The position numbers and the translations under genes were made by a program. Below the pieces are notes generated by a model that worked only from the letters and a program-made list of their open reading frames with translations, did not search any database and was not told the origin of the DNA. From Flavobacterium haoranii (GTDB lineage Bacteria > Bacteroidota > Bacteroidia > Flavobacteriales > Flavobacteriaceae): a stretch of 64,000 nucleotides of DNA. The stretch lies in contig NZ_CP045292.1 of assembly GCF_009363055.1 (NCBI RefSeq), positions 2,807,083 through 2,871,082 of the forward strand, in the 5' to 3' direction. Positions 1 to 64,000 of this stretch are shown here, piece after piece. How positions within the stretch are numbered: position 1 is the first letter of the stretch; each line of letters starts with the position of its first letter.

Positions 1-36
1 GAAAATAAGACATTATTTGATTTAGCAAATACATAA
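1..36 (+). CDS. Possible C-terminal tail of an upstream gene (partial)
   Basis: Frame 1 is open from the first base and ends at a TAA at 34-36, giving an 11-residue tail ending LFDLANT. It lies 40 bp before a promoter-like element, so it could be the end of the preceding gene. The fragment is far too short to name a family, and an open frame of this length can occur by chance. Confidence 0.25.
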   Translation, partial: ENKTLFDLANT

Positions 37-78
37 AAAAATTTACAATATTAGTCTACTAATTCTATAGATTAATAG

Positions 79-87
79 TATATTTGC
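79..87 (+). promoter_or_regulatory. Promoter -7 element of the sulfate-assimilation operon
   Basis: The sequence TATATTTGC matches the Bacteroidota -7 consensus TAnnTTTG and lies 20 bp before the ATG at 108. A -33 TTG box at the usual spacing is not obvious. The position fits transcription of the four-gene cys operon that ends at the terminator near 3211. Confidence 0.55.
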
Positions 88-107
88 ATATTAATTTTTA
101 GACGAGT

Positions 108-344
108 ATGATACTAGATATATTGCGTTCAAAAAAAACTAATGAAATATTTAGTCGAAATACTAAAATTTCAGCATTAAAAGCTGTAACCTGGCGTTTA
201 CTAGGGACTATTGATACAATGGTAATTTCTTATTTTATGACAGGAAGTGTAAAAATTGCGTTTTCAATAGGCAGTTTCGAGGTTTTTACAAAAATGGTAC
301 TTTATTTTATACATGAAAAAGTTTGGGATAGATGGACAAGATAA
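108..344 (+). CDS. DUF2061 family small membrane protein
   Basis: This 78-aa protein has the look of the DUF2061 family: an N-terminal basic stretch, a conserved core beginning KAVTWRLLGTIDT (about residues 25-37), a hydrophobic segment through residues 38-65, and the terminal motif HEKVWDRW. Family members are often encoded beside sulfate-assimilation genes, but their biochemical role is not established. The stop codon overlaps the start of cysH by 13 bases, which implies translational coupling. A membrane-associated accessory role in sulfur assimilation is inferred from context only. Confidence 0.8.
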   Translation: MILDILRSKKTNEIFSRNTKISALKAVTWRLLGTIDTMVISYFMTGSVKIAFSIGSFEVFTKMVLYFIHEKVWDRWTR

Positions 345-1060
345 CAAAAGAGAATTTGCAATATTGGAATGATAAATTAAATAACATTTCATTAGAAAAT
401 ATTTTAGATATAGTTTTAAAAAATGTAGAAGGAAGAGTTGTGTTTTCTACTTCATTCGGAATTGAAGATCAAGTTTTAACACATTATTTAAATCCTTTTC
501 ATAATAAAGTTGAAGTTTTTACTTTAGATACTGGTCGCCAGTTTAATGAAACTTATGAAGTTTTTCAAAAAACACAAAGTAAGTATCCTAATTTAACTAT
601 AAAAACTTATTATCCGGAAGAAGCTGATATTCAAGAATATTATCAAAAATCTGGTGTAAATGGTTTTTATAATAGCATTGAAGAGCGTAAACAATGTTGT
701 TTTATTCGAAAGGTAAAACCTTTGAATAGAGCTTTAAAAGGTGCTTCTGTTTGGATTACAGGTTTACGTGCTGAACAATCTGCTAATAGAGAAAGTATGC
801 AGTTTTTAGAATGGGATGAAGATCATCAATTGGTTAAATTCAACCCATTGTTGCATTATACTTTAAAAGATGTTGAAGCAGAAATAAATGAGTTTAATAT
901 TCCAATAAATAGTTTGTATAAAAAAGGTTTCCTAAGTATTGGTTGTGCGCCTTGTACTAGAGCTTTGGAACCAGGAGAAGACTTTAGAGCTGGCCGTTGG
1001 TGGTGGGAAGATGGTAAAAAAGAATGTGGTTTGCATCTTCATGAAAGTAAAAATAATTAA
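332..1060 (+). CDS. cysH: Phosphoadenylyl/adenylyl-sulfate reductase
   Basis: This 242-aa enzyme reduces activated sulfate (APS or PAPS) to sulfite in assimilatory sulfate reduction. The catalytic cysteine is in the C-terminal ECGLH motif (Cys232). Two further cysteine pairs, C122-C123 and C205-xx-C208, are the signature of the [4Fe-4S]-containing APS reductases. The enzyme is therefore more likely to use APS than PAPS, which fits the absence of an APS kinase gene here. It overlaps the DUF2061 gene and is followed after four bases by cysD, in one operon with cysN. The ATG at 332 gives the normal family length. Confidence 0.93.
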   Translation: MDKITKENLQYWNDKLNNISLENILDIVLKNVEGRVVFSTSFGIEDQVLTHYLNPFHNKVEVFTLDTGRQFNETYEVFQKTQSKYPNLTIKTYYPEEADIQEYYQKSGVNGFYNSIEERKQCCFIRKVKPLNRALKGASVWITGLRAEQSANRESMQFLEWDEDHQLVKFNPLLHYTLKDVEAEINEFNIPINSLYKKGFLSIGCAPCTRALEPGEDFRAGRWWWEDGKKECGLHLHESKNN

Positions 1061-1064
1061 ATAA

Positions 1065-1964
1065 ATGAAAATGAGAAATCATTTAGATGAATTAGAAAAC
1101 GAAAGTATCTACATTTTACGTGAAATTGTAGCGCAATTTCAAAAGCCTGTGTTATTGTTTTCAGGAGGAAAAGATTCTATTACTGTAGCTCGTTTAGCAC
1201 AAAAGGCTTTTTATCCTGCTAAAATTCCATTTGCTTTTATGCATATTGATACCGGACATAATTTCCCGGAAACTATTGAATTTAGAGATAAGTTAATTAA
1301 TGAGTTAGGTGTAGAGCTGATTGTTCGTTATGTTCAAGATAGTATTAATCAAAATAAGGTTCAAGAAGAAACTGGGAAATATGCAAGTAGAAATGCATTG
1401 CAAACTATTACATTGTTAGATGCTATAGAAGAATTTGGTTTTGACGCTTGTATTGGCGGTGCTCGTAGAGATGAAGAAAAATCAAGAGCAAAAGAACGAA
1501 TATTTTCAGTTCGAGATGATTTTGGACAATGGGATGCTAAAAAACAGCGACCTGAGATGTTTTCAATTTTAAATGGAAGAATCAATTTTGGAGAAAATGT
1601 AAGAGCTTTTCCTATTAGTAATTGGACAGAAGAAGATGTGTGGAGTTATATAAAAAGAGAAAATCTTGAGTTACCTTCCATATATTTTTCGCACGAAAGA
1701 AAATTAGTAAAACGTGATGGCGCAATTTTAGCTTTTTCAGAATATTTAAATTTAGTTGAAACTGATGAAATTGTTATGGGTCAAGTTCGTTTTAGAACTG
1801 TTGGCGATATGACATGTACTGCAGCATTATATTCTGAAGCTAATTCAATTGATACTATTATGTTTGAAAATAAAAACTCTAAATCTTCAGAAAGAGGAGC
1901 AAGAATTGATGATAAACGTTCTGAAGCAGCTTTAGAACAAAGAAAAAAAGGAGGTTATTTTTAA
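1065..1964 (+). CDS. cysD: Sulfate adenylyltransferase subunit 2
   Basis: This 299-aa protein is the ATP pyrophosphatase-type catalytic subunit of ATP sulfurylase, which with CysN makes APS from sulfate and ATP. The PP-loop SGGKDS is at residues 33-38, and the conserved GGARRDEEKSRAKER stretch lies near the middle. The C-terminus shows the GDMTCTAA motif typical of CysD. The length matches the family (about 300 aa). A second ATG two codons in (1071) is an alternative start. The gene sits four bases after cysH and three bases before cysN. Confidence 0.95.
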   Translation: MKMRNHLDELENESIYILREIVAQFQKPVLLFSGGKDSITVARLAQKAFYPAKIPFAFMHIDTGHNFPETIEFRDKLINELGVELIVRYVQDSINQNKVQEETGKYASRNALQTITLLDAIEEFGFDACIGGARRDEEKSRAKERIFSVRDDFGQWDAKKQRPEMFSILNGRINFGENVRAFPISNWTEEDVWSYIKRENLELPSIYFSHERKLVKRDGAILAFSEYLNLVETDEIVMGQVRFRTVGDMTCTAALYSEANSIDTIMFENKNSKSSERGARIDDKRSEAALEQRKKGGYF

Positions 1965-1967
1965 TTT

Positions 1968-3212
1968 ATGGAATTACTAAAAATAAATACAGCAGGAAGT
2001 GTAGATGACGGAAAAAGTACCTTAATAGGTCGATTTTTATATGATAGTAATGCACTTACTTTAGAACAAGAAGAGTTAGTTAGAAAAAAAACAACAGAAA
2101 AAGGATTAAAAGATTTAGACTTCTCTGTAATAACAGATGGTTTAATCGCTGAAAGAGAACAAGGAATTACAATTGATGTTGCTCATATTTATTTTTCAAC
2201 AGAAACTCGAAAGTTTATTATAGCCGATAGTCCAGGTCATATTGAATATACGCGAAATATGGTTACAGGAGCTTCAAATTCTGAAGTTTCTATTGTTTTA
2301 ATCGACGCGAGAAAAGGTTTGTTAGAGCAAACGTATAGACATTTTTTTATCAGTCATTTATTGCGATTAGAATCGATAGTTTTTTGTGTAAATAAAATGG
2401 ATTTAGTCGATTTTAGCGAAGATGTTTTTTTGAAAATCGCCTCAGATATTGAAAAAATGACCAATAAACTCGAAGGATTTAAACAAAAAATTTCTATAGT
2501 TCCAATTAGTTCGTTAAAAGGAGATAATGTCGTTTTTCCTACAAAAAACATGAATTGGTACAAAGGAGATACATTATCTAATATTTTACATAATTTTAGT
2601 AAAAGTGAAAATGAAAATTGCGATTTTAGAATGGATGTTCAACAAGTTTTTCATGTACAAAATGACGAGTTTGTAGATTATAGATCATATGCTGGGAAAA
2701 TTAGTTCAGGGAAGATTAAAGTTGGTGATTCTGTTATTGTTTTGCCTTCAGAAAAAAAATCTAAAATTATTGAGATTAGAAAATTTGAAACTGTTTTAGA
2801 AGAAGCTATAAAAGGTGATTCTATTCAAATTAGATTACAAGATGATATTGATATTAGTAGAGGAATGATGTTTGTTAAAGAAAATGATGAATTTCTATTC
2901 GAAAAAGAATTACAATCTAAAATAGTTTGGTTAGATGAGAAGCCAATGAATCCGTTATTAAAATATTTAATTCAATCTGGTTCGAGAATTCAAGTTTGTA
3001 AAATACAAGAAGTTATAAATTCAATTCAACCTGAATCTCCTTTAGGAAATCATTCAGTAAATGAGATTAAATTAAATGATATTGCGACTGTAAAAATAAA
3101 ATTAGCCAATCCACTTTTTGTTGATCGATATGATGAAAATAAATCGAATGGATCGTTTATATTAATTGACCAACAAACAAATAATACTGTTGCAGTTGGT
3201 TTTGTAGAATAA
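1968..3212 (+). CDS. cysN: Sulfate adenylyltransferase subunit 1 (GTPase)
   Basis: This 414-aa translation-factor-like GTPase powers APS formation by CysD. The P-loop GSVDDGKST is at residues 10-18, the G3 motif is DSPGHIEYT and the G4 motif is NKMD. EF-Tu-like beta-barrel domains fill the C-terminal half. There is no fused CysC (APS kinase) domain, consistent with a pathway that goes straight from APS to sulfite through the iron-sulfur CysH. It is the last gene of the operon, and a strong intrinsic terminator begins at its stop codon. Confidence 0.94.
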   Translation: MELLKINTAGSVDDGKSTLIGRFLYDSNALTLEQEELVRKKTTEKGLKDLDFSVITDGLIAEREQGITIDVAHIYFSTETRKFIIADSPGHIEYTRNMVTGASNSEVSIVLIDARKGLLEQTYRHFFISHLLRLESIVFCVNKMDLVDFSEDVFLKIASDIEKMTNKLEGFKQKISIVPISSLKGDNVVFPTKNMNWYKGDTLSNILHNFSKSENENCDFRMDVQQVFHVQNDEFVDYRSYAGKISSGKIKVGDSVIVLPSEKKSKIIEIRKFETVLEEAIKGDSIQIRLQDDIDISRGMMFVKENDEFLFEKELQSKIVWLDEKPMNPLLKYLIQSGSRIQVCKIQEVINSIQPESPLGNHSVNEIKLNDIATVKIKLANPLFVDRYDENKSNGSFILIDQQTNNTVAVGFVE

Positions 3213-3240
3213 AAAATCCCGATTTTTCGGGATTTTTTTA
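3211..3240 (+). terminator. Intrinsic terminator after cysN
   Basis: A perfect GC-containing stem (AAATCCCGA paired with TCGGGATTT) with a loop of about three bases runs directly into a T tract. The flanking A and T runs make it work in both directions, so it could also terminate the convergent marC gene, whose stop codon is at 3245. Confidence 0.9.
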
Positions 3241-3244
3241 TGGT

Positions 3245-3867
3245 TTATATTTCGTTAATAATACTTACAATAGCACTTATAATGTATTGAATTCCTATCG
3301 CAATGGTAAGAAACCCGATGACTCTGGAAATTGCAACAATTCCAGAAGAACCTAAAATCCTTGCCAAATAATGTCCGCTTCTCAAAATGGCATAAATTGC
3401 AATAGCAATTGCTAAAATAGCAAAACTTGAAGCGATGATTTCTAATGTTGTGTTGTGATCTTGGTAATAAGCAATTAATAATGAAATTGAACCAGGCCCT
3501 GCTAGCATGGGCATTGCAAGTGGAGTAAGAGCAATATGATGTCTTTCCTCTACTTCTTTTCTTACTTTTTTATTAATTCCTTTATTTTTACTAAACTGAC
3601 CGTTTAATAAACCAAATCCTGAACTCGTAATTATAAGTCCACCTGCAATACGTAAAGCGGTAATTGTTATTCCAAAGAAACTCAAAACATATTGTCCTAA
3701 AAAGAACGATATAACTAAAATAATAAAAACATTTAGTGATGTTTTTAAAGAAACAATAGCTCTTTCTTTTTGGTGTAATCAGATGTTAATCCAACAAAAA
3801 TAGGAATGGTTCCTAAAGGATTTAAAACCGAAAAAAGTGCGGCGAACAAATAAATAAAAGTATCCAT
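3245..3867 (-). CDS. marC: MarC family integral membrane protein (frameshifted)
   Basis: The reconstructed protein is about 207 aa, begins MDTFIYLFAALFSVLNPLG and has about six hydrophobic segments, as expected for MarC/NAAT-family membrane proteins. The substrate is not known for most members. As written the frame breaks near 3767-3771: five T's (A's on the coding strand) where six restore TKKERAIVSL, so one base is missing from a homopolymer. The intact downstream part begins at MSFFGITIT. A true pseudogene is possible, but a sequencing deletion is more likely given the same pattern across the window. Confidence 0.82.
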
Positions 3868-3981
3868 AGAATTTTTTTACAAAATTAAATCTTTAATTGA
3901 AATTATAAATTTAAAATAAAGTTATTTCAAAGTTATCAATCACTCATTTTTTTTATTAATTTTATGAAAACAATTTAAAAG

Positions 3982-4338
3982 ATGAAAACATTAGTATTAG
4001 GTGCCACAACAAATAAAGAACGCTATTCTTATAAAGCGATTCATAATTTGATAGGAAAAAGTCATCAAGTTGTTGCTATTGGTTCAAAACAAGGAATGGC
4101 TTTAGATGTACCTATTGAAACTGAAAAAATGCCTTATCATGGAATAGATACGGTAACTTTATATTTAAACCCAATTCATCAGCGCGAATATTACGATTAC
4201 ATTATATCGTTAAAACCAAGACGTGTGATCTTTAATCCTGGAACTGAAAACCCTGAATTTTATACAATTTTAATGGAAAACGGAATTGAGTACGAAATTG
4301 CCTGTACGTTAGTTCTTTTGGCTACGAATCAATACTAA
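3982..4338 (+). CDS. CoA-binding domain protein (YccU-like)
   Basis: This 118-aa protein is a single Rossmann-like CoA-binding domain. It begins KTLVLGATTNKERYSYKA and contains the VFNPGTENPE-like segment (here IFNPGTENPEF) characteristic of the family. Small stand-alone proteins of this type bind CoA or nucleotides, but their physiological role is unclear. The gene converges on the symporter gene, and the two coding ends overlap by 30 bases (4309-4338). Confidence 0.8.
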   Translation: MKTLVLGATTNKERYSYKAIHNLIGKSHQVVAIGSKQGMALDVPIETEKMPYHGIDTVTLYLNPIHQREYYDYIISLKPRRVIFNPGTENPEFYTILMENGIEYEIACTLVLLATNQY

Positions 4339-5757
4339 ACCTAAGAAAGTTAAAATTCCGTTTACAATTAGTATTTCAAAACCAAAATCAAACCCAAACC
4401 AGTCGTTGCTTTTAGCGTTTAGAAGTAATGAAATTGCAACAGCACTAAGAGCAATGATTGGCGAAAGTTTATCTTTAATTTGCCATTTTGTAAATAAACC
4501 AAAAGCAAATAAACCTAATAAAGGTCCATAAGTAAAACCAGCATATTTTAATACTTTGTCAATAATACTTTTGTCTTCAAAACCATATTTGAAAAATAAA
4601 ATAACAAGTATAGAAATAATTACAAATGAGAAATGAATACGCTTTCTTATTTGTATTTGTTTTGCTTCACTATGTTTAGATTCTATGTCTAAAATATCTA
4701 CACAAAAACATGTAGTTAAAGAAGTTAAAGAACTATCGGCACTAGAATAAGCGGCTGCAATAAGTCCTAGTATAAAACTAAAAGCAACTACAATTCCTAA
4801 ATGATGATTGGCTAAAATTGGAAATAAATTATCTCCATGTGCGTCAATACCATTTTTTGCAGCATATTCTGTAAATAACAATCCCATTACTAGGAAAAAG
4901 AAATTCACAATGGTTAAAACTATGGTAAACCAAAACATGTTTTTTTGAGCATCTTTTAAACTTCTACATGTTAAGTTTTTTTGCATCATATCTTGATCAA
5001 GTCCTGTCATAACAATGGCAATAAAAGCACCTGAAAGAAACTGTTTCCAAAAATATTTGGGTGAACTCACTTCTTCAAAAAAGAATGTTTTAGAAAATGA
5101 ACTTTCCGCTAAATAATCTGAAAAATTCGATATAGAAATTCCTAAATCTGCTGAAACTACATAAATACAAATTCCTACTGAAACTAGCATAAAAAGAGTT
5201 TGTAAAGTATCGGTCCAAATAATAGTTTTTATTCCCGATTTAAAAGTGTATAACCAAATTAATAAGATAGTTGCCGTTACGGTAACCCAGTAAGGGATGT
5301 TTAACGGATCGAAAACTAAGGTTTGTAAAACATTGGCAACTAATAATAATCTTAAGTTGGAACCAACGGTTCTTGAAATTAAAAAGAACCAAGCTCCGGT
5401 TTTATATGAATAGTTCCCAAATCTATCTTTCAAATAAGTATAAATTGTAGTTAAGTTTAATTTGTAATATAGCGGAAGTAAAACTGTTCCAATTACAAAA
5501 TATCCTAAAATGTAACCTAAAACTAATTGAAAATATACAAACTGAGAAGTTTCAACTTTTCCTGGAACTGAAATAAAAGTGACTCCAGATAGCGAAGCAC
5601 CAATCATTCCAAATGCAACTAAATACCATGGTGATTGTTTGTTTGCCTTAAAAAACGAATTGTTGTTACTGGTTTCGTTTCTTCCAGTAAAGTAGGAAAA
5701 CAGTATTAAAACAGAAAAATAGGCGAGTATTAAAAATAAAATGGTAGTAGGTTGCAT
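4309..5757 (-). CDS. Sodium:solute symporter (SSS family)
   Basis: This ~482-aa polytopic membrane protein has about 13 hydrophobic helices and is a typical SSS-family transporter. Visible family features include [20 protein letters not shown] in the second helix region, the [11 protein letters not shown] loop and the SADSSLTSL motif late in the protein. The substrate (sugar, proline or other) cannot be told from sequence. I place the start at ATG 5757 (MQPTTILF); an upstream in-frame TTG at 5775 would fall inside the promoter element at 5772-5780. The 3' end overlaps the CoA-binding gene tail to tail. Confidence 0.87.
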
Positions 5758-5771
5758 ATCGATTAATTTTA

Positions 5772-5780
5772 GCAAATATA
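5772..5780 (-). promoter_or_regulatory. Promoter -7 element of the symporter gene
   Basis: On the minus strand this reads TATATTTGC, an exact TAnnTTTG match, 15 bp before the ATG at 5757. It lies back to back with the recR promoter element 35 bp away. Confidence 0.55.
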
Positions 5781-5814
5781 AAAGAATAAATACTTATCTA
5801 AAATTAGACTTTTG

Positions 5815-5823
5815 TATTTTTGC
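5815..5823 (+). promoter_or_regulatory. Promoter -7 element immediately before recR
   Basis: TATTTTTGC fits TAnnTTTG but ends only four bases before the recR ATG at 5828. Initiation at the usual distance would begin at or next to the start codon, suggesting a leaderless or near-leaderless transcript. Confidence 0.45.
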
Positions 5824-5827
5824 AGTT

Positions 5828-6448
5828 ATGGAATTACCTTCTAAACTTTTAGAAAATGCTGTAAACGAAATTTCGCAATTACCTGGTATAGGTAAGCGTA
5901 CTGCTTTGCGTTTAGTTTTGCATTTATTAAAGCAACCACAAGAACAAACAAATGATTTAGCAAATTCACTTTTGGTATTGCGAAATAAAATACAATATTG
6001 TAAAAGTTGTCATAATATTTCCGATTTAGAGATTTGTGATATTTGTTCAAATGTTTCAAGAGAACAATCATTGGTTTGTGTGGTAGAAGATGTTCGTGAT
6101 GTAATGGCAATTGAAAACACAGGTATTTTTAAAGGAGTTTATCATGTACTTGGTGGAAAAATTAATCCAATTGAAGGTGTTGGTCCAAGTCAGTTAAATA
6201 TAAAAACATTGGAAGAAAAAGTAGCTTCAGGAAATGTCCAAGAAGTTATTTTCGCTTTGAGTTCTACTATGGAAGGTGACACAACTAATTTTTATATCTA
6301 TAAACAGATTAAAGATTATAATGTTAAAACTTCTACAATAGCAAGAGGAATAGCTGTTGGAGATGAATTGGAATATGCCGATGAAGTTACCTTAGGCAGA
6401 AGTTTGCTTAATAGAATTCCATTTGAAACTTCAATCAAACCATATTGA
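5828..6448 (+). CDS. recR: Recombination mediator protein RecR
   Basis: This 206-aa protein acts with RecO/RecF to load RecA on gapped DNA. The N-terminal helix-hairpin-helix shows [12 protein letters not shown], followed by the C4 zinc motif (Cys58, Cys61, Cys70, Cys73) and a Toprim domain containing [14 protein letters not shown] and YHVLGG. An upstream in-frame start (5741) would add about 29 residues unlike RecR, so I use ATG 5828, which gives the family length. Divergently transcribed from the symporter gene. Confidence 0.95.
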
Positions 6449-6500
6449 TAAAATTTTAATCAAAAATTAGTAATAAGTTCGTTTTTTTAATTGTAAAAAC

Positions 6501-6508
6501 TATATTTG
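6501..6508 (+). promoter_or_regulatory. Candidate promoter of the polysaccharide export operon
   Basis: TATATTTG matches the Bacteroidota -7 element and lies about 75 bp before the ATG at 6582. The leader between them contains a stem-loop (6523-6559). A good -33 box is not evident. Confidence 0.45.
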
Positions 6509-6522
6509 TTATCTAATTTAGT

Positions 6523-6559
6523 ATGCTTTGCATTTTTGATTTTAAAAATGGGAAAGCAT
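6523..6559 (+). promoter_or_regulatory. Leader stem-loop upstream of the Wza-like gene
   Basis: Nested inverted repeats form one long hairpin: ATGCTTT (6523-6529) pairs with AAAGCAT (6553-6559), and CATTTTT (6531-6537) pairs with AAAAATG (6544-6550). No T tract follows, so it is not a standard terminator. It may be an RNA leader structure or a protein-binding palindrome. Function is inferred only. Confidence 0.4.
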
Positions 6560-6581
6560 TCAAAATAAGTATAGATTTTAC

Positions 6582-7373
6582 ATGAAAAAAATATTTTTTT
6601 TATCCATAATTGCAGTATTGTTTACATCTTGTATTTCTACTAAAGACTTAACATATTTGCAGTCAAATCAAACTTCAAAATCAGATTCTATAAAGGTGTC
6701 TCAAGAAGTTTCTAAGCCTTATAGAATACAGACTAATGATATCTTAAGTATTAATATAAAAGCTTTGGATCAAAAATTGGTTGAGATGTTTTCAGTTTCT
6801 CAGTCAACAAGTCAAAATCAAACATCACCTCAAACTTTGTTTTTTCAAGGATATACAGTTGATGATCACGGAAATATTCGTGTGCCAATACTAGGCGAAG
6901 TAAATGTTTTAGGATATACTGCAGATGAGGTAAGGCAAAAAGTTGAAAAGCAATTGCTTGAAGAATACTTTAAAAAAGATGCAAATATTTTTGTTACCTT
7001 TAAATTGGCAGGTTTAAGATATACAATTAATGGAGAAATTGGAAGCCCTGGGACTAATGTATTGTACCAAGATAGAGCAACTATAATGGAAGCTATTGCA
7101 AATTCAGGTGATATAACTACAACTGGAAATCGAAAAGAAGTACAAATTATTAGAAAGTTTGCTCACGGTTTTTAAACCTATAGTATCGATTTGACAAAGG
7201 AAAGTGCTATGAATTCTCCGTTTTTTTACATTCAGCCAAATGATTACATCATTGTTAAGCCATTGAAACAAAAAACTTGGCGTACAGGAGTTACAGGAGT
7301 ACAGTCAGTGGCAACTATTATGACTGCAATTTCTTTAATTACAACATTATTAGTTTTGTCTAAAACATTGTAA
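6582..7373 (+). CDS. Polysaccharide export outer-membrane lipoprotein, Wza-like (in-frame stop)
   Basis: This protein (263 codons) is a Poly_export (Wza/BexD-like) secretin-like exporter. It has a lipoprotein signal peptide with lipobox FTSC (about residues 13-16), a polysaccharide export domain beginning PYRIQTNDILSI, a SLBB-like segment (RYTINGEIGSPG) and a C-terminal membrane helix after TWRTGVTG. An in-frame TAA at 7173-7175 interrupts the reading after KFAHGF, but the same frame continues with family-like sequence (SPFFYIQPNDYIIVKPL). At the break the text is T5A3, and T4A4 would read Phe-Lys and restore the frame, so a miscalled homopolymer boundary is likely. The gene is six bases upstream of the Wzc-like kinase. 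Confidence 0.85.
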
Positions 7374-7378
7374 TTGAA

Positions 7379-9819
7379 ATGCTAGATACTAAAGATTTTA
7401 ATTTTTTTGAATCACAAAATTCATTTGATTTTAAAGGATTCCTTTTAAAAATACTTGGTTATTGGAAGTGGTTTGTATTATCATTGATTTTAACTTTTGT
7501 ATATGCTTATAATGTAAATATCCGTAAAGAAAAGATTTATGGGATGGAATCACATATAGTGGTTGAAGATCAAAATAACCCTTTCTTTACTTCAAATACA
7601 AGTTTGATTTTTAACTGGGGTGGAACTTCAGACAAGGTTCAGACAATCATTACGACTTTAAAATCACGTTCTCATAACGAAATTGTTGTTGATAAATTAC
7701 AATACTATATAAAGTATCTTAAAAAAGGTGAATATTTTTATCAAGATGTTTATGGTGAAGTGCCTTTTTATGTAGAAATTGATAAAAATAAAGGACAACT
7801 TTTTGGGCAATTAATAAAAATTAAATTTCTGTCACCTTCTCAGTATGAATTAAGTGTCGATTTTGCTGAATCAACATCAACACAAGTAATTCAATATTCA
7901 GATTTATCTTTTAAACCTGTAAATGTTTCTGCAGGTGAGTTTAAAAAAGTTTTTAAAATTAATGAAGAAGTAGATTTACCTTTTCTAAATTTAAAAGTTA
8001 TCATTAAACCTGATGCGTTAGAATATGCAAATCAAGAATATTACGTAAGATTTGATGATTTCAATGGAACTGTAGCTGCGTATAAAGGAATTGATGTTAG
8101 TGCTGATGCAAAAGCGTTATCCGTTGTTAGATTGCAAATGGAAGGTTCTAATAAGTATCGATTGGTTGAATATTTGAATACTACAGTTGATGTATTAAGA
8201 AAAATTCAATTTGATAGTAAAAATCAGTTTGCGAATAATACAATTCGATTCATAGATAGTACTTTGAAAGAAATGGAAGATCAAATCAAAGAAGCCGAAA
8301 ATGAATTGAAAGAATTTAGAAGAGGTAAAAATATATTTGAACTTGAAGAAGAAGGAGGTAGTGGACTTTTGAGTGCTAAGTTGTCTGGTTATGATGTAGA
8401 AAAAGATGCAATTAATAGAAAAATTGCATACTATAATTTGCTTAAAAATTATTTAGAAAAAACTACTGATTATTCAAAATTACCTGCTCCTACAGTTGCC
8501 GGAATAGACGATCCAAATGTTATAGGGAATATTTCAAAGTTAATCCAGCTTTCAGCAGAAAGAGCAAATATGTCGTATTCTGTTAAGAATAAAAAATTAT
8601 TTTCTGATTTCGATGTTGAAATGGAATCGATAAAGAAAGTATTGCTAGAAAATATTGCTAGTGCAAAAAGCGCTCTGAATTTAGATTTATCTTTAATCAA
8701 CAGAAATATTGCAAAAGCAGAAGGTGAAGCAAGCTTACTCCCTGAAAATAAGCAAGAGCATATTAAAATCACAAGAAAATATAATTTAAAAGATAAAATT
8801 TACAGCACTTTTTTAGAGAAAAGAAGTGAAGCTGAAATTGTAAAAGCAGCTAATATTTCAGATATTAGTTTCTTAGATCGAGCTAAAGATGTTGGTGGTG
8901 GTTTACGAGGTCCAAAAACTAGTATTAATTATATTTTAGCGGCAATGTTGGGCTTTTTAGTTCCATTGTTAGTGATTTTTGTTATCATATTGTTAGATAA
9001 TAGTATCAATACAACTGACGATATTCAAAAACTAACCAAAATTCCATTAATTGGAGTTATTGGTAAGAAAAATACAGAAAATAATTTATCCGTTTTTGAA
9101 AAACCGAAGTCTCCGCTTGCTGAATCTTTTAGAGCAATTCGTTCTTCTTTACAGTTTATGTATAAAAAACAACAAAAAGAAGGAGCAAAAATTTTGATGC
9201 TTACATCTTCTGTTAGTGGTGAAGGTAAAACGTTTTGTTCTATAAATTTAGCGACAGTTTTTGCTTTGAGTGAAAAGAAAACAGTTATCGTGGGTCTTGA
9301 TTTAAGAAAACCTAAAATATTTGGTGACTTCAATATCGATAATGTTACGGGTGTAGTAAACTATTTAATCGGTCAAAAAACTATTGATGAGGTAATTCAA
9401 AAAACACATATTCCTAATTTAGATGTAATTCCATCTGGACCAATTCCTCCAAATCCTTCCGAATTATTAATGAGTGAAGCTATGGCAGAAATGATAGAGG
9501 AATTAAAAACCAAATACGATTATATTGTGCTAGATACACCACCAGTAGGTTTAGTTTCTGATGCATTGGAATTAGCTCATTTTTGTGATGCCACATTATA
9601 TGTTACTCGTCAAGGCTTTACCAAAAAAGGAATGTTAAGTGTTGTTAATGAAAAGCACAAACGAGGTGAATTGCATAATATTAGTATAATTTTAATGGTT
9701 TTACAAATAAGGCACATTACGGTTATGGTTACGGCTATGGCGCGTATGGTGAAGGTTATCATGATGAACCAATTGAGCCAAAAGGGATAAAAAAGATTAT
9801 AAAAAACATAAAAAATTAA
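7379..9819 (+). CDS. Polysaccharide chain-length/tyrosine kinase, Wzc-like (frameshift near C-terminus)
   Basis: The reconstructed ~813-aa inner-membrane protein combines a Wzz-type chain-length domain (membrane helices about residues 31-45 and 516-539, coiled-coil periplasmic region between) with a cytoplasmic BY-kinase. Walker A is SGEGKT (about residue 614), Walker A' is [11 protein letters not shown] and Walker B is [10 protein letters not shown]. As written the frame is lost near 9694, where one A is missing. Restoring it gives LNGFTNK followed by a Tyr/Gly-rich tail ([19 protein letters not shown]), the usual autophosphorylated tyrosine cluster, ending at 9819. It acts with the Wza-like lipoprotein to export and regulate a polysaccharide. 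Confidence 0.9.
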
Positions 9820-9830
9820 ATTTAAATAAA

Positions 9831-11215
9831 ATGATTACAAATATTTGTTGTATTGGAGCGGGTTATGTTGGTGGACCTACAATGGCAATAATAGCTCAAA
9901 AATGTCCTCATATTAAAGTTACAGTAGTAGATTTAAATGAGAAAAGAATTGCTGCATGGAATGACGAAAATGTATTGAATATCCCTATTTATGAGCCTGG
10001 ACTTAGTGATGTTGTAGCGGAGGCGAGAGGAAGAAACTTATTTTTTTCTACCGATGTTGATGCCGCAATTGATGCTGCTGATATGATATTTATATCTGTT
10101 AATACGCCTACAAAAACATATGGAGTAGGAAAGGGTATGGCAGCAGACTTAAAATATATTGAATTATGTGCTCGTCAAATTGCGCGAGTTGCTAAAAATG
10201 ATAAAATTGTGGTAGAAAAATCTACCTTACCAGTTCGTACTGCTAGTGCCATAAAGAATATATTAGATCATACCGGTAACGGAGTTAATTTCCAAATTTT
10301 ATCAAACCCTGAGTTTTTGGCTGAGGGAACAGCTGTAGAAGATTTATTAGCTCCTGATCGCGTTTTAATTGGTGGAGACACTACTCCTGAAGGACAAAAA
10401 GCTATAGATCTTTTGGTAGAAGTTTATGCAAATTGGGTTCCAAAACAGAATATTTTAACTACAAATGTATGGTCTTCTGAGTTATCAAAATTAACGGCGA
10501 ATGCTTTTCTAGCTCAACGTGTTTCTTCTATTAATGCATTAAGTGAATTGTGTGAAAAAACAGGTGCGGATGTTAATGAAGTAGCAAGAGCCATTGGAAT
10601 GGATAGTAGAATTGGACCAAAATTTTTAAAATCATCTGTTGGTTTTGGAGGTTCGTGTTTTCAAAAAGACATTTTAAATTTAGTTTATATTGCTAAATCT
10701 TACGGATTAAATGAAGTGGCTGATTATTGGGAACAAGTTATCATAATGAACGACCATCAAAAAAGACGTTTTGCCAAAAATATCGTTAAGACTTTATACA
10801 ACACCGTTTCTGGAAAAAAATAGCATTTTTAGGTTGGGCATTTAAAAAAGATACAAACGATACAAGAGAATCTGCAGCTATCTATGTGGCAGATGATTTG
10901 TTAAATGAGCAAGCCTCTATTCATGTGTATGATCCAAAAGTAGGGGCAGTTCAAATTCAATCGGATTTGAATTATTTAGAAACTCGTTCAGAAGCTTCTA
11001 ATTCAGAAGGAGTACATGTGTATGACAATCCATATGAAGCGTGCAAAGATGCGCATGCTATTGCTGTATTAACAGAATGGGATGAATTTAAGGCGTATGA
11101 TTGGCAAAAAATATACGATGCTATGTTAAAACCAGCTTTTGTTTTTGATGGAAGAAACATCTTAGATGCAGAAAAAATGAATGCAATAGGTTTTCAATAT
11201 TATAAAATTGGATAA
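9831..11215 (+). CDS. UDP-glucose 6-dehydrogenase (frameshifted)
   Basis: The reconstructed 461-aa enzyme oxidises UDP-glucose to UDP-glucuronate with two NAD+. It resembles the longer, eukaryote-like UGDH type: N-terminal Rossmann motif GAGYVGGP, the [11 protein letters not shown] segment and the active-site GGSCFQKD with Cys276. The frame breaks at 10814-10820, where seven A's stand in place of eight; restoring one gives [21 protein letters not shown] and the complete C-terminal domain. It follows the Wzc-like kinase gene by 11 bp in the same operon, so UDP-GlcA is probably a precursor of the exported polysaccharide. Confidence 0.9.
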
Positions 11216-11219
11216 TATA

Positions 11220-12215
11220 TTAATATCCTGGGCAACCAAAACATTTTCTAGCATCAACATCAAATTGATATACTAATCCTAGTTCGAAAACACCTCCAGT
11301 ATTACCTATCTTGGAGGTGTTTGCGTCATAGGAAAATCCGAATTTAAAATTCTCATATTTTAATCCACTAAAAAGATTTACCGAAGTTAAGGTGTGACTA
11401 TTGTCTGCTTTTTTCATTGGATTTAATGCCGTAGTAACTCCTATAGTAAAGTGATTAAAGATGTAGGTGCCTCCAATATCTAATCGATTGTATTGTCCTT
11501 GTTTCATGAAGTTGGCAGTAACCATCATTCTGGTTTCAAGTGGTAAAAATGTTGAAATCATTTGTCCTAATTCAAATTCATAACCTCCTGAAATATTATA
11601 GAACATTTCTAAAGGAATATTTCCTTCTTCTGCCATTGCAATATTGGGTTTGTTGAGGTGTTTTACCGCTGTTCCAAACCACATATTGTCTTTATAGAAT
11701 AACAATCCTGTAGAGAAATCAATGAAATGTATCCTATTGTTTAATTGTAGTGGATCTATACTTACTGGATTTATGGTTTCTGAACTAATGTTAATTTGAT
11801 CTCTCAATAATAGATTTTGAAAACCAAAACTTTTACTTCCATACCCAACTTCAATACCAGGTCTAAAATACCATTCGTAATTTAGTTCAATTCGATAAGC
11901 ATAATTTATGTTGGCTTGTAAAAAATTATACCCTGTAAAGTTTTCTCTGTGATTAAGAAAAGTTACCCCTATGCCACTATTGCTATTTTCTAGCCAAGTG
12001 CTAGCATATGCGTAGTTTGTATCCATTTTGTATTGTAAACTAGTCCATTGTGAACGATGCATTACTCCAGCACTAGTAGTTTCTAGAAATCCTGTAAATC
12101 CGGGATTAATTGTTTCTGGCACCAAAAAATATTGGGTAAAAATAGGATCTTGAGCTTTTACAGCTGTGCTTACTAATCCTATGAATATACTGTATATTAC
12201 TGTTTTTATTTTCAT
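11220..12215 (-). CDS. PorP/SprF family T9SS membrane protein
   Basis: This 331-aa protein has a cleavable signal peptide (ending near VKAQ, residue 22) and the N-terminal motif QDPIFTQYFLVPETINPGFTG that marks the PorP/SprF family, followed by a beta-barrel-like body. In Flavobacterium, SprF-type proteins help secrete or anchor the SprB adhesin encoded next to them, and the partner here is the giant adhesin gene eight bases upstream. The Cys-containing end (KCFGCPGY) is a local feature. The coding end lies four bases from the convergent UDP-glucose dehydrogenase end. Confidence 0.9.
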   Translation of the reverse strand: MKIKTVIYSIFIGLVSTAVKAQDPIFTQYFLVPETINPGFTGFLETTSAGVMHRSQWTSLQYKMDTNYAYASTWLENSNSGIGVTFLNHRENFTGYNFLQANINYAYRIELNYEWYFRPGIEVGYGSKSFGFQNLLLRDQINISSETINPVSIDPLQLNNRIHFIDFSTGLLFYKDNMWFGTAVKHLNKPNIAMAEEGNIPLEMFYNISGGYEFELGQMISTFLPLETRMMVTANFMKQGQYNRLDIGGTYIFNHFTIGVTTALNPMKKADNSHTLTSVNLFSGLKYENFKFGFSYDANTSKIGNTGGVFELGLVYQFDVDARKCFGCPGY

Positions 12216-12223
12216 AGTTTTGA

Positions 12224-15200
12224 TTATTTAAGTAAGACAAAAGCTCCATTTTGTTCAATTTTTTTACCAAAAAATGTACTTGCGCTTAATTTGTAATAAT
12301 AATTTCCGTTTTCTGCAGGGATATTGTTTATGGTTCCGTTCCATCCCGCTAAATTGTCTCCTTCTTCAAAGAAAATTAAATTTCCCCAACTGTCATAAAT
12401 GCTCAATTGTAATGATTTTAAACCTTCAAATGCTGGTCCAAAATTATCATTAATAGTATCATTATTCGCTGTAAACCCATTTGGAACAATTAATTTATAG
12501 CCTTTTGTAATATTTATTGTTACGGTGTAAGTGTTGCTACATCCTAATTCATATGTTGCAGTCAATGTTACACTATACGTTCCTTCAATTAAATAGGTAT
12601 GTGTTGGATTTTCTTCATTTGAAAATATTCCATCTCCAAAATCCCAAATGTATCCAATTGGTGTACCTGTTGATAAGTTGGTAAATTGGATTGGGTCTTC
12701 TATAGCATAATCTCCCAATGTCGTATATCCAATTGAAGTTTGGCTAAATAATGCGTTACCAATATCTGGATTTGAAATGGTGTAACTGGCCGTATTTGAG
12801 CATGAATTTGCATCTGTAACTATTACTGAAATTAATCCATTTTGAGTTGTTGTCATGAATTGGTTAAACTGTCCAGATGGAGTTCCGTTGCTCCAATTGA
12901 TTTGATAAGGAGGTACACCTCCACTTACAAATGCTTCAAATTCATTACTAACTTCTCCGTTTTCACAATCTACTCTTTGCGATTGGGTTAAATTTACAAC
13001 AAGGGGTTGAGGTCTAAAAACACTATATTGTCCCACCACACTACAACCTCTTGAATCTGTAACTACAACGGAATAATTACCACTTGTAATATTGATAAGA
13101 TCTTCTGTTGTTGCTCCATTAGACCAATTATAGCTGTAAGGCGGACTTCCTCCTGACGGAATTAAATTGATACTACCTGAATTGCTAGATGAACAATCTA
13201 TGTCATTTTGAACAATACCGTTAATTATCAAGACTTGCGGTGCTGTTATGGCAAATGTTCTTTGAATGGTACAACCCATTCCATCGGTAACAACTGCAGT
13301 GTATATACCTTCTGATAAGTTGTTTCTAACTAAGCCCGCAGTACTTCCGTCATCCCAAGTTACTGTAACAGGTGCTACTCCTCCAATTAGTCCTAAATCA
13401 ATACTTCCATCTGTTTCACCAAAACAAGTGATTTGATTTACAACAGGTTGCAACATAAAAACAGGTAAGTCGGTAATTGTAGTTTGTACTAGTTTAACAC
13501 AACCTTTGGCATCGGTTACCGTTGCTGTGTAAGTTCCTGCTCCTAAGTTATTTAATTGATTACCTGTTGCAAAGTTATTCCAATTGATATTATAAGGAGG
13601 TGTTCCCCCGATAATTGATAGTGTTATGCTGGCATCATTTGAACCAAAACAACTTATCTGAGTAGCAGTTGTAGTTGCAATTAATTCAGTAGGTTCAGAA
13701 ATGACTAAATTAGAAATGGTTTTGGTATTACCATTAGCATCAATGATTTGAATATCATAAATACCTGCACTTAACCCATTAAAAGTAGGAGTTGAACTGT
13801 ACGAATTTGTAATGGTTTGAATTGCGTTCCCATTGTTATTGACTATAAATGTATAAGGAGGTACAGATTCTTGAGTAATTGAAATTCCTAATGTTCCTGT
13901 AGCAGTTCCAAAGCAATCAACATTTATTAGTGCACTATTGTTATTAATTGCTAGTAATTCATCTGGTTGGTTTAAACTAAAGTTTAAAATTATGGGAGTA
14001 CATATGCCATCATTAATTGTAACCATATAGTCTCCTGCAATTAAATTATATGCATTTTCAGTAACTGCTACATAGCCATTTGGTCCCGTCCAATTGTAAC
14101 TATAACTACCGGAACCACCAAATATATCTAATTCAATAAATCCATTGTTGCCACCAAACCCACTAATATTATATCCATTATAATTTGAAATAGTACTAGA
14201 AGCCGAGAACGATGGATTTACTGTTATCTCATAAGTACTTACAGGACCTGTACAAGAAGATCCTAAATTATCAAATATAGCATATGATTCATACGTTATG
14301 GTTAATGGTAAATTTGTATTATTTTGTAAAGTTTGAATTGGGATATTTCCAGTACCATTACTTATTGCCCCTGAAATGCCTGCTGGAATTGTTGTATTCC
14401 AAATATAAGTATAATTACCTGGAATAGTTGAGTACAATTCTATAGGCGATGAAGTACTGCCATTACATAACGTTTGATTAGGGATGTTAAATAAAACATC
14501 TGGTTTTGGTAAGACTGTAAAATTAAGTGTAAAATTATTTCCTAAACAGCCATTAGTCTCTGGTGTTACTATATACGTTATGGTTTGAGGTGTTGCAGTT
14601 GTGTTTGTCAATGTTTGATTTATTTCACTACCCGAACCATTACTTGCGCCTAAAATATTTGAATTTGGTGTAATTATCCAGTTATAATTTGTATTGGATG
14701 GTACAATAATAGTAGCATTAGGAACACCATTAGTGGGTGAAAAAATATATGTTTGTTCACTACATAGTAAAATATCTTCGTTGATTAAATTTGGTTTTGG
14801 ATTAACTGTTACAGAGTAGAAATAAGCTAATCCTTGACACGCATTTAAATCATTAGTGCTTGCATAAGCTTCATAAGTAACAGTAATAGGAACGTTTGTT
14901 AAATTTATTAAATTCTGTATTGGGATGCTATCTGTGCCAGATGTTATTACCCCTTCAATACCTGCAGGTTGTGTTGCAGTCCAAGAAAAATTTATATTTG
15001 ATGATGAACTAGATAAAAGCACTTCTGATGTATTTTCTTGTGAGCAAATGGTTTGATTTGGTAATGAAAACAGGATTTCAGGACTTGGATTAACCGTAAT
15101 GTTAAATGGAATGCTATTTCCTATGCAACTTATGCCGTTATAAGTGAAAGTTGGTGTGACTGTTATAGTTGCTGTAATTGGGTTTTGAGTTGGATTTAAG

Positions 15201-18200
15201 GCTGTAAAAGCATTTATATCTCCAGTTCCATTTGTCGATAGGCCAATAGATGGTGTATTGTTCGTCCATTCATAAGTAGTAATTCCTAGCGTATTTAATG
15301 TTGAAAATTCAATGATATTAGTGTTTGTTCCATTACAAACTATCTGGTTTATTGGTTGATTTACTTGCGCTAATGGATTAACAGTAATAGTAAAAGTTTC
15401 ACTATTTCCATTGCAACTGATTCCACTATTAGTAAAAAATGGTGTTACTGTAATCGTTGCTACTATAGGTTCAGATGTGGTATTAGTAGCTATAAAACTT
15501 GGTATGTCACCACTTCCATTTGAAGGTAAACCAATATTGGGATTGTCATTAGTCCATTGATACGTTGTAATTCCTGTTAAATTATTTGTTGTAAATTGAA
15601 TTGGAGTAGTTGACGAATTCTGGCAAACTGTACTATCTGCTATTGGGTTAACTTGAGCGGTTGGATTTATCGTGATTCTAATTTCTTCCGTGTTTCCATT
15701 ACAACTTATTCCGTTATAGGTATAGGTTGGTGTAACGCTAATAGTTGCAGTTATAGGACTATTCGTGTTATTAATTGCAACAAAACTTGGAATATCGCCA
15801 CTGCCATTAGCACTTAAACCTATGTTTGGATTGTCATTAGTCCAGTTAAATACGGTGTTTCCAATAGTTGTATTTGTTGAAAATTGTATCGTATTTGTGT
15901 TATCACCATTACAAAGTGATTGATCGCTTATTGGGTTAATTTGGATTAGGGTTAACCGTAATAGTAAAAGTTTCACTACTACCATTACATGAAATTCCAT
16001 TGTTTGTAAAAATAGGTGTAACTGTAATGTTTGCTATAAGTGGGACTATAGTATTGTTTGTAGTTGTAAAATTGATATTTCCATTTCCTGTTGCTGCAAG
16101 TCCAATTGCGGGATTGTCATTTGTCCATTCAAATGTATTGGTGCCACCTAGGTTTGTTGTTGTAAAAATAATTGGGGTAATTGCTACATTATTACAATAA
16201 GTTGCATCTGAAATTACTTCAACTTGTGCTGTTGGATTCACAGTTATTGTAAAGTTTATACTATCTCCAATACAGCTTATTCCATTATTGGTATATGTTG
16301 GTGTTACAGTAATAGTCGCTACTGTTGGGCTATTTGTAGTATTGATTACTGTAAATGGTGCTATAGTTCCAGTTCCACTTGACGCCAATCCAATAGTAGA
16401 ATTGTTATTTGTCCATTCATAAGTTGTAGTACCATCTACATTTACAGTTGAAAACTCAATTAAAGCTGAGGTGTCTCCATTACAAAACGTTTGATTGTTA
16501 ATGCTATTTACTTGTGCTTTTGGGTTTACAGTAATAGAAAACGTGATAGGATTTCCATCACAAAATGAAGTGCTTACATTGTTAACAGGGGTTACTGTTA
16601 TAGTGCTTGTAATTGCACTATTTGATGTGTTATTTGGTGTAAAATTAATATCTCCGGAGCCAGTAGCAGGTAAACCAATGTTAGTATCAGAATTTGTCCA
16701 AGTAAAAACATTTGCATTGTTTCCTGTAAAGGTAATAGGCGTTATTGCTGTATTATCACAACTAAAAATATCTACTATAGGATTAACAGTTGGTGTTGGT
16801 AATACTGTTATTGTTGTTGTGTCAATTACAGCATCACAAGGTCCTGGTGGATCATTTGTTGTTAAAGTTAATAGTATGTCTCCAATATATCCAGTAGGTG
16901 GAGTGTAAGTGCTATTTATGTTATTGATATCTGAAAATAAACCTCCAACTGAATCGCTCCATGTGGCAGAAGCTGCAGCTCCTCCAAAAGCGCCATTTAA
17001 TAGTATACTTGAATTTTCACATAATGGTTCATAGCTGCCTGCATTTGCTGTTGCTTCTGTATTAAATACGGTGCTAAAAGATGCTGTAATAATGGTACAT
17101 GGTGCTGTAGGAGCATCAGAAGTTAAAGTAAATGTAATGGTTCCGATGAAGTCTGTTGGTGGAACATACATAGGGTTTAAATCGTTTGCATTTGGGATAA
17201 ATGTTCCTCCTGATTCAGATGCCGTCCATACTCCTGTAGTTGCGCCACCTGTAATGGTTCCGTTTAATTGTAAAGTTGTATTTACGCAGGTTGCAGCTGA
17301 TCCTACAGCTGTTACATTTACTTTCGGATTTACTGTAATACTACTGCTGTATGAATTACTACCACATTCATTTGAAATGGTTAAAGTGTAATTATATATA
17401 CCAGGTGTGTCGAATGTGACAATTGGTGCTGGGTCGTTGTTACTTGATATACTGGTTGGTGGATTTGCTCCAAAGTCCCATAAATAACTCACCGGATTTG
17501 TTGCGTAACAATTAAAAACGGTGGGGTTTAAAGTGATTGTTTCGCCTTCGCAAATGGTTTCTGGACTCAAAGAAGTAACAGGTTTCCCAGCAATGGTTAT
17601 TATTTCTGTTTTTGTGTTAGTAGTGCATAAGGCTCCAGCAGTTGGTATAGCTAAAGATGCGGCTAATGAAATTTCGTAAATTCCTGGTGAATTTAAAGTG
17701 ATTTCTGGTGTTGGATCTGTAGCGGTTCCATTTGAAAATAGCCAGCCATTGGAATCAAAGCTTGGGCAATTATCTGGATTACTTGGTGTAATGGTCCAAT
17801 TGTAATTTATTGCATTACCACATCCTGGGACACTTGAATTGTTAGTTGTATTAAGTATAGCAGGCGCACAATTTGAGTTAGTAGCAAAACTGAAATCTGA
17901 AGTAACTCTCGGTGTTACACAAATTGTTTGAGAAGTTGTACTTATTCCGCATAAATTAGAGCCTGTGTAAAAGTCAATAGTGTAATTTCCTGGTAATAAA
18001 AAAGTAACATTAAGAACATTTGATGCTATGGGCAACCAGGCGCCTGGATTGTTAGGTTGATTATTATTGTAACCAAAATTATTTGGACAAGAAATGTAAG
18101 GATTAGCAATTAAAAGTCCTCCACTACTTGTTGCTATTAAACCAGAGGGTCCAGTTATGGTCCAATATTTTCTGTAGGTTTGAGTACAGGTGTAGGTTGG

Positions 18201-19292
18201 TGGGCCACCAATATTATAACCGCCTTGAGTACTATCGCTTATAGCAACAGTAGTTCCTTCACAAACTATATTTTCACTTGGGATTCTGGTAAAGTTGGCA
18301 ATAGGAGCTGATTGAATATTAATTGGTCCTACAGCATTCGTACTATTCCCACAGGGATTATTTACGGTAATTGATGCTTGATAGGAATTTGGATATACCG
18401 TACTATTGATATTGGATGTAGTGCCGCATGAGCTATCTAAAAACTGATGTGTTATAGTTGCTGGTGGCGGGTGATTAAACGTTACTGGAGGTGTTCCATC
18501 ATTAACTTGAAAGGTATAAGTGGTGCCTGGTGTGTTTTGTGCCCCAATTAATAAATCATAAGTTACACTTCCCGGGTTGCATAAAGTGGGAATACCAACG
18601 GCGCTAATGGTAGCGGTGGGTATGGCTCCTACATATAGATTGTAAGTTCTTGTACTACTACAGGCATTGTCTAGTAGTACCGTATAGGTTAAAGTATAAT
18701 TTCCAGCAGCAGCATAAAAATGGAAAGTGTCCGATAAATTAGTACCTGTAAAAGTATCAGAAGTTCCATCACCCCAATCAAACACATGTTGGGTGTTGTT
18801 GTTGGTTTGGGTTGATTGCGTTGTAAATGAAAACAATCCTCCCGAAATATTGGCATCGTTACTACAGTATGTAAAGTAGCTTTGATTGTTGAAAGTTGTT
18901 ACGGTCCAGAAATTACCATCTATAAGTTCTAGTACCGGCGAACTTGGGGTACTATTCAATACAACTACATTAACACTAAAAGAAGTTGTATTGTCAATTG
19001 TTAATGTAGCAGTATAATTTCCTGCAGTGATATACGTTATTGTATGAGGTCCACTAGTGTTTGCTGTTGTTGTGTTTCCACCGGGAAATGACCAATTGTA
19101 AATGGTTGCCCCATTTGTGTTAGTAGAATTATCTGTAAATGTTATGCTCTGCGTGCTGCAAATCGTAACAGTGCCATTAATATCTGCAGGATTTGTAGTA
19201 AATGAAGCATTATAGGTGGCACTATATCCTACCATTGAAAACAGTAAGAAGATTAAAATACTAACGTGTTTATAGCTATTTTCTTGGGGCAT
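12224..19292 (-). CDS. Giant SprB-like adhesin with type B T9SS sorting domain (frameshifted)
   Basis: The reconstructed protein is about 2,356 aa: N-terminal signal peptide, PKD-like domains (NWSFPGGNT), about six tandem ~95-aa repeats built round YEWTNDNPxIGL and NGISCNG, then five or so SprB-type repeats (CFGxxDGSIxL...GGxxPYxxxW), a PKD domain (YIWDFGDG) and a C-terminal gliding-associated (CHU_C, type B) sorting domain beginning VPNGFTANNDTINDNF. Such proteins are secreted by T9SS and act as surface adhesins, often in gliding. The frame breaks at about 15939-15950 inside the third ~95-aa repeat; alignment with the other repeats suggests two missing bases. Paired with the SprF-type gene downstream. 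Confidence 0.88.
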
Positions 19293-19360
19293 ACCTATAG
19301 TTGTTTTTTTAGAAATTACTAAAAGTATTGGCTAGGGAGGCAAAACTTTTCTTAAAATTA

Positions 19361-19396
19361 TAAAAAAAAACGCTACAAAACAAGTTGTAGCGCATT
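19361..19396 (-). terminator. Intrinsic terminator after the small membrane protein gene
   Basis: Stem CGCTACAA (19371-19378) pairs with TTGTAGCG (19385-19392). On the minus strand the hairpin is followed by a nine-T run, so it terminates the transcript coming from 22.6-19.4 kb and separates it from the adhesin gene. Confidence 0.85.
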
Positions 19397-19409
19397 TTTA
19401 AATAGAATT

Positions 19410-19643
19410 TTAATGGAGTTGTTTTTCTTTCTTTTTAATGAAGTATATTGAGGTTAGTATTCCTGTTATTAATAAGGGAATAATAATATTATCAATTGGT
19501 GTTTGTAAGGGTTCAGAAGCAGGGTCGCCACTACCACCACCAAAGCCAGGATCATCCTCAAATTGAGAATAAGTCAATGAAGATATTAGTAAAGTAATTA
19601 ATAGTGCTAAAGTTTTAAATTTCATGATGTGTGTTTTATTCAA
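19410..19643 (-). CDS. Small signal-peptide/membrane-anchored protein
   Basis: This 77-aa protein has an N-terminal signal peptide (after a possible internal start MKFKTLALLITL), a short Gly/Asp/Pro-rich linker (DDPGFGGGSGDPASEP), then a hydrophobic helix (IIPLLITGILTSIYFI) and a basic end (KKKEKQLH). Small proteins with this design commonly sit next to T9SS cargo genes in flavobacteria, but no function is known. Its start region overlaps the stop of the T9SS cargo gene upstream by eight bases, so the two are probably cotranscribed and end at the terminator near 19380. Confidence 0.7.
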   Translation of the reverse strand: MNKTHIMKFKTLALLITLLISSLTYSQFEDDPGFGGGSGDPASEPLQTPIDNIIIPLLITGILTSIYFIKKKEKQLH

Positions 19644-22592
19644 TTATCAAAGATTTAGTAGTTTTTGAATGGTTTTGAGTGTTATATATTTCCACAAAAT
19701 AAACACCACTTTTAAAACTACTGGTTAACGGTACTGTAATACTTCCATTTACTACATTGAGATGGTTTTTTTGTATAAGTTGCCCTAAAGCATTATAAAT
19801 AGTACAATCAAAACTTCCTACCTCATTAGCTTTTGAATGAAACTGAATGGTAAAAGATTCATTTGCAATTACTGGATTAGGGTAAAGCATAAAATCAGTA
19901 GCGGTAAATTCAGCATTACTTAATGTAGTATTTTGAAATAAAATTTTAAAACGACTTCCTGTGCTTGCTGTATTTTCTGTTATTTGGTATTCGTATTCAA
20001 ATACACTACCGTCTAAAGGTATTTCAGTTGTAGTGCCTAAAAATAAATCTTGTAAATAAGCATATCCGTCATATTCAAAATTTTCGGTATATAATTTTAA
20101 TTTATAATTAGTACCTAAAGTTGCGTTACTAATACGTAACGTTAAAAAATCATTATTTTCAATGGTATTTCTGTGTTCTATAGACAGTAAACTTGTGGCA
20201 TTAACTAGTGCGATATTTTCCCCTGGGTTGCTTAATTTACTACCATCTGCATTATCCACTTCATTATTACCTCCCATATAAAAAGCAGCCACGCAGCCAT
20301 CTGCATTTATAAAGTTGTTCTCACTTTGTTTTTCTAACAAAATGCGAAACAATTCATAATTTGTTGTATTCGTTTGATTAGCATTTCTATTTAAAGTAGT
20401 ATTAGTAACGCCATCCGTTTTATGAGTTTCTTTTATGGTTAAAGAAGAAGTGGCGCTTGTTGCTTTTACAAAAAAAGCTTCTCCTGACTGAAACACGGGA
20501 CCTGATGCATTATTCGTTTTGAAAATACTTGCAGCATTACTGTAGCCAACCCCTTCTTCCCACATAACATACCCCCGTATGTGGAAACAGTAGGGTCTAT
20601 AAACCATACTTTATTAATTCCTGAATTCTCAGGTTCAGCTAAAACTTGTACAAAATTTATAGGACTGGCATAGGGGTTTCCAATCATATAGTATTTATTC
20701 GTATATATGTTTTCATATGTCTTACTTCCAGTAATTAAATGTCCATAACTTGATATAGTTGTTGATAAGGAACCAGAAACACTAACACCATTAAAATTTT
20801 GAGCCTTTAAAAAAGGATGTGTTGCAAATACCAAAAAACCATAATTTTTATCTGAATCAAATAAAAGCTCATTAGTGGTGTCAGTTACATTAGACCAATT
20901 TCCGCTAATATTGTTAAATTTTCTGACATTATAACTTGAATTATTTATATTTACAAGACCATTTCCAATACTTCCAATACTATACGTATAAAAAATATCA
21001 CCAAAGAAATCCTCTTCTTCTTGAACGTTAACCGTTAATGTACCTGTTGGTCCCCATATGTCTATACCTATATTTTGTGTAGTGTATTCTCCATTATTTT
21101 GCCAATTCGTTATAATTGTAGAATTATCTCCATTAACAATTCTTAAAGGTGTAGTCAATAAACGCCATTGTCTTTTATTGTTTAATAAATAACGTTCTAC
21201 ATTTATCTTACCCAAAATACTAGTATTTGGTTGCAGCTCAGAAACTCTTGCGGTTTCTGTTATTGTTGATTTTAAAGTGACTAAATTATCTGCGAAGATA
21301 ATATTTGAACTATTTGGTATATTTAATAGCTTAGTTATTTTTAATTTGCCTAATCCTTGTGTAGAATGTCCAATTAAAGATGTTGATTTATTAATCATAA
21401 GTTCTTCTAATTCAACATTATATTCTGATATTATCGTAAAACTTCCAGAAGAATCTAATGTTATTTTTTTGATTGCCCCATTTATAATTTGTATAGTTCC
21501 GTTTATTTCGCCTTGAGCTGCAATTTCATCGCCGATAATAGTAGAGCTTGCTTGTTTATAAGTAATAGAATATTTGTTATTAGAATTTTTCAATATTGGA
21601 TTAGTATTACTATAAAAACGAGCAATTCCGATAATTATATTTGTATTGTCATTTAATAATATTTTACCTAAAGTACTATTCTCATCTGTATTTTGGTTAT
21701 ACCATCTACCTTTAAGTATTTGAAAACTTCCATTTTCAATTATTTCTGATGTTCCATTTGCATAAAATCTACGATCTGAATTTAGTATTAAGTTTTTAAA
21801 TTTTTTACCAGGAATATTCAATAAGTTTGTAGAACTTAATGCTGTGCCAGTGTTAATCCAATTAAACTCAACAGTTGCATTGCTAAAATCTTGTCCTCTT
21901 TGAGCATCAGTATATATAATAGGATCAATATTACTTAAAATAATTTTAGCATCACCTTGCAATGTGTTATCAGTTCTGTAGCCTAATCCCGTAGGTCCAG
22001 ATCCTCCTGTTTGAATATTAAATACACCATATAAGGTTATGATACCTGAACGATGTCTAATTCTTGATTCATTGAAAGCAACAGGATTCGTGTTAACATG
22101 AGTTGTAGAAACCATGTTCCCGTTGATAATAAAATTAGTTAAATCATCTACATAAAGGGTTGTTAACCTTGTATTTGTTGGGAACGAATTAACTAAAGTA
22201 GCATTTCCTACAATTAGATTTTGAATTTCTAATTCTCCTAAACCTGCAATGAAAGAATCGTTGTTGTAATTATTTGTAGGTTTTACTAAAATGTTACCGC
22301 TAACGGTTAACTTTTTTCCAAGTGTTATTTCCAATTTTGAAATTCCTCCATTACCTCCATAAAATTCAATTTGTTCACAACTTACATTGCTATTAACAGT
22401 GATAGTGTGATTTTGAATTTTTACGATATCTCCAGTTGTAGGGATGCCGCTTGGAAACCATGTAGAAGAATCTTCCCAGTTACCAGTGGCTACACTTGTG
22501 TATTCTGTTGCATTGGAAAAGTAAAATGAAGTCAATACAACGAATAAAATAATTGACTTTATGAATTTTGTAAACGAGTAATTTGTTTTCAT
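19636..22592 (-). CDS. T9SS type A sorting domain-containing surface protein (frameshifted)
   Basis: The reconstructed ~985-aa secreted protein starts with a signal peptide from ATG 22592 (MKTNYSFTKFIKSIIL). An upstream in-frame start at 22619 is less likely. It has a G8-like opening (GNWEDSSTWFPSGIPTTGD), beta-rich repeats, and a C-terminal type A sorting domain with LYPNPV, GQLIQK and SGVYFVEIY. The frame breaks at 20572-20576: five C's where six restore TYGGYVMWEEGVGYSNAAS on the coding strand. The type A domain predicts outer-membrane translocation by T9SS and surface attachment. Function beyond this is unknown. Confidence 0.85.
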
Positions 22593-22671
22593 AAATGAAT
22601 AGATTAATGAACGCAACAAATATAATCTAAATTATTGAATAACAAAACTTATTTTATTGTTGAATTTGGTT

Positions 22672-22714
22672 TGTTGTTTGTGGTTTAGGGTTTATGGTTT
22701 GTTGTTTATGGTTG
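22672..22714. repeat. Degenerate heptanucleotide array (GTTTGTT-like)
   Basis: About six units of seven bases of the form GTTTRKK (GTTTGTT, GTTTGTG, GTTTAGG, GTTTATG) lie in the divergent spacer between two outer-membrane-protein genes. The complementary unit reappears at 37708-37750. No coding potential. Confidence 0.7.
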
Positions 22715-22824
22715 AGATGTGTATGTGTAGTTTGTGTAATAAATGTTAATTTTTTTTAATAAGTGTATTTTCAAGTTTATTTAAATTAAACATATTTTTC
22801 TTGTAAATTTTGTGTTTAATGTAA

Positions 22825-22851
22825 TTGGTAATTAAAATTAGTTTAACTTTG
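22825..22851 (+). promoter_or_regulatory. Promoter with -33 and -7 elements
   Basis: TTG at 22825 and TAACTTTG at 22844-22851 are separated by the spacing usual for Bacteroidota sigma-ABfr promoters. The element lies 23 bp before the ATG at 22875. Confidence 0.5.
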
Positions 22852-22874
22852 TTGTAATAGCACATTAATTAAAT

Positions 22875-23477
22875 ATGAATTTTACTAAATTTACACTTGT
22901 AATTTTTATTTTATGTGTCAATGTAGTTAAATCGCAAGATTTTGTTACTGATACTACCGCATTACCTTACTTACAAAAAGCCGAGTTTTCTTTATTAAGC
23001 TTGGGGGTTAATTATGAATTTCCGATATCTAAAGCATTGTCTTTGGATTCGGGGCTCGGCTTTTCTTCTGGGGCACATTTGCCTAAGGATGAAGTTAGAT
23101 TTCAAAAGAATTTGTTAAATCCCACCTTCTATTTGAAAACGGAATTGAAATATTATTACAACCGTTATGTTCGTGTGGCTAAAAAATTACCCACACGTAA
23201 TGGAGAGGGTAGTTATTTTGCACTTCAAAATAAATTTCTCACACAACGTTTGTTTGACCAAAAAACTCCTCTAAGTAATATGATGTTATATGAAGTGCAT
23301 TGGGGGATCCAACGTAATTTATACCCCAACCTTTTATTTAATGCACATGTAGGATTAGGGCATGCATCTGATTTTACAACGAAAGGTACTTCTTTTTATT
23401 CAGCTATTGGACTTAAAGTATCCTATGTTTTTTCAAGTAAGAAAATTACGAGAGATTCTTTTGAGAGGTTTTGGTGA
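22875..23477 (+). CDS. Probable outer-membrane beta-barrel protein, unknown function
   Basis: This 200-aa protein has a clear signal peptide (MNFTKFTLVIFILCVNVVKSQ) and alternating beta-strand-like segments (LSLLSLGVNYEFPI, FYLKTELKYYYNRY, SAIGLKVSYVF), as in small outer-membrane barrels. I do not recognise a specific family. A heptanucleotide array starts at its stop codon. The next gene is an OmpA-family protein on the same strand, but a separate promoter lies between them. Confidence 0.65.
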   Translation: MNFTKFTLVIFILCVNVVKSQDFVTDTTALPYLQKAEFSLLSLGVNYEFPISKALSLDSGLGFSSGAHLPKDEVRFQKNLLNPTFYLKTELKYYYNRYVRVAKKLPTRNGEGSYFALQNKFLTQRLFDQKTPLSNMMLYEVHWGIQRNLYPNLLFNAHVGLGHASDFTTKGTSFYSAIGLKVSYVFSSKKITRDSFERFW

Positions 23478-23496
23478 TGGGTGATGGGTGATGGTT
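23474..23496. repeat. GGGTGAT heptanucleotide array
   Basis: About three units of a seven-base repeat (GGGTGAT) begin at the TGA stop of the preceding gene. The same unit forms a longer array directly after the UpxY-like gene (37631-37688). Confidence 0.75.
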
Positions 23497-23556
23497 AAGA
23501 AAAAGTTCTTTTTTGTTTAATTTTTAATAAGTTGTTAACCATATTAAAAAAAATAT

Positions 23557-23565
23557 TAATTTTGC
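23557..23565 (+). promoter_or_regulatory. Promoter -7 element of the OmpA-family gene
   Basis: TAATTTTGC matches TAnnTTTG and lies 27 bp before the ATG at 23593. Confidence 0.5.
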
Positions 23566-23592
23566 TAACTATAAAAAAATAATATCATTCTT

Positions 23593-25038
23593 ATGAATTT
23601 GTTAAAAAAGTATTTTGTTTTTGCTTTTCTTTTTGTTTTGACTGCTGGATTATCGCAAGAAAAAAGAGATTCAGATAAAAAAGAGCCTGTTGAAAAGGAT
23701 GCTAAAAATAAAAGGGTTGATAAAAGTGATTCTGAAAAAAGAGATTCTGTTTACATTCCAAATAAGGTAATTAACAAGACGGTTTCTGATACGGTGCATC
23801 CTAAAGATCGTGAAAAAAACTACAATCGCTGGTCAGTTAATTTAAATGTGGGTACTAATATAGGTATTCGTCCTTTTACGGATGGCTATTACGCTACTAC
23901 TCCTAATTATTTTACCAAACCGGAGTTCAATCATTTTGATTTGAATGTTCGTAGAATGTTCAATACCAAGTTTGGGGTAATGTGGGATTTTGGATATGAT
24001 AACTTTAATGCTGATTCGGGAAGTCCTGATTTTAGTAACAATATGTATCGTACCAGTTTTCAAGGGGTGATGAATATTCATCGTGCCTTTAATTGGGAAG
24101 AATTTACGGAAACTTTTGGTTTGCAAATACATTTAGGTCCCGGTTTTTCATTTTTAGAAGGGCCAGGTACTTCGACTTTTAATAATTATGATAATATATT
24201 CAGTTTTTTGGCGGGAGCTACAGCAATGATTAAAGTTTCCGATCGTTTAGCTTTTAATTTAGATTATACGATGACAACTAATTATACGCATCATTTGGCT
24301 TTAGATGGTATGTCGCAAGTAGATCCAAGTTTAAGTAGAACCGGTTTGGTACATTCAACAACTTTAGGGTTAACTTTATATTTAGGAAGAAAAGAACGTC
24401 ATGCCGATTGGTATTGGGAAAATTTATATGTTAAAGACGAATATCAAGATTTGTTAGCGCGAGTTGAAGAACTCGAAACAATGATGAATGATACCGATAG
24501 AGATGGAGTGCCTGATTATTTAGATGCAGAAAATAACACTATAGCAGGTGTTGCTGTAGATACCAAAGGTCGTGCTATTGATTTAAATAATAATGGGGTG
24601 CCAGACGAGTTAGAGCGTTATATCAATAATAAGTATGGCGATATGCAAACGGTAATTAATAATATGGCTTCAGGGGAGTATTCAAGTGCTCAAATGAAAC
24701 AAATGATTAATGGTCAGTATGTGAATGTATTTTTCGATTTTGATGAAACTAGAATTACAACGGGTACTATCTCGGCAATTAATTTCTTAATTAAGTATTT
24801 AAATGCAAATCCAGATTCAAAAGCTGAGGTTATTGGATATGCTGATGAAATGGGGGATGCAAATTATAATATAGCTCTCTCTAGAAAAAGAGCGCAACGT
24901 GTTATGGAGATGATTGTTCGTTCTGGAATTGATCCTAATCGTTTGAAATTAGTGGTTAAAGGAGAAGATAATTCAGTACCTAAAGATTCTAAGTTAGCAA
25001 GACAATTAGTAAGACGAGTTGCCTTTAAAGTTGATTAA
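23593..25038 (+). CDS. OmpA family outer-membrane protein
   Basis: This 481-aa protein has a signal peptide (ending near GLSQ), a charged Lys/Asp/Glu-rich linker (residues 22-70), an N-terminal barrel-like domain, a short calcium-type motif DTDRDGVPDYLDAENN, and a C-terminal OmpA peptidoglycan-binding domain (FFDFDETRITTGT; NIALSRKRAQRV). The likely role is linking the outer membrane to peptidoglycan. It has its own -7 element and a strong terminator, so it appears to be monocistronic. Confidence 0.9.
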   Translation: MNLLKKYFVFAFLFVLTAGLSQEKRDSDKKEPVEKDAKNKRVDKSDSEKRDSVYIPNKVINKTVSDTVHPKDREKNYNRWSVNLNVGTNIGIRPFTDGYYATTPNYFTKPEFNHFDLNVRRMFNTKFGVMWDFGYDNFNADSGSPDFSNNMYRTSFQGVMNIHRAFNWEEFTETFGLQIHLGPGFSFLEGPGTSTFNNYDNIFSFLAGATAMIKVSDRLAFNLDYTMTTNYTHHLALDGMSQVDPSLSRTGLVHSTTLGLTLYLGRKERHADWYWENLYVKDEYQDLLARVEELETMMNDTDRDGVPDYLDAENNTIAGVAVDTKGRAIDLNNNGVPDELERYINNKYGDMQTVINNMASGEYSSAQMKQMINGQYVNVFFDFDETRITTGTISAINFLIKYLNANPDSKAEVIGYADEMGDANYNIALSRKRAQRVMEMIVRSGIDPNRLKLVVKGEDNSVPKDSKLARQLVRRVAFKVD

Positions 25039-25060
25039 TTAATAAAATAAAGTCTTATAA

Positions 25061-25090
25061 GGCCTGTAAGTTGATTACAGGTCTTTTTTT
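25061..25090 (+). terminator. Intrinsic terminator after the OmpA-family gene
   Basis: CCTGTAA (25063-25069) pairs with TTACAGG (25075-25081), five-base loop, followed within two bases by an eight-T run. Confidence 0.88.
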
Positions 25091-25095
25091 TGTGC

Positions 25096-25103
25096 TATTT
25101 TTG
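25096..25103 (+). promoter_or_regulatory. Promoter -7 element of the TPR regulator gene
   Basis: TATTTTTG fits TAnnTTTG and lies 50 bp before the ATG at 25154, just after the preceding terminator. Confidence 0.4.
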
Positions 25104-25153
25104 TACTAATTGAAATATTTTTCTAATTTCAATGTGTTACTTTCTTCAATACT

Positions 25154-26979
25154 ATGAAAAAAAATATTATTTTACTTTTTTTATTATTTGCAATTTTATC
25201 TTGGAGTCAATCTAGAAAAGCTTATGATCGCTTATTTCATTCCTTTTCAAAAGTTCAGTTTTCAAACCCCGAACTTTCAAAACAATATTTAGATTCCATA
25301 TTGGTATTGCCAAAACTACCCGATAGTCTCGTAAGCAAAACCCAAAATGATATAGGAATTTATCATGCTTTGGTAGGGGATTATGATAACGCGCTTTTGC
25401 ATTTTGTTAAAGCGTATAATACTGAATCATCTCATAATAAGCAATCAAAAGCCAATATCTTATGTAATATAGCCAATACACAAAAGTTGTTTGGTAAATT
25501 TGATTTGGCTCTTCAAAATTTAGATTTAGCTAAAAAATTATATACTGCTTTAGATGATGAAAAAAACATTTTAAAAGTAGAAAGTGAAAAATCGGCTGTT
25601 TATTATGCCAAATCGAATTATAATAAAGCACTAGAACTATCAACCGAATTGTTGCCTAAATTAGAAAAATTGGGTGACAGGCGTTTGTATAATATTCAAT
25701 TGTTACGTCAAGCTAATATTCAATTCAATATTGGGGATTATGAAGGGGCAATAACAAATTATAAATTGGTATTGCCTTTTTTAGTATTAATGAAGCTAAC
25801 AATTTGCAAAACAAGTATGTGGCATTAATGAATATAGGAGAAAGTTATGCCGAATTAAATCGTAAAGAAGCTATAGGTTATTTCAATCAATCTTTGAAAG
25901 GGTTTCGTGAAATTACAGACAAAAGAAATGAACATTTTTGTTTGAGTCGTATTGGAAAATATTATTATAGAAATGGAAATTTTAGAAATGCTTTATCCTA
26001 TCTAAAAACATCATTTGATTATTTATATACAAATCTACCTCATTTATCTTTAGAGGTCTATACGTATTATGTTGGTTGTCACTTACAATTAAACAATTAT
26101 ACTGCTTTAAACGAGATTTTAAAATATAACACTTCCGAGATGTTAGTGGAAGCAAATTCACAAGAAAAAATATTTTATTTTGAAACCTTAGCTCTGTATT
26201 ATGATAAAGTTGGAGATGCCAAGAATCATTTTGATGTACTCAAAAAAATCCAAAAATTGTATCACGACCGAGATAAAAACAATTCATTTGAGGCTTTACA
26301 AAAAAAATTAAACCTGTATGAATTAAATACCACCATCGATAAAAATAAAAATTTAGAATTACAAGTTTCCAATTTAAAGCTACAAAATGCAGTGGTGTTG
26401 GTTTCAATATTACTATTAGTTTTGTTGATTGTGTTTTTAATAGATAAACAAAGAAAGAAAAACAAAATACAGCAATTAATTTTAGCACAATTAGAACAAG
26501 AAAAGATGTTACATGAAAAACGGGCTAAATTAAAAGAAGTTGAATTGCAATACAAAACCGAAATAACGCAAACCAAAGAACGAGAATTAACCGCGTTACA
26601 ATTAAAAATTCATCAAGTAAAAGAAAAAATTTTGGACTATTTATCTGTTAATGAATTTCAATTGGATAAAAAGATTTTGTCTAAAATTACCAAACAAATA
26701 GTTCGTCATTTTGACAACGATGATTATTGGAAAGAATTTCAGTTAAAGTTTGCTAATATGCATCCTGATTTTATTGCTACTATAAAATCAAAGTATCCTA
26801 ATTTAACCAAAAAAGATATTGATTTTTTAATTTTAATCAAATTAAATTTAAGTAATAAAGAAATGGCAACCTTAATTAATATCTCTTATGAAAGTGTTAT
26901 TAGTAAGCGATATTTACTTCGTAAGAAAATGAGCTTTTCTTCTGATAATGAATTAGTTGAATTTTTACATATCATGTAA
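25154..26979 (+). CDS. TPR-repeat, membrane-anchored HTH regulator (frameshifted)
   Basis: The reconstructed 608-aa protein has a signal/anchor sequence, tetratricopeptide repeats over about residues 30-400, a single membrane helix (VVLVSILLLVLLIVFLI), a coiled coil rich in Glu/Lys/Gln, and a C-terminal LuxR-like helix-turn-helix (KKDIDFLILIKLNLSNKEMA). This layout is common in Bacteroidota as a membrane-bound transcription regulator, with the DNA-binding end in the cytoplasm. The frame breaks at 25777-25782: six T's where seven restore PFFSINEANNLQNKYVAL. It precedes a giant T9SS cargo gene, so regulation of surface proteins is possible but unproven. Confidence 0.82.
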
Positions 26980-27019
26980 AATCTATATTTTTTCTATATA
27001 GTAAAACAAAGCAATATAT

Positions 27020-27028
27020 TATATTTGC
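27020..27028 (+). promoter_or_regulatory. Promoter -7 element of the tandem-repeat surface protein gene
   Basis: TATATTTGC is a full match to the Bacteroidota -7 element, 21 bp before the ATG at 27050. Confidence 0.55.
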
Positions 27029-27049
27029 ACAAATTTTAATTTTTAAATT

Positions 27050-30000
27050 ATGAAAAATTTATTACAATTAACTTACTTTAAGAAAGTTTTCTTTTCCATT
27101 TCCTTTCTTTTCTTGGCGTTTGTGGGTTTTTCTCAAACATCAACTTTTTATGATTTTAATACTCCAGGTGATTTATCAGAGTTTTTTACAAGAGGGAACA
27201 CAAACACAACTAATATCACACAATCTACAAATACAGGTTTAGGCTCAACAGGTGCTGTTAATATTGGTAATGCATCAGCATATGAAGTTTACACTACTAA
27301 ACAAGGGTATTCTAATGGAGGTATAGGTTCGGTATATGAATTTTCTACTTTTATTAAAAGTGAATATAATTCAGGATATAGTGCTATTGGATTTACATCT
27401 GTTTCGGCTCAACCTCATGCTAATAGTGGTAATCCAGCAGTTTGTTTGGGTGTTTCTGTACACGGAGGTGGGTTTATTTTTTACAATAATTCTACAGCAG
27501 ATTATGGTGATTGGCAATATGGAGGTGTTGTAAATGCGAGCATTTTTGACTTGTTAAACTATGGTTCGCCAGATAAATGGTATAAAATAGTATTAAAAAT
27601 TACAGCTCAAGCTAACAGTGCTTATCATTTGCGATTAGAAATTTGGCCTTCTGATGCATCAGGTAATTTACTTTACGGTAGTGCTTCTGCTGTACAAGAG
27701 CGTACTTTTACCAACACTTCAATCGCAAATTCATCTGTATTGTATTCTTATTTCGGATTTGGTGGGTATAGAGTTTCTAATTTCGATAATTACAGTATGA
27801 ATTTACAAGGATCTACTGTTATTGAACAAGGAGCTCCAGTAGTTGTAAATGGTACAGCTGTATTAAGTCCAGTTTTAAATAATTCAATTGATATTGAAGG
27901 TAGTGTAACAGATGACAGACAGGATCCCGTAACTGAAAGAGGTTTTGTTTGGAACACAACGGGTAATCCAACCATCAATGATCAAAAAATAGTTTATGGT
28001 AGTGGCCAAGGAAACTTCACAGGAACAATTAATAATTTAGCATCGGGTACCTATTACCTAAGAGCTTTTGCTACCAATTCAGCTGGTTCAAGTTATGGTA
28101 ATGAACAAACAGTTATTGTGCCTACACAACCAAGTACCATCTCTGTAGTTGAATCTATTAATGATTTTGTAAAAACTTGTGCTTCTTTACCTTCAGAGTC
28201 TCAAACTTTTTCAGTTTCAGGTTCTAACTTGTCATCTGCCATTGAGATAGGTTCTGTAACTGGTCTTGAATATTCATTAAACGGTACAACATATCAAAAT
28301 ACATTAACTTTAAACCCTGTTTCTGGATCGGTTGCTGCTACAACAGTTTATGTACGTATGACAGCTACTCAAATAAGTGGATTCACGGATTATATTTCAA
28401 TTAGCGCAACAGGAGCATTAGGTTATTCTATTGCTGCTAATGGAACTTACACGGCTTCATTCTCTGTTGATACACAGCCAACTGTTGTAAATAGTCAGGT
28501 TTGTAAGGATACATCTTCAGAGACCATTAGTTTTACAACTATTGGAAGTGATTTTTCTATTCAGTGGTACAGCAATACTACAAATAGTTACACAGGAGCT
28601 ACTTTAATTTCAGGAGCTACTAGTAATTCATTATCCTTACCAACTAATATCGTTGGTACAAAATATTATTTTGCAAAATTAACTGCAAATTCGGGATCTT
28701 GTAATGTAGATACTCAAGTGGTGTCTCAAACGGTAATACAAAATATTAGTAATATCGGTTGGATTTCAGGAACAATAGATTTAGCATCAGATGCTACTAC
28801 AACTACTTATACCATTCCTGTAGTTAGTGGTGCTACGAGTTATGTTTGGAACTTACCTTCGGGTATGACCAGACAGTCACAAACAGGTAATTCTATCACA
28901 GTTGCCATTGCAGAGTCTTTTACAAGTGGAACTGTATCGGTTTATGCACAAAATGATTGTGGAGTAACAGCTACACGTTCGTTTTATTCTACCAAGTTAA
29001 CAGGAGGAATTTCTTTTAGTGTAAGTGGAGCTCCAGTTATTTGTACAAATGCAACGGCCACCTATACAGCTACAACTATAGCTAACGGAGTTTATTCTTG
29101 GACAGTTCCTGCAGGAATGACTATAGTATCAGGGCAAGGAACAAATGAAATTTCGGTTTCAACTGATGCAAGTTTTTCTTCAGGAAATATAAAAGCCACT
29201 TGTGCAACGTCACAATATACTTATCAAAGTAATTATGCTGTTTCTGGAGTTGCTTTACCATCTGCTATTACAGGACCTTCTAATTTATGTGGATTAACAA
29301 CAGCTACTTATTCTGTTACAAATGTACCAGGTACAACGTATATATGGAGTTTACCAGAAGGTATGGTTGTTTCAGGGGCAAACAATACATCCTCAATAAA
29401 CGTAACTATCTCAGGAAGTGTAAGCGGCACAATATCTGTTCAAGCACAAAACAGTTGTGGGTTAAGTACTCCTAGATATTTAGCTGTAAATTCAGCACCA
29501 ATTGTTGGTGGAATTAATGGGGTAAATCGTGTCTGTGGAGCGGTACAAGTTACATTAGATAATCAGGGGAATGTGGTTTCAAATTCGGCATTAAATAGTT
29601 ATACTTACAGTGTTGCTGCTGTTGCTGGGGCTGATTCTTATTTGTGGACGGTTCCAACGGGTGCTACTATAGAAAGTGGACAAGGTACTAATAGCATAAC
29701 GATAAGTTATGATTTGGTTAGTTTCGAATCGGGTAATATTACGGTTCAAGCAGTAAATTCAAGTTGTGGTTCTGGCCCAATTCGTAGTTTAACTGTAAGC
29801 GCTGTTACAGGTGCTATTTCGGGTCCAACAAATTTGTGTGGCCTTACAAGTGTTTCATATAGTGTTCCATCGGATATAGGTACTGATTTTGTATGGACAT
29901 TACCCGAAGGGATGAGTGTTTCCAATGGTGCTGGTACTTCTTCTATTTCTGTTTTAGTAGCGCATCCAGTAAATAATAGTATTCCTGTAAGCGTTCAATT

Positions 30001-32022
30001 TGCTACAGCCTGTGGTGGAACAAGAACTTTATCATTAGGGGTTAGTTGTTCTGATTATACGAATCTTATTCCATCTTATTGTAATTCAAGTTCAGTGAGT
30101 CCATCTCAATGGGTAGATGCTCAGTCTATTTCTGGAGCTACAGGATATAAATTTAATATTTACACATCTACAGGTGTTTTTATTACAGCTATTGAAAGGT
30201 CTACTTACTTTTTCAGGTTTTCACAGATGAATTTCACTTATGGAGCCACATATCAAGTAGGGGTTCAGGTGAAACAAGGCGAAGTATATGGCGCAGAGGG
30301 GTCTAGATGTAATATTACCTTAAGTCAGCTACCGACAACAACACTAGTAAGTGCTATGTGTAATTCAAGTTCAGTGAGTCCATCTCAATGGGTAGATGCT
30401 CAGTCTATTTCTGGAGCTACAGGATATAAATTTAATATTTACACATCTACAGGTGTTTTTATTACAGCTATTGAAAGGTCTACTTACTTTTTCAGGTTTT
30501 CACAGATGAATTTCACTTATGGAGCCACATATCAAGTAGGGGTTCAGGTTAAGCAAGGCGAAGTATATGGCGCAGAGGGGTCTAGATGTAATATTACCTT
30601 AAGTCAGCTACCGACAACAACACTAGTAAGTGCTATGTGTAATTCAAGTTCAGTGAGTCCATCACAATGGATAGATGCACAACCTATTTCAGGGCAACAG
30701 GATATCGTTTTAATATCTACACATCATCAGGAGAATTTATTACTACTATTGATAGGTCAATTTACTTCTTTAGATTTTCACAAATGAACTTTAGCTATGG
30801 AACTACATATCAAGTAGGAGTTCAGGTGAAACAAGGAGAAGTATACGGTAATGAGGGATCGAGATGTAATGTTACATTAAGTGAACTACCAACAACAACA
30901 CTTGTAACTTCTATGTGTGGATCAACTTCAGTTAGCCCATCACAATGGATAGATGCACAACCTATTTCAGGGGCTACAGGATATCGTTTTAATATCTACA
31001 CATCATCAGGAGAATTTATTACTACTATTGATAGGTCAATTTACTTCTTTAGATTTTCACAAATGAACTTTAGCTATGGAACTACATATCAAGTAGGAGT
31101 TCAGGTGAAACAAGGAGAAGTATACGGTAATGAGGGATCGAGATGTAATGTTACATTAAGTGAACTACCAACAACAACACTTGTAACTTCTATGTGTGGA
31201 TCAACTTCAGTTAGCCCATCACAATGGATAGATGCACAACCTATTTCAGGGGCTACAGGATATCGATTTAATATCTACACATCATCAGGAGAATTTATTA
31301 CTGCTATTGATAGGTCAATTTACTTCTTTAGATTTTCACAAATGAACTTTAGCTATGGAACTACATATCAAGTAGGAGTTCAGGCTAAACAAGGATTAGT
31401 TTATGGAACTGAAGGATCGAGATGCACCATTACATTAAGTGGTCCGCCAACAACATCAATCGAAAGTGCACAATGTGGAACTAGTATATTATATACTGAT
31501 GCTATATATGCGGTTTCTGTATCTGACGCTACGGGATATAAATTCAATTTTTACAACCAAGCTGGGACAACGTTAGTTACATCGTTTGAAAGTGCTACGA
31601 ATTGGTTTAGTTTTTCACAATTAACGGGTTATACATTTGATACAACATATCAAGTTAGAGTACAAGTGATAAGAGGAACAGAATATGGAGTAGAAGGAAC
31701 AGCTTGTTCAATTACGGTACTTACAGACGCACCAGCACGTGCTTTATCAAATCAAGACGAAATCAAGACAAGTATGGTTTCGGAATTCAAGGCGTATCCA
31801 AATCCATTTACTACCACATTTAGCATTACACCAATGGAACGAGAAACGGCAACGTTATTCTATCAAGTGTATGATGTAACCGGAAAAATGATGGAGAGCC
31901 GTTCGGTAGAGGCGAATGAAATCACAAACCATACCATTGGAGAACAATATCCAGCAGGAATGTATTTAGTGATAGTACGTCAAGGCGCTAACACACAAAC
32001 TTTTAAAATGGTTAAGCAATAA
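27050..32022 (+). CDS. Giant T9SS type A surface protein with 93-aa tandem repeats (frameshifted)
   Basis: The reconstructed 1,657-aa protein has a signal peptide (ending near GFSQ), an N-terminal beta-sandwich-like region (residues 30-250), a fibronectin-like segment with TERGFVWNT, several PKD-like modules (YVWNLPSGM, YIWSLPEGM), five tandem 93-aa repeats plus a diverged sixth (30080-31750; key residues CxSxSVSPSQW, YFFRFSQMNF, GSRC), and a type A sorting domain (YPNPFTTTFS, GMYLVIVRQG). One base is missing at 30692-30694 (GGG where the sister repeats have GGGG), which splits the frame. The repeat architecture and sorting domain indicate a secreted, surface-attached adhesin-like protein. 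Confidence 0.87.
30080..31473 (+). repeat. Five tandem 279-bp coding repeats
   Basis: Unit starts (TGT codon) fall at 30080, 30359, 30638, 30916 and 31195, with a diverged sixth unit starting at 31474. Every interval is 279 bp except 30638 to 30916, which is 278 and holds the frameshift. Units 1 and 2 are almost identical. Unit 3 starts like them and then switches to the sequence of units 4 and 5, so two subfamilies meet inside unit 3. Confidence 0.95.
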
Positions 32023-32045
32023 TTATATTTCATAGTTTTACTCTG

Positions 32046-32081
32046 AAAACCGTCTCAAATCAATTTGAGGCGGTTTTTTTG
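32046..32081 (+). terminator. Intrinsic terminator after the tandem-repeat protein gene
   Basis: AACCGTCTCAAAT and ATTTGAGGCGGTT form a long stem with a two-base loop and one G:T-type mismatch, followed by a run of T's. Confidence 0.88.
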
Positions 32082-32102
32082 TTAAAATAATTATAAAAAT
32101 TG

Positions 32103-32110
32103 TAGATTTG
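32103..32110 (+). promoter_or_regulatory. Candidate promoter -7 element of glmS
   Basis: TAGATTTG fits TAnnTTTG, 49 bp before the glmS ATG at 32160 and just after the preceding terminator. The -33 box is unclear. Confidence 0.4.
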
Positions 32111-32159
32111 TTACTTAATAAGTTGTTATATAGAATTAATAAAATTATACCATATAGTT

Positions 32160-34006
32160 ATGTGTGGAATTGTAGGATATATAGGCAAAAGAGATGCTTA
32201 TTCTGTAATTATTAAAGGATTACACCGTTTAGAATATAGAGGTTATGATAGTGCAGGTATCGTCTTATATGATGGTAACGAATTAAAATTATCTAAAACT
32301 AAAGGTAAGGTATCTGATTTAGAAGCAAAAGCGCAAGAAGAAAATACAACAATTGGTAAAATAGGTATGGGGCATACGCGTTGGGCTACTCATGGTGTGC
32401 CTAATGATGTTAATTCGCATCCTCATTTTTCAAACTCTGGAAAATTAGTAATTATTCATAATGGAATTATTGAAAATTACGAACCTTTAAAACAAGAATT
32501 AATCAAAAGAGGTTATGCTTTTAAATCGGATACAGATACTGAAGTATTGGTTAACTTGATTGAAGAAGTTAAGAAAAAAGAAAATTGTAAGTTAGGTCAT
32601 GCGGTTCAAATTGCATTAAACCAAGTTATTGGTGCTTATGCAATTGCAGTAATTGATGTTGAAAAACCTGATGAAATTATAGTAGCACGTTTAGGAAGTC
32701 CACTAGCAATTGGAATTGGAGAAGAAGAATTTTTTATTGCTTCTGATGCAACACCTTTTATCGAGTATACGTCAAATGCTATTTATTTAGAAGATGAAGA
32801 AATGGCAATTGTGCGTTTACACAAACCATTAAAAGTTAGAAAAATTAAAGACGATTCTTTGGTTGACCCTTATATTCAAGAGCTTCAATTAAACTTGGAG
32901 CAAATTGAAAAAGGTGGTTACGATCATTTTATGATGAAAGAAATCTATGAGCAACCAAGTGTAATCAAAGATACTTATAGAGGAAGACTTTTGGCTAATA
33001 TAGGTATTGTACAAATGTCGGGTGTAGAAGATAATTTGGAAAAATTCTTAAATGCTAAACGAATCTTGGTTGTGGCATGTGGAACTTCATGGCATGCTGG
33101 ATTGGTAGCCGAATATATTATCGAAGAATTTTCAAGAATTCCTGTTGAAGTAGAATACGCATCTGAATTCCGATATAGAAATCCTATTATTAATAAAGAT
33201 GATGTGGTAATTGCAATTTCTCAATCTGGTGAAACTGCTGATACTCTTGCCGCTATTAAGTTGGCTAAAGAAAATGGAGCATTTGTATTTGGAGTTTGTA
33301 ATGTGGTTGGTTCTTCCATTTCTCGTGAAACTCATGCAGGAGCTTATACACACGCTGGACCAGAAATTGGAGTGGCATCAACAAAAGCATTTACTACGCA
33401 AATTACAATTCTTACTTTGTTAGCACTTCGTTTGGCTAAAGCTAAAGGAACTTTAAGTAATTCTGATTACCAACGTTATTTGCTTGAATTAGAGTTGATA
33501 CCTGAAAAAGTTGAAGAAGCATTATTAACAAATGATATTGCTAAAAAATTGCCGAAATTTACAAAGACGCATCGAATTGCTTATATTTAGGTAGAGGATA
33601 TAATTTCCCAGTAGCTTTAGAAGGAGCTTTGAAATTAAAAGAGATCTCTTATATTCATGCAGAAGGGTATCCAGCAGCAGAAATGAAGCACGGGCCAATT
33701 GCTTTAATTGATGAATCTATGCCAGTAATTGTAATTGCTCCAAACAAAGGACATTACGATAAAGTGGTAAGTAATATTCAAGAAATAAAATCAAGAAGCG
33801 GAAAAATTATTGCCGTAGTTACTAAAGGAGATACGCAGGTAAAAGCTTTAGCCGACCACGTAATTGAAATTCCAGAAACAAATGAACCATTTACGCCATT
33901 ATTAACTACAATTCCGTTACAATTATTATCGTATCATATTGCAGTTTTAAGAGGTTGTAATGTTGATCAACCAAGAAATTTAGCAAAATCAGTTACTGTT
34001 GAATAA
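32160..34006 (+). CDS. glmS: Glutamine--fructose-6-phosphate aminotransferase (isomerizing) (frameshifted)
   Basis: The reconstructed 615-aa enzyme makes glucosamine-6-phosphate from fructose-6-phosphate and glutamine, the first step to UDP-GlcNAc. The N-terminal glutaminase begins MCGIVGYIG with catalytic Cys2. Two SIS domains follow ([21 protein letters not shown]), and the C-terminal region has [17 protein letters not shown] and ends KSVTVE. The frame breaks at 33543-33548: six A's where seven restore [13 protein letters not shown]. The enzyme is normally essential, so a base lost in sequencing is much more likely than a real mutation. It supplies precursor for the glycan locus that follows. 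Confidence 0.94.
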
Positions 34007-34213
34007 ATTTTTTATAAAGAAATCAAAAAAGTATTAGATTTTAAAAACATAATTTCCTATAAAAGAAATGCATAATGTAAGTAATTGCTAGATTTATTTA
34101 ATTTATGTTTTGTTAATTAAATTTAATTTCTTGAATTTTGATTATTTTTGATACGTTTGTTTCTAAATTGTTATAATAAGTAAGGGATATTAAATCCCAT
34201 TACTTGTTTTGTT

Positions 34214-36103
34214 TTAATCTTCAACATTTTCGGGTTGGTATTCTGGTACTAATTTTTTGATAATTGTAATGGTCTCTTTTCTTGTTATTTTTTGAAAATC
34301 TTCAAGGGTATTTATGATGTCATCATTTGAAAACTTTCTCTCTTCAGTTTCTTTTGCAATCACAATTTTAGGATGATAAGTTGGTAAAGTTTCGGAGCAT
34401 TCTGTTAAGACTTCTTCATATAATTTTTCTCCTGGACGTAGTCCTGTAAATTTTATTTCGATGTCTTTTCCGGGTAATTTTCCAGCTAAACGAATCATTT
34501 TTTCAGCTAGATCTACAATTTTAATGGATTTACCCATGTCAAATACGTAAATGTTTCCTCCGCTTCCCATCGCTCCAGCTTCAATCACTAATTTGCAGGC
34601 TTCAGGTATGGTCATAAAAAAGCGATTTACTTCAGGATGGGTTACTGTTATAGGCCCTCCATTTGCAATCTGTTCTTTAAATAGATGTACAACTGATCCA
34701 TTTGAGCCTAATACATTTCCAAAGCGTGTAATCATTATTTCCATACTTTTTCCATTTTGACTATGAAATAAATTTTGAGCCAACATTTCTGCAATACGTT
34801 TACTTGAACCCATAATGTTTGTTGGATTTACTGCTTTATCAGTCGAAACGAATATAAATTTTTTTGCTCCATGAATTTTGGCTAATTCTAAGCAGTTTAG
34901 GGTTCCATATACGTTAACTTTGATGGCTTGTTTATAGTTTTTTTCAAGAACAGGCACGTGTTTGTATGCGGCAGCATGGAAAACAATATCAGGTTTGTGT
35001 GTGTCAAACACATGTCCGATTTCTTTCTTATTGGTCACATCTACCAATTCAAAGCAAGAATTACAATTGGACAGATGTTTGTCAAAATGCAATTGTATAT
35101 CGTGTAGCGGAGTTTCTCCTTGGTCTAAAATTATTATTTTTTTGGGTTGAAATGCTGCTAATTGTTTAGCCAGTTCAGATCCAATCGAACCCGCTCCGCC
35201 AGTTACCAAAATCGTTTTATTTTTGAATTGTTCAATTACTTTTGGATTGTCAATATCTATTTTTTTTCTGAATAACAATTCCTCTAAGTTGTATTCTTTT
35301 AGATTTGTAGTTTGTGATGCATTGGTTTTTTGTAATAACTCAGGTTTGTATACTTTAATGTTATTTTGAATGCAATCTTCTAGTAGTTTTTTTTCTTCGT
35401 TTTCTTCAAGGTACTCTTTTGGTAATATAAGGTTTTTAATTTTTTTGAATCTTAAAAGAGTCACAATATTAGGTGATATTGCTTGTATAGGTATTCCTGA
35501 AACTTTTTTACCATGTAAAGAGTTGTTTTGATCAAAAAAGCAAATTAAATTGTATTTACTCGAAATCGAATTTAATGGTTCGATTAAAGCAATATTTTGG
35601 CTGTTCACCCCTACAATTGCAATGTTTTCTTTTTCAGATTCTGGGAATTCTTCAAGGTGTAAATAATGGAAAAAAGTCTTTACGATGAGTCTAAAACCTA
35701 TTAAAGCAAAAAAACCAATGAAAGTGCCGTTGATTAAAATGGAATAAATAAATATATTTTTTCCATACAAGTTTCTACTTATTTCATTGATTGTAACTAT
35801 AATAACTGTAGATAATAATACTGCTTTAAATATTTTGATAATATCTCTTAGAGAAGAGTACCTTAGAATTCCTTTATAGGTTTTGAAAACAAAAAAAGAA
35901 AATAGATATACTGAAAATAAAATGGAGAATCTTCCTAATGGAGAAATATCGGTTACTAAATTAACCCCTAGATTGTTATAAACGAAATAGCTTAATGTTG
36001 CTGTAAATGTTATAATAATGAAATCAAAGATTAATATTAACCAAGAAGGTAAGATGTTAATACTTTTTAAAAAATGTAAATAATTTAGTATTTTTTTTTT
36101 CAT
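34214..36103 (-). CDS. Membrane nucleotide-sugar 4,6-dehydratase, FlaA1/WbpM/CapD-like
   Basis: This 629-aa protein has four N-terminal membrane helices, a CoA-binding-like/Rossmann segment, and a C-terminal extended SDR domain with NAD motif VTGGAGSIGSELA. The active-site region is FVSTDKAVNPTNIMGSSKR, with Met in place of the usual catalytic Tyr as in the WbpM group. Such enzymes convert UDP-GlcNAc to a 4-keto-6-deoxy sugar for glycan synthesis. The start at ATG 36103 (MKKKILNYLHF) is preferred because the upstream TTG at 36127 lies in the -7 element. It is divergent from the rest of the glycan locus. Confidence 0.9.
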   Translation of the reverse strand: MKKKILNYLHFLKSINILPSWLILIFDFIIITFTATLSYFVYNNLGVNLVTDISPLGRFSILFSVYLFSFFVFKTYKGILRYSSLRDIIKIFKAVLLSTVIIVTINEISRNLYGKNIFIYSILINGTFIGFFALIGFRLIVKTFFHYLHLEEFPESEKENIAIVGVNSQNIALIEPLNSISSKYNLICFFDQNNSLHGKKVSGIPIQAISPNIVTLLRFKKIKNLILPKEYLEENEEKKLLEDCIQNNIKVYKPELLQKTNASQTTNLKEYNLEELLFRKKIDIDNPKVIEQFKNKTILVTGGAGSIGSELAKQLAAFQPKKIIILDQGETPLHDIQLHFDKHLSNCNSCFELVDVTNKKEIGHVFDTHKPDIVFHAAAYKHVPVLEKNYKQAIKVNVYGTLNCLELAKIHGAKKFIFVSTDKAVNPTNIMGSSKRIAEMLAQNLFHSQNGKSMEIMITRFGNVLGSNGSVVHLFKEQIANGGPITVTHPEVNRFFMTIPEACKLVIEAGAMGSGGNIYVFDMGKSIKIVDLAEKMIRLAGKLPGKDIEIKFTGLRPGEKLYEEVLTECSETLPTYHPKIVIAKETEERKFSNDDIINTLEDFQKITRKETITIIKKLVPEYQPENVED

Positions 36104-36124
36104 TTTACTATTTCTTTGAGACGA

Positions 36125-36155
36125 CAAATATACTTATATAATAATTATTTGCAAA
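36125..36155 (-). promoter_or_regulatory. Promoter of the FlaA1/WbpM-like gene
   Basis: On the minus strand TTTG (36155-36152) and TATATTTG (36132-36125) form -33 and -7 boxes with about 19 bp between them, 22 bp before the ATG at 36103. The -33 box is one half of the palindrome TTTGCAAA shared with the divergent promoter. Confidence 0.65.
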
Positions 36156-36176
36156 CGCATTTTAAGTTATATTTGC
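36148..36176 (+). promoter_or_regulatory. Divergent promoter for the glycan locus
   Basis: TTTG (36148-36151) and TATATTTGC (36168-36176) form a well-spaced plus-strand promoter reading toward the wHTH and UpxY-like genes. TTTG is the left half of TTTGCAAA, whose right half serves the minus-strand promoter. A transcript from here would carry a long leader of about 340 bases. Confidence 0.6.
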
Positions 36177-36182
36177 TCTTTT

Positions 36183-36529
36183 TTTAGTTTTCTTTAAACA
36201 ATTATGTACTTGAGTTTTTAATGCGCTACATTTTTTTGTTTTTTAGAAAATTAGATTTTTTTGTTTGGAAAAATAATTACAAATTTTCGCAAATTTTAAT
36301 TTTATTTTCAGCAAAAAAAAGCTACAAAATTCTTGCATTATAATAATTAACCTTTTCCGATTTGAAAAATAAGTAATGAAGCAATTTTCTTATAAAATAG
36401 CAGATGGAACATTTTTATAGTGAAAAAATAAAGTGCTTTACTTCTAAACCGTTTTAATTTTATACAATTTTTTGCTTGAAATTTTTATTTTAAAACTAAA
36501 TGAGTACTTTTGTTACTTATTATACAAAT
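36183..36529 (+). promoter_or_regulatory. Long A/T-rich leader/spacer of the glycan locus
   Basis: No credible gene is visible in this spacer. It is rich in T tracts and contains a second promoter-like box, TACTTTTG at 36505-36512, only 18 bp before ATG 36530. Capsule loci controlled by UpxY-type antiterminators typically need such an untranslated leader, so it may be the site where the NusG-like protein acts. That role is inference. Confidence 0.35.
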
Positions 36530-37033
36530 ATGTTGCAAGCTATAATTACTTCAAAAACGCGTTTGAGGCTGTTGGTTAAATTTTTTATCAATGTGGCCAA
36601 TACCGGTTATTTGAGAGGTTTAGCTACTGAAATGCAGGAAAATACGAATGCTATTCGTAAAGAGTTAAATCATCTAAGTGATTCGGGATTTATTATTAGA
36701 GAAGAGCTTGATTCTAAGATTATTTACAGGGCAAATGCGGCTCATCCGTTTTTTGAAATTCTACAACAAATGGTTCGTAAATATGTAGGAATTGATGATA
36801 TAGTGGAACGTATATTTGAACGTATTGGTGCAGTTTCAAAGGTGTATTTGATTGGGGATTATGCTAAAGGATTGGATACTGGTTTAATAGAAATTGTAGT
36901 TGTGGGGGATAATTTGGACCAACAATATTTAAATCAAATTGCCACAAAAATTTCAAAAGAAATCGAAAAAACAGTTGTATTGTCGGTTTCAAGATCTTTA
37001 GTTACGAATGGTTTGTTGATTTTTGAAGCCTAA
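36530..37033 (+). CDS. Winged-helix transcriptional regulator with nucleotidyltransferase-like domain
   Basis: This 167-aa protein begins MLQAIITSKTRLRLLVKFF, has an ArsR-like winged helix (YLRGLATEMQENTNAIRKEL, residues about 27-46), and a C-terminal region (VSKVYLIGDYAKGLDTGLIE) that resembles a nucleotidyltransferase-type fold. Proteins of this type head polysaccharide loci in flavobacteria. An upstream ATG (36500) adds ten residues, but the TACTTTTG promoter-like box at 36505-36512 would then lie inside the gene, and family members begin near MLQ. Probable regulator of the glycan locus; the target site is unknown. Confidence 0.8.
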   Translation: MLQAIITSKTRLRLLVKFFINVANTGYLRGLATEMQENTNAIRKELNHLSDSGFIIREELDSKIIYRANAAHPFFEILQQMVRKYVGIDDIVERIFERIGAVSKVYLIGDYAKGLDTGLIEIVVVGDNLDQQYLNQIATKISKEIEKTVVLSVSRSLVTNGLLIFEA

Positions 37034-37172
37034 ATTAATTTTTTACTGTTTAAAACATTATTTTGAGTACTGTTACTAAGTTGTAAGTTTTGGTTGTTGG
37101 TATTGATTTTGATTTTATAATAAATTTTCGATATACGTTGTCATTATTAATCTAAAAGGTATTTAAATAGTA

Positions 37173-37631
37173 GTGAATTGGTTTGCATTATATACAAAAC
37201 CTCGAAATGAGAAAAAAGTAGCTGAGCAATTGGAAAAACTAGGGGTAGAAGTGTATTGCCCTATTGTAGCTGTTGTTAAGCAGTGGAGCGATAGAAAAAA
37301 AACAATCCAACAACCGCTTTTTAATTCCTATGTTTTTGTACGATTAGAAGAAAAAGAACGCGATAAGGTGTTTCAAGTACCAGGAGTAGTAAGGTATCTT
37401 TTTTGGTTGGGTAAACCCGCCATTGTACGTGACCAAGAGGTTAAAAATATTAAAGAACTCTTATTAGAAAGTTATAAAGAAGTCGTGGTCACAGGATTAG
37501 TACCAGGTAGCAAAGTAACTTTAGACGAAGGGGTTTTTAAAGGCCAAACGGCAACCTATATTGAAAAAAAAGGGAACAAAACAATTTTGGTTTTGGATAG
37601 TTTAGGAATGACCTTGATATTGGAGCGATAG
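37173..37631 (+). CDS. UpxY-like NusG-family transcription antiterminator
   Basis: This 152-aa protein starts at a GTG and begins NWFALYTKPRNEKKVAEQL, the hallmark of NusG N-terminal domains in specialised paralogs (UpxY, RfaH, LoaP). A KOW-like segment follows (PGSKVTLDEGVFKGQTATY). In Bacteroides, UpxY proteins prevent premature termination in the leader of their own capsule operon. The position here, between a wHTH regulator and the first sugar-nucleotide gene, fits the same job. A heptanucleotide array starts right after its stop codon. Confidence 0.9.
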   Translation: MNWFALYTKPRNEKKVAEQLEKLGVEVYCPIVAVVKQWSDRKKTIQQPLFNSYVFVRLEEKERDKVFQVPGVVRYLFWLGKPAIVRDQEVKNIKELLLESYKEVVVTGLVPGSKVTLDEGVFKGQTATYIEKKGNKTILVLDSLGMTLILER

Positions 37632-37752
37632 GGGTGATGGGTGATAGGTGATGGGTGATAGTTAATGGGTGATGGGTGATGGGTGTGGTTTTACTATTAT
37701 TAAATTTAAAACAACAAACAATAAACAATAAACAACAAACAACAAACAAATA
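37631..37752. repeat. Two heptanucleotide arrays between upxY-like and wbpP-like genes
   Basis: 37631-37688 holds about seven units of GGGTGAT with variants (GGTGATA, GTTAATG). 37708-37750 holds about six units of AAACAAC/AAACAAT, the reverse complement of the GTTTGTT unit at 22672. Together they fill nearly the whole intergenic spacer up to the next ATG. Confidence 0.85.
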
Positions 37753-37754
37753 AT

Positions 37755-38723
37755 ATGAGTACATTATTAATTACAGGAGGCGCTGGATTTATCGGTTCCA
37801 ATTTATGTGAATATTTTTTATATAAAGGACATCATGTTATTTGTTTGGATAATTTTGCGACGGGACATCGCCACAATATTGCTCCTTTTTTAGAAAATCC
37901 TAATTTTAAATTAATAGAGGGAGATATCAGATCTTTTGATGATTGTAATTTAGCAGTTCAAGGAGTGGATTATGTGTTGCATCAAGCCGCTCTTGGGTCG
38001 GTGCCTCGTTCTATAAAAGATCCCATTACTTCTAATGATGTTAATGTTTCGGGATTTTTAAATATGTTGGTTGCGTCTAGAGATGCTGGGGTAAAACGTT
38101 TTATTTATGCTGCCAGTTCCTCTACTTATGGTGATTCTGAAAGTTTGCCAAAGGTAGAAGATGTTATTGGGAAACCATTGTCTCCTTATGCGATTACCAA
38201 ATATGTAAACGAATTATATGCGGATATTTTCAGTAAGACATATGGGTTAGAAACTATCGGATTGCGTTATTTTAATGTTTTTGGACGTCGTCAAGATCCA
38301 AACGGAGCTTATGCAGCTGTAATTCCTTTGTTTGTGAAGCAATTTATGAATCACGAATCTCCAATTATCAATGGGGATGGTAATTATTCTAGAGATTTTA
38401 CCTATGTAGACAACGTGATTCAAATGAATGAGTTAGCCATGAATACAACTAATCCAAATGCAATCAATACGGTTTATAATACTGCTGTTGGCGATCGAAC
38501 AACTTTAAATGATTTGGTACATTATTTAAAAGAATACTTAAGTGCTTATGATACTGCTATTGCTCAAGTTGAAGTGGTTCATGGTCCAAATCGATTAGGT
38601 GATATTCCACACTCTTTGGCTTCAGTTGAAAAAGCAAAATCACTTTTAGGATATAGGCCCACTCATACAATAGGTCAAGGATTAAAAGAAGCTGTGGCTT
38701 GGTATTGGGAGCATTTGAAGTGA
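37755..38723 (+). CDS. UDP-GlcNAc(A) 4-epimerase, WbpP/TviC-like
   Basis: This 322-aa extended SDR enzyme has the NAD motif GGAGFIGSN (residues 8-16), the ASSSTYGD strand and the catalytic YAITK (YxxxK). The segments LHQAALGSVPRSI and RYFNVFGRRQDPNGAYAAV closely follow WbpP/TviC, which interconvert UDP-GlcNAc/GalNAc or their uronic acids. With the TviB homolog at 42.3 kb it would make UDP-GalNAcA for the surface glycan. It is separated from TviB by the repeat/ATPase island. A GTTTGGA heptamer array begins at its stop codon. Confidence 0.9.
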   Translation: MSTLLITGGAGFIGSNLCEYFLYKGHHVICLDNFATGHRHNIAPFLENPNFKLIEGDIRSFDDCNLAVQGVDYVLHQAALGSVPRSIKDPITSNDVNVSGFLNMLVASRDAGVKRFIYAASSSTYGDSESLPKVEDVIGKPLSPYAITKYVNELYADIFSKTYGLETIGLRYFNVFGRRQDPNGAYAAVIPLFVKQFMNHESPIINGDGNYSRDFTYVDNVIQMNELAMNTTNPNAINTVYNTAVGDRTTLNDLVHYLKEYLSAYDTAIAQVEVVHGPNRLGDIPHSLASVEKAKSLLGYRPTHTIGQGLKEAVAWYWEHLK

Positions 38724-38830
38724 TGGAAGTTGGGAGTTTGAAGTTTGGAGTTTGAAGTTTAGGGTATGGGTTTGGGGTTTGGAGTTTGGAGTTTGGAGTT
38801 TGGGGTTAAAAGTTTGGAGTTTATAGTTGG
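38722..38830. repeat. GTTTGGA heptanucleotide array
   Basis: A run of seven-base units (GTTTGGA, GTTTGAA, GTTTGGG and variants) begins within two bases of the wbpP-like stop codon and covers about 100 bp. Local drift (TAGGGTA) breaks it in places. Confidence 0.85.
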
Positions 38831-38890
38831 AAGATTTAGTTATAAATTTCTAATGACTAATTTCAAAAATAAAATTTTATAAATTATTTC

Positions 38891-39090
38891 AATTTCTTAA
38901 ATCTGTGTTCCAAAAAAACTTGAAACCTGAAACCTAAAATAAAAAGCGCAGCGCCCTCTGTGTAGCTCTCCTCAACGTAAAGTATATCAAAAAATTCTCC
39001 GTGCAACTCGGTGCTAAAAAAAACTATTGTGCCTTTGTGTTTTAAAGAAAAAAAAGATTTCTTCAATTCCTCCCATCCGTGTTCCAAAAA
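38891..39090. repeat. Mosaic intergenic repeat block (left of the ATPase gene)
   Basis: This non-coding block contains phrases that recur on the right side of the ATPase gene: AAGCGCAGCGCCCTCTGTG (also near 41034), ACTCGGTG (also near 41095), and a stretch of about 45 bp at 39026-39071 (from CTATTGTGCCTTTGTG to the CTTCAATTCCTC end) that recurs almost unchanged near 41608-41653. Heptamer-like GAAACCT pairs are embedded at about 38919-38937. No gene. Confidence 0.75.
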
Positions 39091-39111
39091 ACTGAATTAA
39101 GATGCAATAAT

Positions 39112-39178
39112 AAAGTTATAATTATAATTAAAATAATATATGTATATTTGTAAAGTTATAATTATAATTAAAACAATA
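39112..39178 (+). promoter_or_regulatory. Promoter flanked by two identical palindromes before the DUF4143 ATPase
   Basis: The -7 box TATATTTG (39143-39150) lies between two copies of a ~27-bp direct repeat. Each copy contains the perfect palindrome TTATAATTATAA (39116-39127 and 39156-39167), with a 40-bp period. The second palindrome ends 11 bp before the ATG at 39178. The arrangement suggests a pair of operator sites, possibly for autoregulation; the binding protein is unknown. Confidence 0.5.
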
Positions 39179-40392
39179 TGAATTCACTACCCAGTAATGT
39201 AATACAAAGAAATCATTATATCAATAAAGTAATACCGTTTATTGATAAGTCAATAATAAAAGTATTTACAGGACAAAGGAGGGTTGGAAAAAGTTATTTG
39301 TTGTTTCAAATAATGGACTATATAAAAAACAACTTCCAAGTATTTCAAATACTTTATGTTAATAAAGAAGATTTGTCTTTCTCATTTATAAATTCCGCTG
39401 AGGAATTGGTAAATTATGTTAATAAACAGATTTCGAATCAAAAAAAGATGTATCTATTTATTGATGAAATACAGGACATTCCTGATTTTAGTTTAGCATT
39501 ACGTTCGTTGTTGTTAAATGAAAATATCGATATTTATTGTACGGGTAGCAACGCTACAATGCTTTCTTCAGATATTGCAGGTTATTTAAGTGGGCGTTAC
39601 ATTGAAATCAATGTTCAAAGTTTGGCTTATGTCGAATTTTTAATGTTCCATAAATTAAAAGATACGCCGGAAAGTTTAGAAAGTTACCTTAAGTATGGAG
39701 GGTTACCTTACTTAAAAAATCTTCCCCTAAGGGATGATGTGGTTTTTGAATATTTAAAAAGTATTTATACAACTATAGTCTATCGCGATATAATTAATCG
39801 ATATGCTATACGAAATGTCGCTTTTCTAGAAAAATTAGTGCACTTTGTTTGCAGTAACACTGGGAGTATTTTCTCAAGTAAAAAAATTAGCGATTTTTTA
39901 AAATCTCAAAAAACCAATATGCCACCCAATCAAGTCCAATTGTATGTCAATTATTTGGTTCATGCTTTTTTAATCCATAAAGTAAATCGATATGATTTGG
40001 TGGGAAAACGATTATTTGAGATTGGTGAGAAATATTACTTCGAGAATTTAGGTATTCGAAATGCGATATGGGGGTATCGAATAGAGGATAGAGGAAAAAT
40101 TATTGAAAATTTAGTTTATAATGAATTACTATTTCGAGGCTACGATGTTCAAGTGGGAATAATTGGTACTAATGAGATTGATTTTATCGCAAAAAAAAAT
40201 AATGAGGTTTGGTATGTTCAAGTAGCGTTACAGCTCACAGAAGAACAAACTTTACAACGTGAGTTTGGTAATTTGTTAAAAATTAATGACAATTATAGAA
40301 AGACGGTTGTTACCTTAGATGTTTACAAAGGCAATACTTTTGAAGGTATAGAAATAATGGACTTGAGAACCTTTTGTATGCTTACAGATTAA
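39178..40392 (+). CDS. AAA-family ATPase with DUF4143 domain
   Basis: This 404-aa protein has Walker A GQRRVGKSYLL (about residues 32-42), Walker B YLFIDEIQDI, the sensor-like YCTGSNATML, a winged-helix region, and the C-terminal DUF4143 nuclease-like segment (ENLVYNELLFRGYDVQVG; EIDFIAKKNN with D/E-x-K). Members are widespread orphan ATPases of unclear role, sometimes linked to defence or mobile regions. It is not part of glycan synthesis. It sits in a repeat-rich island between the wbpP-like and tviB genes and has its own promoter with paired palindromes. Confidence 0.88.
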   Translation: MNSLPSNVIQRNHYINKVIPFIDKSIIKVFTGQRRVGKSYLLFQIMDYIKNNFQVFQILYVNKEDLSFSFINSAEELVNYVNKQISNQKKMYLFIDEIQDIPDFSLALRSLLLNENIDIYCTGSNATMLSSDIAGYLSGRYIEINVQSLAYVEFLMFHKLKDTPESLESYLKYGGLPYLKNLPLRDDVVFEYLKSIYTTIVYRDIINRYAIRNVAFLEKLVHFVCSNTGSIFSSKKISDFLKSQKTNMPPNQVQLYVNYLVHAFLIHKVNRYDLVGKRLFEIGEKYYFENLGIRNAIWGYRIEDRGKIIENLVYNELLFRGYDVQVGIIGTNEIDFIAKKNNEVWYVQVALQLTEEQTLQREFGNLLKINDNYRKTVVTLDVYKGNTFEGIEIMDLRTFCMLTD

Positions 40393-41240
40393 TTAAATAG
40401 AATTAATTCGGTAGTATTATTGTTTAAAAAAATCCGTTACATCCGCTACAGCTTTAGCTGACCTTTAATTAAAATCAGTGTAAATCAGTCAAATCAGCGT
40501 CATCCGCGTTCCAATTCAAGCGCAGCGCTCTCTATGCAGCTCTTTCAACACAATCCAATTCAAATAAACTCCGTGCATCTCGGTGTAAAACTTAACCACA
40601 AGGAACACAAGGAAAGCACGAAGCACACAAAGCTTTACGAAGTAAAAGTTGTCATTCCGATAATTAGGAATCTCCTACACAGTAGGCAACCACTTTACGA
40701 AGTAAAGTTTCCCTTCATCAATCATCAATCAAAAATCAGCAATCACTTGTTCAAGAGATGCTAAACAAAATGACAAACTGGGTGGGGAGGTTAAAAAAAA
40801 GTCATCAGTCACAGTTTTCAGTCGCAGAGGTCTATTGAAGTTGTAGCACTTTTTCATTATAAAGTAGAAACCGTGACTATCGGTTTTACCGTTTCATCCG
40901 TGTTCCAAAAACTCGAAACCCGAAACCTTAACACATCATAAAAATAAACCCGTTACATCCGTTTCAGCTTTAGCTGACCTTTAATTAAAATCAGTGTAAA
41001 TCAGTCAAATCAGCGTCATTCGCGTTCCAATAAAAGCGCAGCGCCCTCTGTGCAGCTCTTTCAACACAATCCACAACAAAAGAAACTCGGAGCAGCTCGG
41101 TGTAAAATCACAACCGCTACAACAATTAAAATCTGTTAATCTGCGGTAAAATCACAACTGTAACACCCCTAAAGTCCCCTCAAGGGGACAATTCTTTCTA
41201 AGAATATTTATTTCATTAGCATTTCATTAGAACTACTCTA

Positions 41241-41272
41241 ACCGTTGCCTGAGGCTCTCGAAGGCAAAAGGT
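41241..41272. repeat. Constant-loop palindromic element, intergenic copy
   Basis: TTGCCT (41245-41250) pairs with AGGCAA (41262-41267) around the loop GAGGCTCTCGA (41251-41261); outer ACC and GGT can extend the pairing. The same loop with a different, compensating stem occurs inside tviB at 42531-42559. Confidence 0.7.
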
Positions 41273-41744
41273 ACCTAAAAAATCCGTCATCACCAGCGCT
41301 CCGCCTAGGCGGAACCGTTTCATCCGCGTACTAAATCAAGGGCAAGTTCAAATTCAAGGACAATGTACTTTACTTTTAAAATTAAAACACATAAGTCATA
41401 GAAGTATAACTAGTGAAACGTTTCGCCAATAAAGTACATATAAGATTTTGAAGATGATTTCAATTTCTGTAATCTATGTTCCAAAACAAAAATCAAGTAC
41501 AATTTCAAAAATCAAATACAAAAAGAGATGCCTAACAGTATGACAAACTATGCCTGTATTCTATTGTGAACTATGAAAAGTGTAACGCCTAAAAATCAAA
41601 AAAAGAAAATCTATTGTGCCTTTGTGTTTTAAAGAAAAAAAAGATTTCTTCAATTCCTCTCATCTGTTTTCCATAAACCCTTAACCCTTAACCCGCAACC
41701 TAACCAAAAATAATTCCACTTTTATTTTCAAATTTCAAAAAATA

Positions 41745-41758
41745 GAGTACTTTTGTTA
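41745..41758 (+). promoter_or_regulatory. Candidate promoter for the tviB cluster
   Basis: GAGTACTTTTGTTA includes a TAnnTTTG match (TACTTTTG, 41748-41755) and is identical over 14 bp to the sequence at 36502-36515 before the wHTH regulator. It is about 160 bp upstream of the ATG at 41919. Confidence 0.4.
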
Positions 41759-41918
41759 TTCATTTAAACAGACAACTATAGTTCACTATGGGATTGACTG
41801 TGGCGAAGCCATTATAAGTCCTCTCATTTTTGTAAACATACTTTCAATACCATCGTCCCTATACAGAGGTATCTTAAAAAAAATAGTTAACTCCATAATT
41901 CACTAACCTCATTCACCA

Positions 41919-42335
41919 ATGAAAATAGGAATCACATTCAGTGCGTTTGACCTTTTGCATGCTGGACATATAAAAATGTTAGAAGAAGCCAAACGAAATT
42001 GCGATTATTTAATAGTAGGATTGCAAACAGACCCTACCATTGACCGCCCTGAAAAAAACAAACCCACTCAAACCGTTGTGGAGCGATACATTCAATTAAA
42101 AGGTTGCAAATTTGTTGATGAAATTGTGCCCTATGCTACCGAACAAGATTTAGAGGATATTTTAAGAGCATTTAAAATTGATGTTCGCATAGTAGGAGAA
42201 GAATACCGCGACAAAACTTTCACAGGCCGTACCTTTTGCGAAGAAAATGGTATCATGTTATATTTTAACAAAAGAAACCACCGTTTTTCAAGCAGCAGCT
42301 TGAGAAAAATTGTTTCTGAAAAAGAATTAAAATAA
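41919..42335 (+). CDS. Cytidylyltransferase-like nucleotidyltransferase (TagD/RfaE-C type)
   Basis: This 138-aa protein is a single nucleotidyltransferase domain. It has the HxGH signature HAGH (residues 15-18 in FDLLHAGHIKMLEEAK) and ends with the ISSTxLR-like motif (RFSSSSLRK). Such enzymes make CDP-glycerol, ADP-heptose or similar activated groups. The sequence is closest in length and motif to glycerol-3-phosphate cytidylyltransferases, but the true substrate is open, and no obvious glycerol-phosphate transferase is nearby. It is the first gene after the repeat island and nine bases before tviB. Confidence 0.82.
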   Translation: MKIGITFSAFDLLHAGHIKMLEEAKRNCDYLIVGLQTDPTIDRPEKNKPTQTVVERYIQLKGCKFVDEIVPYATEQDLEDILRAFKIDVRIVGEEYRDKTFTGRTFCEENGIMLYFNKRNHRFSSSSLRKIVSEKELK

Positions 42336-42344
42336 TATATTCTT

Positions 42345-43634
42345 ATGAACAAAATCGCCATCATCGGACTAGGCTACGTAGGCCTACCATTAGCCCGTTT
42401 ATTTGCTACGAAATACCCAGTAGTAGGATTCGATATCAATCAAAATCGTATTCAAGAATTACGTTCAGGTACAGACAGTACTTTAGAAGTTTCTGACGAA
42501 ATATTGCAAGCGGTTTTAGTAATAAATAATCCGGTGGCTGAGGCTCTCGAAGCCACCGGTTTATATTGTTCCTCAGATTTAAACGACATCAAAGACGCCA
42601 ACACATATATCGTAACGGTGCCCACTCCTGTAGATAAGCATAATAAGCCAGATTTAACTCCTTTATATAAAGCTTCAGAAACGGTGGGTAAAGTCTTGAA
42701 AAAGGGAGATGTGGTAATTTATGAATCTACAGTGTATCCTGGAGCTACAGAGGAAGAATGTATCCCTGTTTTGGAAAAAATTTCGGGATTGAAATTTAAC
42801 GAAGACTTTTTTGCGGGTTACTCACCAGAGCGCATTAATCCAGGGGATAAAGAGCATACCGTAGAAAAAATCCTTAAAGTGACCTCTGGCTCTACTCCAG
42901 AAATAGGCGTAAAAGTAAATGAATTATATAAAACAGTAATTACAGCAGGAACGCATTTGGCACCAACTATTAAGGTTGCTGAGGCGGCTAAAGTAATTGA
43001 AAACTCACAACGAGATATTAATATTGCTTTTGTAAATGAGTTGGCTAAAATTTTTAATATTTTAGATATAGACACTCACGCTGTTTTGGAAGCGGCAGGA
43101 ACCAAATGGAATTTTTTACCTTTTAGACCAGGTTTGGTTGGCGGACATTGTATTGGGGTAGATCCTTATTACTTAGCCCAAAAAGCACAAGAGCATGGTT
43201 ACCATCCAGAAATTATTTTGGCAGGAAGAAGACTGAATGATTCTATGGGAGAATATGTAGCTGCTCAAGTAGTGAAATTAATGATTAAAAAAGGGATTAC
43301 TGTAAAAGGGGCGAATTTATTGTTATTAGGGGTGACCTTTAAGGAAAATTGCCCAGATGTTCGAAATACCAAAATAGTAGATGTGGTAAAAGCATTAGAA
43401 GATTACGGCATTCATGTAACTATTTTTGATCCATGGGCAAATCCTGCAGAGGTAAAACATGAATACAATTTAGTTTGTCACGATGAACTGGTTTCAGGAT
43501 CTAAATATGAGGCTATTGTCCTAGGAGTGGCACACAAAGAATTCTTAAACTTAGATCTAGAACTGCTAAAAAGAGAAAATGCAGTGGTGTATGATGTGAA
43601 AGGGGTTTTAAAAAATAGTGACGCGAAATTGTAA
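42345..43634 (+). CDS. tviB: UDP-N-acetylglucosamine 6-dehydrogenase, TviB/WbpA-like
   Basis: This 429-aa NAD-dependent enzyme oxidises UDP-GlcNAc to UDP-GlcNAcA. Visible features are the Rossmann motif GLGYVGLP (residues 8-15), VIYESTVYPGATEEEC, GYSPERINPGDKEH, the active-site GGHCIGVDPYY and TFKENCPDVRNTKI. These follow TviB much more closely than WecC. Around residues 63-73 the coding text contains a palindromic intergenic-type repeat (42531-42559), translated PVAEALEATG, at a spot where my recollection of TviB homologs has no such segment. With WbpP it should yield UDP-GalNAcA. Confidence 0.92.
   Translation: MNKIAIIGLGYVGLPLARLFATKYPVVGFDINQNRIQELRSGTDSTLEVSDEILQAVLVINNPVAEALEATGLYCSSDLNDIKDANTYIVTVPTPVDKHNKPDLTPLYKASETVGKVLKKGDVVIYESTVYPGATEEECIPVLEKISGLKFNEDFFAGYSPERINPGDKEHTVEKILKVTSGSTPEIGVKVNELYKTVITAGTHLAPTIKVAEAAKVIENSQRDINIAFVNELAKIFNILDIDTHAVLEAAGTKWNFLPFRPGLVGGHCIGVDPYYLAQKAQEHGYHPEIILAGRRLNDSMGEYVAAQVVKLMIKKGITVKGANLLLLGVTFKENCPDVRNTKIVDVVKALEDYGIHVTIFDPWANPAEVKHEYNLVCHDELVSGSKYEAIVLGVAHKEFLNLDLELLKRENAVVYDVKGVLKNSDAKL
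42531..42559 (+). repeat. Constant-loop palindromic element inside tviB
   Basis: CCGGTGGCT (42531-42539) and AGCCACCGG (42551-42559) are a perfect 9-bp inverted repeat around the loop GAGGCTCTCGA (42540-42550), which is identical to the loop of the intergenic element at 41251-41261. The frame stays open through it. Confidence 0.8.
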
Positions 43635-43676
43635 ATAAACAATGAAATCACTTTATTTCAAATACAAAACAAAAAA

Positions 43677-44723
43677 ATGAAAAAAATATTGATTACCGGT
43701 GGTGCAGGATTTATTGGCTCACATGTGGTTAGGAGGTTTGTGAAAAACTATCCCAACTATCAAATTTTCAATTTAGATGCACTTACCTATGCAGGTAATT
43801 TAGAAAATATTGCGGATATAGAAAATGAATCAAATTATACCTTTATAAAAGGAGATATAGTAGAGGCAGATTTTATAAACAATCTTTTTCATGAACATCA
43901 ATTTGATGGAGTTATTCATTTAGCGGCTGAATCCCATGTGGACAGATCAATCACAGACCCACTGAGTTTTGTAAAGACCAATGTAATTGGAACCATGAAC
44001 TTACTAAATGCAGCTAAAGATTCGTGGAACGATAATTTTGATAATAAACGTTTCTATCATATTTCAACAGATGAGGTGTATGGTTCACTGGGAGCAGAAG
44101 GCTTATTTACAGAATCAACAGCTTATGATCCAAAATCACCTTATTCTGCATCAAAAGCAGCATCTGACCATTTTGTACGTGCTTACGGAGAAACCTATGG
44201 CCTACCTTATGTGATAACAAATTGTTCTAATAATTACGGTCCTAACCATTTTCCAGAAAAATTAATTCCATTATTTATTAACAATATAATCGAAAATAAA
44301 CCGTTACCTGTTTATGGCGATGGTAAATATACCCGTGATTGGTTATTTGTCGAAGACCATGCTAGCGCAATTGATTTGGTTTTTCATGAAGGTAAAAATC
44401 AGGAGACCTATAACATTGGAGGTTTTAATGAGTGGCAAAATATAGATTTAGTAAAACTATTATGTCAACAAATGGATAAAAAGTTGGAAAGAAATGAAGG
44501 GGAATCCGAAAAATTAATTACATTTGTAAAAGACCGACCTGGACATGATTTAAGATATGCTATTGATGCTACAAAAATCAATAAGGAATTAGGTTGGAAA
44601 CCCTCTGTAACTTTTGAACAAGGATTGGAAAAAACAATAGATTGGTTTTTGTCAAATAAAGAATGGTTACAAAATGTTACATCAGGCGAGAACCAAAACT
44701 ATTACCAAAAGCAATACAAGTAG
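43677..44723 (+). CDS. rmlB: dTDP-glucose 4,6-dehydratase
   Basis: This 348-aa extended SDR enzyme converts dTDP-glucose to dTDP-4-keto-6-deoxyglucose. It has GGAGFIGSH (residues 8-16), HLAAESHVDRSI, the active-site STDEVYGS and the catalytic YSASK. The C-terminus shows the family GHDLRYAIDATK motif. It is followed after three bases by rmlA. No rmlC or rmlD is present, so the product is expected to go to WecE (dTDP-Fuc4N) rather than to rhamnose. Only one rmlB serves the two downstream wecE modules. Confidence 0.95.
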   Translation: MKKILITGGAGFIGSHVVRRFVKNYPNYQIFNLDALTYAGNLENIADIENESNYTFIKGDIVEADFINNLFHEHQFDGVIHLAAESHVDRSITDPLSFVKTNVIGTMNLLNAAKDSWNDNFDNKRFYHISTDEVYGSLGAEGLFTESTAYDPKSPYSASKAASDHFVRAYGETYGLPYVITNCSNNYGPNHFPEKLIPLFINNIIENKPLPVYGDGKYTRDWLFVEDHASAIDLVFHEGKNQETYNIGGFNEWQNIDLVKLLCQQMDKKLERNEGESEKLITFVKDRPGHDLRYAIDATKINKELGWKPSVTFEQGLEKTIDWFLSNKEWLQNVTSGENQNYYQKQYK

Positions 44724-44726
44724 AAT

Positions 44727-45599
44727 ATGAAAGGAATAATCTTAGCAGGAGGTTCAGGTACTAGACTACATCCTCTAACGATCGCAGTATCCAAACAATT
44801 GCTACCCATCTATGACAAACCAATGATTTATTATCCCTTGTCGGTTTTGATGTTAGCTGGAATTAGAGAAATTTTAATTATTTCCACGCCGCACGATTTA
44901 CCCAACTTCATCAAGTTACTAGGAGATGGTAGTCAGTTTGGAATTCAACTTTCTTATGCCGAGCAACCTTCACCCGATGGATTGGCACAAGCCTTTATCA
45001 TCGGTAAAGCGTTTATAGGTAATGATGACGTATGTTTGGTGTTAGGAGACAACATTTTTTATGGAGCTGGTCTACAAAAATTATTAGCTGAATCTGTTCG
45101 AAAAGTACAAGAGCATAGACAGGCTGTAGTGTTTGGCTATTATGTAGAAGACCCTGAACGTTATGGTGTGGCTGAATTTAATGCAGCAGGTAAAGTATTG
45201 AGCATAGAAGAAAAACCCAAAGCACCGAAATCGAATTATGCGGTGGTAGGGCTTTACTTTTATCCAAGCTCAGTGGTTCAAATGGCCGAACAAGTGAAGC
45301 CTTCTGCTCGCGGAGAACTTGAGATTACCTCAGTAAACCGGTATTACTTAGAAAACGATATTTTGCATTTACAAATCATGTCCCGTGGTTTCGCATGGCT
45401 CGATACGGGCACACATGAAGCGTTGACAGAAGCAACGGAATTTGTAAAAGCGGTGGAAAAAAGAACGGGTCTCAAAATTGCTTGTTTAGAGGAGATTGCA
45501 TTGAGAATGAATTACATTTCATATGAAAAGTTAAATGAGATAGCGATCCATGGCGGAAAAAGCGATTATTTTAAGTATCTTAATAAATTGATTAAATAA
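44727..45599 (+). CDS. rmlA: Glucose-1-phosphate thymidylyltransferase (copy 1)
   Basis: This 290-aa enzyme joins dTTP and glucose-1-phosphate to give dTDP-glucose. The signature [11 protein letters not shown] (residues 8-18) and [38 protein letters not shown] and [10 protein letters not shown] are all present. It heads the first RmlA-(Wzx)-ATP-grasp-acyltransferase-WecE module. A second, highly similar copy is at 56902-57756; the two differ mostly in the last 30 residues. Confidence 0.95.
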
Positions 45600-45603
45600 A
45601 ATT

Positions 45604-47039
45604 TTGAAGGGATTAAAACAAAAAGCTTTAAACGGAGCAAAATGGAGCTTACTCGAAAAAGTTATAAATATCGGGTTTGAATTTGCAGTTGGTATTGTTT
45701 TAGCGAGGCTGCTAATGCCTACTGATTTTGGTACTGTTGCTATTATTTCTGTAATCATTTCATTTTCATTGATATTTGTAAATAGTGGATTTAGCCAATC
45801 ACTAGTCAGAGACCCAGAGGTTGGCAATAAAGATTTTTCTACAATATTCTTTTTCAATTTGGCTGTAGGAATACTTTTTTATGGCTTTATTTTTTTTCTT
45901 TCACCCAGTATTGCTAGTTTTTATGAGAATAATGAATTGACATTATATGTTAAGGTTCTCGGATTATCGATTTTCTTTTCTTCGCTTACCCTTGTACAAA
46001 GAGTAAACCTAACAAGGGAGATGAATTTTAAATTGATGAGTAAAATAGGCATAGCATCCAGTTTATCCTCAGGAATTTTAGCACTAGGTATGGCATTTAG
46101 TGGATTTGGGATATGGAGTTTAATAGCAAAGACTATATCACGAGAAATAATTCAAACGAGTTTGTTTTGGTTTAACAATAAATGGAAACCTTCATCCGTA
46201 TTTGAGTCAACAATTTTAATGAAGCACTTCAAATATGGGTCAAATTTTCTTTTAAGTGCTATTATTGGACAATTTTACAATAATATTTTAGCGTTGACTA
46301 TAGGTAAAATTTATAATCTTCAAACTCTAGGATACTATAATCGTGCACAACTTTTTTCTAATACAATTTCAGAAAATGTTGGTGGTGTTATGACAAGTGT
46401 TTCCTTTCCTGCTTTAGCGAAGGTTCAAAATGATAGAGAAAAATTTGTTAATGGAGTTAGCTTATTATTGAGACAAGCTTTCTATGTCATAGGAATATTA
46501 ATGATTTTAGTGTTTTTTTCAGCAAAGGCATTTATACCTTTTTACTTGGGAGTCAATGGGAAAAAGCTGGTGAATATTTACAATATCTATCTGTTATTGG
46601 TTTTTTTGGTATGTTAAATTCTATATTAGTAAATTCTATTAGTGTAACAGGTAAATCAAATATTTATTTGTTTATTCAAATTTGGGCGTTGGCTTTAAAT
46701 ATTATTTCTTTGACTTTTGGCTATTTTTATGGAATAGAGGTAATGTTATCACTTCTAATTTTATTTTATGTGTTTTCATATTTATTAATATCTCATGTCT
46801 TCAATCTTTTTTTCAATTATTCGATATTAAATCAATTTAAAGATTATAAATCTTTGATGAAAGTAATCGTTCCAGCAATGTTAATTGGGATTATTTTTTC
46901 GATCTTTGAAAGTTCAATGTTTATGGTATTGCTCATGGTAATTTCACAATTGACTTATGTTTTTATTGTATCCTCATGGTTGAAAATAGAAGAATTTGAA
47001 CTTATTAAGAATTTAATTTTTAAAAAAGATAGACGATGA
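45604..47039 (+). CDS. wzx: Wzx-type oligosaccharide flippase (frameshifted)
   Basis: The reconstructed 478-aa polytopic protein of the MOP/polysaccharide transporter family has about 12 hydrophobic segments. It begins KGLKQKALNGAKWSLLEKV, typical of the lipopolysaccharide biosynthesis flippases. The start is TTG 45604, four bases after rmlA. The frame breaks near 46551, where one missing A restores LGSQWEKAGEYLQYLSVIGF. Its stop overlaps the ATP-grasp start (ATGA). It would flip lipid-linked repeat units for Wzy polymerisation. The second copy of the module lacks this gene. Confidence 0.88.
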
Positions 47040-48208
47040 AACTAGCCATTTTAGGAGCAAGTTATTTACAAGTCCCATTGATTAAAAAAGCAAATCAAAT
47101 GGGCTTGGAAACACATGTATTTGCATGGGAAGAAGGAGCTGTTGGTAAGGAATTAGCTTCTTATTTCTACCCAATTTCAATTTTGGACAAAGAAGCTATT
47201 TATCAGAAATGTAAAAAAATTGGCATACATGGAATTACTACTATAGCAACAGATATTGCTATGCCAACAGTTAATTATGTAGCGAAAGAACTCAATTTAA
47301 TTGGGAATTCACTTGAAGCAACCTTAATTTCTACCGATAAGTATGAAATGAGGAAGGCTTTATCATCTAAAAATATTCCTTGCCCACGGTTTAGTTTTTA
47401 CGAAGTAGATAATTTTCAAAATGGTGAAAGTTTTGAATTTCCATTAATTGTTAAACCAACTGATAGATCCGGTTCACGTGGCGTTTCAAAAGTTAATAGT
47501 ATTGCCGAAGCGAATTTAGCCATTAGAAAAGCGCTAGATAATTCAATTAATAAAAGAGTTATTGTTGAAGAGTTCATTAATGGAAAGAATGAATTTTCGG
47601 TTGAATGTATAAGCTTTAAAGGAGAAATTTTTCCATTAGTCGTGACTGATAAGGTAACAACTGGGACACCCTATTTTTGTGAACTTGAGCACCATCAACC
47701 AGCTCAAATAAGTGATGAATCAAAAAATAGAATATTTCAATTGACCATTGATTCTCTAAATGCATTAGGTTTAGTAAATGGAGCATCACATACGGAAATT
47801 ATTTTAGATGAAAATGATAATCTTCATATTGTTGAAGTTGCAGGAAGAATGGGAGGTGACTTTATAGGAAGCCACTTAGTAGAACTATCAACTGGATTTG
47901 ATTTTTTGAAAGCTACTGTAGATGTTGCTTTGGGGTGTTTTAATTATGATAAATATGTATTTCCTAAAAAGAATGAATTTTCTGGCGTTTATTTTTTAAG
48001 CGGGCAGAAAGGAAAAATAATTGACGTAATTTATAAAACTGAGGAATTCCCAGAAGTTGTTGATATTAAAGGATTGATAGAAATTGGAGATAATATTGAT
48101 GGAATTGTTGATGGATCAGATAAAAGAATTGGTTATGTGATTTATTCTTCAAAAATTGCAAGGCCTTTAGTTAACCCGAGTAAAGTATTAAATATCGTGA
48201 TCAATTAA
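47036..48208 (+). CDS. ATP-grasp carboxylate-amine ligase family protein (copy 1)
   Basis: This 390-aa protein has an N-terminal Rossmann-like preATP-grasp domain (ILGASYLQVPLIKKA), the ATP-grasp core (STDKYEMRKAL; PLIVKPTDRSGSRGV, about residues 140-155; VEEFINGKNEFSVE) and the metal-binding region EVAGRMGGDFIGSHLV. ATP-grasp ligases join a carboxylate to an amine or thiol through an acyl phosphate. Set between a flippase and an acyltransferase/aminotransferase pair, it may couple an amino acid or other acid to the 4-amino group made by WecE. The substrate is inferred, not seen. A second copy is at 57774-58958. Confidence 0.87.
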   Translation: MKLAILGASYLQVPLIKKANQMGLETHVFAWEEGAVGKELASYFYPISILDKEAIYQKCKKIGIHGITTIATDIAMPTVNYVAKELNLIGNSLEATLISTDKYEMRKALSSKNIPCPRFSFYEVDNFQNGESFEFPLIVKPTDRSGSRGVSKVNSIAEANLAIRKALDNSINKRVIVEEFINGKNEFSVECISFKGEIFPLVVTDKVTTGTPYFCELEHHQPAQISDESKNRIFQLTIDSLNALGLVNGASHTEIILDENDNLHIVEVAGRMGGDFIGSHLVELSTGFDFLKATVDVALGCFNYDKYVFPKKNEFSGVYFLSGQKGKIIDVIYKTEEFPEVVDIKGLIEIGDNIDGIVDGSDKRIGYVIYSSKIARPLVNPSKVLNIVIN

Positions 48209-48209
48209 A

Positions 48210-48842
48210 ATGATTAAAGTCTTAGCAATAATTGGTTCAGGACACCTTGGACAACAAATTGCACATTATGCAATATCTGACAATCACTTTGATGAAGTTG
48301 TTTTTTTTGATGATTACAACAAGGATGCCTATGTTAATGGTTATAAAATATTAGGTACTACTAATAACATTTTAATTGAATACCAAAAGGGTAACTTTAC
48401 TCAACTTGTCGTAGGTATTGGCTATAAACATATGAATATCAGAAAAGATTTTTTTGAAAAATATAGAAATGTAATACCTTTTGCTACAATTATTCACTCT
48501 AGTTGCTGGGTTGATAAAACGGCTACTATTGAGCCAGGCTGTGTCATCTATCCAGGCTGTTCTATAGAACCTAATGCAGTTATTAAACACAATGTTATTT
48601 TAAATGTCTCTTGTAGTGTAGCTCATGATTCAGTGATTGGTTCGCATTCTTTTTTATCACCAAGAGTGGCTATTGCAGGTTTCGTTAAAACTGATGAATG
48701 TTGCATACTAGGCATTAATTCTATAATTATTGATAACATAAGTATCTGTGATAATGTACAATTAGGTGCAGGAACTGTAGTAATTAGTAATATAAATAAA
48801 AAAGGATTGTATGTAGCTAATCCGCATAGATTTATAAGATAA
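48210..48842 (+). CDS. NeuD/PglD-like sugar acyltransferase (copy 1)
   Basis: This 210-aa protein has an N-terminal Rossmann-like sugar-binding domain (LAIIGSGHLGQQIA) and a left-handed beta-helix of hexapeptide repeats (CVIYPGCSIEPNAVIKHNV). The likely catalytic His is in SVAHDSVIGSHS. PglD and NeuD types acetylate UDP-4-amino sugars or sialic acid. Here it most likely acylates dTDP-Fuc4N, standing in for the GNAT enzyme WecD of enterobacterial common antigen. The C-terminus reads YVANPHRFIR. Copy 2 lies at 58951-59582, in the same order next to ATP-grasp and wecE. Confidence 0.88.
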   Translation: MIKVLAIIGSGHLGQQIAHYAISDNHFDEVVFFDDYNKDAYVNGYKILGTTNNILIEYQKGNFTQLVVGIGYKHMNIRKDFFEKYRNVIPFATIIHSSCWVDKTATIEPGCVIYPGCSIEPNAVIKHNVILNVSCSVAHDSVIGSHSFLSPRVAIAGFVKTDECCILGINSIIIDNISICDNVQLGAGTVVISNINKKGLYVANPHRFIR

Positions 48843-48845
48843 AAT

Positions 48846-49981
48846 ATGATACCATTTAACAAACCCTTTCTCACGGGTAAAGAAGCCCATTACATGTACG
48901 ACGCAGTACATACAGGTAAATTATCAGGAAACGGCAAATACACCCAAAAATGCCAAAAATGGTTTGAAGAAACCTATGGTTTTGGTAAATGTTTGCTAAC
49001 CACTTCTTGTACGGATGCCTTAGAAATGGCTGCGATATTAATTGATATTCAACCTGGTGATGAGGTAATATTACCCTCTTATACCTTTGTTAGTACCGCC
49101 AATGCTTTTGTATTGAGAGGAGCAAAATTGGTGTTTGCTGATAGCAGAAAAGACCATCCAGGTATAGATGAGTCATCAATAGAAGCATTGATTACTCCAA
49201 AAACAAAAGCTATAGTTCCTGTTCATTATGCGGGTGTGGCGTGTGATATGGATATCATCATGGACATAGCTCAAAAGTACGGTCTTTTTGTAGTGGAGGA
49301 TGCCGCACAAGCGATAGATAGTTATTATATAGGTAGGGATGGGGTAAAACGTGCCTTGGGCAGTATTGGACATTTGGCAGCTTTTTCGTTTCACGAAACT
49401 AAAAATATTATTTCAGGGGAAGGAGGTATGCTAGCCATCAACGATTTGCAATTTGCCAAACGAGCGGAGATTATTTGGGAAAAAGGAACCAACCGGTCTT
49501 CTTTTTTAGAGGAGAAGTAGATAAATACGGTTGGGTGGATGTAGGTTCTTCGTTTTTACCCTCTGAAGTTATTGCTGCTTTTTTATGGGCACAATTCGAG
49601 AATATCCAAGATATTCAAAAACGCAGATGCACTATCTGGAATACCTATTACAATGAACTTACGTCATGGGCTGAAAAACATGAAATAAGAATGCCTTTTG
49701 TTCCTGATTTTGCTTCAAATAATGCCCATATGTTTTATTTGGTTTGTAAAGATGTTGAACAGCGGACTAGGTTAATTGATAGGTTAAAGTCAAATAGTAT
49801 TTTGGCTGTTTTCCATTATATCAGTTTACATAAGAGCCCTTTTTATGAAGGCAAACACGATGGTAGAAATTTGCCTGAATCAGATAGATACACTGATTGT
49901 TTGGTAAGGTTGCCCATGTATTATGATTTGGAACAAGAACAGCAAGAATTAATTATCAAAGTACTTTTGGATGAAAAATAA
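48846..49981 (+). CDS. wecE: dTDP-4-amino-4,6-dideoxygalactose transaminase (copy 1, frameshifted)
   Basis: The reconstructed 378-aa PLP enzyme of the DegT/DnrJ/EryC1 class begins MIPFNKPFLTGKEAHYMYDA. It tracks E. coli WecE/RffA closely: LTTSCTDALEMAAILIDIQP, PSYTFVSTANAFVLRGAK, VPVHYAGVACDMD, VVEDAAQ and the Schiff-base lysine region SFHETKN. It transfers an amino group from glutamate to dTDP-4-keto-6-deoxyglucose to give dTDP-Fuc4N. The frame breaks at 49502-49507: six T's where seven restore SSFFRGEVDKYGW, as read in copy 2. The stop overlaps the WecF-like gene by 11 bases. Confidence 0.93.
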
Positions 49982-50993
49982 AGTATTGCATGTAATGATT
50001 GCGGAGAAAAAATTTACACTACCCTTAGTAGATTTTATTCTAAATGAATTGAAGCTTGATAATCATAGGTTTTTGATTTTTGATAATGGTATTAAAATAA
50101 GTAATGAAAGCGAAAAAGTTTCGGTTATTCAGACGCCTTTTAGAAATAATCTCACAAGAAATTTTTTGTTATACAGGAAATTGATCAATAATTCTGATAA
50201 AATTATTTTACACAGCTTACACTTTCTAAATTTACTTTTATTTTTTCCATTTAAATGGAAAATAATCTCATGGGTAATTCACGGTGCTGATTTATATGGA
50301 AGATTAAATAAATCGAAACAATCAATATTTGAAAAATTAGTAATCAGTTATTTCGACAGGCATATTACACATATTGAGGGAGACGCAAGGTTAGCTAATG
50401 AAGTGTTTGGTTCAAATGCTAAATTTCATTATTCCCCAATGTACCTGAGTAATGTTGTTGAAACAGCGAATTTTAGAATTTCAAATTTAAAAGACTCTGA
50501 TTATACATTGCTTTTGGGAAACAGTCTGAGTAAAAATAATAATCATATTGCTGTATTAAAAAAACTTAAGGCTCACGATAACCAATTAAGTAAAATTATT
50601 TGTCCTTTAAGTTATGGAAATGACTTAGCATATAGAGATGAGGTAATTGGTTTGGGACTGAAGCTATTTGGAGAAAAATTTCAACCATTAACCGAATTTA
50701 TGCCTCGTACTGAGTATGAAAAATTACTCGAAACAGTAGATATAGCATTATTTGATCATTGGCGTCAAGAAGCGATGGGAGTAACACTATCTTTACTAGC
50801 CTTAGGTAAAACTGTATATATGAGAAGCGCCACAGAATCTTTTAAATCACTTATAAATAGAGGTTTTAAGGTTTTTGATAATCAAATATTATTTGAAGAA
50901 GGTATCAGACAACAAGATGTTATATTAAATAAAAAATTGCTTGAAAAGTATTATGGTATACAAACTCTGAAGCAATCAATAAAATCTCTTTAA
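49971..50993 (+). CDS. wecF: Fuc4NAc transferase, WecF-like (GT56)
   Basis: This 340-aa glycosyltransferase matches the Glyco_transf_56 family. Key segments are SWVIHGADLYGRL (E. coli WecF has a WHIWGADLY equivalent), YTLLLGNSLSKNNNHIAVL (donor-site GNS...HI), PLSYGNDLAYRDEVIGLG and the late LFDHWRQEAMGV. WecF moves Fuc4NAc from dTDP to the lipid-linked disaccharide in enterobacterial common antigen synthesis. Here it overlaps wecE, so it is the natural user of the acylated Fuc4N made by this cluster. The family assignment is by recognised motifs, not by a search. Confidence 0.87.
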   Translation: MKNKVLHVMIAEKKFTLPLVDFILNELKLDNHRFLIFDNGIKISNESEKVSVIQTPFRNNLTRNFLLYRKLINNSDKIILHSLHFLNLLLFFPFKWKIISWVIHGADLYGRLNKSKQSIFEKLVISYFDRHITHIEGDARLANEVFGSNAKFHYSPMYLSNVVETANFRISNLKDSDYTLLLGNSLSKNNNHIAVLKKLKAHDNQLSKIICPLSYGNDLAYRDEVIGLGLKLFGEKFQPLTEFMPRTEYEKLLETVDIALFDHWRQEAMGVTLSLLALGKTVYMRSATESFKSLINRGFKVFDNQILFEEGIRQQDVILNKKLLEKYYGIQTLKQSIKSL

Positions 50994-50994
50994 T

Positions 50995-52080
50995 ATGAAA
51001 ATAACCCTCATCGCTGGAGCCCGCCCCAACTTCATGAAAATCGCCCCTATCATTCACGCTATTCAAAAGGTACAGTTTGATGGTAAAGATATTAGCTACC
51101 GTTTGGTACACACAGGTCAGCATTTTGATGAAAAAATGAGCCATACTTTTTTCACTCAATTGAATATTCCGGAACCTCATGTTAATTTAAATTGCGGAGG
51201 AGGCACACAAGCCGAACAAACAGCTGCCATTATGGTCGCTTTTGAAAAAGAATTGATGGAAAATCCTACTGATTTGGTATTAGTAGTTGGTGATGTAACC
51301 AGTACCATGGCTTGTAGTATTGTGGCTAAAAAGCTCAACACCAAAGTAGCACATGTAGAAGCGGGTATCCGCTCTGGAGACCTGAGTATGCCAGAAGAAA
51401 TCAATAGAATTGTAACGGATAGCTTAACGGATTATTTTTTTACGACGACACCTTGGGCAGGAGGAAATCTCTTAAAATCTGGTGTTGCAGCAGATAAAAT
51501 TTTTTTGGTGGGAAATGTAATGATTGATACGCTTTTGGCTAATCAACACAAATTTGAGGCACCTAAGTTTTGGGAGGATTACCAATTAAAGAAAAAAGAG
51601 TATTTTGTAGTAACATTGCACCGACCAGCGAATGTAGATAATGCCGACAAACTGAAGGAGATGATTCACGAAATTACATCTAATGTAAAAGGATTACCTA
51701 TTGTTTTTCCGATGCATCCAAGAACTGCCAAAATTTACAAAGAATTAGGGATTTCTGCACCTAATTTATTTATTGTTGATCCTTTGGGGTATCATGAATT
51801 TAACTATTTAGTAGAAAATGCTTTAGGAGTCATAACAGATTCTGGTGGAATTACAGAGGAGACCACGGTAATGGGTGTTCCATGCATTACATTAAGAGAC
51901 AATACCGAAAGACCAGAGACCATTGAAATTGGAACGAATGAACTCATTGGTACAGATCCCAAAGCCATAAAGCCAGCGTTAGAAAAATTATTGTCTAATC
52001 AATGGAAAAAAGGAAGCATACCTGAGTTGTGGGATGGAAAGGCAGCGGAGAGGATAATTAACTATTTGCTAAATCTATAA
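50995..52080 (+). CDS. wecB: UDP-N-acetylglucosamine 2-epimerase (non-hydrolysing)
   Basis: This 361-aa enzyme interconverts UDP-GlcNAc and UDP-ManNAc. The N-terminal GARPNFMKIAPI, the active-site HVEAGIRSGDLSMPEEINR and the UDP-binding TDSGGITEE segment are all typical. It starts two bases after the WecF-like gene. No dedicated WecC (UDP-ManNAc dehydrogenase) is seen, so ManNAc may enter the glycan directly or be oxidised by TviB-type enzymes; which of these applies is open. Confidence 0.95.
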   Translation: MKITLIAGARPNFMKIAPIIHAIQKVQFDGKDISYRLVHTGQHFDEKMSHTFFTQLNIPEPHVNLNCGGGTQAEQTAAIMVAFEKELMENPTDLVLVVGDVTSTMACSIVAKKLNTKVAHVEAGIRSGDLSMPEEINRIVTDSLTDYFFTTTPWAGGNLLKSGVAADKIFLVGNVMIDTLLANQHKFEAPKFWEDYQLKKKEYFVVTLHRPANVDNADKLKEMIHEITSNVKGLPIVFPMHPRTAKIYKELGISAPNLFIVDPLGYHEFNYLVENALGVITDSGGITEETTVMGVPCITLRDNTERPETIEIGTNELIGTDPKAIKPALEKLLSNQWKKGSIPELWDGKAAERIINYLLNL

Positions 52081-52083
52081 AAA

Positions 52084-53063
52084 ATGAATTTAAGTGATAT
52101 TAAATTGCACATAAGCCAATTAATTGGTAGAAATAAAATTAGAACTTATGTTCATCAACTTATTAAGGTATCGAAATATAGGTTTTATGGAAAAAAAACT
52201 GAACCAAAAGTAATCTATTTTATAGATGGATCTAATTATGGTGGAGGACTTACGGATAGGCTTAGACAGATAATGGGTATATATACAATTTGCAAAAGCA
52301 AGGGTTATAAATTTGGATTAATTGCTAATCATCCTTTTGAATTATCAGACTATTTAAAACCAAATTATGATTGGTTGGAATCAACCAGTGAACTATCTCG
52401 AAATATTTTACATACAAAACCTATTTACCTAGGTTTTAGGTCAAGAGATGAATATTTATCTTTAATTCATCTAAAAAAAAGACAATTACATCTTTGGGGA
52501 AGTGTTCATTGGGGATGGTTTGATGAATTGGCTACAGAATGGACGAAATATTTTGGGAGCTTTTTAAACCAAATCCTATAATTACAGAATTAATTAATAA
52601 GTATAAAAGCCAATATCATTCTTGGGATTGTATTGTTTTTAGATTTCAAAATTTATTGGGTGATTTTAATGAGCATCAAAGTGCAAATTATGGAAATGTT
52701 AAACTTAACCACAATCAACAACAAGAATTAGTTGATATCTGCTTAAAATATGTAAAGAATAGAACTAGCGATTCAAAACATTTCACTTTGGTGTGTGCAG
52801 ATTCCCAGACTTTTTTGGAGATAGTCAAAAATTTGCCAAATGTATTTGTAATTCCAGGAAAGTTAACTCATATGGAGTATAGTGCTTCAAATGATTTCAA
52901 TTTACATCTAAAAAGTTTCGTTGACTTTTTTATGATTTCTGAAAGCGATTCAGTAGAAAGTGTTGGAACGGAGATAATGTACCCAACAGATTTTCCTGTT
53001 ACGGCAGCTGCAATAAGAAATAAGCCATTTAAAAGAGTATTATTAAATTCTAATGAAAAATAA
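52084..53063 (+). CDS. Putative glycosyltransferase of unrecognised family (frameshifted)
   Basis: The reconstructed 326-aa protein contains IYFIDGSNYGGGLTDRLRQI, which resembles the donor-loop region of fucosyltransferase-fold enzymes (GG-L-DRLR), and a later VCADSQTFLEIVK. The frame breaks at 52541-52542: one more G would read ATEWDEIFWELFKPN and join the two halves. Membership of a defined GT family could not be established by eye. It lies in a tight operon (three bases after wecB, 11-base overlap with the next gene), so a role in assembling the repeat unit is likely. Confidence 0.6.
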
Positions 53064-54165
53064 AAAAATATTAATCATCACTGGCGCCTTTTACCCTGCA
53101 CAAAGTCCGAGATCATTTCGTGCTACGGAGTTGGCCAAAGAATTCTGTCGACAAGGACATCAGGTAACGGTTATGGCACCCTTCAGAGAGGGTACGGATA
53201 AATTGGCTCAGGAATATGGTTTTCAGTATAAGTCTTTAGGAATCTTAAACTGGCGCATATTTAACTTTAAAAGTTTAGGCGTAGTAGGCAGATTATACAA
53301 CAAGGTGGTTAATCGCGTTTTGCCCTTACTTTTTGAATACCCTATGATGGAGTTGTTTTATAAGGTACGGAAGGCTTTAAAACAGGAAAAAAATAGCTAT
53401 GACCTAATGATTTCTATTGCTGTACCTTATTCAATACACTGGGGCATAGCATCTGTTTGGAAAACGAGTGGCAATAATGTGGCAAAAAAATGGTTTGCTG
53501 ATTGTGGAGATCCCTATTGTTTGCAAGAAAATGATACATTCCAGTCACCATTCTATTTTAAGTTGGTTGAAAAATGGTTTATGAGGAAAGCCGACTACAT
53601 TACTGTACCCACAGTAAATTCTTTCAAAGGCTATTTCCCCGAATTTCACTCTAAACTCCGCGTTATACCCCAGGGTTTTCGCTTTGAAGATATTGAAAAA
53701 CGTGAAACCATAAATGATGGTATTCTTCGCTTTGGTTATGGAGGTGCATTTATTCCGGGTAGAAGAGATCCGAGAGAGTTTATAGCATTTTTAACCTCTT
53801 TACCCAAGAGTTTAAAATTCGAATTTCACATATTTACATCTACTCCACAATTTGTGTTACCCTTTGTAGGTGATGATATACGAATTCTGGTTCACCATCC
53901 CATTAATCGCAAAGAACTACTAGCGACATTATCTTCTTTTCAGTTTGTTGTTAACTTTGCCAACAAAGGTACGGCTCAAACCCCAAGTAAATTGATTGAC
54001 TATGTCATAATAGGAAAGCCTATCTTAAATATTGAAACGGGAAGTTTAGATGCCGAAATTATCAAGCAATTTTTACAAGGCATTTATGCGAATGCATTAC
54101 AGTTGGAAAACGTTGATAAGTACAAAATTGAAAATATTGTTCATTTGTTCCTAAAATTAGTTTAG
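53053..54165 (+). CDS. GT4-type glycosyltransferase
   Basis: This 370-aa protein has the two-Rossmann (GT-B) layout. The N-terminal opening ITGAFYPAQSPRSFRATELA is typical of GT4 enzymes, with a charged HQVTVMAPF strand. The C-terminal domain contains FGYGGAFIPGRRDPREF and the QTPSKLIDYVIIGKPIL segment, a variant of the usual PSKLxEYxAxGKP motif. It would add one sugar of the repeat unit; donor and linkage cannot be told. It overlaps the preceding gene by 11 bases and is one base from the Wzy-like gene. Confidence 0.85.
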   Translation: MKNKKILIITGAFYPAQSPRSFRATELAKEFCRQGHQVTVMAPFREGTDKLAQEYGFQYKSLGILNWRIFNFKSLGVVGRLYNKVVNRVLPLLFEYPMMELFYKVRKALKQEKNSYDLMISIAVPYSIHWGIASVWKTSGNNVAKKWFADCGDPYCLQENDTFQSPFYFKLVEKWFMRKADYITVPTVNSFKGYFPEFHSKLRVIPQGFRFEDIEKRETINDGILRFGYGGAFIPGRRDPREFIAFLTSLPKSLKFEFHIFTSTPQFVLPFVGDDIRILVHHPINRKELLATLSSFQFVVNFANKGTAQTPSKLIDYVIIGKPILNIETGSLDAEIIKQFLQGIYANALQLENVDKYKIENIVHLFLKLV

Positions 54166-54166
54166 T

Positions 54167-55416
54167 TTGAAAAACACCACCTTTACTAAGCAACAGTTTT
54201 TTGTTTTATGGTTGATTAATCCATTTATCAGCGCATTGATGCTATTGAGAAACATGAAAGGAGTATCCTCTATGGGACCTTATTTATTGATTTCATTTTT
54301 TTTTGGGTTTTCTTTTGTGATGGCCCCGAACTCTGGAGCGGATTCAACGCGTTACGCACAAGAATTAAAGCAGTTGTATGATAGCAAAGTTTCATTTGAT
54401 GCTTATTTTTCTCAGATATATAGCGAAGAAAGTTCAAAATTGGATATTTATCAACCACTGCTTACATGGCTCGTGAGTCAATTCACTGGAAACTACCAAT
54501 GGTTGTTCGGGATTTACGCCATAGTGTTCGGATTTTTTTGGTTTAAAGCCATACGGATGGCTAGGTCATTATTACCGGATAGGTTGTCTCTATTTTTCGT
54601 TCTTTTAATTTTACTTTTTGCTTTTATTAATCCGATTTGGTCTATCAATGGGGTTCGCATGTGGACAGCGGTGGGTATTTTTTTTTACGGTTTGTTGTTG
54701 TTACATTTTATGAATAATAAGAAAGGCTATGTATTTGTTGTACTTCCAATATTTGTTCACTTTTCATTAGTTTTAGCTTTAGCTTTGTATCTTGTATATC
54801 GCTTACTGCCCACCAAAAACTTTTTGCTTTTATATGGTATTTATGTGCTTACTTTTTTTATTGGTGAAATGGATTTAGGTGTTATTCGAACTTACTTTAA
54901 GTTGTTACCTGGTTTTGTTCAATCAAGGCAAAGTTATTTGGGAGATGAATATGCTGAGGGGTAAAATTAGCTAGTGAGCAATACATTGGTCATATCATAA
55001 TGTATCGTAACCTGTTTAAATATGTAATCATTAGTATGGTGAGCTGGATATATTTATCTATGTTTTTTAAAAAAGCTAAATCTATTTTAAAATTCAATCA
55101 ATTTTTTGCCATGGCTTTAATTTTCAGTGCCTTTTCCAATTTGGCCAGTCAGATTCCCTCGGGAGGCAGATTTGCCGTTTTATCTAGTTTATTGGTAGTA
55201 TTTAGTTTTATTTGGTATTTATCAAGGGAAGTAAATGGGTATTTACCTAAAAGATTTCAATCCATGGCTCAGTTGATTTTGTTGTTTATTGTGGTTGTTC
55301 AAATTCGAATTGGAGCAGATTATTTTGGAGCCTTTTTATTTATTGGCAATCCAGTGGTTAATTTATTTATTCAAGACAATACACCACTTATTTACTATAT
55401 AAAGTCTATGTTTTGA
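54167..55416 (+). CDS. EpsG/Wzy-like polysaccharide polymerase (frameshifted)
   Basis: The reconstructed 416-aa polytopic membrane protein has about 10-11 hydrophobic segments and the EpsG-family feel, including the large loop GADSTRYAQELKQLYDSKVS and FINPIWSINGVRMWTA. It would polymerise the repeat unit in the periplasm. The start is TTG 54167. The frame breaks at 54958-54961: four G's where five restore AEGVKLASEQYIGHIIMYRN. The stop overlaps the ATG of the following decayed gene (TGATG). Confidence 0.82.
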
Positions 55417-55845
55417 TGTATAAAATATTCATTAAAAGTTTTTTAGGAGGAATTAAAGGTAATGTCACCGGTTCTCAACGTATCAAAGATAAACTATTAT
55501 TCATCGAATCTTATGACCGGAGTGCATACGCACACCATTTTCAGATGCCTTAAAAGTCTTTGCTCTTAAAGGTTTTGAGATAGATAAAAGCCTGTACAAA
55601 GATGATGCTTTGACTTCCAGGGCGGACTTGGAAATGCTTTTTAATCTCTTGTTGATTTTTAAAAATGCAAGCGTTCAGCATCCAGTGATAACCGCTAATG
55701 CAATTATGGCCAATCTGGATTTTGAAAAAATTAAGAAATCTAATTTTAATGAGTATCATTTTGAGCCTTTTACAGAAACTCTAAAACATTATAGAGCATA
55801 AAAGAGTAATGTTTTTATCCAGAGAAGGAATCAATAATAAATTTC
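55416..55845 (+). pseudogene. Decayed 5' part of a polysaccharide deacetylase-like gene
   Basis: Starting MYKIFIKSFLGGIKGNVTG, the region matches the start of the deacetylase at 62957 (DKLLFIESYD against KIVVIESDDWG; KGFEIDKSLYKDDALTS; NFNEYHFEPFTETLKHY). The catalytic DDWG motif is changed to YDRS with a frame slip near 55523-55530. Further small losses occur near 55796-55806, and homology to the deacetylase stops near 55845. From about 55714 to 55790 the DNA is nearly identical to 63249-63325. The gene is then joined to a glycosyltransferase remnant. The substitutions, unlike the simple one-base losses elsewhere, suggest real decay. Confidence 0.8.
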
Positions 55846-56891
55846 TTATTCCTAAAGTTAAAGTAAGTTTTATAAAAAAAGATAATGTTATTTTACATGT
55901 TAGTAGTTTGAATAAAGCTCAAAAATGTGTGGATTTGTTAATGCAGATTTGGAAAAAGCCGTATGGTCAAATTAAAGACTGGAAATTTTAGTTATTAGGA
56001 GAAGGGCTGAGAAAAAAAATATGGAAGAATTCTGCAAGAAAAAATTCACTCCAGATTTAGTGTTGCAATTTTCTGGAGGCGCTTATGAAGAATTTTTTTT
56101 TTTCTTATCCTTTAAAATGGCTTCAAAATTTAATATCCCAAGATATATTCATTCTTACGACCCTTTGCCGGGCTCTACTGATTGGGGTGAAAATGAAATC
56201 ATACGAAAAGCAACAATTAAAATTTTAAAAAAATACTTTAAAAACGGCAGATAGATTATCTGCTGTCAGTCCAAGAATGGTTGATTATTTTAGAAATTTA
56301 TACGATTTAAAAGAAACACAAGTAAAAACTGTATATATGCCAATTCATTATTACGATTTACCTCAAGTTCGTAGTAGAAAAATTAAATTTTTATATTTAG
56401 GAAGCATTTACGGCAAGAGAAATCCTAAACAACTTTACAGGGTGCTTAACGATATGATGGAGAACAATCCAACTATTGAATTTGTTTTAGCTGGTTCTAA
56501 ACTAGATAGAAATATTTTAATTGAGCAATACAAAAACTTTGGTTTTGGTTTATAATTTATAGAGTGGACAGATAGTCCCGATCAATTAATACAGGATTGT
56601 ACGATATTGCTGGATTTAAATTCGAATACTGAAGGCGATGTATTTATTTCATCAAAATTAATGAAATACCTAGGATATAATAAACCCATTTTAGTAATTG
56701 GCCATAAAGAAAGCGCCTCTTATGATTTTTCATCTAAGTTTTCGGGTGTGTATTTTGCATCGAATACTCAAAAAGATATCGAAAGTGCAATGAATCACAT
56801 TTTTGAATCTATTTCAAATGAATTGGTAGGAAAAACAGAAGTTGCTTCCTATTCATTACAGAATATTGTTGAAAATTATATAAACAATTAA
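55846..56891 (+). pseudogene. Broken GT4-like glycosyltransferase lacking its 5' end
   Basis: Fragments in several frames together read as a GT-B glycosyltransferase C-terminal half: DNVILHVSSLNKAQKCVDLL, a GxGxE-like region disturbed by one extra A and one missing G near 55996-56012, IPRYIHSYDPLPGSTDWGE, FLYLGSIYGKRNPKQLY, and KLMKYLGYNKPILVIG. Breaks: one T short at 55988-55992, one extra A at about 56230-56240, and an in-frame TAA near 56553. The first ~150 residues of a normal GT4 are absent; the deacetylase remnant is there instead. Probably non-functional, the product of a deletion fusing two genes. Confidence 0.8.
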
Positions 56892-56901
56892 TTATTTTTA
56901 A

Positions 56902-57756
56902 ATGAAAGGTATCATCCTCGCTGGTGGCTCAGGAACTAGACTCCACCCACTCACATTAGCAATATCCAAACAATTGCTACCCATATACGATAAGCCGATG
57001 ATTTATTATCCGCTTTCTGTATTGATGTTGGCAGGTATTAGAGAAATTTTGATTATTTCTACTCCGCATGATTTACCAAATTTCATCAAATTGTTAGGTG
57101 ATGGGAGTCAGTTTGGCATCAAACTTTCCTATGCAGAGCAGCCTTCACCAGATGGTTTGGCGCAAGCTTTTATTATAGGCAAAGTATTTATTGGCACTGA
57201 TGATGTATGTTTGGCGTTAGGAGACAATATTTTCTATGGTGCTGGGCTTAAAAAATTACTTACCGAATCTGTACGAAAAGTACAAGAGCAAAAGCAAGCC
57301 GTCGTGTTTGGTTATTACATTGAAGACCCAGAGCGTTATGGAGTGGCTGAGTTTAATGAAACGGGTAAAGTTTTAAGTATAGAAGAAAAGCCCAAAAATC
57401 CAAAATCCAATTACGCAGTAGTAGGCTTGTACTTTTATCCAAATTCGGTTGTGCAAGTGGCAGAACAAGTAAAACCCTCTGATCGGGGTGAGCTTGAAAT
57501 TACTTCTGTGAATCAGCAATATCTTCAGGAAGATAACTTACAATTGCAAATCATGTCGCGTGGTTTTGGATGGCTTGATACGGGCATCCATGAAGCCTTG
57601 ACAGAAGCCACAGAATTTGTAAAAGCTGTGGAAAAAAGAACAGGATTGAAGATTGCTTGTTTAGAGGAAGTAGCCTTTAGGATGTGCTATATTGATGAAA
57701 AAAAATTTAATTCACTTCATATTTTGAACGGAAAAGGTTCATACTCCGATTACTAA
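56902..57756 (+). CDS. rmlA: Glucose-1-phosphate thymidylyltransferase (copy 2)
   Basis: This 284-aa protein carries the same motifs as copy 1 ([29 protein letters not shown]) and is nearly identical through most of its length. Its last ~20 residues differ ([16 protein letters not shown]). It sits ten bases after the broken glycosyltransferase and heads the second ATP-grasp/acyltransferase/WecE module. Two copies of the first-step enzyme in one locus are redundant, so the second was probably acquired with the whole module. Confidence 0.94.
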
Positions 57757-57773
57757 AAAAAAATATTTAAAAA

Positions 57774-58958
57774 TTGAAAAAAAATAGCTATTTTGGGTGC
57801 GAGTTATTTGCAAGTTCCATTAATAAAGAAAGCAAATGAAATGGGCTTAGAAACGCACGTTTTTGCTTGGGAAGAGGGCGCTATTGGTAAGGATATAGCG
57901 GATTATTTTTATCCAATTTCAATATTGGATAAAGTTGCAATCTTAGAAAGATTTAAAAAGATTGATATTCATGGAATTACAACCATTGCAACAGATATTG
58001 CAATGCCAACGGTAAACTTCATTGCAAATGAGCTTCATTTAGTTGGTAATTCATTAAAAGCAACTTTAATTTCTACCGACAAGTATGAAATGAGAAAAGC
58101 CTTGTCATCAAAAAACATTCCTTGCCCAAGATTTAGTTTTTATGAAGTAAATAGTTTTAAAAATAATGAAGTTTTTGAATTTCCTCTTATTGTTAAGCCA
58201 ACCGATAGATCAGGCTCTCGTGGTGTCACAAAAGTTAATGATATTATTGGAGCGAATATAGCAATAAGAAAAGCTTTAGATAATTCAATTAATAAAAGAG
58301 TAATTGTTGAAGAGTTTATAGATGGTATGAGAGAATTTTCAGTTGAATGTATTAGCTACAAAGGAGATATCTATCCTTTAGCAGTTACGGATAAAGTTAC
58401 AACAGGAGCTCCCTATTTTTGTGAACTTGAACACCATCAACCAGCTCAAATAACAGACGAATTGAAAACGAGAATATTTCAATTAACTATTAATTCTCTC
58501 AAAGCCTTGGGTCTAGAAAATGGAGCATCACATACCGAAATAATTTTAGATAAAAATGATAATCTTCATGTTGTAGAAGTAGCAGGAAGAATGGGGGTGA
58601 TTTTATTGGTAGTCATCTAGTGGAGCTATCAACAGGTTTTGATTTTTTGCGAGCTACTATTGATGTTGCTTTAGGCAACTTTGATTTTGATAAGTATTTT
58701 AATAGGTTAAATAATAGATTTTCTGGAGTTTGTTTTTTAAGCGGACAACAAGGGAAAATAGTAGAAATAGTGGATAATTCTGAGGAGTTTTTAGAAGTAG
58801 TATATTGTGAATCTTTAAGTAAAATAGGAGATATAGTTGAAGGTATTGTTGACGGTTCAGATAAAAGATTAGGTGTAATAATTTATTCATCAAATACTCC
58901 AAAGCCAATTATTAATCCAAGCAAGGTATTAAATATTGTTATCAATAGATATGATTAA
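57774..58958 (+). CDS. ATP-grasp carboxylate-amine ligase family protein (copy 2, frameshifted)
   Basis: The reconstructed 394-aa paralog of the protein at 47036 carries the same ILGASYLQVPLIKKA, PLIVKPTDRSGSRGV and VEVAGRMGGDFIGSHLVEL landmarks. A TTG at 57774 gives the expected KKIAILGA start, but eight A's follow (57777-57784) where seven keep the frame. Further on, five G's stand at 58593-58597 where six are needed. Its end overlaps the acyltransferase start by eight bases. The C-terminal ~100 residues are the most diverged part, as expected if the two copies act on slightly different acyl donors; that is inference. Confidence 0.84.
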
Positions 58959-59582
58959 AGTTTTAGCAATAATTGGTTCTGGACATCTTGGACAACAAAT
59001 TGCATATTACGCAATATCTGATGGCCACTTCGATAAAGTTGTTTTTTTTGATGATTATAACACAGATTCCTATATAAAAGGTCATAAAATATTAGGTACT
59101 ACATGTAATGTTTTAAATGAATATAAAAAAGGAAATTTTACTGATTTAATTATAGGTATTGGATATAAACATATGTTGAAAAGAAAATTATTTTTTGAAA
59201 AATTTAAAAATATTATTCCATTTGCTTCAATAATACACTCTTCTTGCTGGGTAGATAAAACGGCAATAATTGAAGAAGGATGTGTGATTTATCCTGGCTG
59301 TATAATTGAACCTAACGTATTAATAAAAAGCAACACTATTTTAAATATTTCTTGTAGCATAGCTCACGATTCAATCATCGGTTCACATTCTTTTTTTCAC
59401 CAAGAGTAGCTATTGCAGGATTTGTAAAATCAAATGAGTGCTGTATTTTTGGCATAAATTCGCTTGTTATTGATAATATCAATATTACAGATAATGTTCA
59501 GTTAGGAGCTGGAACTGTCGTAATAAGCAATGTTGACAAAAAAGGACTATATGTTGGAAATCCACATAGATACATTAGATAA
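58951..59582 (+). CDS. NeuD/PglD-like sugar acyltransferase (copy 2, frameshifted)
   Basis: The reconstructed 210-aa paralog of the gene at 48210 is collinear with it from MIKVLAIIGSGHLGQQIA to the end YVGNPHRYIR. The catalytic-His segment SIAHDSIIGSHS is conserved. The frame breaks at 59391-59397: seven T's where eight restore SFFSPRVAIAGFVKS. The start is ATG 58951, matching copy 1; an upstream in-frame start at 58936 lies within the ATP-grasp gene. Confidence 0.85.
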
Positions 59583-59585
59583 ATT

Positions 59586-60712
59586 ATGATACCATTTAAC
59601 AAACCCTCCTTTCAGGTAAAGAAACCCATTACATAGAAGATGCGGTTAAATCAGGAAAAATTTCTGGAAACGGAAAATATTCCCAAAAATGTCAAAAGTG
59701 GTTTGAAGAAACCTATGAGTTCAACAAATGTTTGCTAACCACTTCTTGCACAGATGCACTAGAGATGGCGGCTATATTAATAGACATTCAGCCTGGAGAT
59801 GAGGTAATATTGCCATCTTATACCTTTGTTAGTACCGCCAATGCTTTTGTATTGCGAGGAGCAAAATTGGTGTTTGCTGATAGTAGAAAAGATCACCCAG
59901 GTATAGATGAAGCGTCAATAGAAGCGTTGATTACCCCTAAAACAAAAGCTATCGTACCGGTTCATTATGCGGGTGTGGCGTGTGATATGGATATCATTAT
60001 GGATATAGCACAAAAGCACGGTCTTTTTGTAGTGGAAGATGCTGCACAAGCCATAGATAGTTTTTATACAGGTAGAGATGGGGTAAAACGTGCCTTGGGT
60101 AGTATTGGTCATTTAGCAGCTTTTTCTTTTCATGAAACTAAGAATATTATTTCTGGCGAAGGAGGTATGCTAGTAATAAACGATATGCAGTTTGCTGAAC
60201 GAGCGGAGATTATTTGGGAAAAAGGAACGAATCGCTCATCCTTTTTTAGAGGTGAAGTAGATAAATACGGCTGGGTAGATGTAGGAAGTTCATTCTTACC
60301 ATCAGAAATTATAGCAGCCTTTTTATGGGCTCAATTAGAAAATTTAGAAAAGATACAAAAAAGGAGATTAGAAGTTTGGAACGCATATAATGATAGTCTA
60401 AAATTATGGGCTGCAGAAAATCAAATTGATATGCCACATATTCCTGATTTTGCTACAAATAATGCACATATGTTTTATATGGTTTGTAATTCAATTGAAC
60501 AGCGTACTAGATTAATCGATTACATGAAAAAACTTGGTGTTCAATCAGTATTTCACTATGTAAGTTTGCATACTAGTATTTTTTATCGAAATAAACATGA
60601 TTATAGAATACTGAATGAAACAGACAGATATGCAGACACATTGGTCAGATTGCCATTTTATTATGAGTTGAATGAACAAAAAATTATAGAATTAATTTTA
60701 AAATATAAATAA
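59586..60712 (+). CDS. wecE: dTDP-4-amino-4,6-dideoxygalactose transaminase (copy 2, frameshifted)
   Basis: The reconstructed 375-aa WecE paralog begins MIPFNKP at 59586. One T is missing near 59607; restoring it gives PFLSGKETHYIEDAVKSGK. The region from LTTSCTDALEM through WEKGTNRSSFFRGEVDKYGW is almost identical to copy 1, including DNA, whereas the N-terminal ~45 and C-terminal ~130 residues are clearly diverged. The active-site SFHETKN is intact. This mosaic pattern suggests recombination or gene conversion between copies. Stop and start overlap with the GT2 gene downstream. Confidence 0.9.
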
Positions 60713-61668
60713 TGTCTGAACAAAAAACGTTTACAATTTTTACTGGTACTTATAATTCGGGTAATCACATACAAAAGGTTTTTAAAAGCTTAATTAATCA
60801 ATCATTTACTGATTATGAATGGATAGTTATAGATGATAATTCGCAAGATGATACACCACAAACATTAAATAAATTCATTAAAGAGCATCCTGAGTTAGAT
60901 ATTACATTCATAAAAAATAATAAAAACCAAGGTGTTGCATTAAATAGAATTAGAGCTCTTGAAATAGCTAAGGGAAAATATTTTACTAGTTGGGATCACG
61001 ATGATGAACAAAATGAAAATCAACTTAATTTATTTAATCAACTTTTTGAAAATCATAAGGATAAAAAGATTGGATTTATATTCGCTAAGTGCCAAAATCA
61101 GTTAGGTCAATTATTAGGTAAGAGATTTCCAAAAGATGTTTTCATTTCAAATTATATTAAAATTCATAATGAGTATTTTATAAATAATATAGAAAAAGGT
61201 ATTATAACAGAACATCAAGGTTGTATGCCAACCGAGCTTAATAGAAAATTGTTGAGTGAGATAACTTCTAATCCAAACAAGTATGGTAAGTGCTCAACTG
61301 ATGGAGGAGATTTATGGGGTTTGTGTGCCTATTTAGGATACGATTCAATTTTTACAAATTTTATTGTAAGAAAATATTTTGTAAATTTCGGAGAACGTGT
61401 AACTATGTCATCTGCATCAAGATTGTCTATTACAGAAAAAAATTATTATTCAAAACTACTATGGGTAAACTATTTTAACTCTAAATTAGGAATATCAGAA
61501 ATAAAATGGAAACTAAGGACGCTATTTGCAGTATCCTTATATGGTATAATGTCAGGGTTTAATTTTTGGAAGATTTTGACAGATGTAAAAAAATCACATT
61601 ATAAATTTTTAACAATTTTATTTATATTTCCAGCCAGAATTCTGAGTAAAAAATATTCAAATAATTAA
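60712..61668 (+). CDS. GT2 family glycosyltransferase
   Basis: This 318-aa GT-A enzyme begins with TFTIFTGTYNSGNHIQKVF and shows the nucleotide-binding WIVIDDNSQDDT (about residues 37-48) and a metal-binding DxD-like WDHDDEQ near residue 96. A C-terminal amphipathic region may associate with the membrane. It immediately follows the second wecE and would use a sugar nucleotide of the locus, possibly the product of module 2. Exact donor and acceptor are unknown. Confidence 0.85.
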   Translation: MSEQKTFTIFTGTYNSGNHIQKVFKSLINQSFTDYEWIVIDDNSQDDTPQTLNKFIKEHPELDITFIKNNKNQGVALNRIRALEIAKGKYFTSWDHDDEQNENQLNLFNQLFENHKDKKIGFIFAKCQNQLGQLLGKRFPKDVFISNYIKIHNEYFINNIEKGIITEHQGCMPTELNRKLLSEITSNPNKYGKCSTDGGDLWGLCAYLGYDSIFTNFIVRKYFVNFGERVTMSSASRLSITEKNYYSKLLWVNYFNSKLGISEIKWKLRTLFAVSLYGIMSGFNFWKILTDVKKSHYKFLTILFIFPARILSKKYSNN

Positions 61669-61800
61669 TTTTTTGAAATAATATAAGTAAATTAACTTAA
61701 TGTAAACTTTTACTTAGAACGCAGACTAAAATATGAATTAAAAAAACAATATACAATTAATAAAGTGTGTTTTTAATAGTTATTTGACTTAAAAATTAAT

Positions 61801-62831
61801 ATATTTAACCGTTGGGTGAAATTAAATTAATTGATTTTTGATTTTATTTATTGGTCTATCAAAGATAAACTTATTGATATATTGAACAAGAGATAGTGCG
61901 GTTATTTTGGCTAAAATCCTTGTTTTAAATCCTTCAAAAGTTTTAGCATAATTTCTTCTAATCAAGAATTGGTCGCATAGTTGGGAAAACAATGTTTCTA
62001 TTCTTTTTCTGGATTTTTAAATATGTACGGTTGTGATTTATAATTCAGTTGATTCATTCTTTTTGGCGTTTCCAATCTAAAATTTACCGATTGAAATAAA
62101 TCTAGCTGAATGCTTTCTGATATACATCCTCTATCCCCAAGCAACACACAATCAGACATTTGTTGTTTTATGTTTTTCAAAAAATGAACATCATAAACTT
62201 CTGCTTTGGTAATATCTAATGAATGAAAAACACCAGTAACAGAACAAACAACATGAAGTTTGTATCCGAAAAACCAATTGTTTTGGGAAGCACAAAAACC
62301 TTTTGACGGAGCGCTTTCAAATTCTTCTTTACAGATTTTTATTCTACTATGACGAGAAAATTTACATATTTCAAGCGGCATGCTATCAACAATAAAATAA
62401 TTTTCGAATTCCAAAAATTCTCTAGCTAATTTGGTTCTAATTTCTTCTGAAAATAAAAACAATTTTCTTCTTCTTTTATTGAACTGACTTCGCTCAATTA
62501 AATTTGGAATTTCAGCTTGATTTATCTGCTTAAACAATGAATTTTCACTGTCAATGGACATGAATTCAGCTGTTAGACTCAAAGCAACAACCTCTAAATC
62601 AGACATTTTTGCTTTCTTCCAACTCCTGATTTATAAATTAACTCACAATTCAAAGAACTTTTAACTTCTAAAACTCTTAAATAATTTTTTACTATATTTG
62701 ACATAGATATTGTTTTGTTTGGCGACATCAAGATACTGAATTTCAGTATCTTGAGCAATATCTAAACCGTTTTTTTTAACTCTAATTCTCTCTTTTTTCT
62801 CTCAAATAATTACACCCAACGGGTTATATTT
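61801..62831. mobile_element. IS982-family insertion sequence
   Basis: The element spans about 61807-62825 (near 1.02 kb). Terminal inverted repeats read CCGTTGGGTG at the left (61809-61818) and CACCCAACGG at the right (62813-62822). The 6-bp sequence ATATTT directly abuts both ends (61801-61806 and 62826-62831) and may be the target duplication, though it is A/T-rich. One transposase gene lies inside on the minus strand. It separates the second amino-sugar module from the deacetylase gene at the window end. Confidence 0.88.
61822..62704 (-). CDS. IS982 family transposase (two frameshifts)
   Basis: The reconstructed 294-aa DDE transposase starts at ATG 62704 (SNIVKNYLRVLEVK) and ends NKIKNQLI at 61822. 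Core landmarks are FIVDSMPLEICKFSRHSR (first Asp), YKLHVVCSVTGVFHSL, LGDRGCIS and FSQLCDQFLIRRNYAKTFEGF with the late Glu region (KRIETLFSQ). Two breaks, each one A short on the coding strand, lie near 62606-62612 and 62005-62010. The transposase may be inactive, or the breaks may be sequencing errors as elsewhere. Confidence 0.88.
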
Positions 62832-62854
62832 TTCAAATTATTTGATTTTAAGGG

Positions 62855-62870
62855 TTAACAAATTTGTTAA
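62855..62870. promoter_or_regulatory. 16-bp perfect palindrome upstream of the deacetylase gene
   Basis: TTAACAAATTTGTTAA is its own reverse complement and lies about 85 bp before the ATG at 62957. It is a candidate operator; no regulator is identified, and the A/T-rich context weakens the case. Confidence 0.35.
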
Positions 62871-62956
62871 TACTTAAATAATTTAAATACCGATGACACT
62901 CTTGTTTACAGATCTTTGAGAAATTACCTTAAGTAAATTTATTTTAATTATATATT

Positions 62957-64000
62957 ATGATAAAAAATATTATGAAAAATCTCTCCAACCTGCCTGGTTG
63001 GCGAACCAATAGAAAAATAGTAGTGATTGAAAGTGATGATTGGGGCACGATTCGTATGTCATCAAAAGAAGCTTTTAACTCACTATTAAAGAAAGGATAC
63101 CCAGTTGATCAGTGTCCATATAATAAACATGATGCTTTGGAGAGTAATCAGGATTTAGAAATGCTTTTTGATGTATTGAATAGTGTTAAAGGAAACGATG
63201 GTAACCCAGTAATCCTAACGGCAAACAACATAGTCGCCAATCCTGATTTTGAAAAAATTAAGAAATCTAATTTTAATGAGTATCATTTTGAGCCTTTTAC
63301 AGAAACTCTAAAGCATTATCCAGAGCATGATAGAGTAATGGATTTATACAGAGAAGGAATCAATAATAAATTAATTATGCCACAGTTTCATGGTAGAGAA
63401 CATTTAAATGTAACACTTTGGATGAAAGCTCTTCAAAGAAAATCAGAAGACGAAATGTTAGCTTTTGATTTAGGTATTTTTAGTTCAAAAGTTGCTCAAA
63501 AGTATGGATACCAAAATGAATATATGGATACATTTGATTTTAAAAAATTAAAAGAATTAGAGTTTCAAGAGAAAGCCATTATTGAAGGGTTAAAACTATT
63601 TAAGCATATATGGAATTTTGATTCAGAAAGTTTTATTGCACCTTGCTACATTTGGCATTCACAACTTGAAAAAGTTTTAAAAGAAAATGGAGTAAAATAC
63701 ATTCAGGGGTTAATAAATCAGTTTGAACCAAGAGAGGGGGATTCTTGGTCCTATTCCAAAAAATATCACTATCAAGGTCAAAAAAATAGTTTAGGACAAA
63801 GATATTTAATTAGAAATGCGTTTTTTGAGCCAACGATTAATCCAAGATTTGATTGGGAGTCTGATTGCCTAAAAAGAATTGATTTAGCTTTTAAATTTAG
63901 AAAGCCTGCAATTGTTTCATCACATCGTCTAAATTATATGGGATATTTAAACCCCAAAAATAGAAGTGAAAATTTATTGAAATTAAAATTTAAACCAAAA
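62957..64000 (+). CDS. Polysaccharide deacetylase-like protein (partial, runs off the window)
   Basis: An open frame of 348 codons runs from ATG 62957 (or 62972, MKNLSNLPGW) to the window end without a stop. The opening KIVVIESDDWGTIRM has the paired Asp of NodB-like polysaccharide deacetylase folds, followed by PVILTANNIVANPDFEKI, FHGREHLNV with candidate metal-binding His residues, and SSHRLNYMG. The likely role is deacetylating or otherwise modifying a glycan; the exact reaction is unknown. Its DNA near 63249-63325 is nearly identical to the remnant at 55714-55790, so a second copy once existed upstream of the rmlA copy 2 module. Confidence 0.78.
   Translation, partial: MIKNIMKNLSNLPGWRTNRKIVVIESDDWGTIRMSSKEAFNSLLKKGYPVDQCPYNKHDALESNQDLEMLFDVLNSVKGNDGNPVILTANNIVANPDFEKIKKSNFNEYHFEPFTETLKHYPEHDRVMDLYREGINNKLIMPQFHGREHLNVTLWMKALQRKSEDEMLAFDLGIFSSKVAQKYGYQNEYMDTFDFKKLKELEFQEKAIIEGLKLFKHIWNFDSESFIAPCYIWHSQLEKVLKENGVKYIQGLINQFEPREGDSWSYSKKYHYQGQKNSLGQRYLIRNAFFEPTINPRFDWESDCLKRIDLAFKFRKPAIVSSHRLNYMGYLNPKNRSENLLKLKFKPK

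Follow-up and report, generated by a model that had tools for sequence, protein, structure and literature searches.

One of the closest described counterparts of the locus analysed here is the dTDP-Fuc4NAc pathway of the enterobacterial common antigen (ECA), in which RmlA and RmlB produce dTDP-4-keto-6-deoxyglucose, WecE aminates it at C4 and WecD serves the acylation step. To our knowledge, no enzyme has been characterised that adds the amino acid found on certain 4-amino-4,6-dideoxyhexoses, and one open literature library yielded no published enzyme for this addition. The N-acyl-aminoacyl forms of these sugars have long been seen in glycans by NMR, N-acetyl-alanyl and N-acetylglycyl 4-amino-4,6-dideoxy-glucose being known residues; the known aminoacylated residues are gluco-configured, and the review does not use the word Fuc4N (PMC3210612). 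In Campylobacter, the C-terminal ATP-grasp domain of Cj1438 is described as forming an amide in capsule synthesis, as we propose here, but it is TupA-like and acts on glucuronic acid rather than on an amino sugar; two transferases about 87% identical, apparently with the same activity, are also described from one Campylobacter cluster (PMC11800379). Strains of Flavobacterium psychrophilum differ in the pglD homologue of their O-antigen locus (wfpG/H/I), which acts on a 4-amino sugar, although that sugar is UDP-Qui2NAc4N, not dTDP-Fuc4N, and the strains are described with one such acyltransferase each rather than two cassettes (PMC6519341).

We analysed a window of 64,000 nucleotides of the Flavobacterium haoranii contig NZ_CP045292.1. 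Its polysaccharide locus shares with ECA the RmlA, RmlB and WecE families and GT56, and likewise holds a WecB-like epimerase and a nucleotide sugar dehydrogenase (Table 1). It differs from ECA in having a NeuD/PglD-type enzyme in the place of WecD, an added ATP-grasp ligase and two cassettes; the profile of the dehydrogenase is nearer to TviB than to WecC, and the GT56 protein scores 251.3 against the WecF equivalog cut-off of 457, with five others lower, and is under all six among the matches listed. The GT56 gene, which overlaps wecE1, is the one PF07429 match in the whole genome. A PF13440 flippase and an EpsG-family PF14897 polymerase, both probably frame broken, mark the locus as Wzx/Wzy-dependent; Pfam scans of the second flippase piece (46611-47039) and the second polymerase piece (55000-55416) gave no match. 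The flippase is the only PF13440 match in the locus, and two others lie in the genome at 1.26 and 2.18 Mb.

Table 1 Features of the locus, with positions in the window
Feature	Position	Strand	Remarks
rmlB1, dTDP-glucose 4,6-dehydratase-like	43677..44723	+	Two further rmlB in genome, 76% and 56% identity
rmlA1, glucose-1-phosphate thymidylyltransferase	44727..45599	+	TIGR01207 460.9 bits, cut-off 360.65
wzx-type flippase	45604..47039	+	PF13440 252.5 bits on 45604-46617; probable frame break ~46610
ATP-grasp ligase, copy 1	47036..48208	+	Open, 390 aa
NeuD/PglD-like hexapeptide N-acyltransferase, copy 1	48210..48842	+	Open, 210 aa; TIGR03570 163.4 bits, cut-off 160.8
WecE (dTDP-Fuc4N transaminase family), copy 1	48846..49981	+	Frame break ~49500; PF01041 on both pieces
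GT56 (WecF Pfam family) glycosyltransferase	49971..50993	+	PF07429 63 bits, cut-off 25; overlaps wecE1
WecB-like UDP-GlcNAc 2-epimerase	50995..52080	+	PF02350 332 bits
Wzy-like EpsG-family polymerase	54167..55416	+	PF14897 59.1 bits on 54167-54964; probable frame break ~54964
Decayed gene fragment	55526..55856	+	Longer homologue from 62951, downstream of module 2
rmlA2	56902..57756	+	284 aa; 80.1% nucleotide, 84% protein identity to rmlA1
ATP-grasp ligase, copy 2	57781..58958 (coding from about 57793)	+	Frame break ~58600; homologous start without ATG
NeuD-like acyltransferase, copy 2	58951..59582	+	PF17836, PF00132; frame break ~59400
WecE, copy 2	59586..60712	+	Frame break ~59610, open from 59732; PRK11706 498.4 bits
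GT2 glycosyltransferase	60712..61668	+	PF00535 78.5 bits; one-base overlap with wecE2

Self-comparison of the window and the gene calls confirmed the two collinear modules described in an earlier note on this DNA. The ATP-grasp/NeuD/WecE blocks (47039-49960 and 57781-60703) are 79.2% identical in nucleotides over a 2932-column alignment, and the two rmlA genes 80.1% over 785 columns (E reported as 0.0). Over unbroken segments, protein identity is 90% for rmlA, 84% and 64% for the N and C parts of the ATP-grasp ligase, 78% for the N part of NeuD, and 96% and 66% for the middle and C part of WecE. The ATP-grasp C-terminus is diverged, as had been noted; the C part of WecE, which the earlier note does not mention, is about equally diverged. 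Conserved start contexts were found for NeuD and WecE, whereas the sequences upstream of the two rmlA genes differ and ATP-grasp copy 2 has no homologous ATG.

Family membership supports two complete gene sets for a dTDP-Fuc4N-type sugar. RmlA1 and NeuD copy 1 belong to their curated families (Table 1), and WecE copy 2 passes both the PRK11706 cut-off of 375 and the TIGR02379 cut-off of 434.85 (464.7), which makes it an equivalog/subfamily member; the N piece of WecE copy 1, taken alone, falls under both (370.1 and 353.0, respectively). That a single rmlB serves both modules holds only inside the window: a search of the whole genome at E ≤ 1e-40 gives three rmlB and four rmlA genes. One rmlB–rmlA pair, 76% identical to rmlB1 and 64% to rmlA1, lies at the contig start; were the contig circular, this would be ~17 kb past module 2.

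The explanation that we favour, plausible if not quite probable, is that two xenologous cassettes for one class of activated sugar share the locus, that in each the ATP-grasp ligase aminoacylates the C4 amine before the NeuD-like enzyme caps the product, and that the two were joined by recombination between related loci. The product class would be N-substituted dTDP-4-amino-4,6-dideoxygalactose (dTDP-Fuc4N), with the RmlA, RmlB and WecE steps assigned by family membership. The ATP-grasp ligase would then form an amide, most likely between an amino acid and the C4 amine, after which the NeuD-like enzyme would acylate the amino acid at its free amine; alternatively, direct acylation of the sugar amine may be the task of the NeuD-like enzyme, with the ATP-grasp ligase in another role. 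The GT56 gene overlaps wecE1 and the GT2 gene wecE2, so that each transaminase gene has a glycosyltransferase gene of its own, and a single PF13440-type flippase is present in the locus. Such a sugar would thus go either to two residues within a repeat unit or to two addition sites.

The two cassettes would have split long ago, each being kept by selection, and would have been united when related polysaccharide loci recombined, not through a recent duplication in place. Across six unbroken gene segments dS between the copies is 0.57-1.87 and dN/dS 0.03-0.25, which fails the expectation of low synonymous divergence for a recent tandem duplication. The tree rejected the NeuD copies as sisters (AU p=0.007). 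A recent duplication within the genome is therefore unlikely, although the ATP-grasp (AU p=0.487) and WecE (p=0.816) trees still allow sisterhood. Near-identical relatives occur on other contigs for both copy 1 (P0001) and copy 2 (P0005 and P0248), and Flavobacterium names appear among the WecE and NeuD relatives. Three overlapping genome surveys for a second cassette pair, at thresholds of 1e-40, 1e-60 and 1e-60, gave matches in 7/299, 2/397 and 5/395 genomes, respectively, with the source genome counted each time; among these genomes with matches, only the source genome matched two genes (4-6 candidates scored per genome among the matches listed). Within 86 ATP-grasp loci, whose flanks extend no further than about 13 kb from the match, there was no second match at 40% or above.

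The proposed ligase has the fold and the E-x-x-x-R-x-GG motif of the L-amino acid ligases (BL00235, BacD/YwfE and RizA), from which it differs in being only about 22% identical and in its tie to a sugar transaminase. BL00235 is nearest to the structure model by TM-score and Z and second by profile search; 4dim, named a phosphoribosylglycinamide synthetase and not an amino-acid ligase by its depositors, comes first among the PDB matches when these are ranked by sequence or by Foldseek E-value. No curated family cut-off was reached among the best 25 of 54 families, and the score for BacD (NF053745) was 54.2 bits against a cut-off of 850. WecE lies near the ATP-grasp gene in 50 of the 86 loci, compared with rmlA in 6 and rmlB in 4; in 36/86 loci (22/55 among those with full flanks) there is no WecE within 6.5 kb, and in three (L015, L021 and L028) other genes stand between the two. 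This pairing is spread over many phyla and is rare in Bacteroidota (5/395 genomes of the phylum sample).

The cap beside the ligase varies. The gene at the NeuD position encodes NeuD in loci L011, L014 and L018 and a formyltransferase in L012, L013 and L017, and of 31 Bacillota loci with WecE retained, 29 showed neither at the thresholds used. The locus enzymes share with the PglD/VioB/NeuD N-acetyltransferases the hexapeptide family, the PglD_N domain and the conserved histidine of the active-site motif. They differ in that NeuDs on ATP-grasp contigs are confined to one side of the NeuD tree (8/14 versus 0/21). A broader and decidedly tentative proposal is that the ATP-grasp enzyme supplies the missing ligation of an amino acid to the C4 amine of dTDP-Fuc4N and works beside a swappable capping enzyme, NeuD-like acetyl or formyl. 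Recombination would exchange the central catalytic block of the ligase between two types, G and R, and so switch its substrate, and two such cassettes would serve two glycosyltransferases in one locus. The ATP-grasp/WecE pairing, with exchangeable caps and an exchangeable catalytic block, makes the aminoacylation step directly testable, and the locus suggests that a sugar cassette can be retained in two versions at once, with a separate transferase next to each.

The earlier note had read the cassettes as making two differently N-acylated Fuc4N sugars, an explanation that we consider doubtful. The placement of the NeuD copies in different clades lends it mild support, as do the different glycosyltransferase genes that overlap each cassette and the 64-66% identity of the ATP-grasp and WecE C parts. 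However, both ATP-grasp copies carry the same (G) type of central block, and both NeuD clades are found with both block types on contigs matched by length. The C part of copy 1 (residues 303-390) is equally far (58-60% identity) from its close relatives P0002-P0004; fast divergence of this terminus is family-wide in the relatives compared, so we rejected it as evidence of a change of function. Since the two copies share a block type and the fast C-terminus is common to the family, the data allow for different N-acyl groups without indicating them.

We think it unlikely that only copy 1 works and that copy 2 is a relic, in decay or already replaced. Copy 2 does have frame breaks in its ATP-grasp, NeuD and WecE genes and no ATP-grasp ATG in the assembly, for which reasons it may be inactive, and a decayed gene fragment lies just upstream. 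Frames are, however, also broken in WecE and probably wzx of copy 1 and in the housekeeping gene glmS, which points to assembly error as the likely cause of the breaks. Near-identical relatives of the copy-2 ATP-grasp ligase and NeuD are open across the breaks of these two: P0005 (383 aa) is 99% identical to both pieces of the copy-2 ATP-grasp ligase, with a start that also lies later, and P0248 (210 aa) is 99% identical over the N piece of copy-2 NeuD. Because these relatives are intact and each segment has been under purifying selection since an old split, the suggestion of a locus caught in the act of switching one sugar for another finds no support.

We also consider it very unlikely that the ATP-grasp ligase amidates a uronic acid, such as HexNAcA from the WecB-like epimerase and TviB-like dehydrogenase of the locus, and merely adjoins the Fuc4N genes. 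Both enzymes are present, and Cj1438 is an established case of an ATP-grasp domain that amidates a capsule uronic acid, but the domain there is described as TupA-like (PMC11800379), whereas the model here matches best with BL00235, 4dim, PurK/PurT and BacD. A TviB/WecC-like dehydrogenase lies near the ATP-grasp gene in 3 and WecB in 0 of the 86 loci, against the 50 with WecE. That the second module is an assembly artefact is scarcely credible despite the frame errors, housekeeping gene included, as its divergence of about 20% excludes a collapsed repeat, its flanks differ and both copies have near-identical relatives on other contigs.

The middle of wecE stands out for a synonymous proportion of 0.40, compared with 0.48-0.69 in the five other segments, which is a hint only of gene conversion there. 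Against our favoured explanation, one 50-codon stretch of WecE has a dN/dS of about 0.6. The decayed fragment and its homologue from 62951 are 57% and 67% identical in protein and 80% identical in nucleotides over 234 columns; the matching segments 55624-55852 and 63151-63381 were ruled out as a transposon repeat, as they are parts of genes of a single family, which has a further, third member where the contig begins.

The genome is a single contig of 2,871,082 bp, of which the window forms the final 64 kb. In its surface-polysaccharide locus, nearly all large open frames lie on the + strand. A NusG-like gene sits close to the head of the locus, which also encodes glycosyltransferases, an EpsG-type polymerase, a WecB-like epimerase and a nucleotide sugar dehydrogenase of TviB-like type (nearer in score to TviB than to WecC), together with rmlB, rmlA and wzx. 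Self-comparison recovered two collinear modules inside the locus, with 79.2% identity over 2,932 columns from ATP-grasp to WecE and 80.1% identity for the rmlA pair, at the coordinates reported in the earlier note. The double module is real, and it is old. For unbroken segments, dS between the copies was 1.87 in rmlA, 1.06 and 0.97 in the N and C parts of ATP-grasp, 0.77 in the NeuD-like acyltransferase, and 0.57 and 1.30 in the middle and C part of WecE. Together with dN/dS values of 0.03-0.25 per segment, these values indicate that the copies separated long ago and that purifying selection has acted on most of both ever since; one 50-codon stretch in the WecE C part reached a dN/dS of ~0.6.

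Coordinates of the features discussed (plain numbers, window positions; L010, start of the same contig)
Feature	Coordinates	Remark
Surface-polysaccharide locus	~36.5-61.7 kb	
Module 1	44727-49981	rmlA1, wzx, ATP-grasp, NeuD-like, WecE1
Module 2	56902-60712	rmlA2, ATP-grasp, NeuD-like, WecE2
rmlA pair	44727-45509; 56902-57684	
Aligned blocks	47039-49960; 57781-60703	
Decayed fragment	55526-55856	upstream of module 2
Homologue of the fragment	62951-64000	downstream of module 2
Third homologue	L010:4870-5912	
DDE transposase piece	61998-62606 (-)	downstream of the GT2 gene that follows module 2
Transposase region	61822-62630 (-)	
glmS	32160-34005	frame shift near 33590
asnB	near L010:1223-1298	looks split
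Repeat region	30080-31469	overlapping frames between 30667 and 30787
Additional rmlB-rmlA pair	13.8-15.9 kb of contig	
Acyl-group-like genes	L010:10760-13236	KAS III, short-chain reductase, PglD-like

A recent duplication is unlikely. In the NeuD tree (35 rows), placing the two copies as sisters was rejected (AU p=0.007). Sisterhood was neither rejected nor established for ATP-grasp (p=0.487, 25 rows; C-terminal part, p=0.324) or for the N part of WecE (p=0.816, 62 rows). The N part of copy 1 ATP-grasp is 88% identical to the database proteins P0002, P0003 and P0006 versus 84% to copy 2, and the C part of copy 2 shares more identity with P0002 (74%) and P0003 (72%) than with copy 1 (64%). For the two sets we prefer the term xenologous cassettes to that of a recent duplication. 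Conservation of start contexts, also proposed previously, holds for NeuD and WecE, which are alike between the copies, but not for rmlA, in which the upstream sequences differ, or for copy 2 ATP-grasp, which has no ATG at the corresponding position. That only one rmlB serves both modules is true of the window but not of the genome, which holds three (100, 76 and 56% identical to rmlB1) and four rmlA genes; if the contig is circular, an additional rmlB-rmlA pair lies ~17 kb past module 2.

Three genes of copy 2 (ATP-grasp, NeuD and WecE) have interrupted frames in this assembly, as do WecE and probably wzx in copy 1. Because the housekeeping gene glmS is broken too, these breaks are probably at least partly sequencing error, and the assembly probably contains many small errors. 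P0005 (383 aa, itself without the first residues) matches both pieces of copy 2 ATP-grasp at 99%, and P0248 (210 aa) matches the N piece of copy 2 NeuD at 99%; both are open across the break and may come from the same species as the window. Several further window genes look split, as does asnB, and a long protein-coding region contains ~280-base repeat units that are at most 93% alike.

Next, we surveyed the neighbourhoods of 86 ATP-grasp loci (the best 80 of 99 from the genome collection and 6 from the genus), counting a WecE of ≥40% as present when it lay on the same strand no more than 6.5 kb away. WecE was found at 50 of the 86 loci and was absent from the other 36; of the 55 loci whose sequence extended 6.5 kb in both directions, 33 had it and 22 lacked it. 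Far fewer loci carried rmlA (6), rmlB (4) or a TviB/WecC-like dehydrogenase (3), and none carried WecB. A GT2 gene, here named ArnC-like, lay around the pair at 60/86 loci, at a loose threshold for a broad family. The loci belong to Bacteroidota, Bacillota, Cloacimonadota and single members of other phyla, and the ATP-grasp gene is rare in the genomes surveyed, occurring in 7/299 genomes of the genus, 2/397 of the family and 5/395 of the phylum (the window's genome counted each time).

Cap genes around the pair were NeuD-like at 16/86 loci and formyltransferases at 3/86; at the thresholds used, 29 of the 31 Bacillota loci with WecE had neither. Pfam families were checked for 20 selected proteins. 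The NeuD position is held by NeuD in loci L011, L014 and L018 and by a formyltransferase in L012, L013 and L017. L017 (Cyclobacteriaceae) reads ATP-grasp, formyltransferase, WecE and GT56, which is the module 1 order with the cap gene swapped. Other genes separate ATP-grasp from WecE in L015, L021 and L028.

Two types of central block (copy 1 residues 183-275; gene at 47036-48208) occur in the ATP-grasp family, distinguished by a G or an R after Lys-x-Thr-Thr: among 120 listed relatives, 51 were G, 33 were R, 34 lacked the full motif and 2 were others. Trees were built from 51 rows (19 G, 32 R), comprising members of P0002-P0060 of at least 380 aa with the motif, copy 1 and P0005. For the N part, the tree required 8 type changes and rejected a single R clade (AU p=0.003); for the C part, 10 changes were needed (p=6e-5, with one group of identical rows unconstrained). 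A single change sufficed in the tree of the central block, whose support was modest (63/88); this is expected, since the type itself is read there. Compared with copy 1, P0016 shows 88% identity through residue 182 and 54-58% within the central block. These observations suggest that recombination has exchanged the block, and the resulting mosaic, seen across copy 1 and relatives P0001-P0060, might act as a substrate switch. Because the two copies in the window share the G type, their central blocks do not hint at different amino acids. The earlier note's proposal of two different N-acyl groups may hold. Both NeuD clades occur with both block types (contigs matched by length). A cassette of ATP-grasp and WecE with an exchangeable cap and an exchangeable catalytic block is new to us; we found no description of it in the open-access library searched, which omits most subscription-journal papers.

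Each module has a separate transferase: the WecE1 gene overlaps the GT56 gene, the sole PF07429 match in the genome, and the WecE2 gene overlaps a GT2 gene by one base. A genome search with the PF13440 family found one flippase match in the locus and two weaker ones at a distance, at 1.26 and 2.18 Mb. The decayed fragment upstream of module 2 matches the gene on the downstream side of that module. The contig start carries a third homologue, where L010:4870-5694 gave no Pfam match; these three members may represent scars of recombination between related loci. The transposase piece near module 2 likely continues in another frame. Last, the contig start carries genes for KAS III, a short-chain reductase and a PglD-like protein, which are similar in kind to the acyl-group genes reported for the F. 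psychrophilum O-antigen (PMC6519341).
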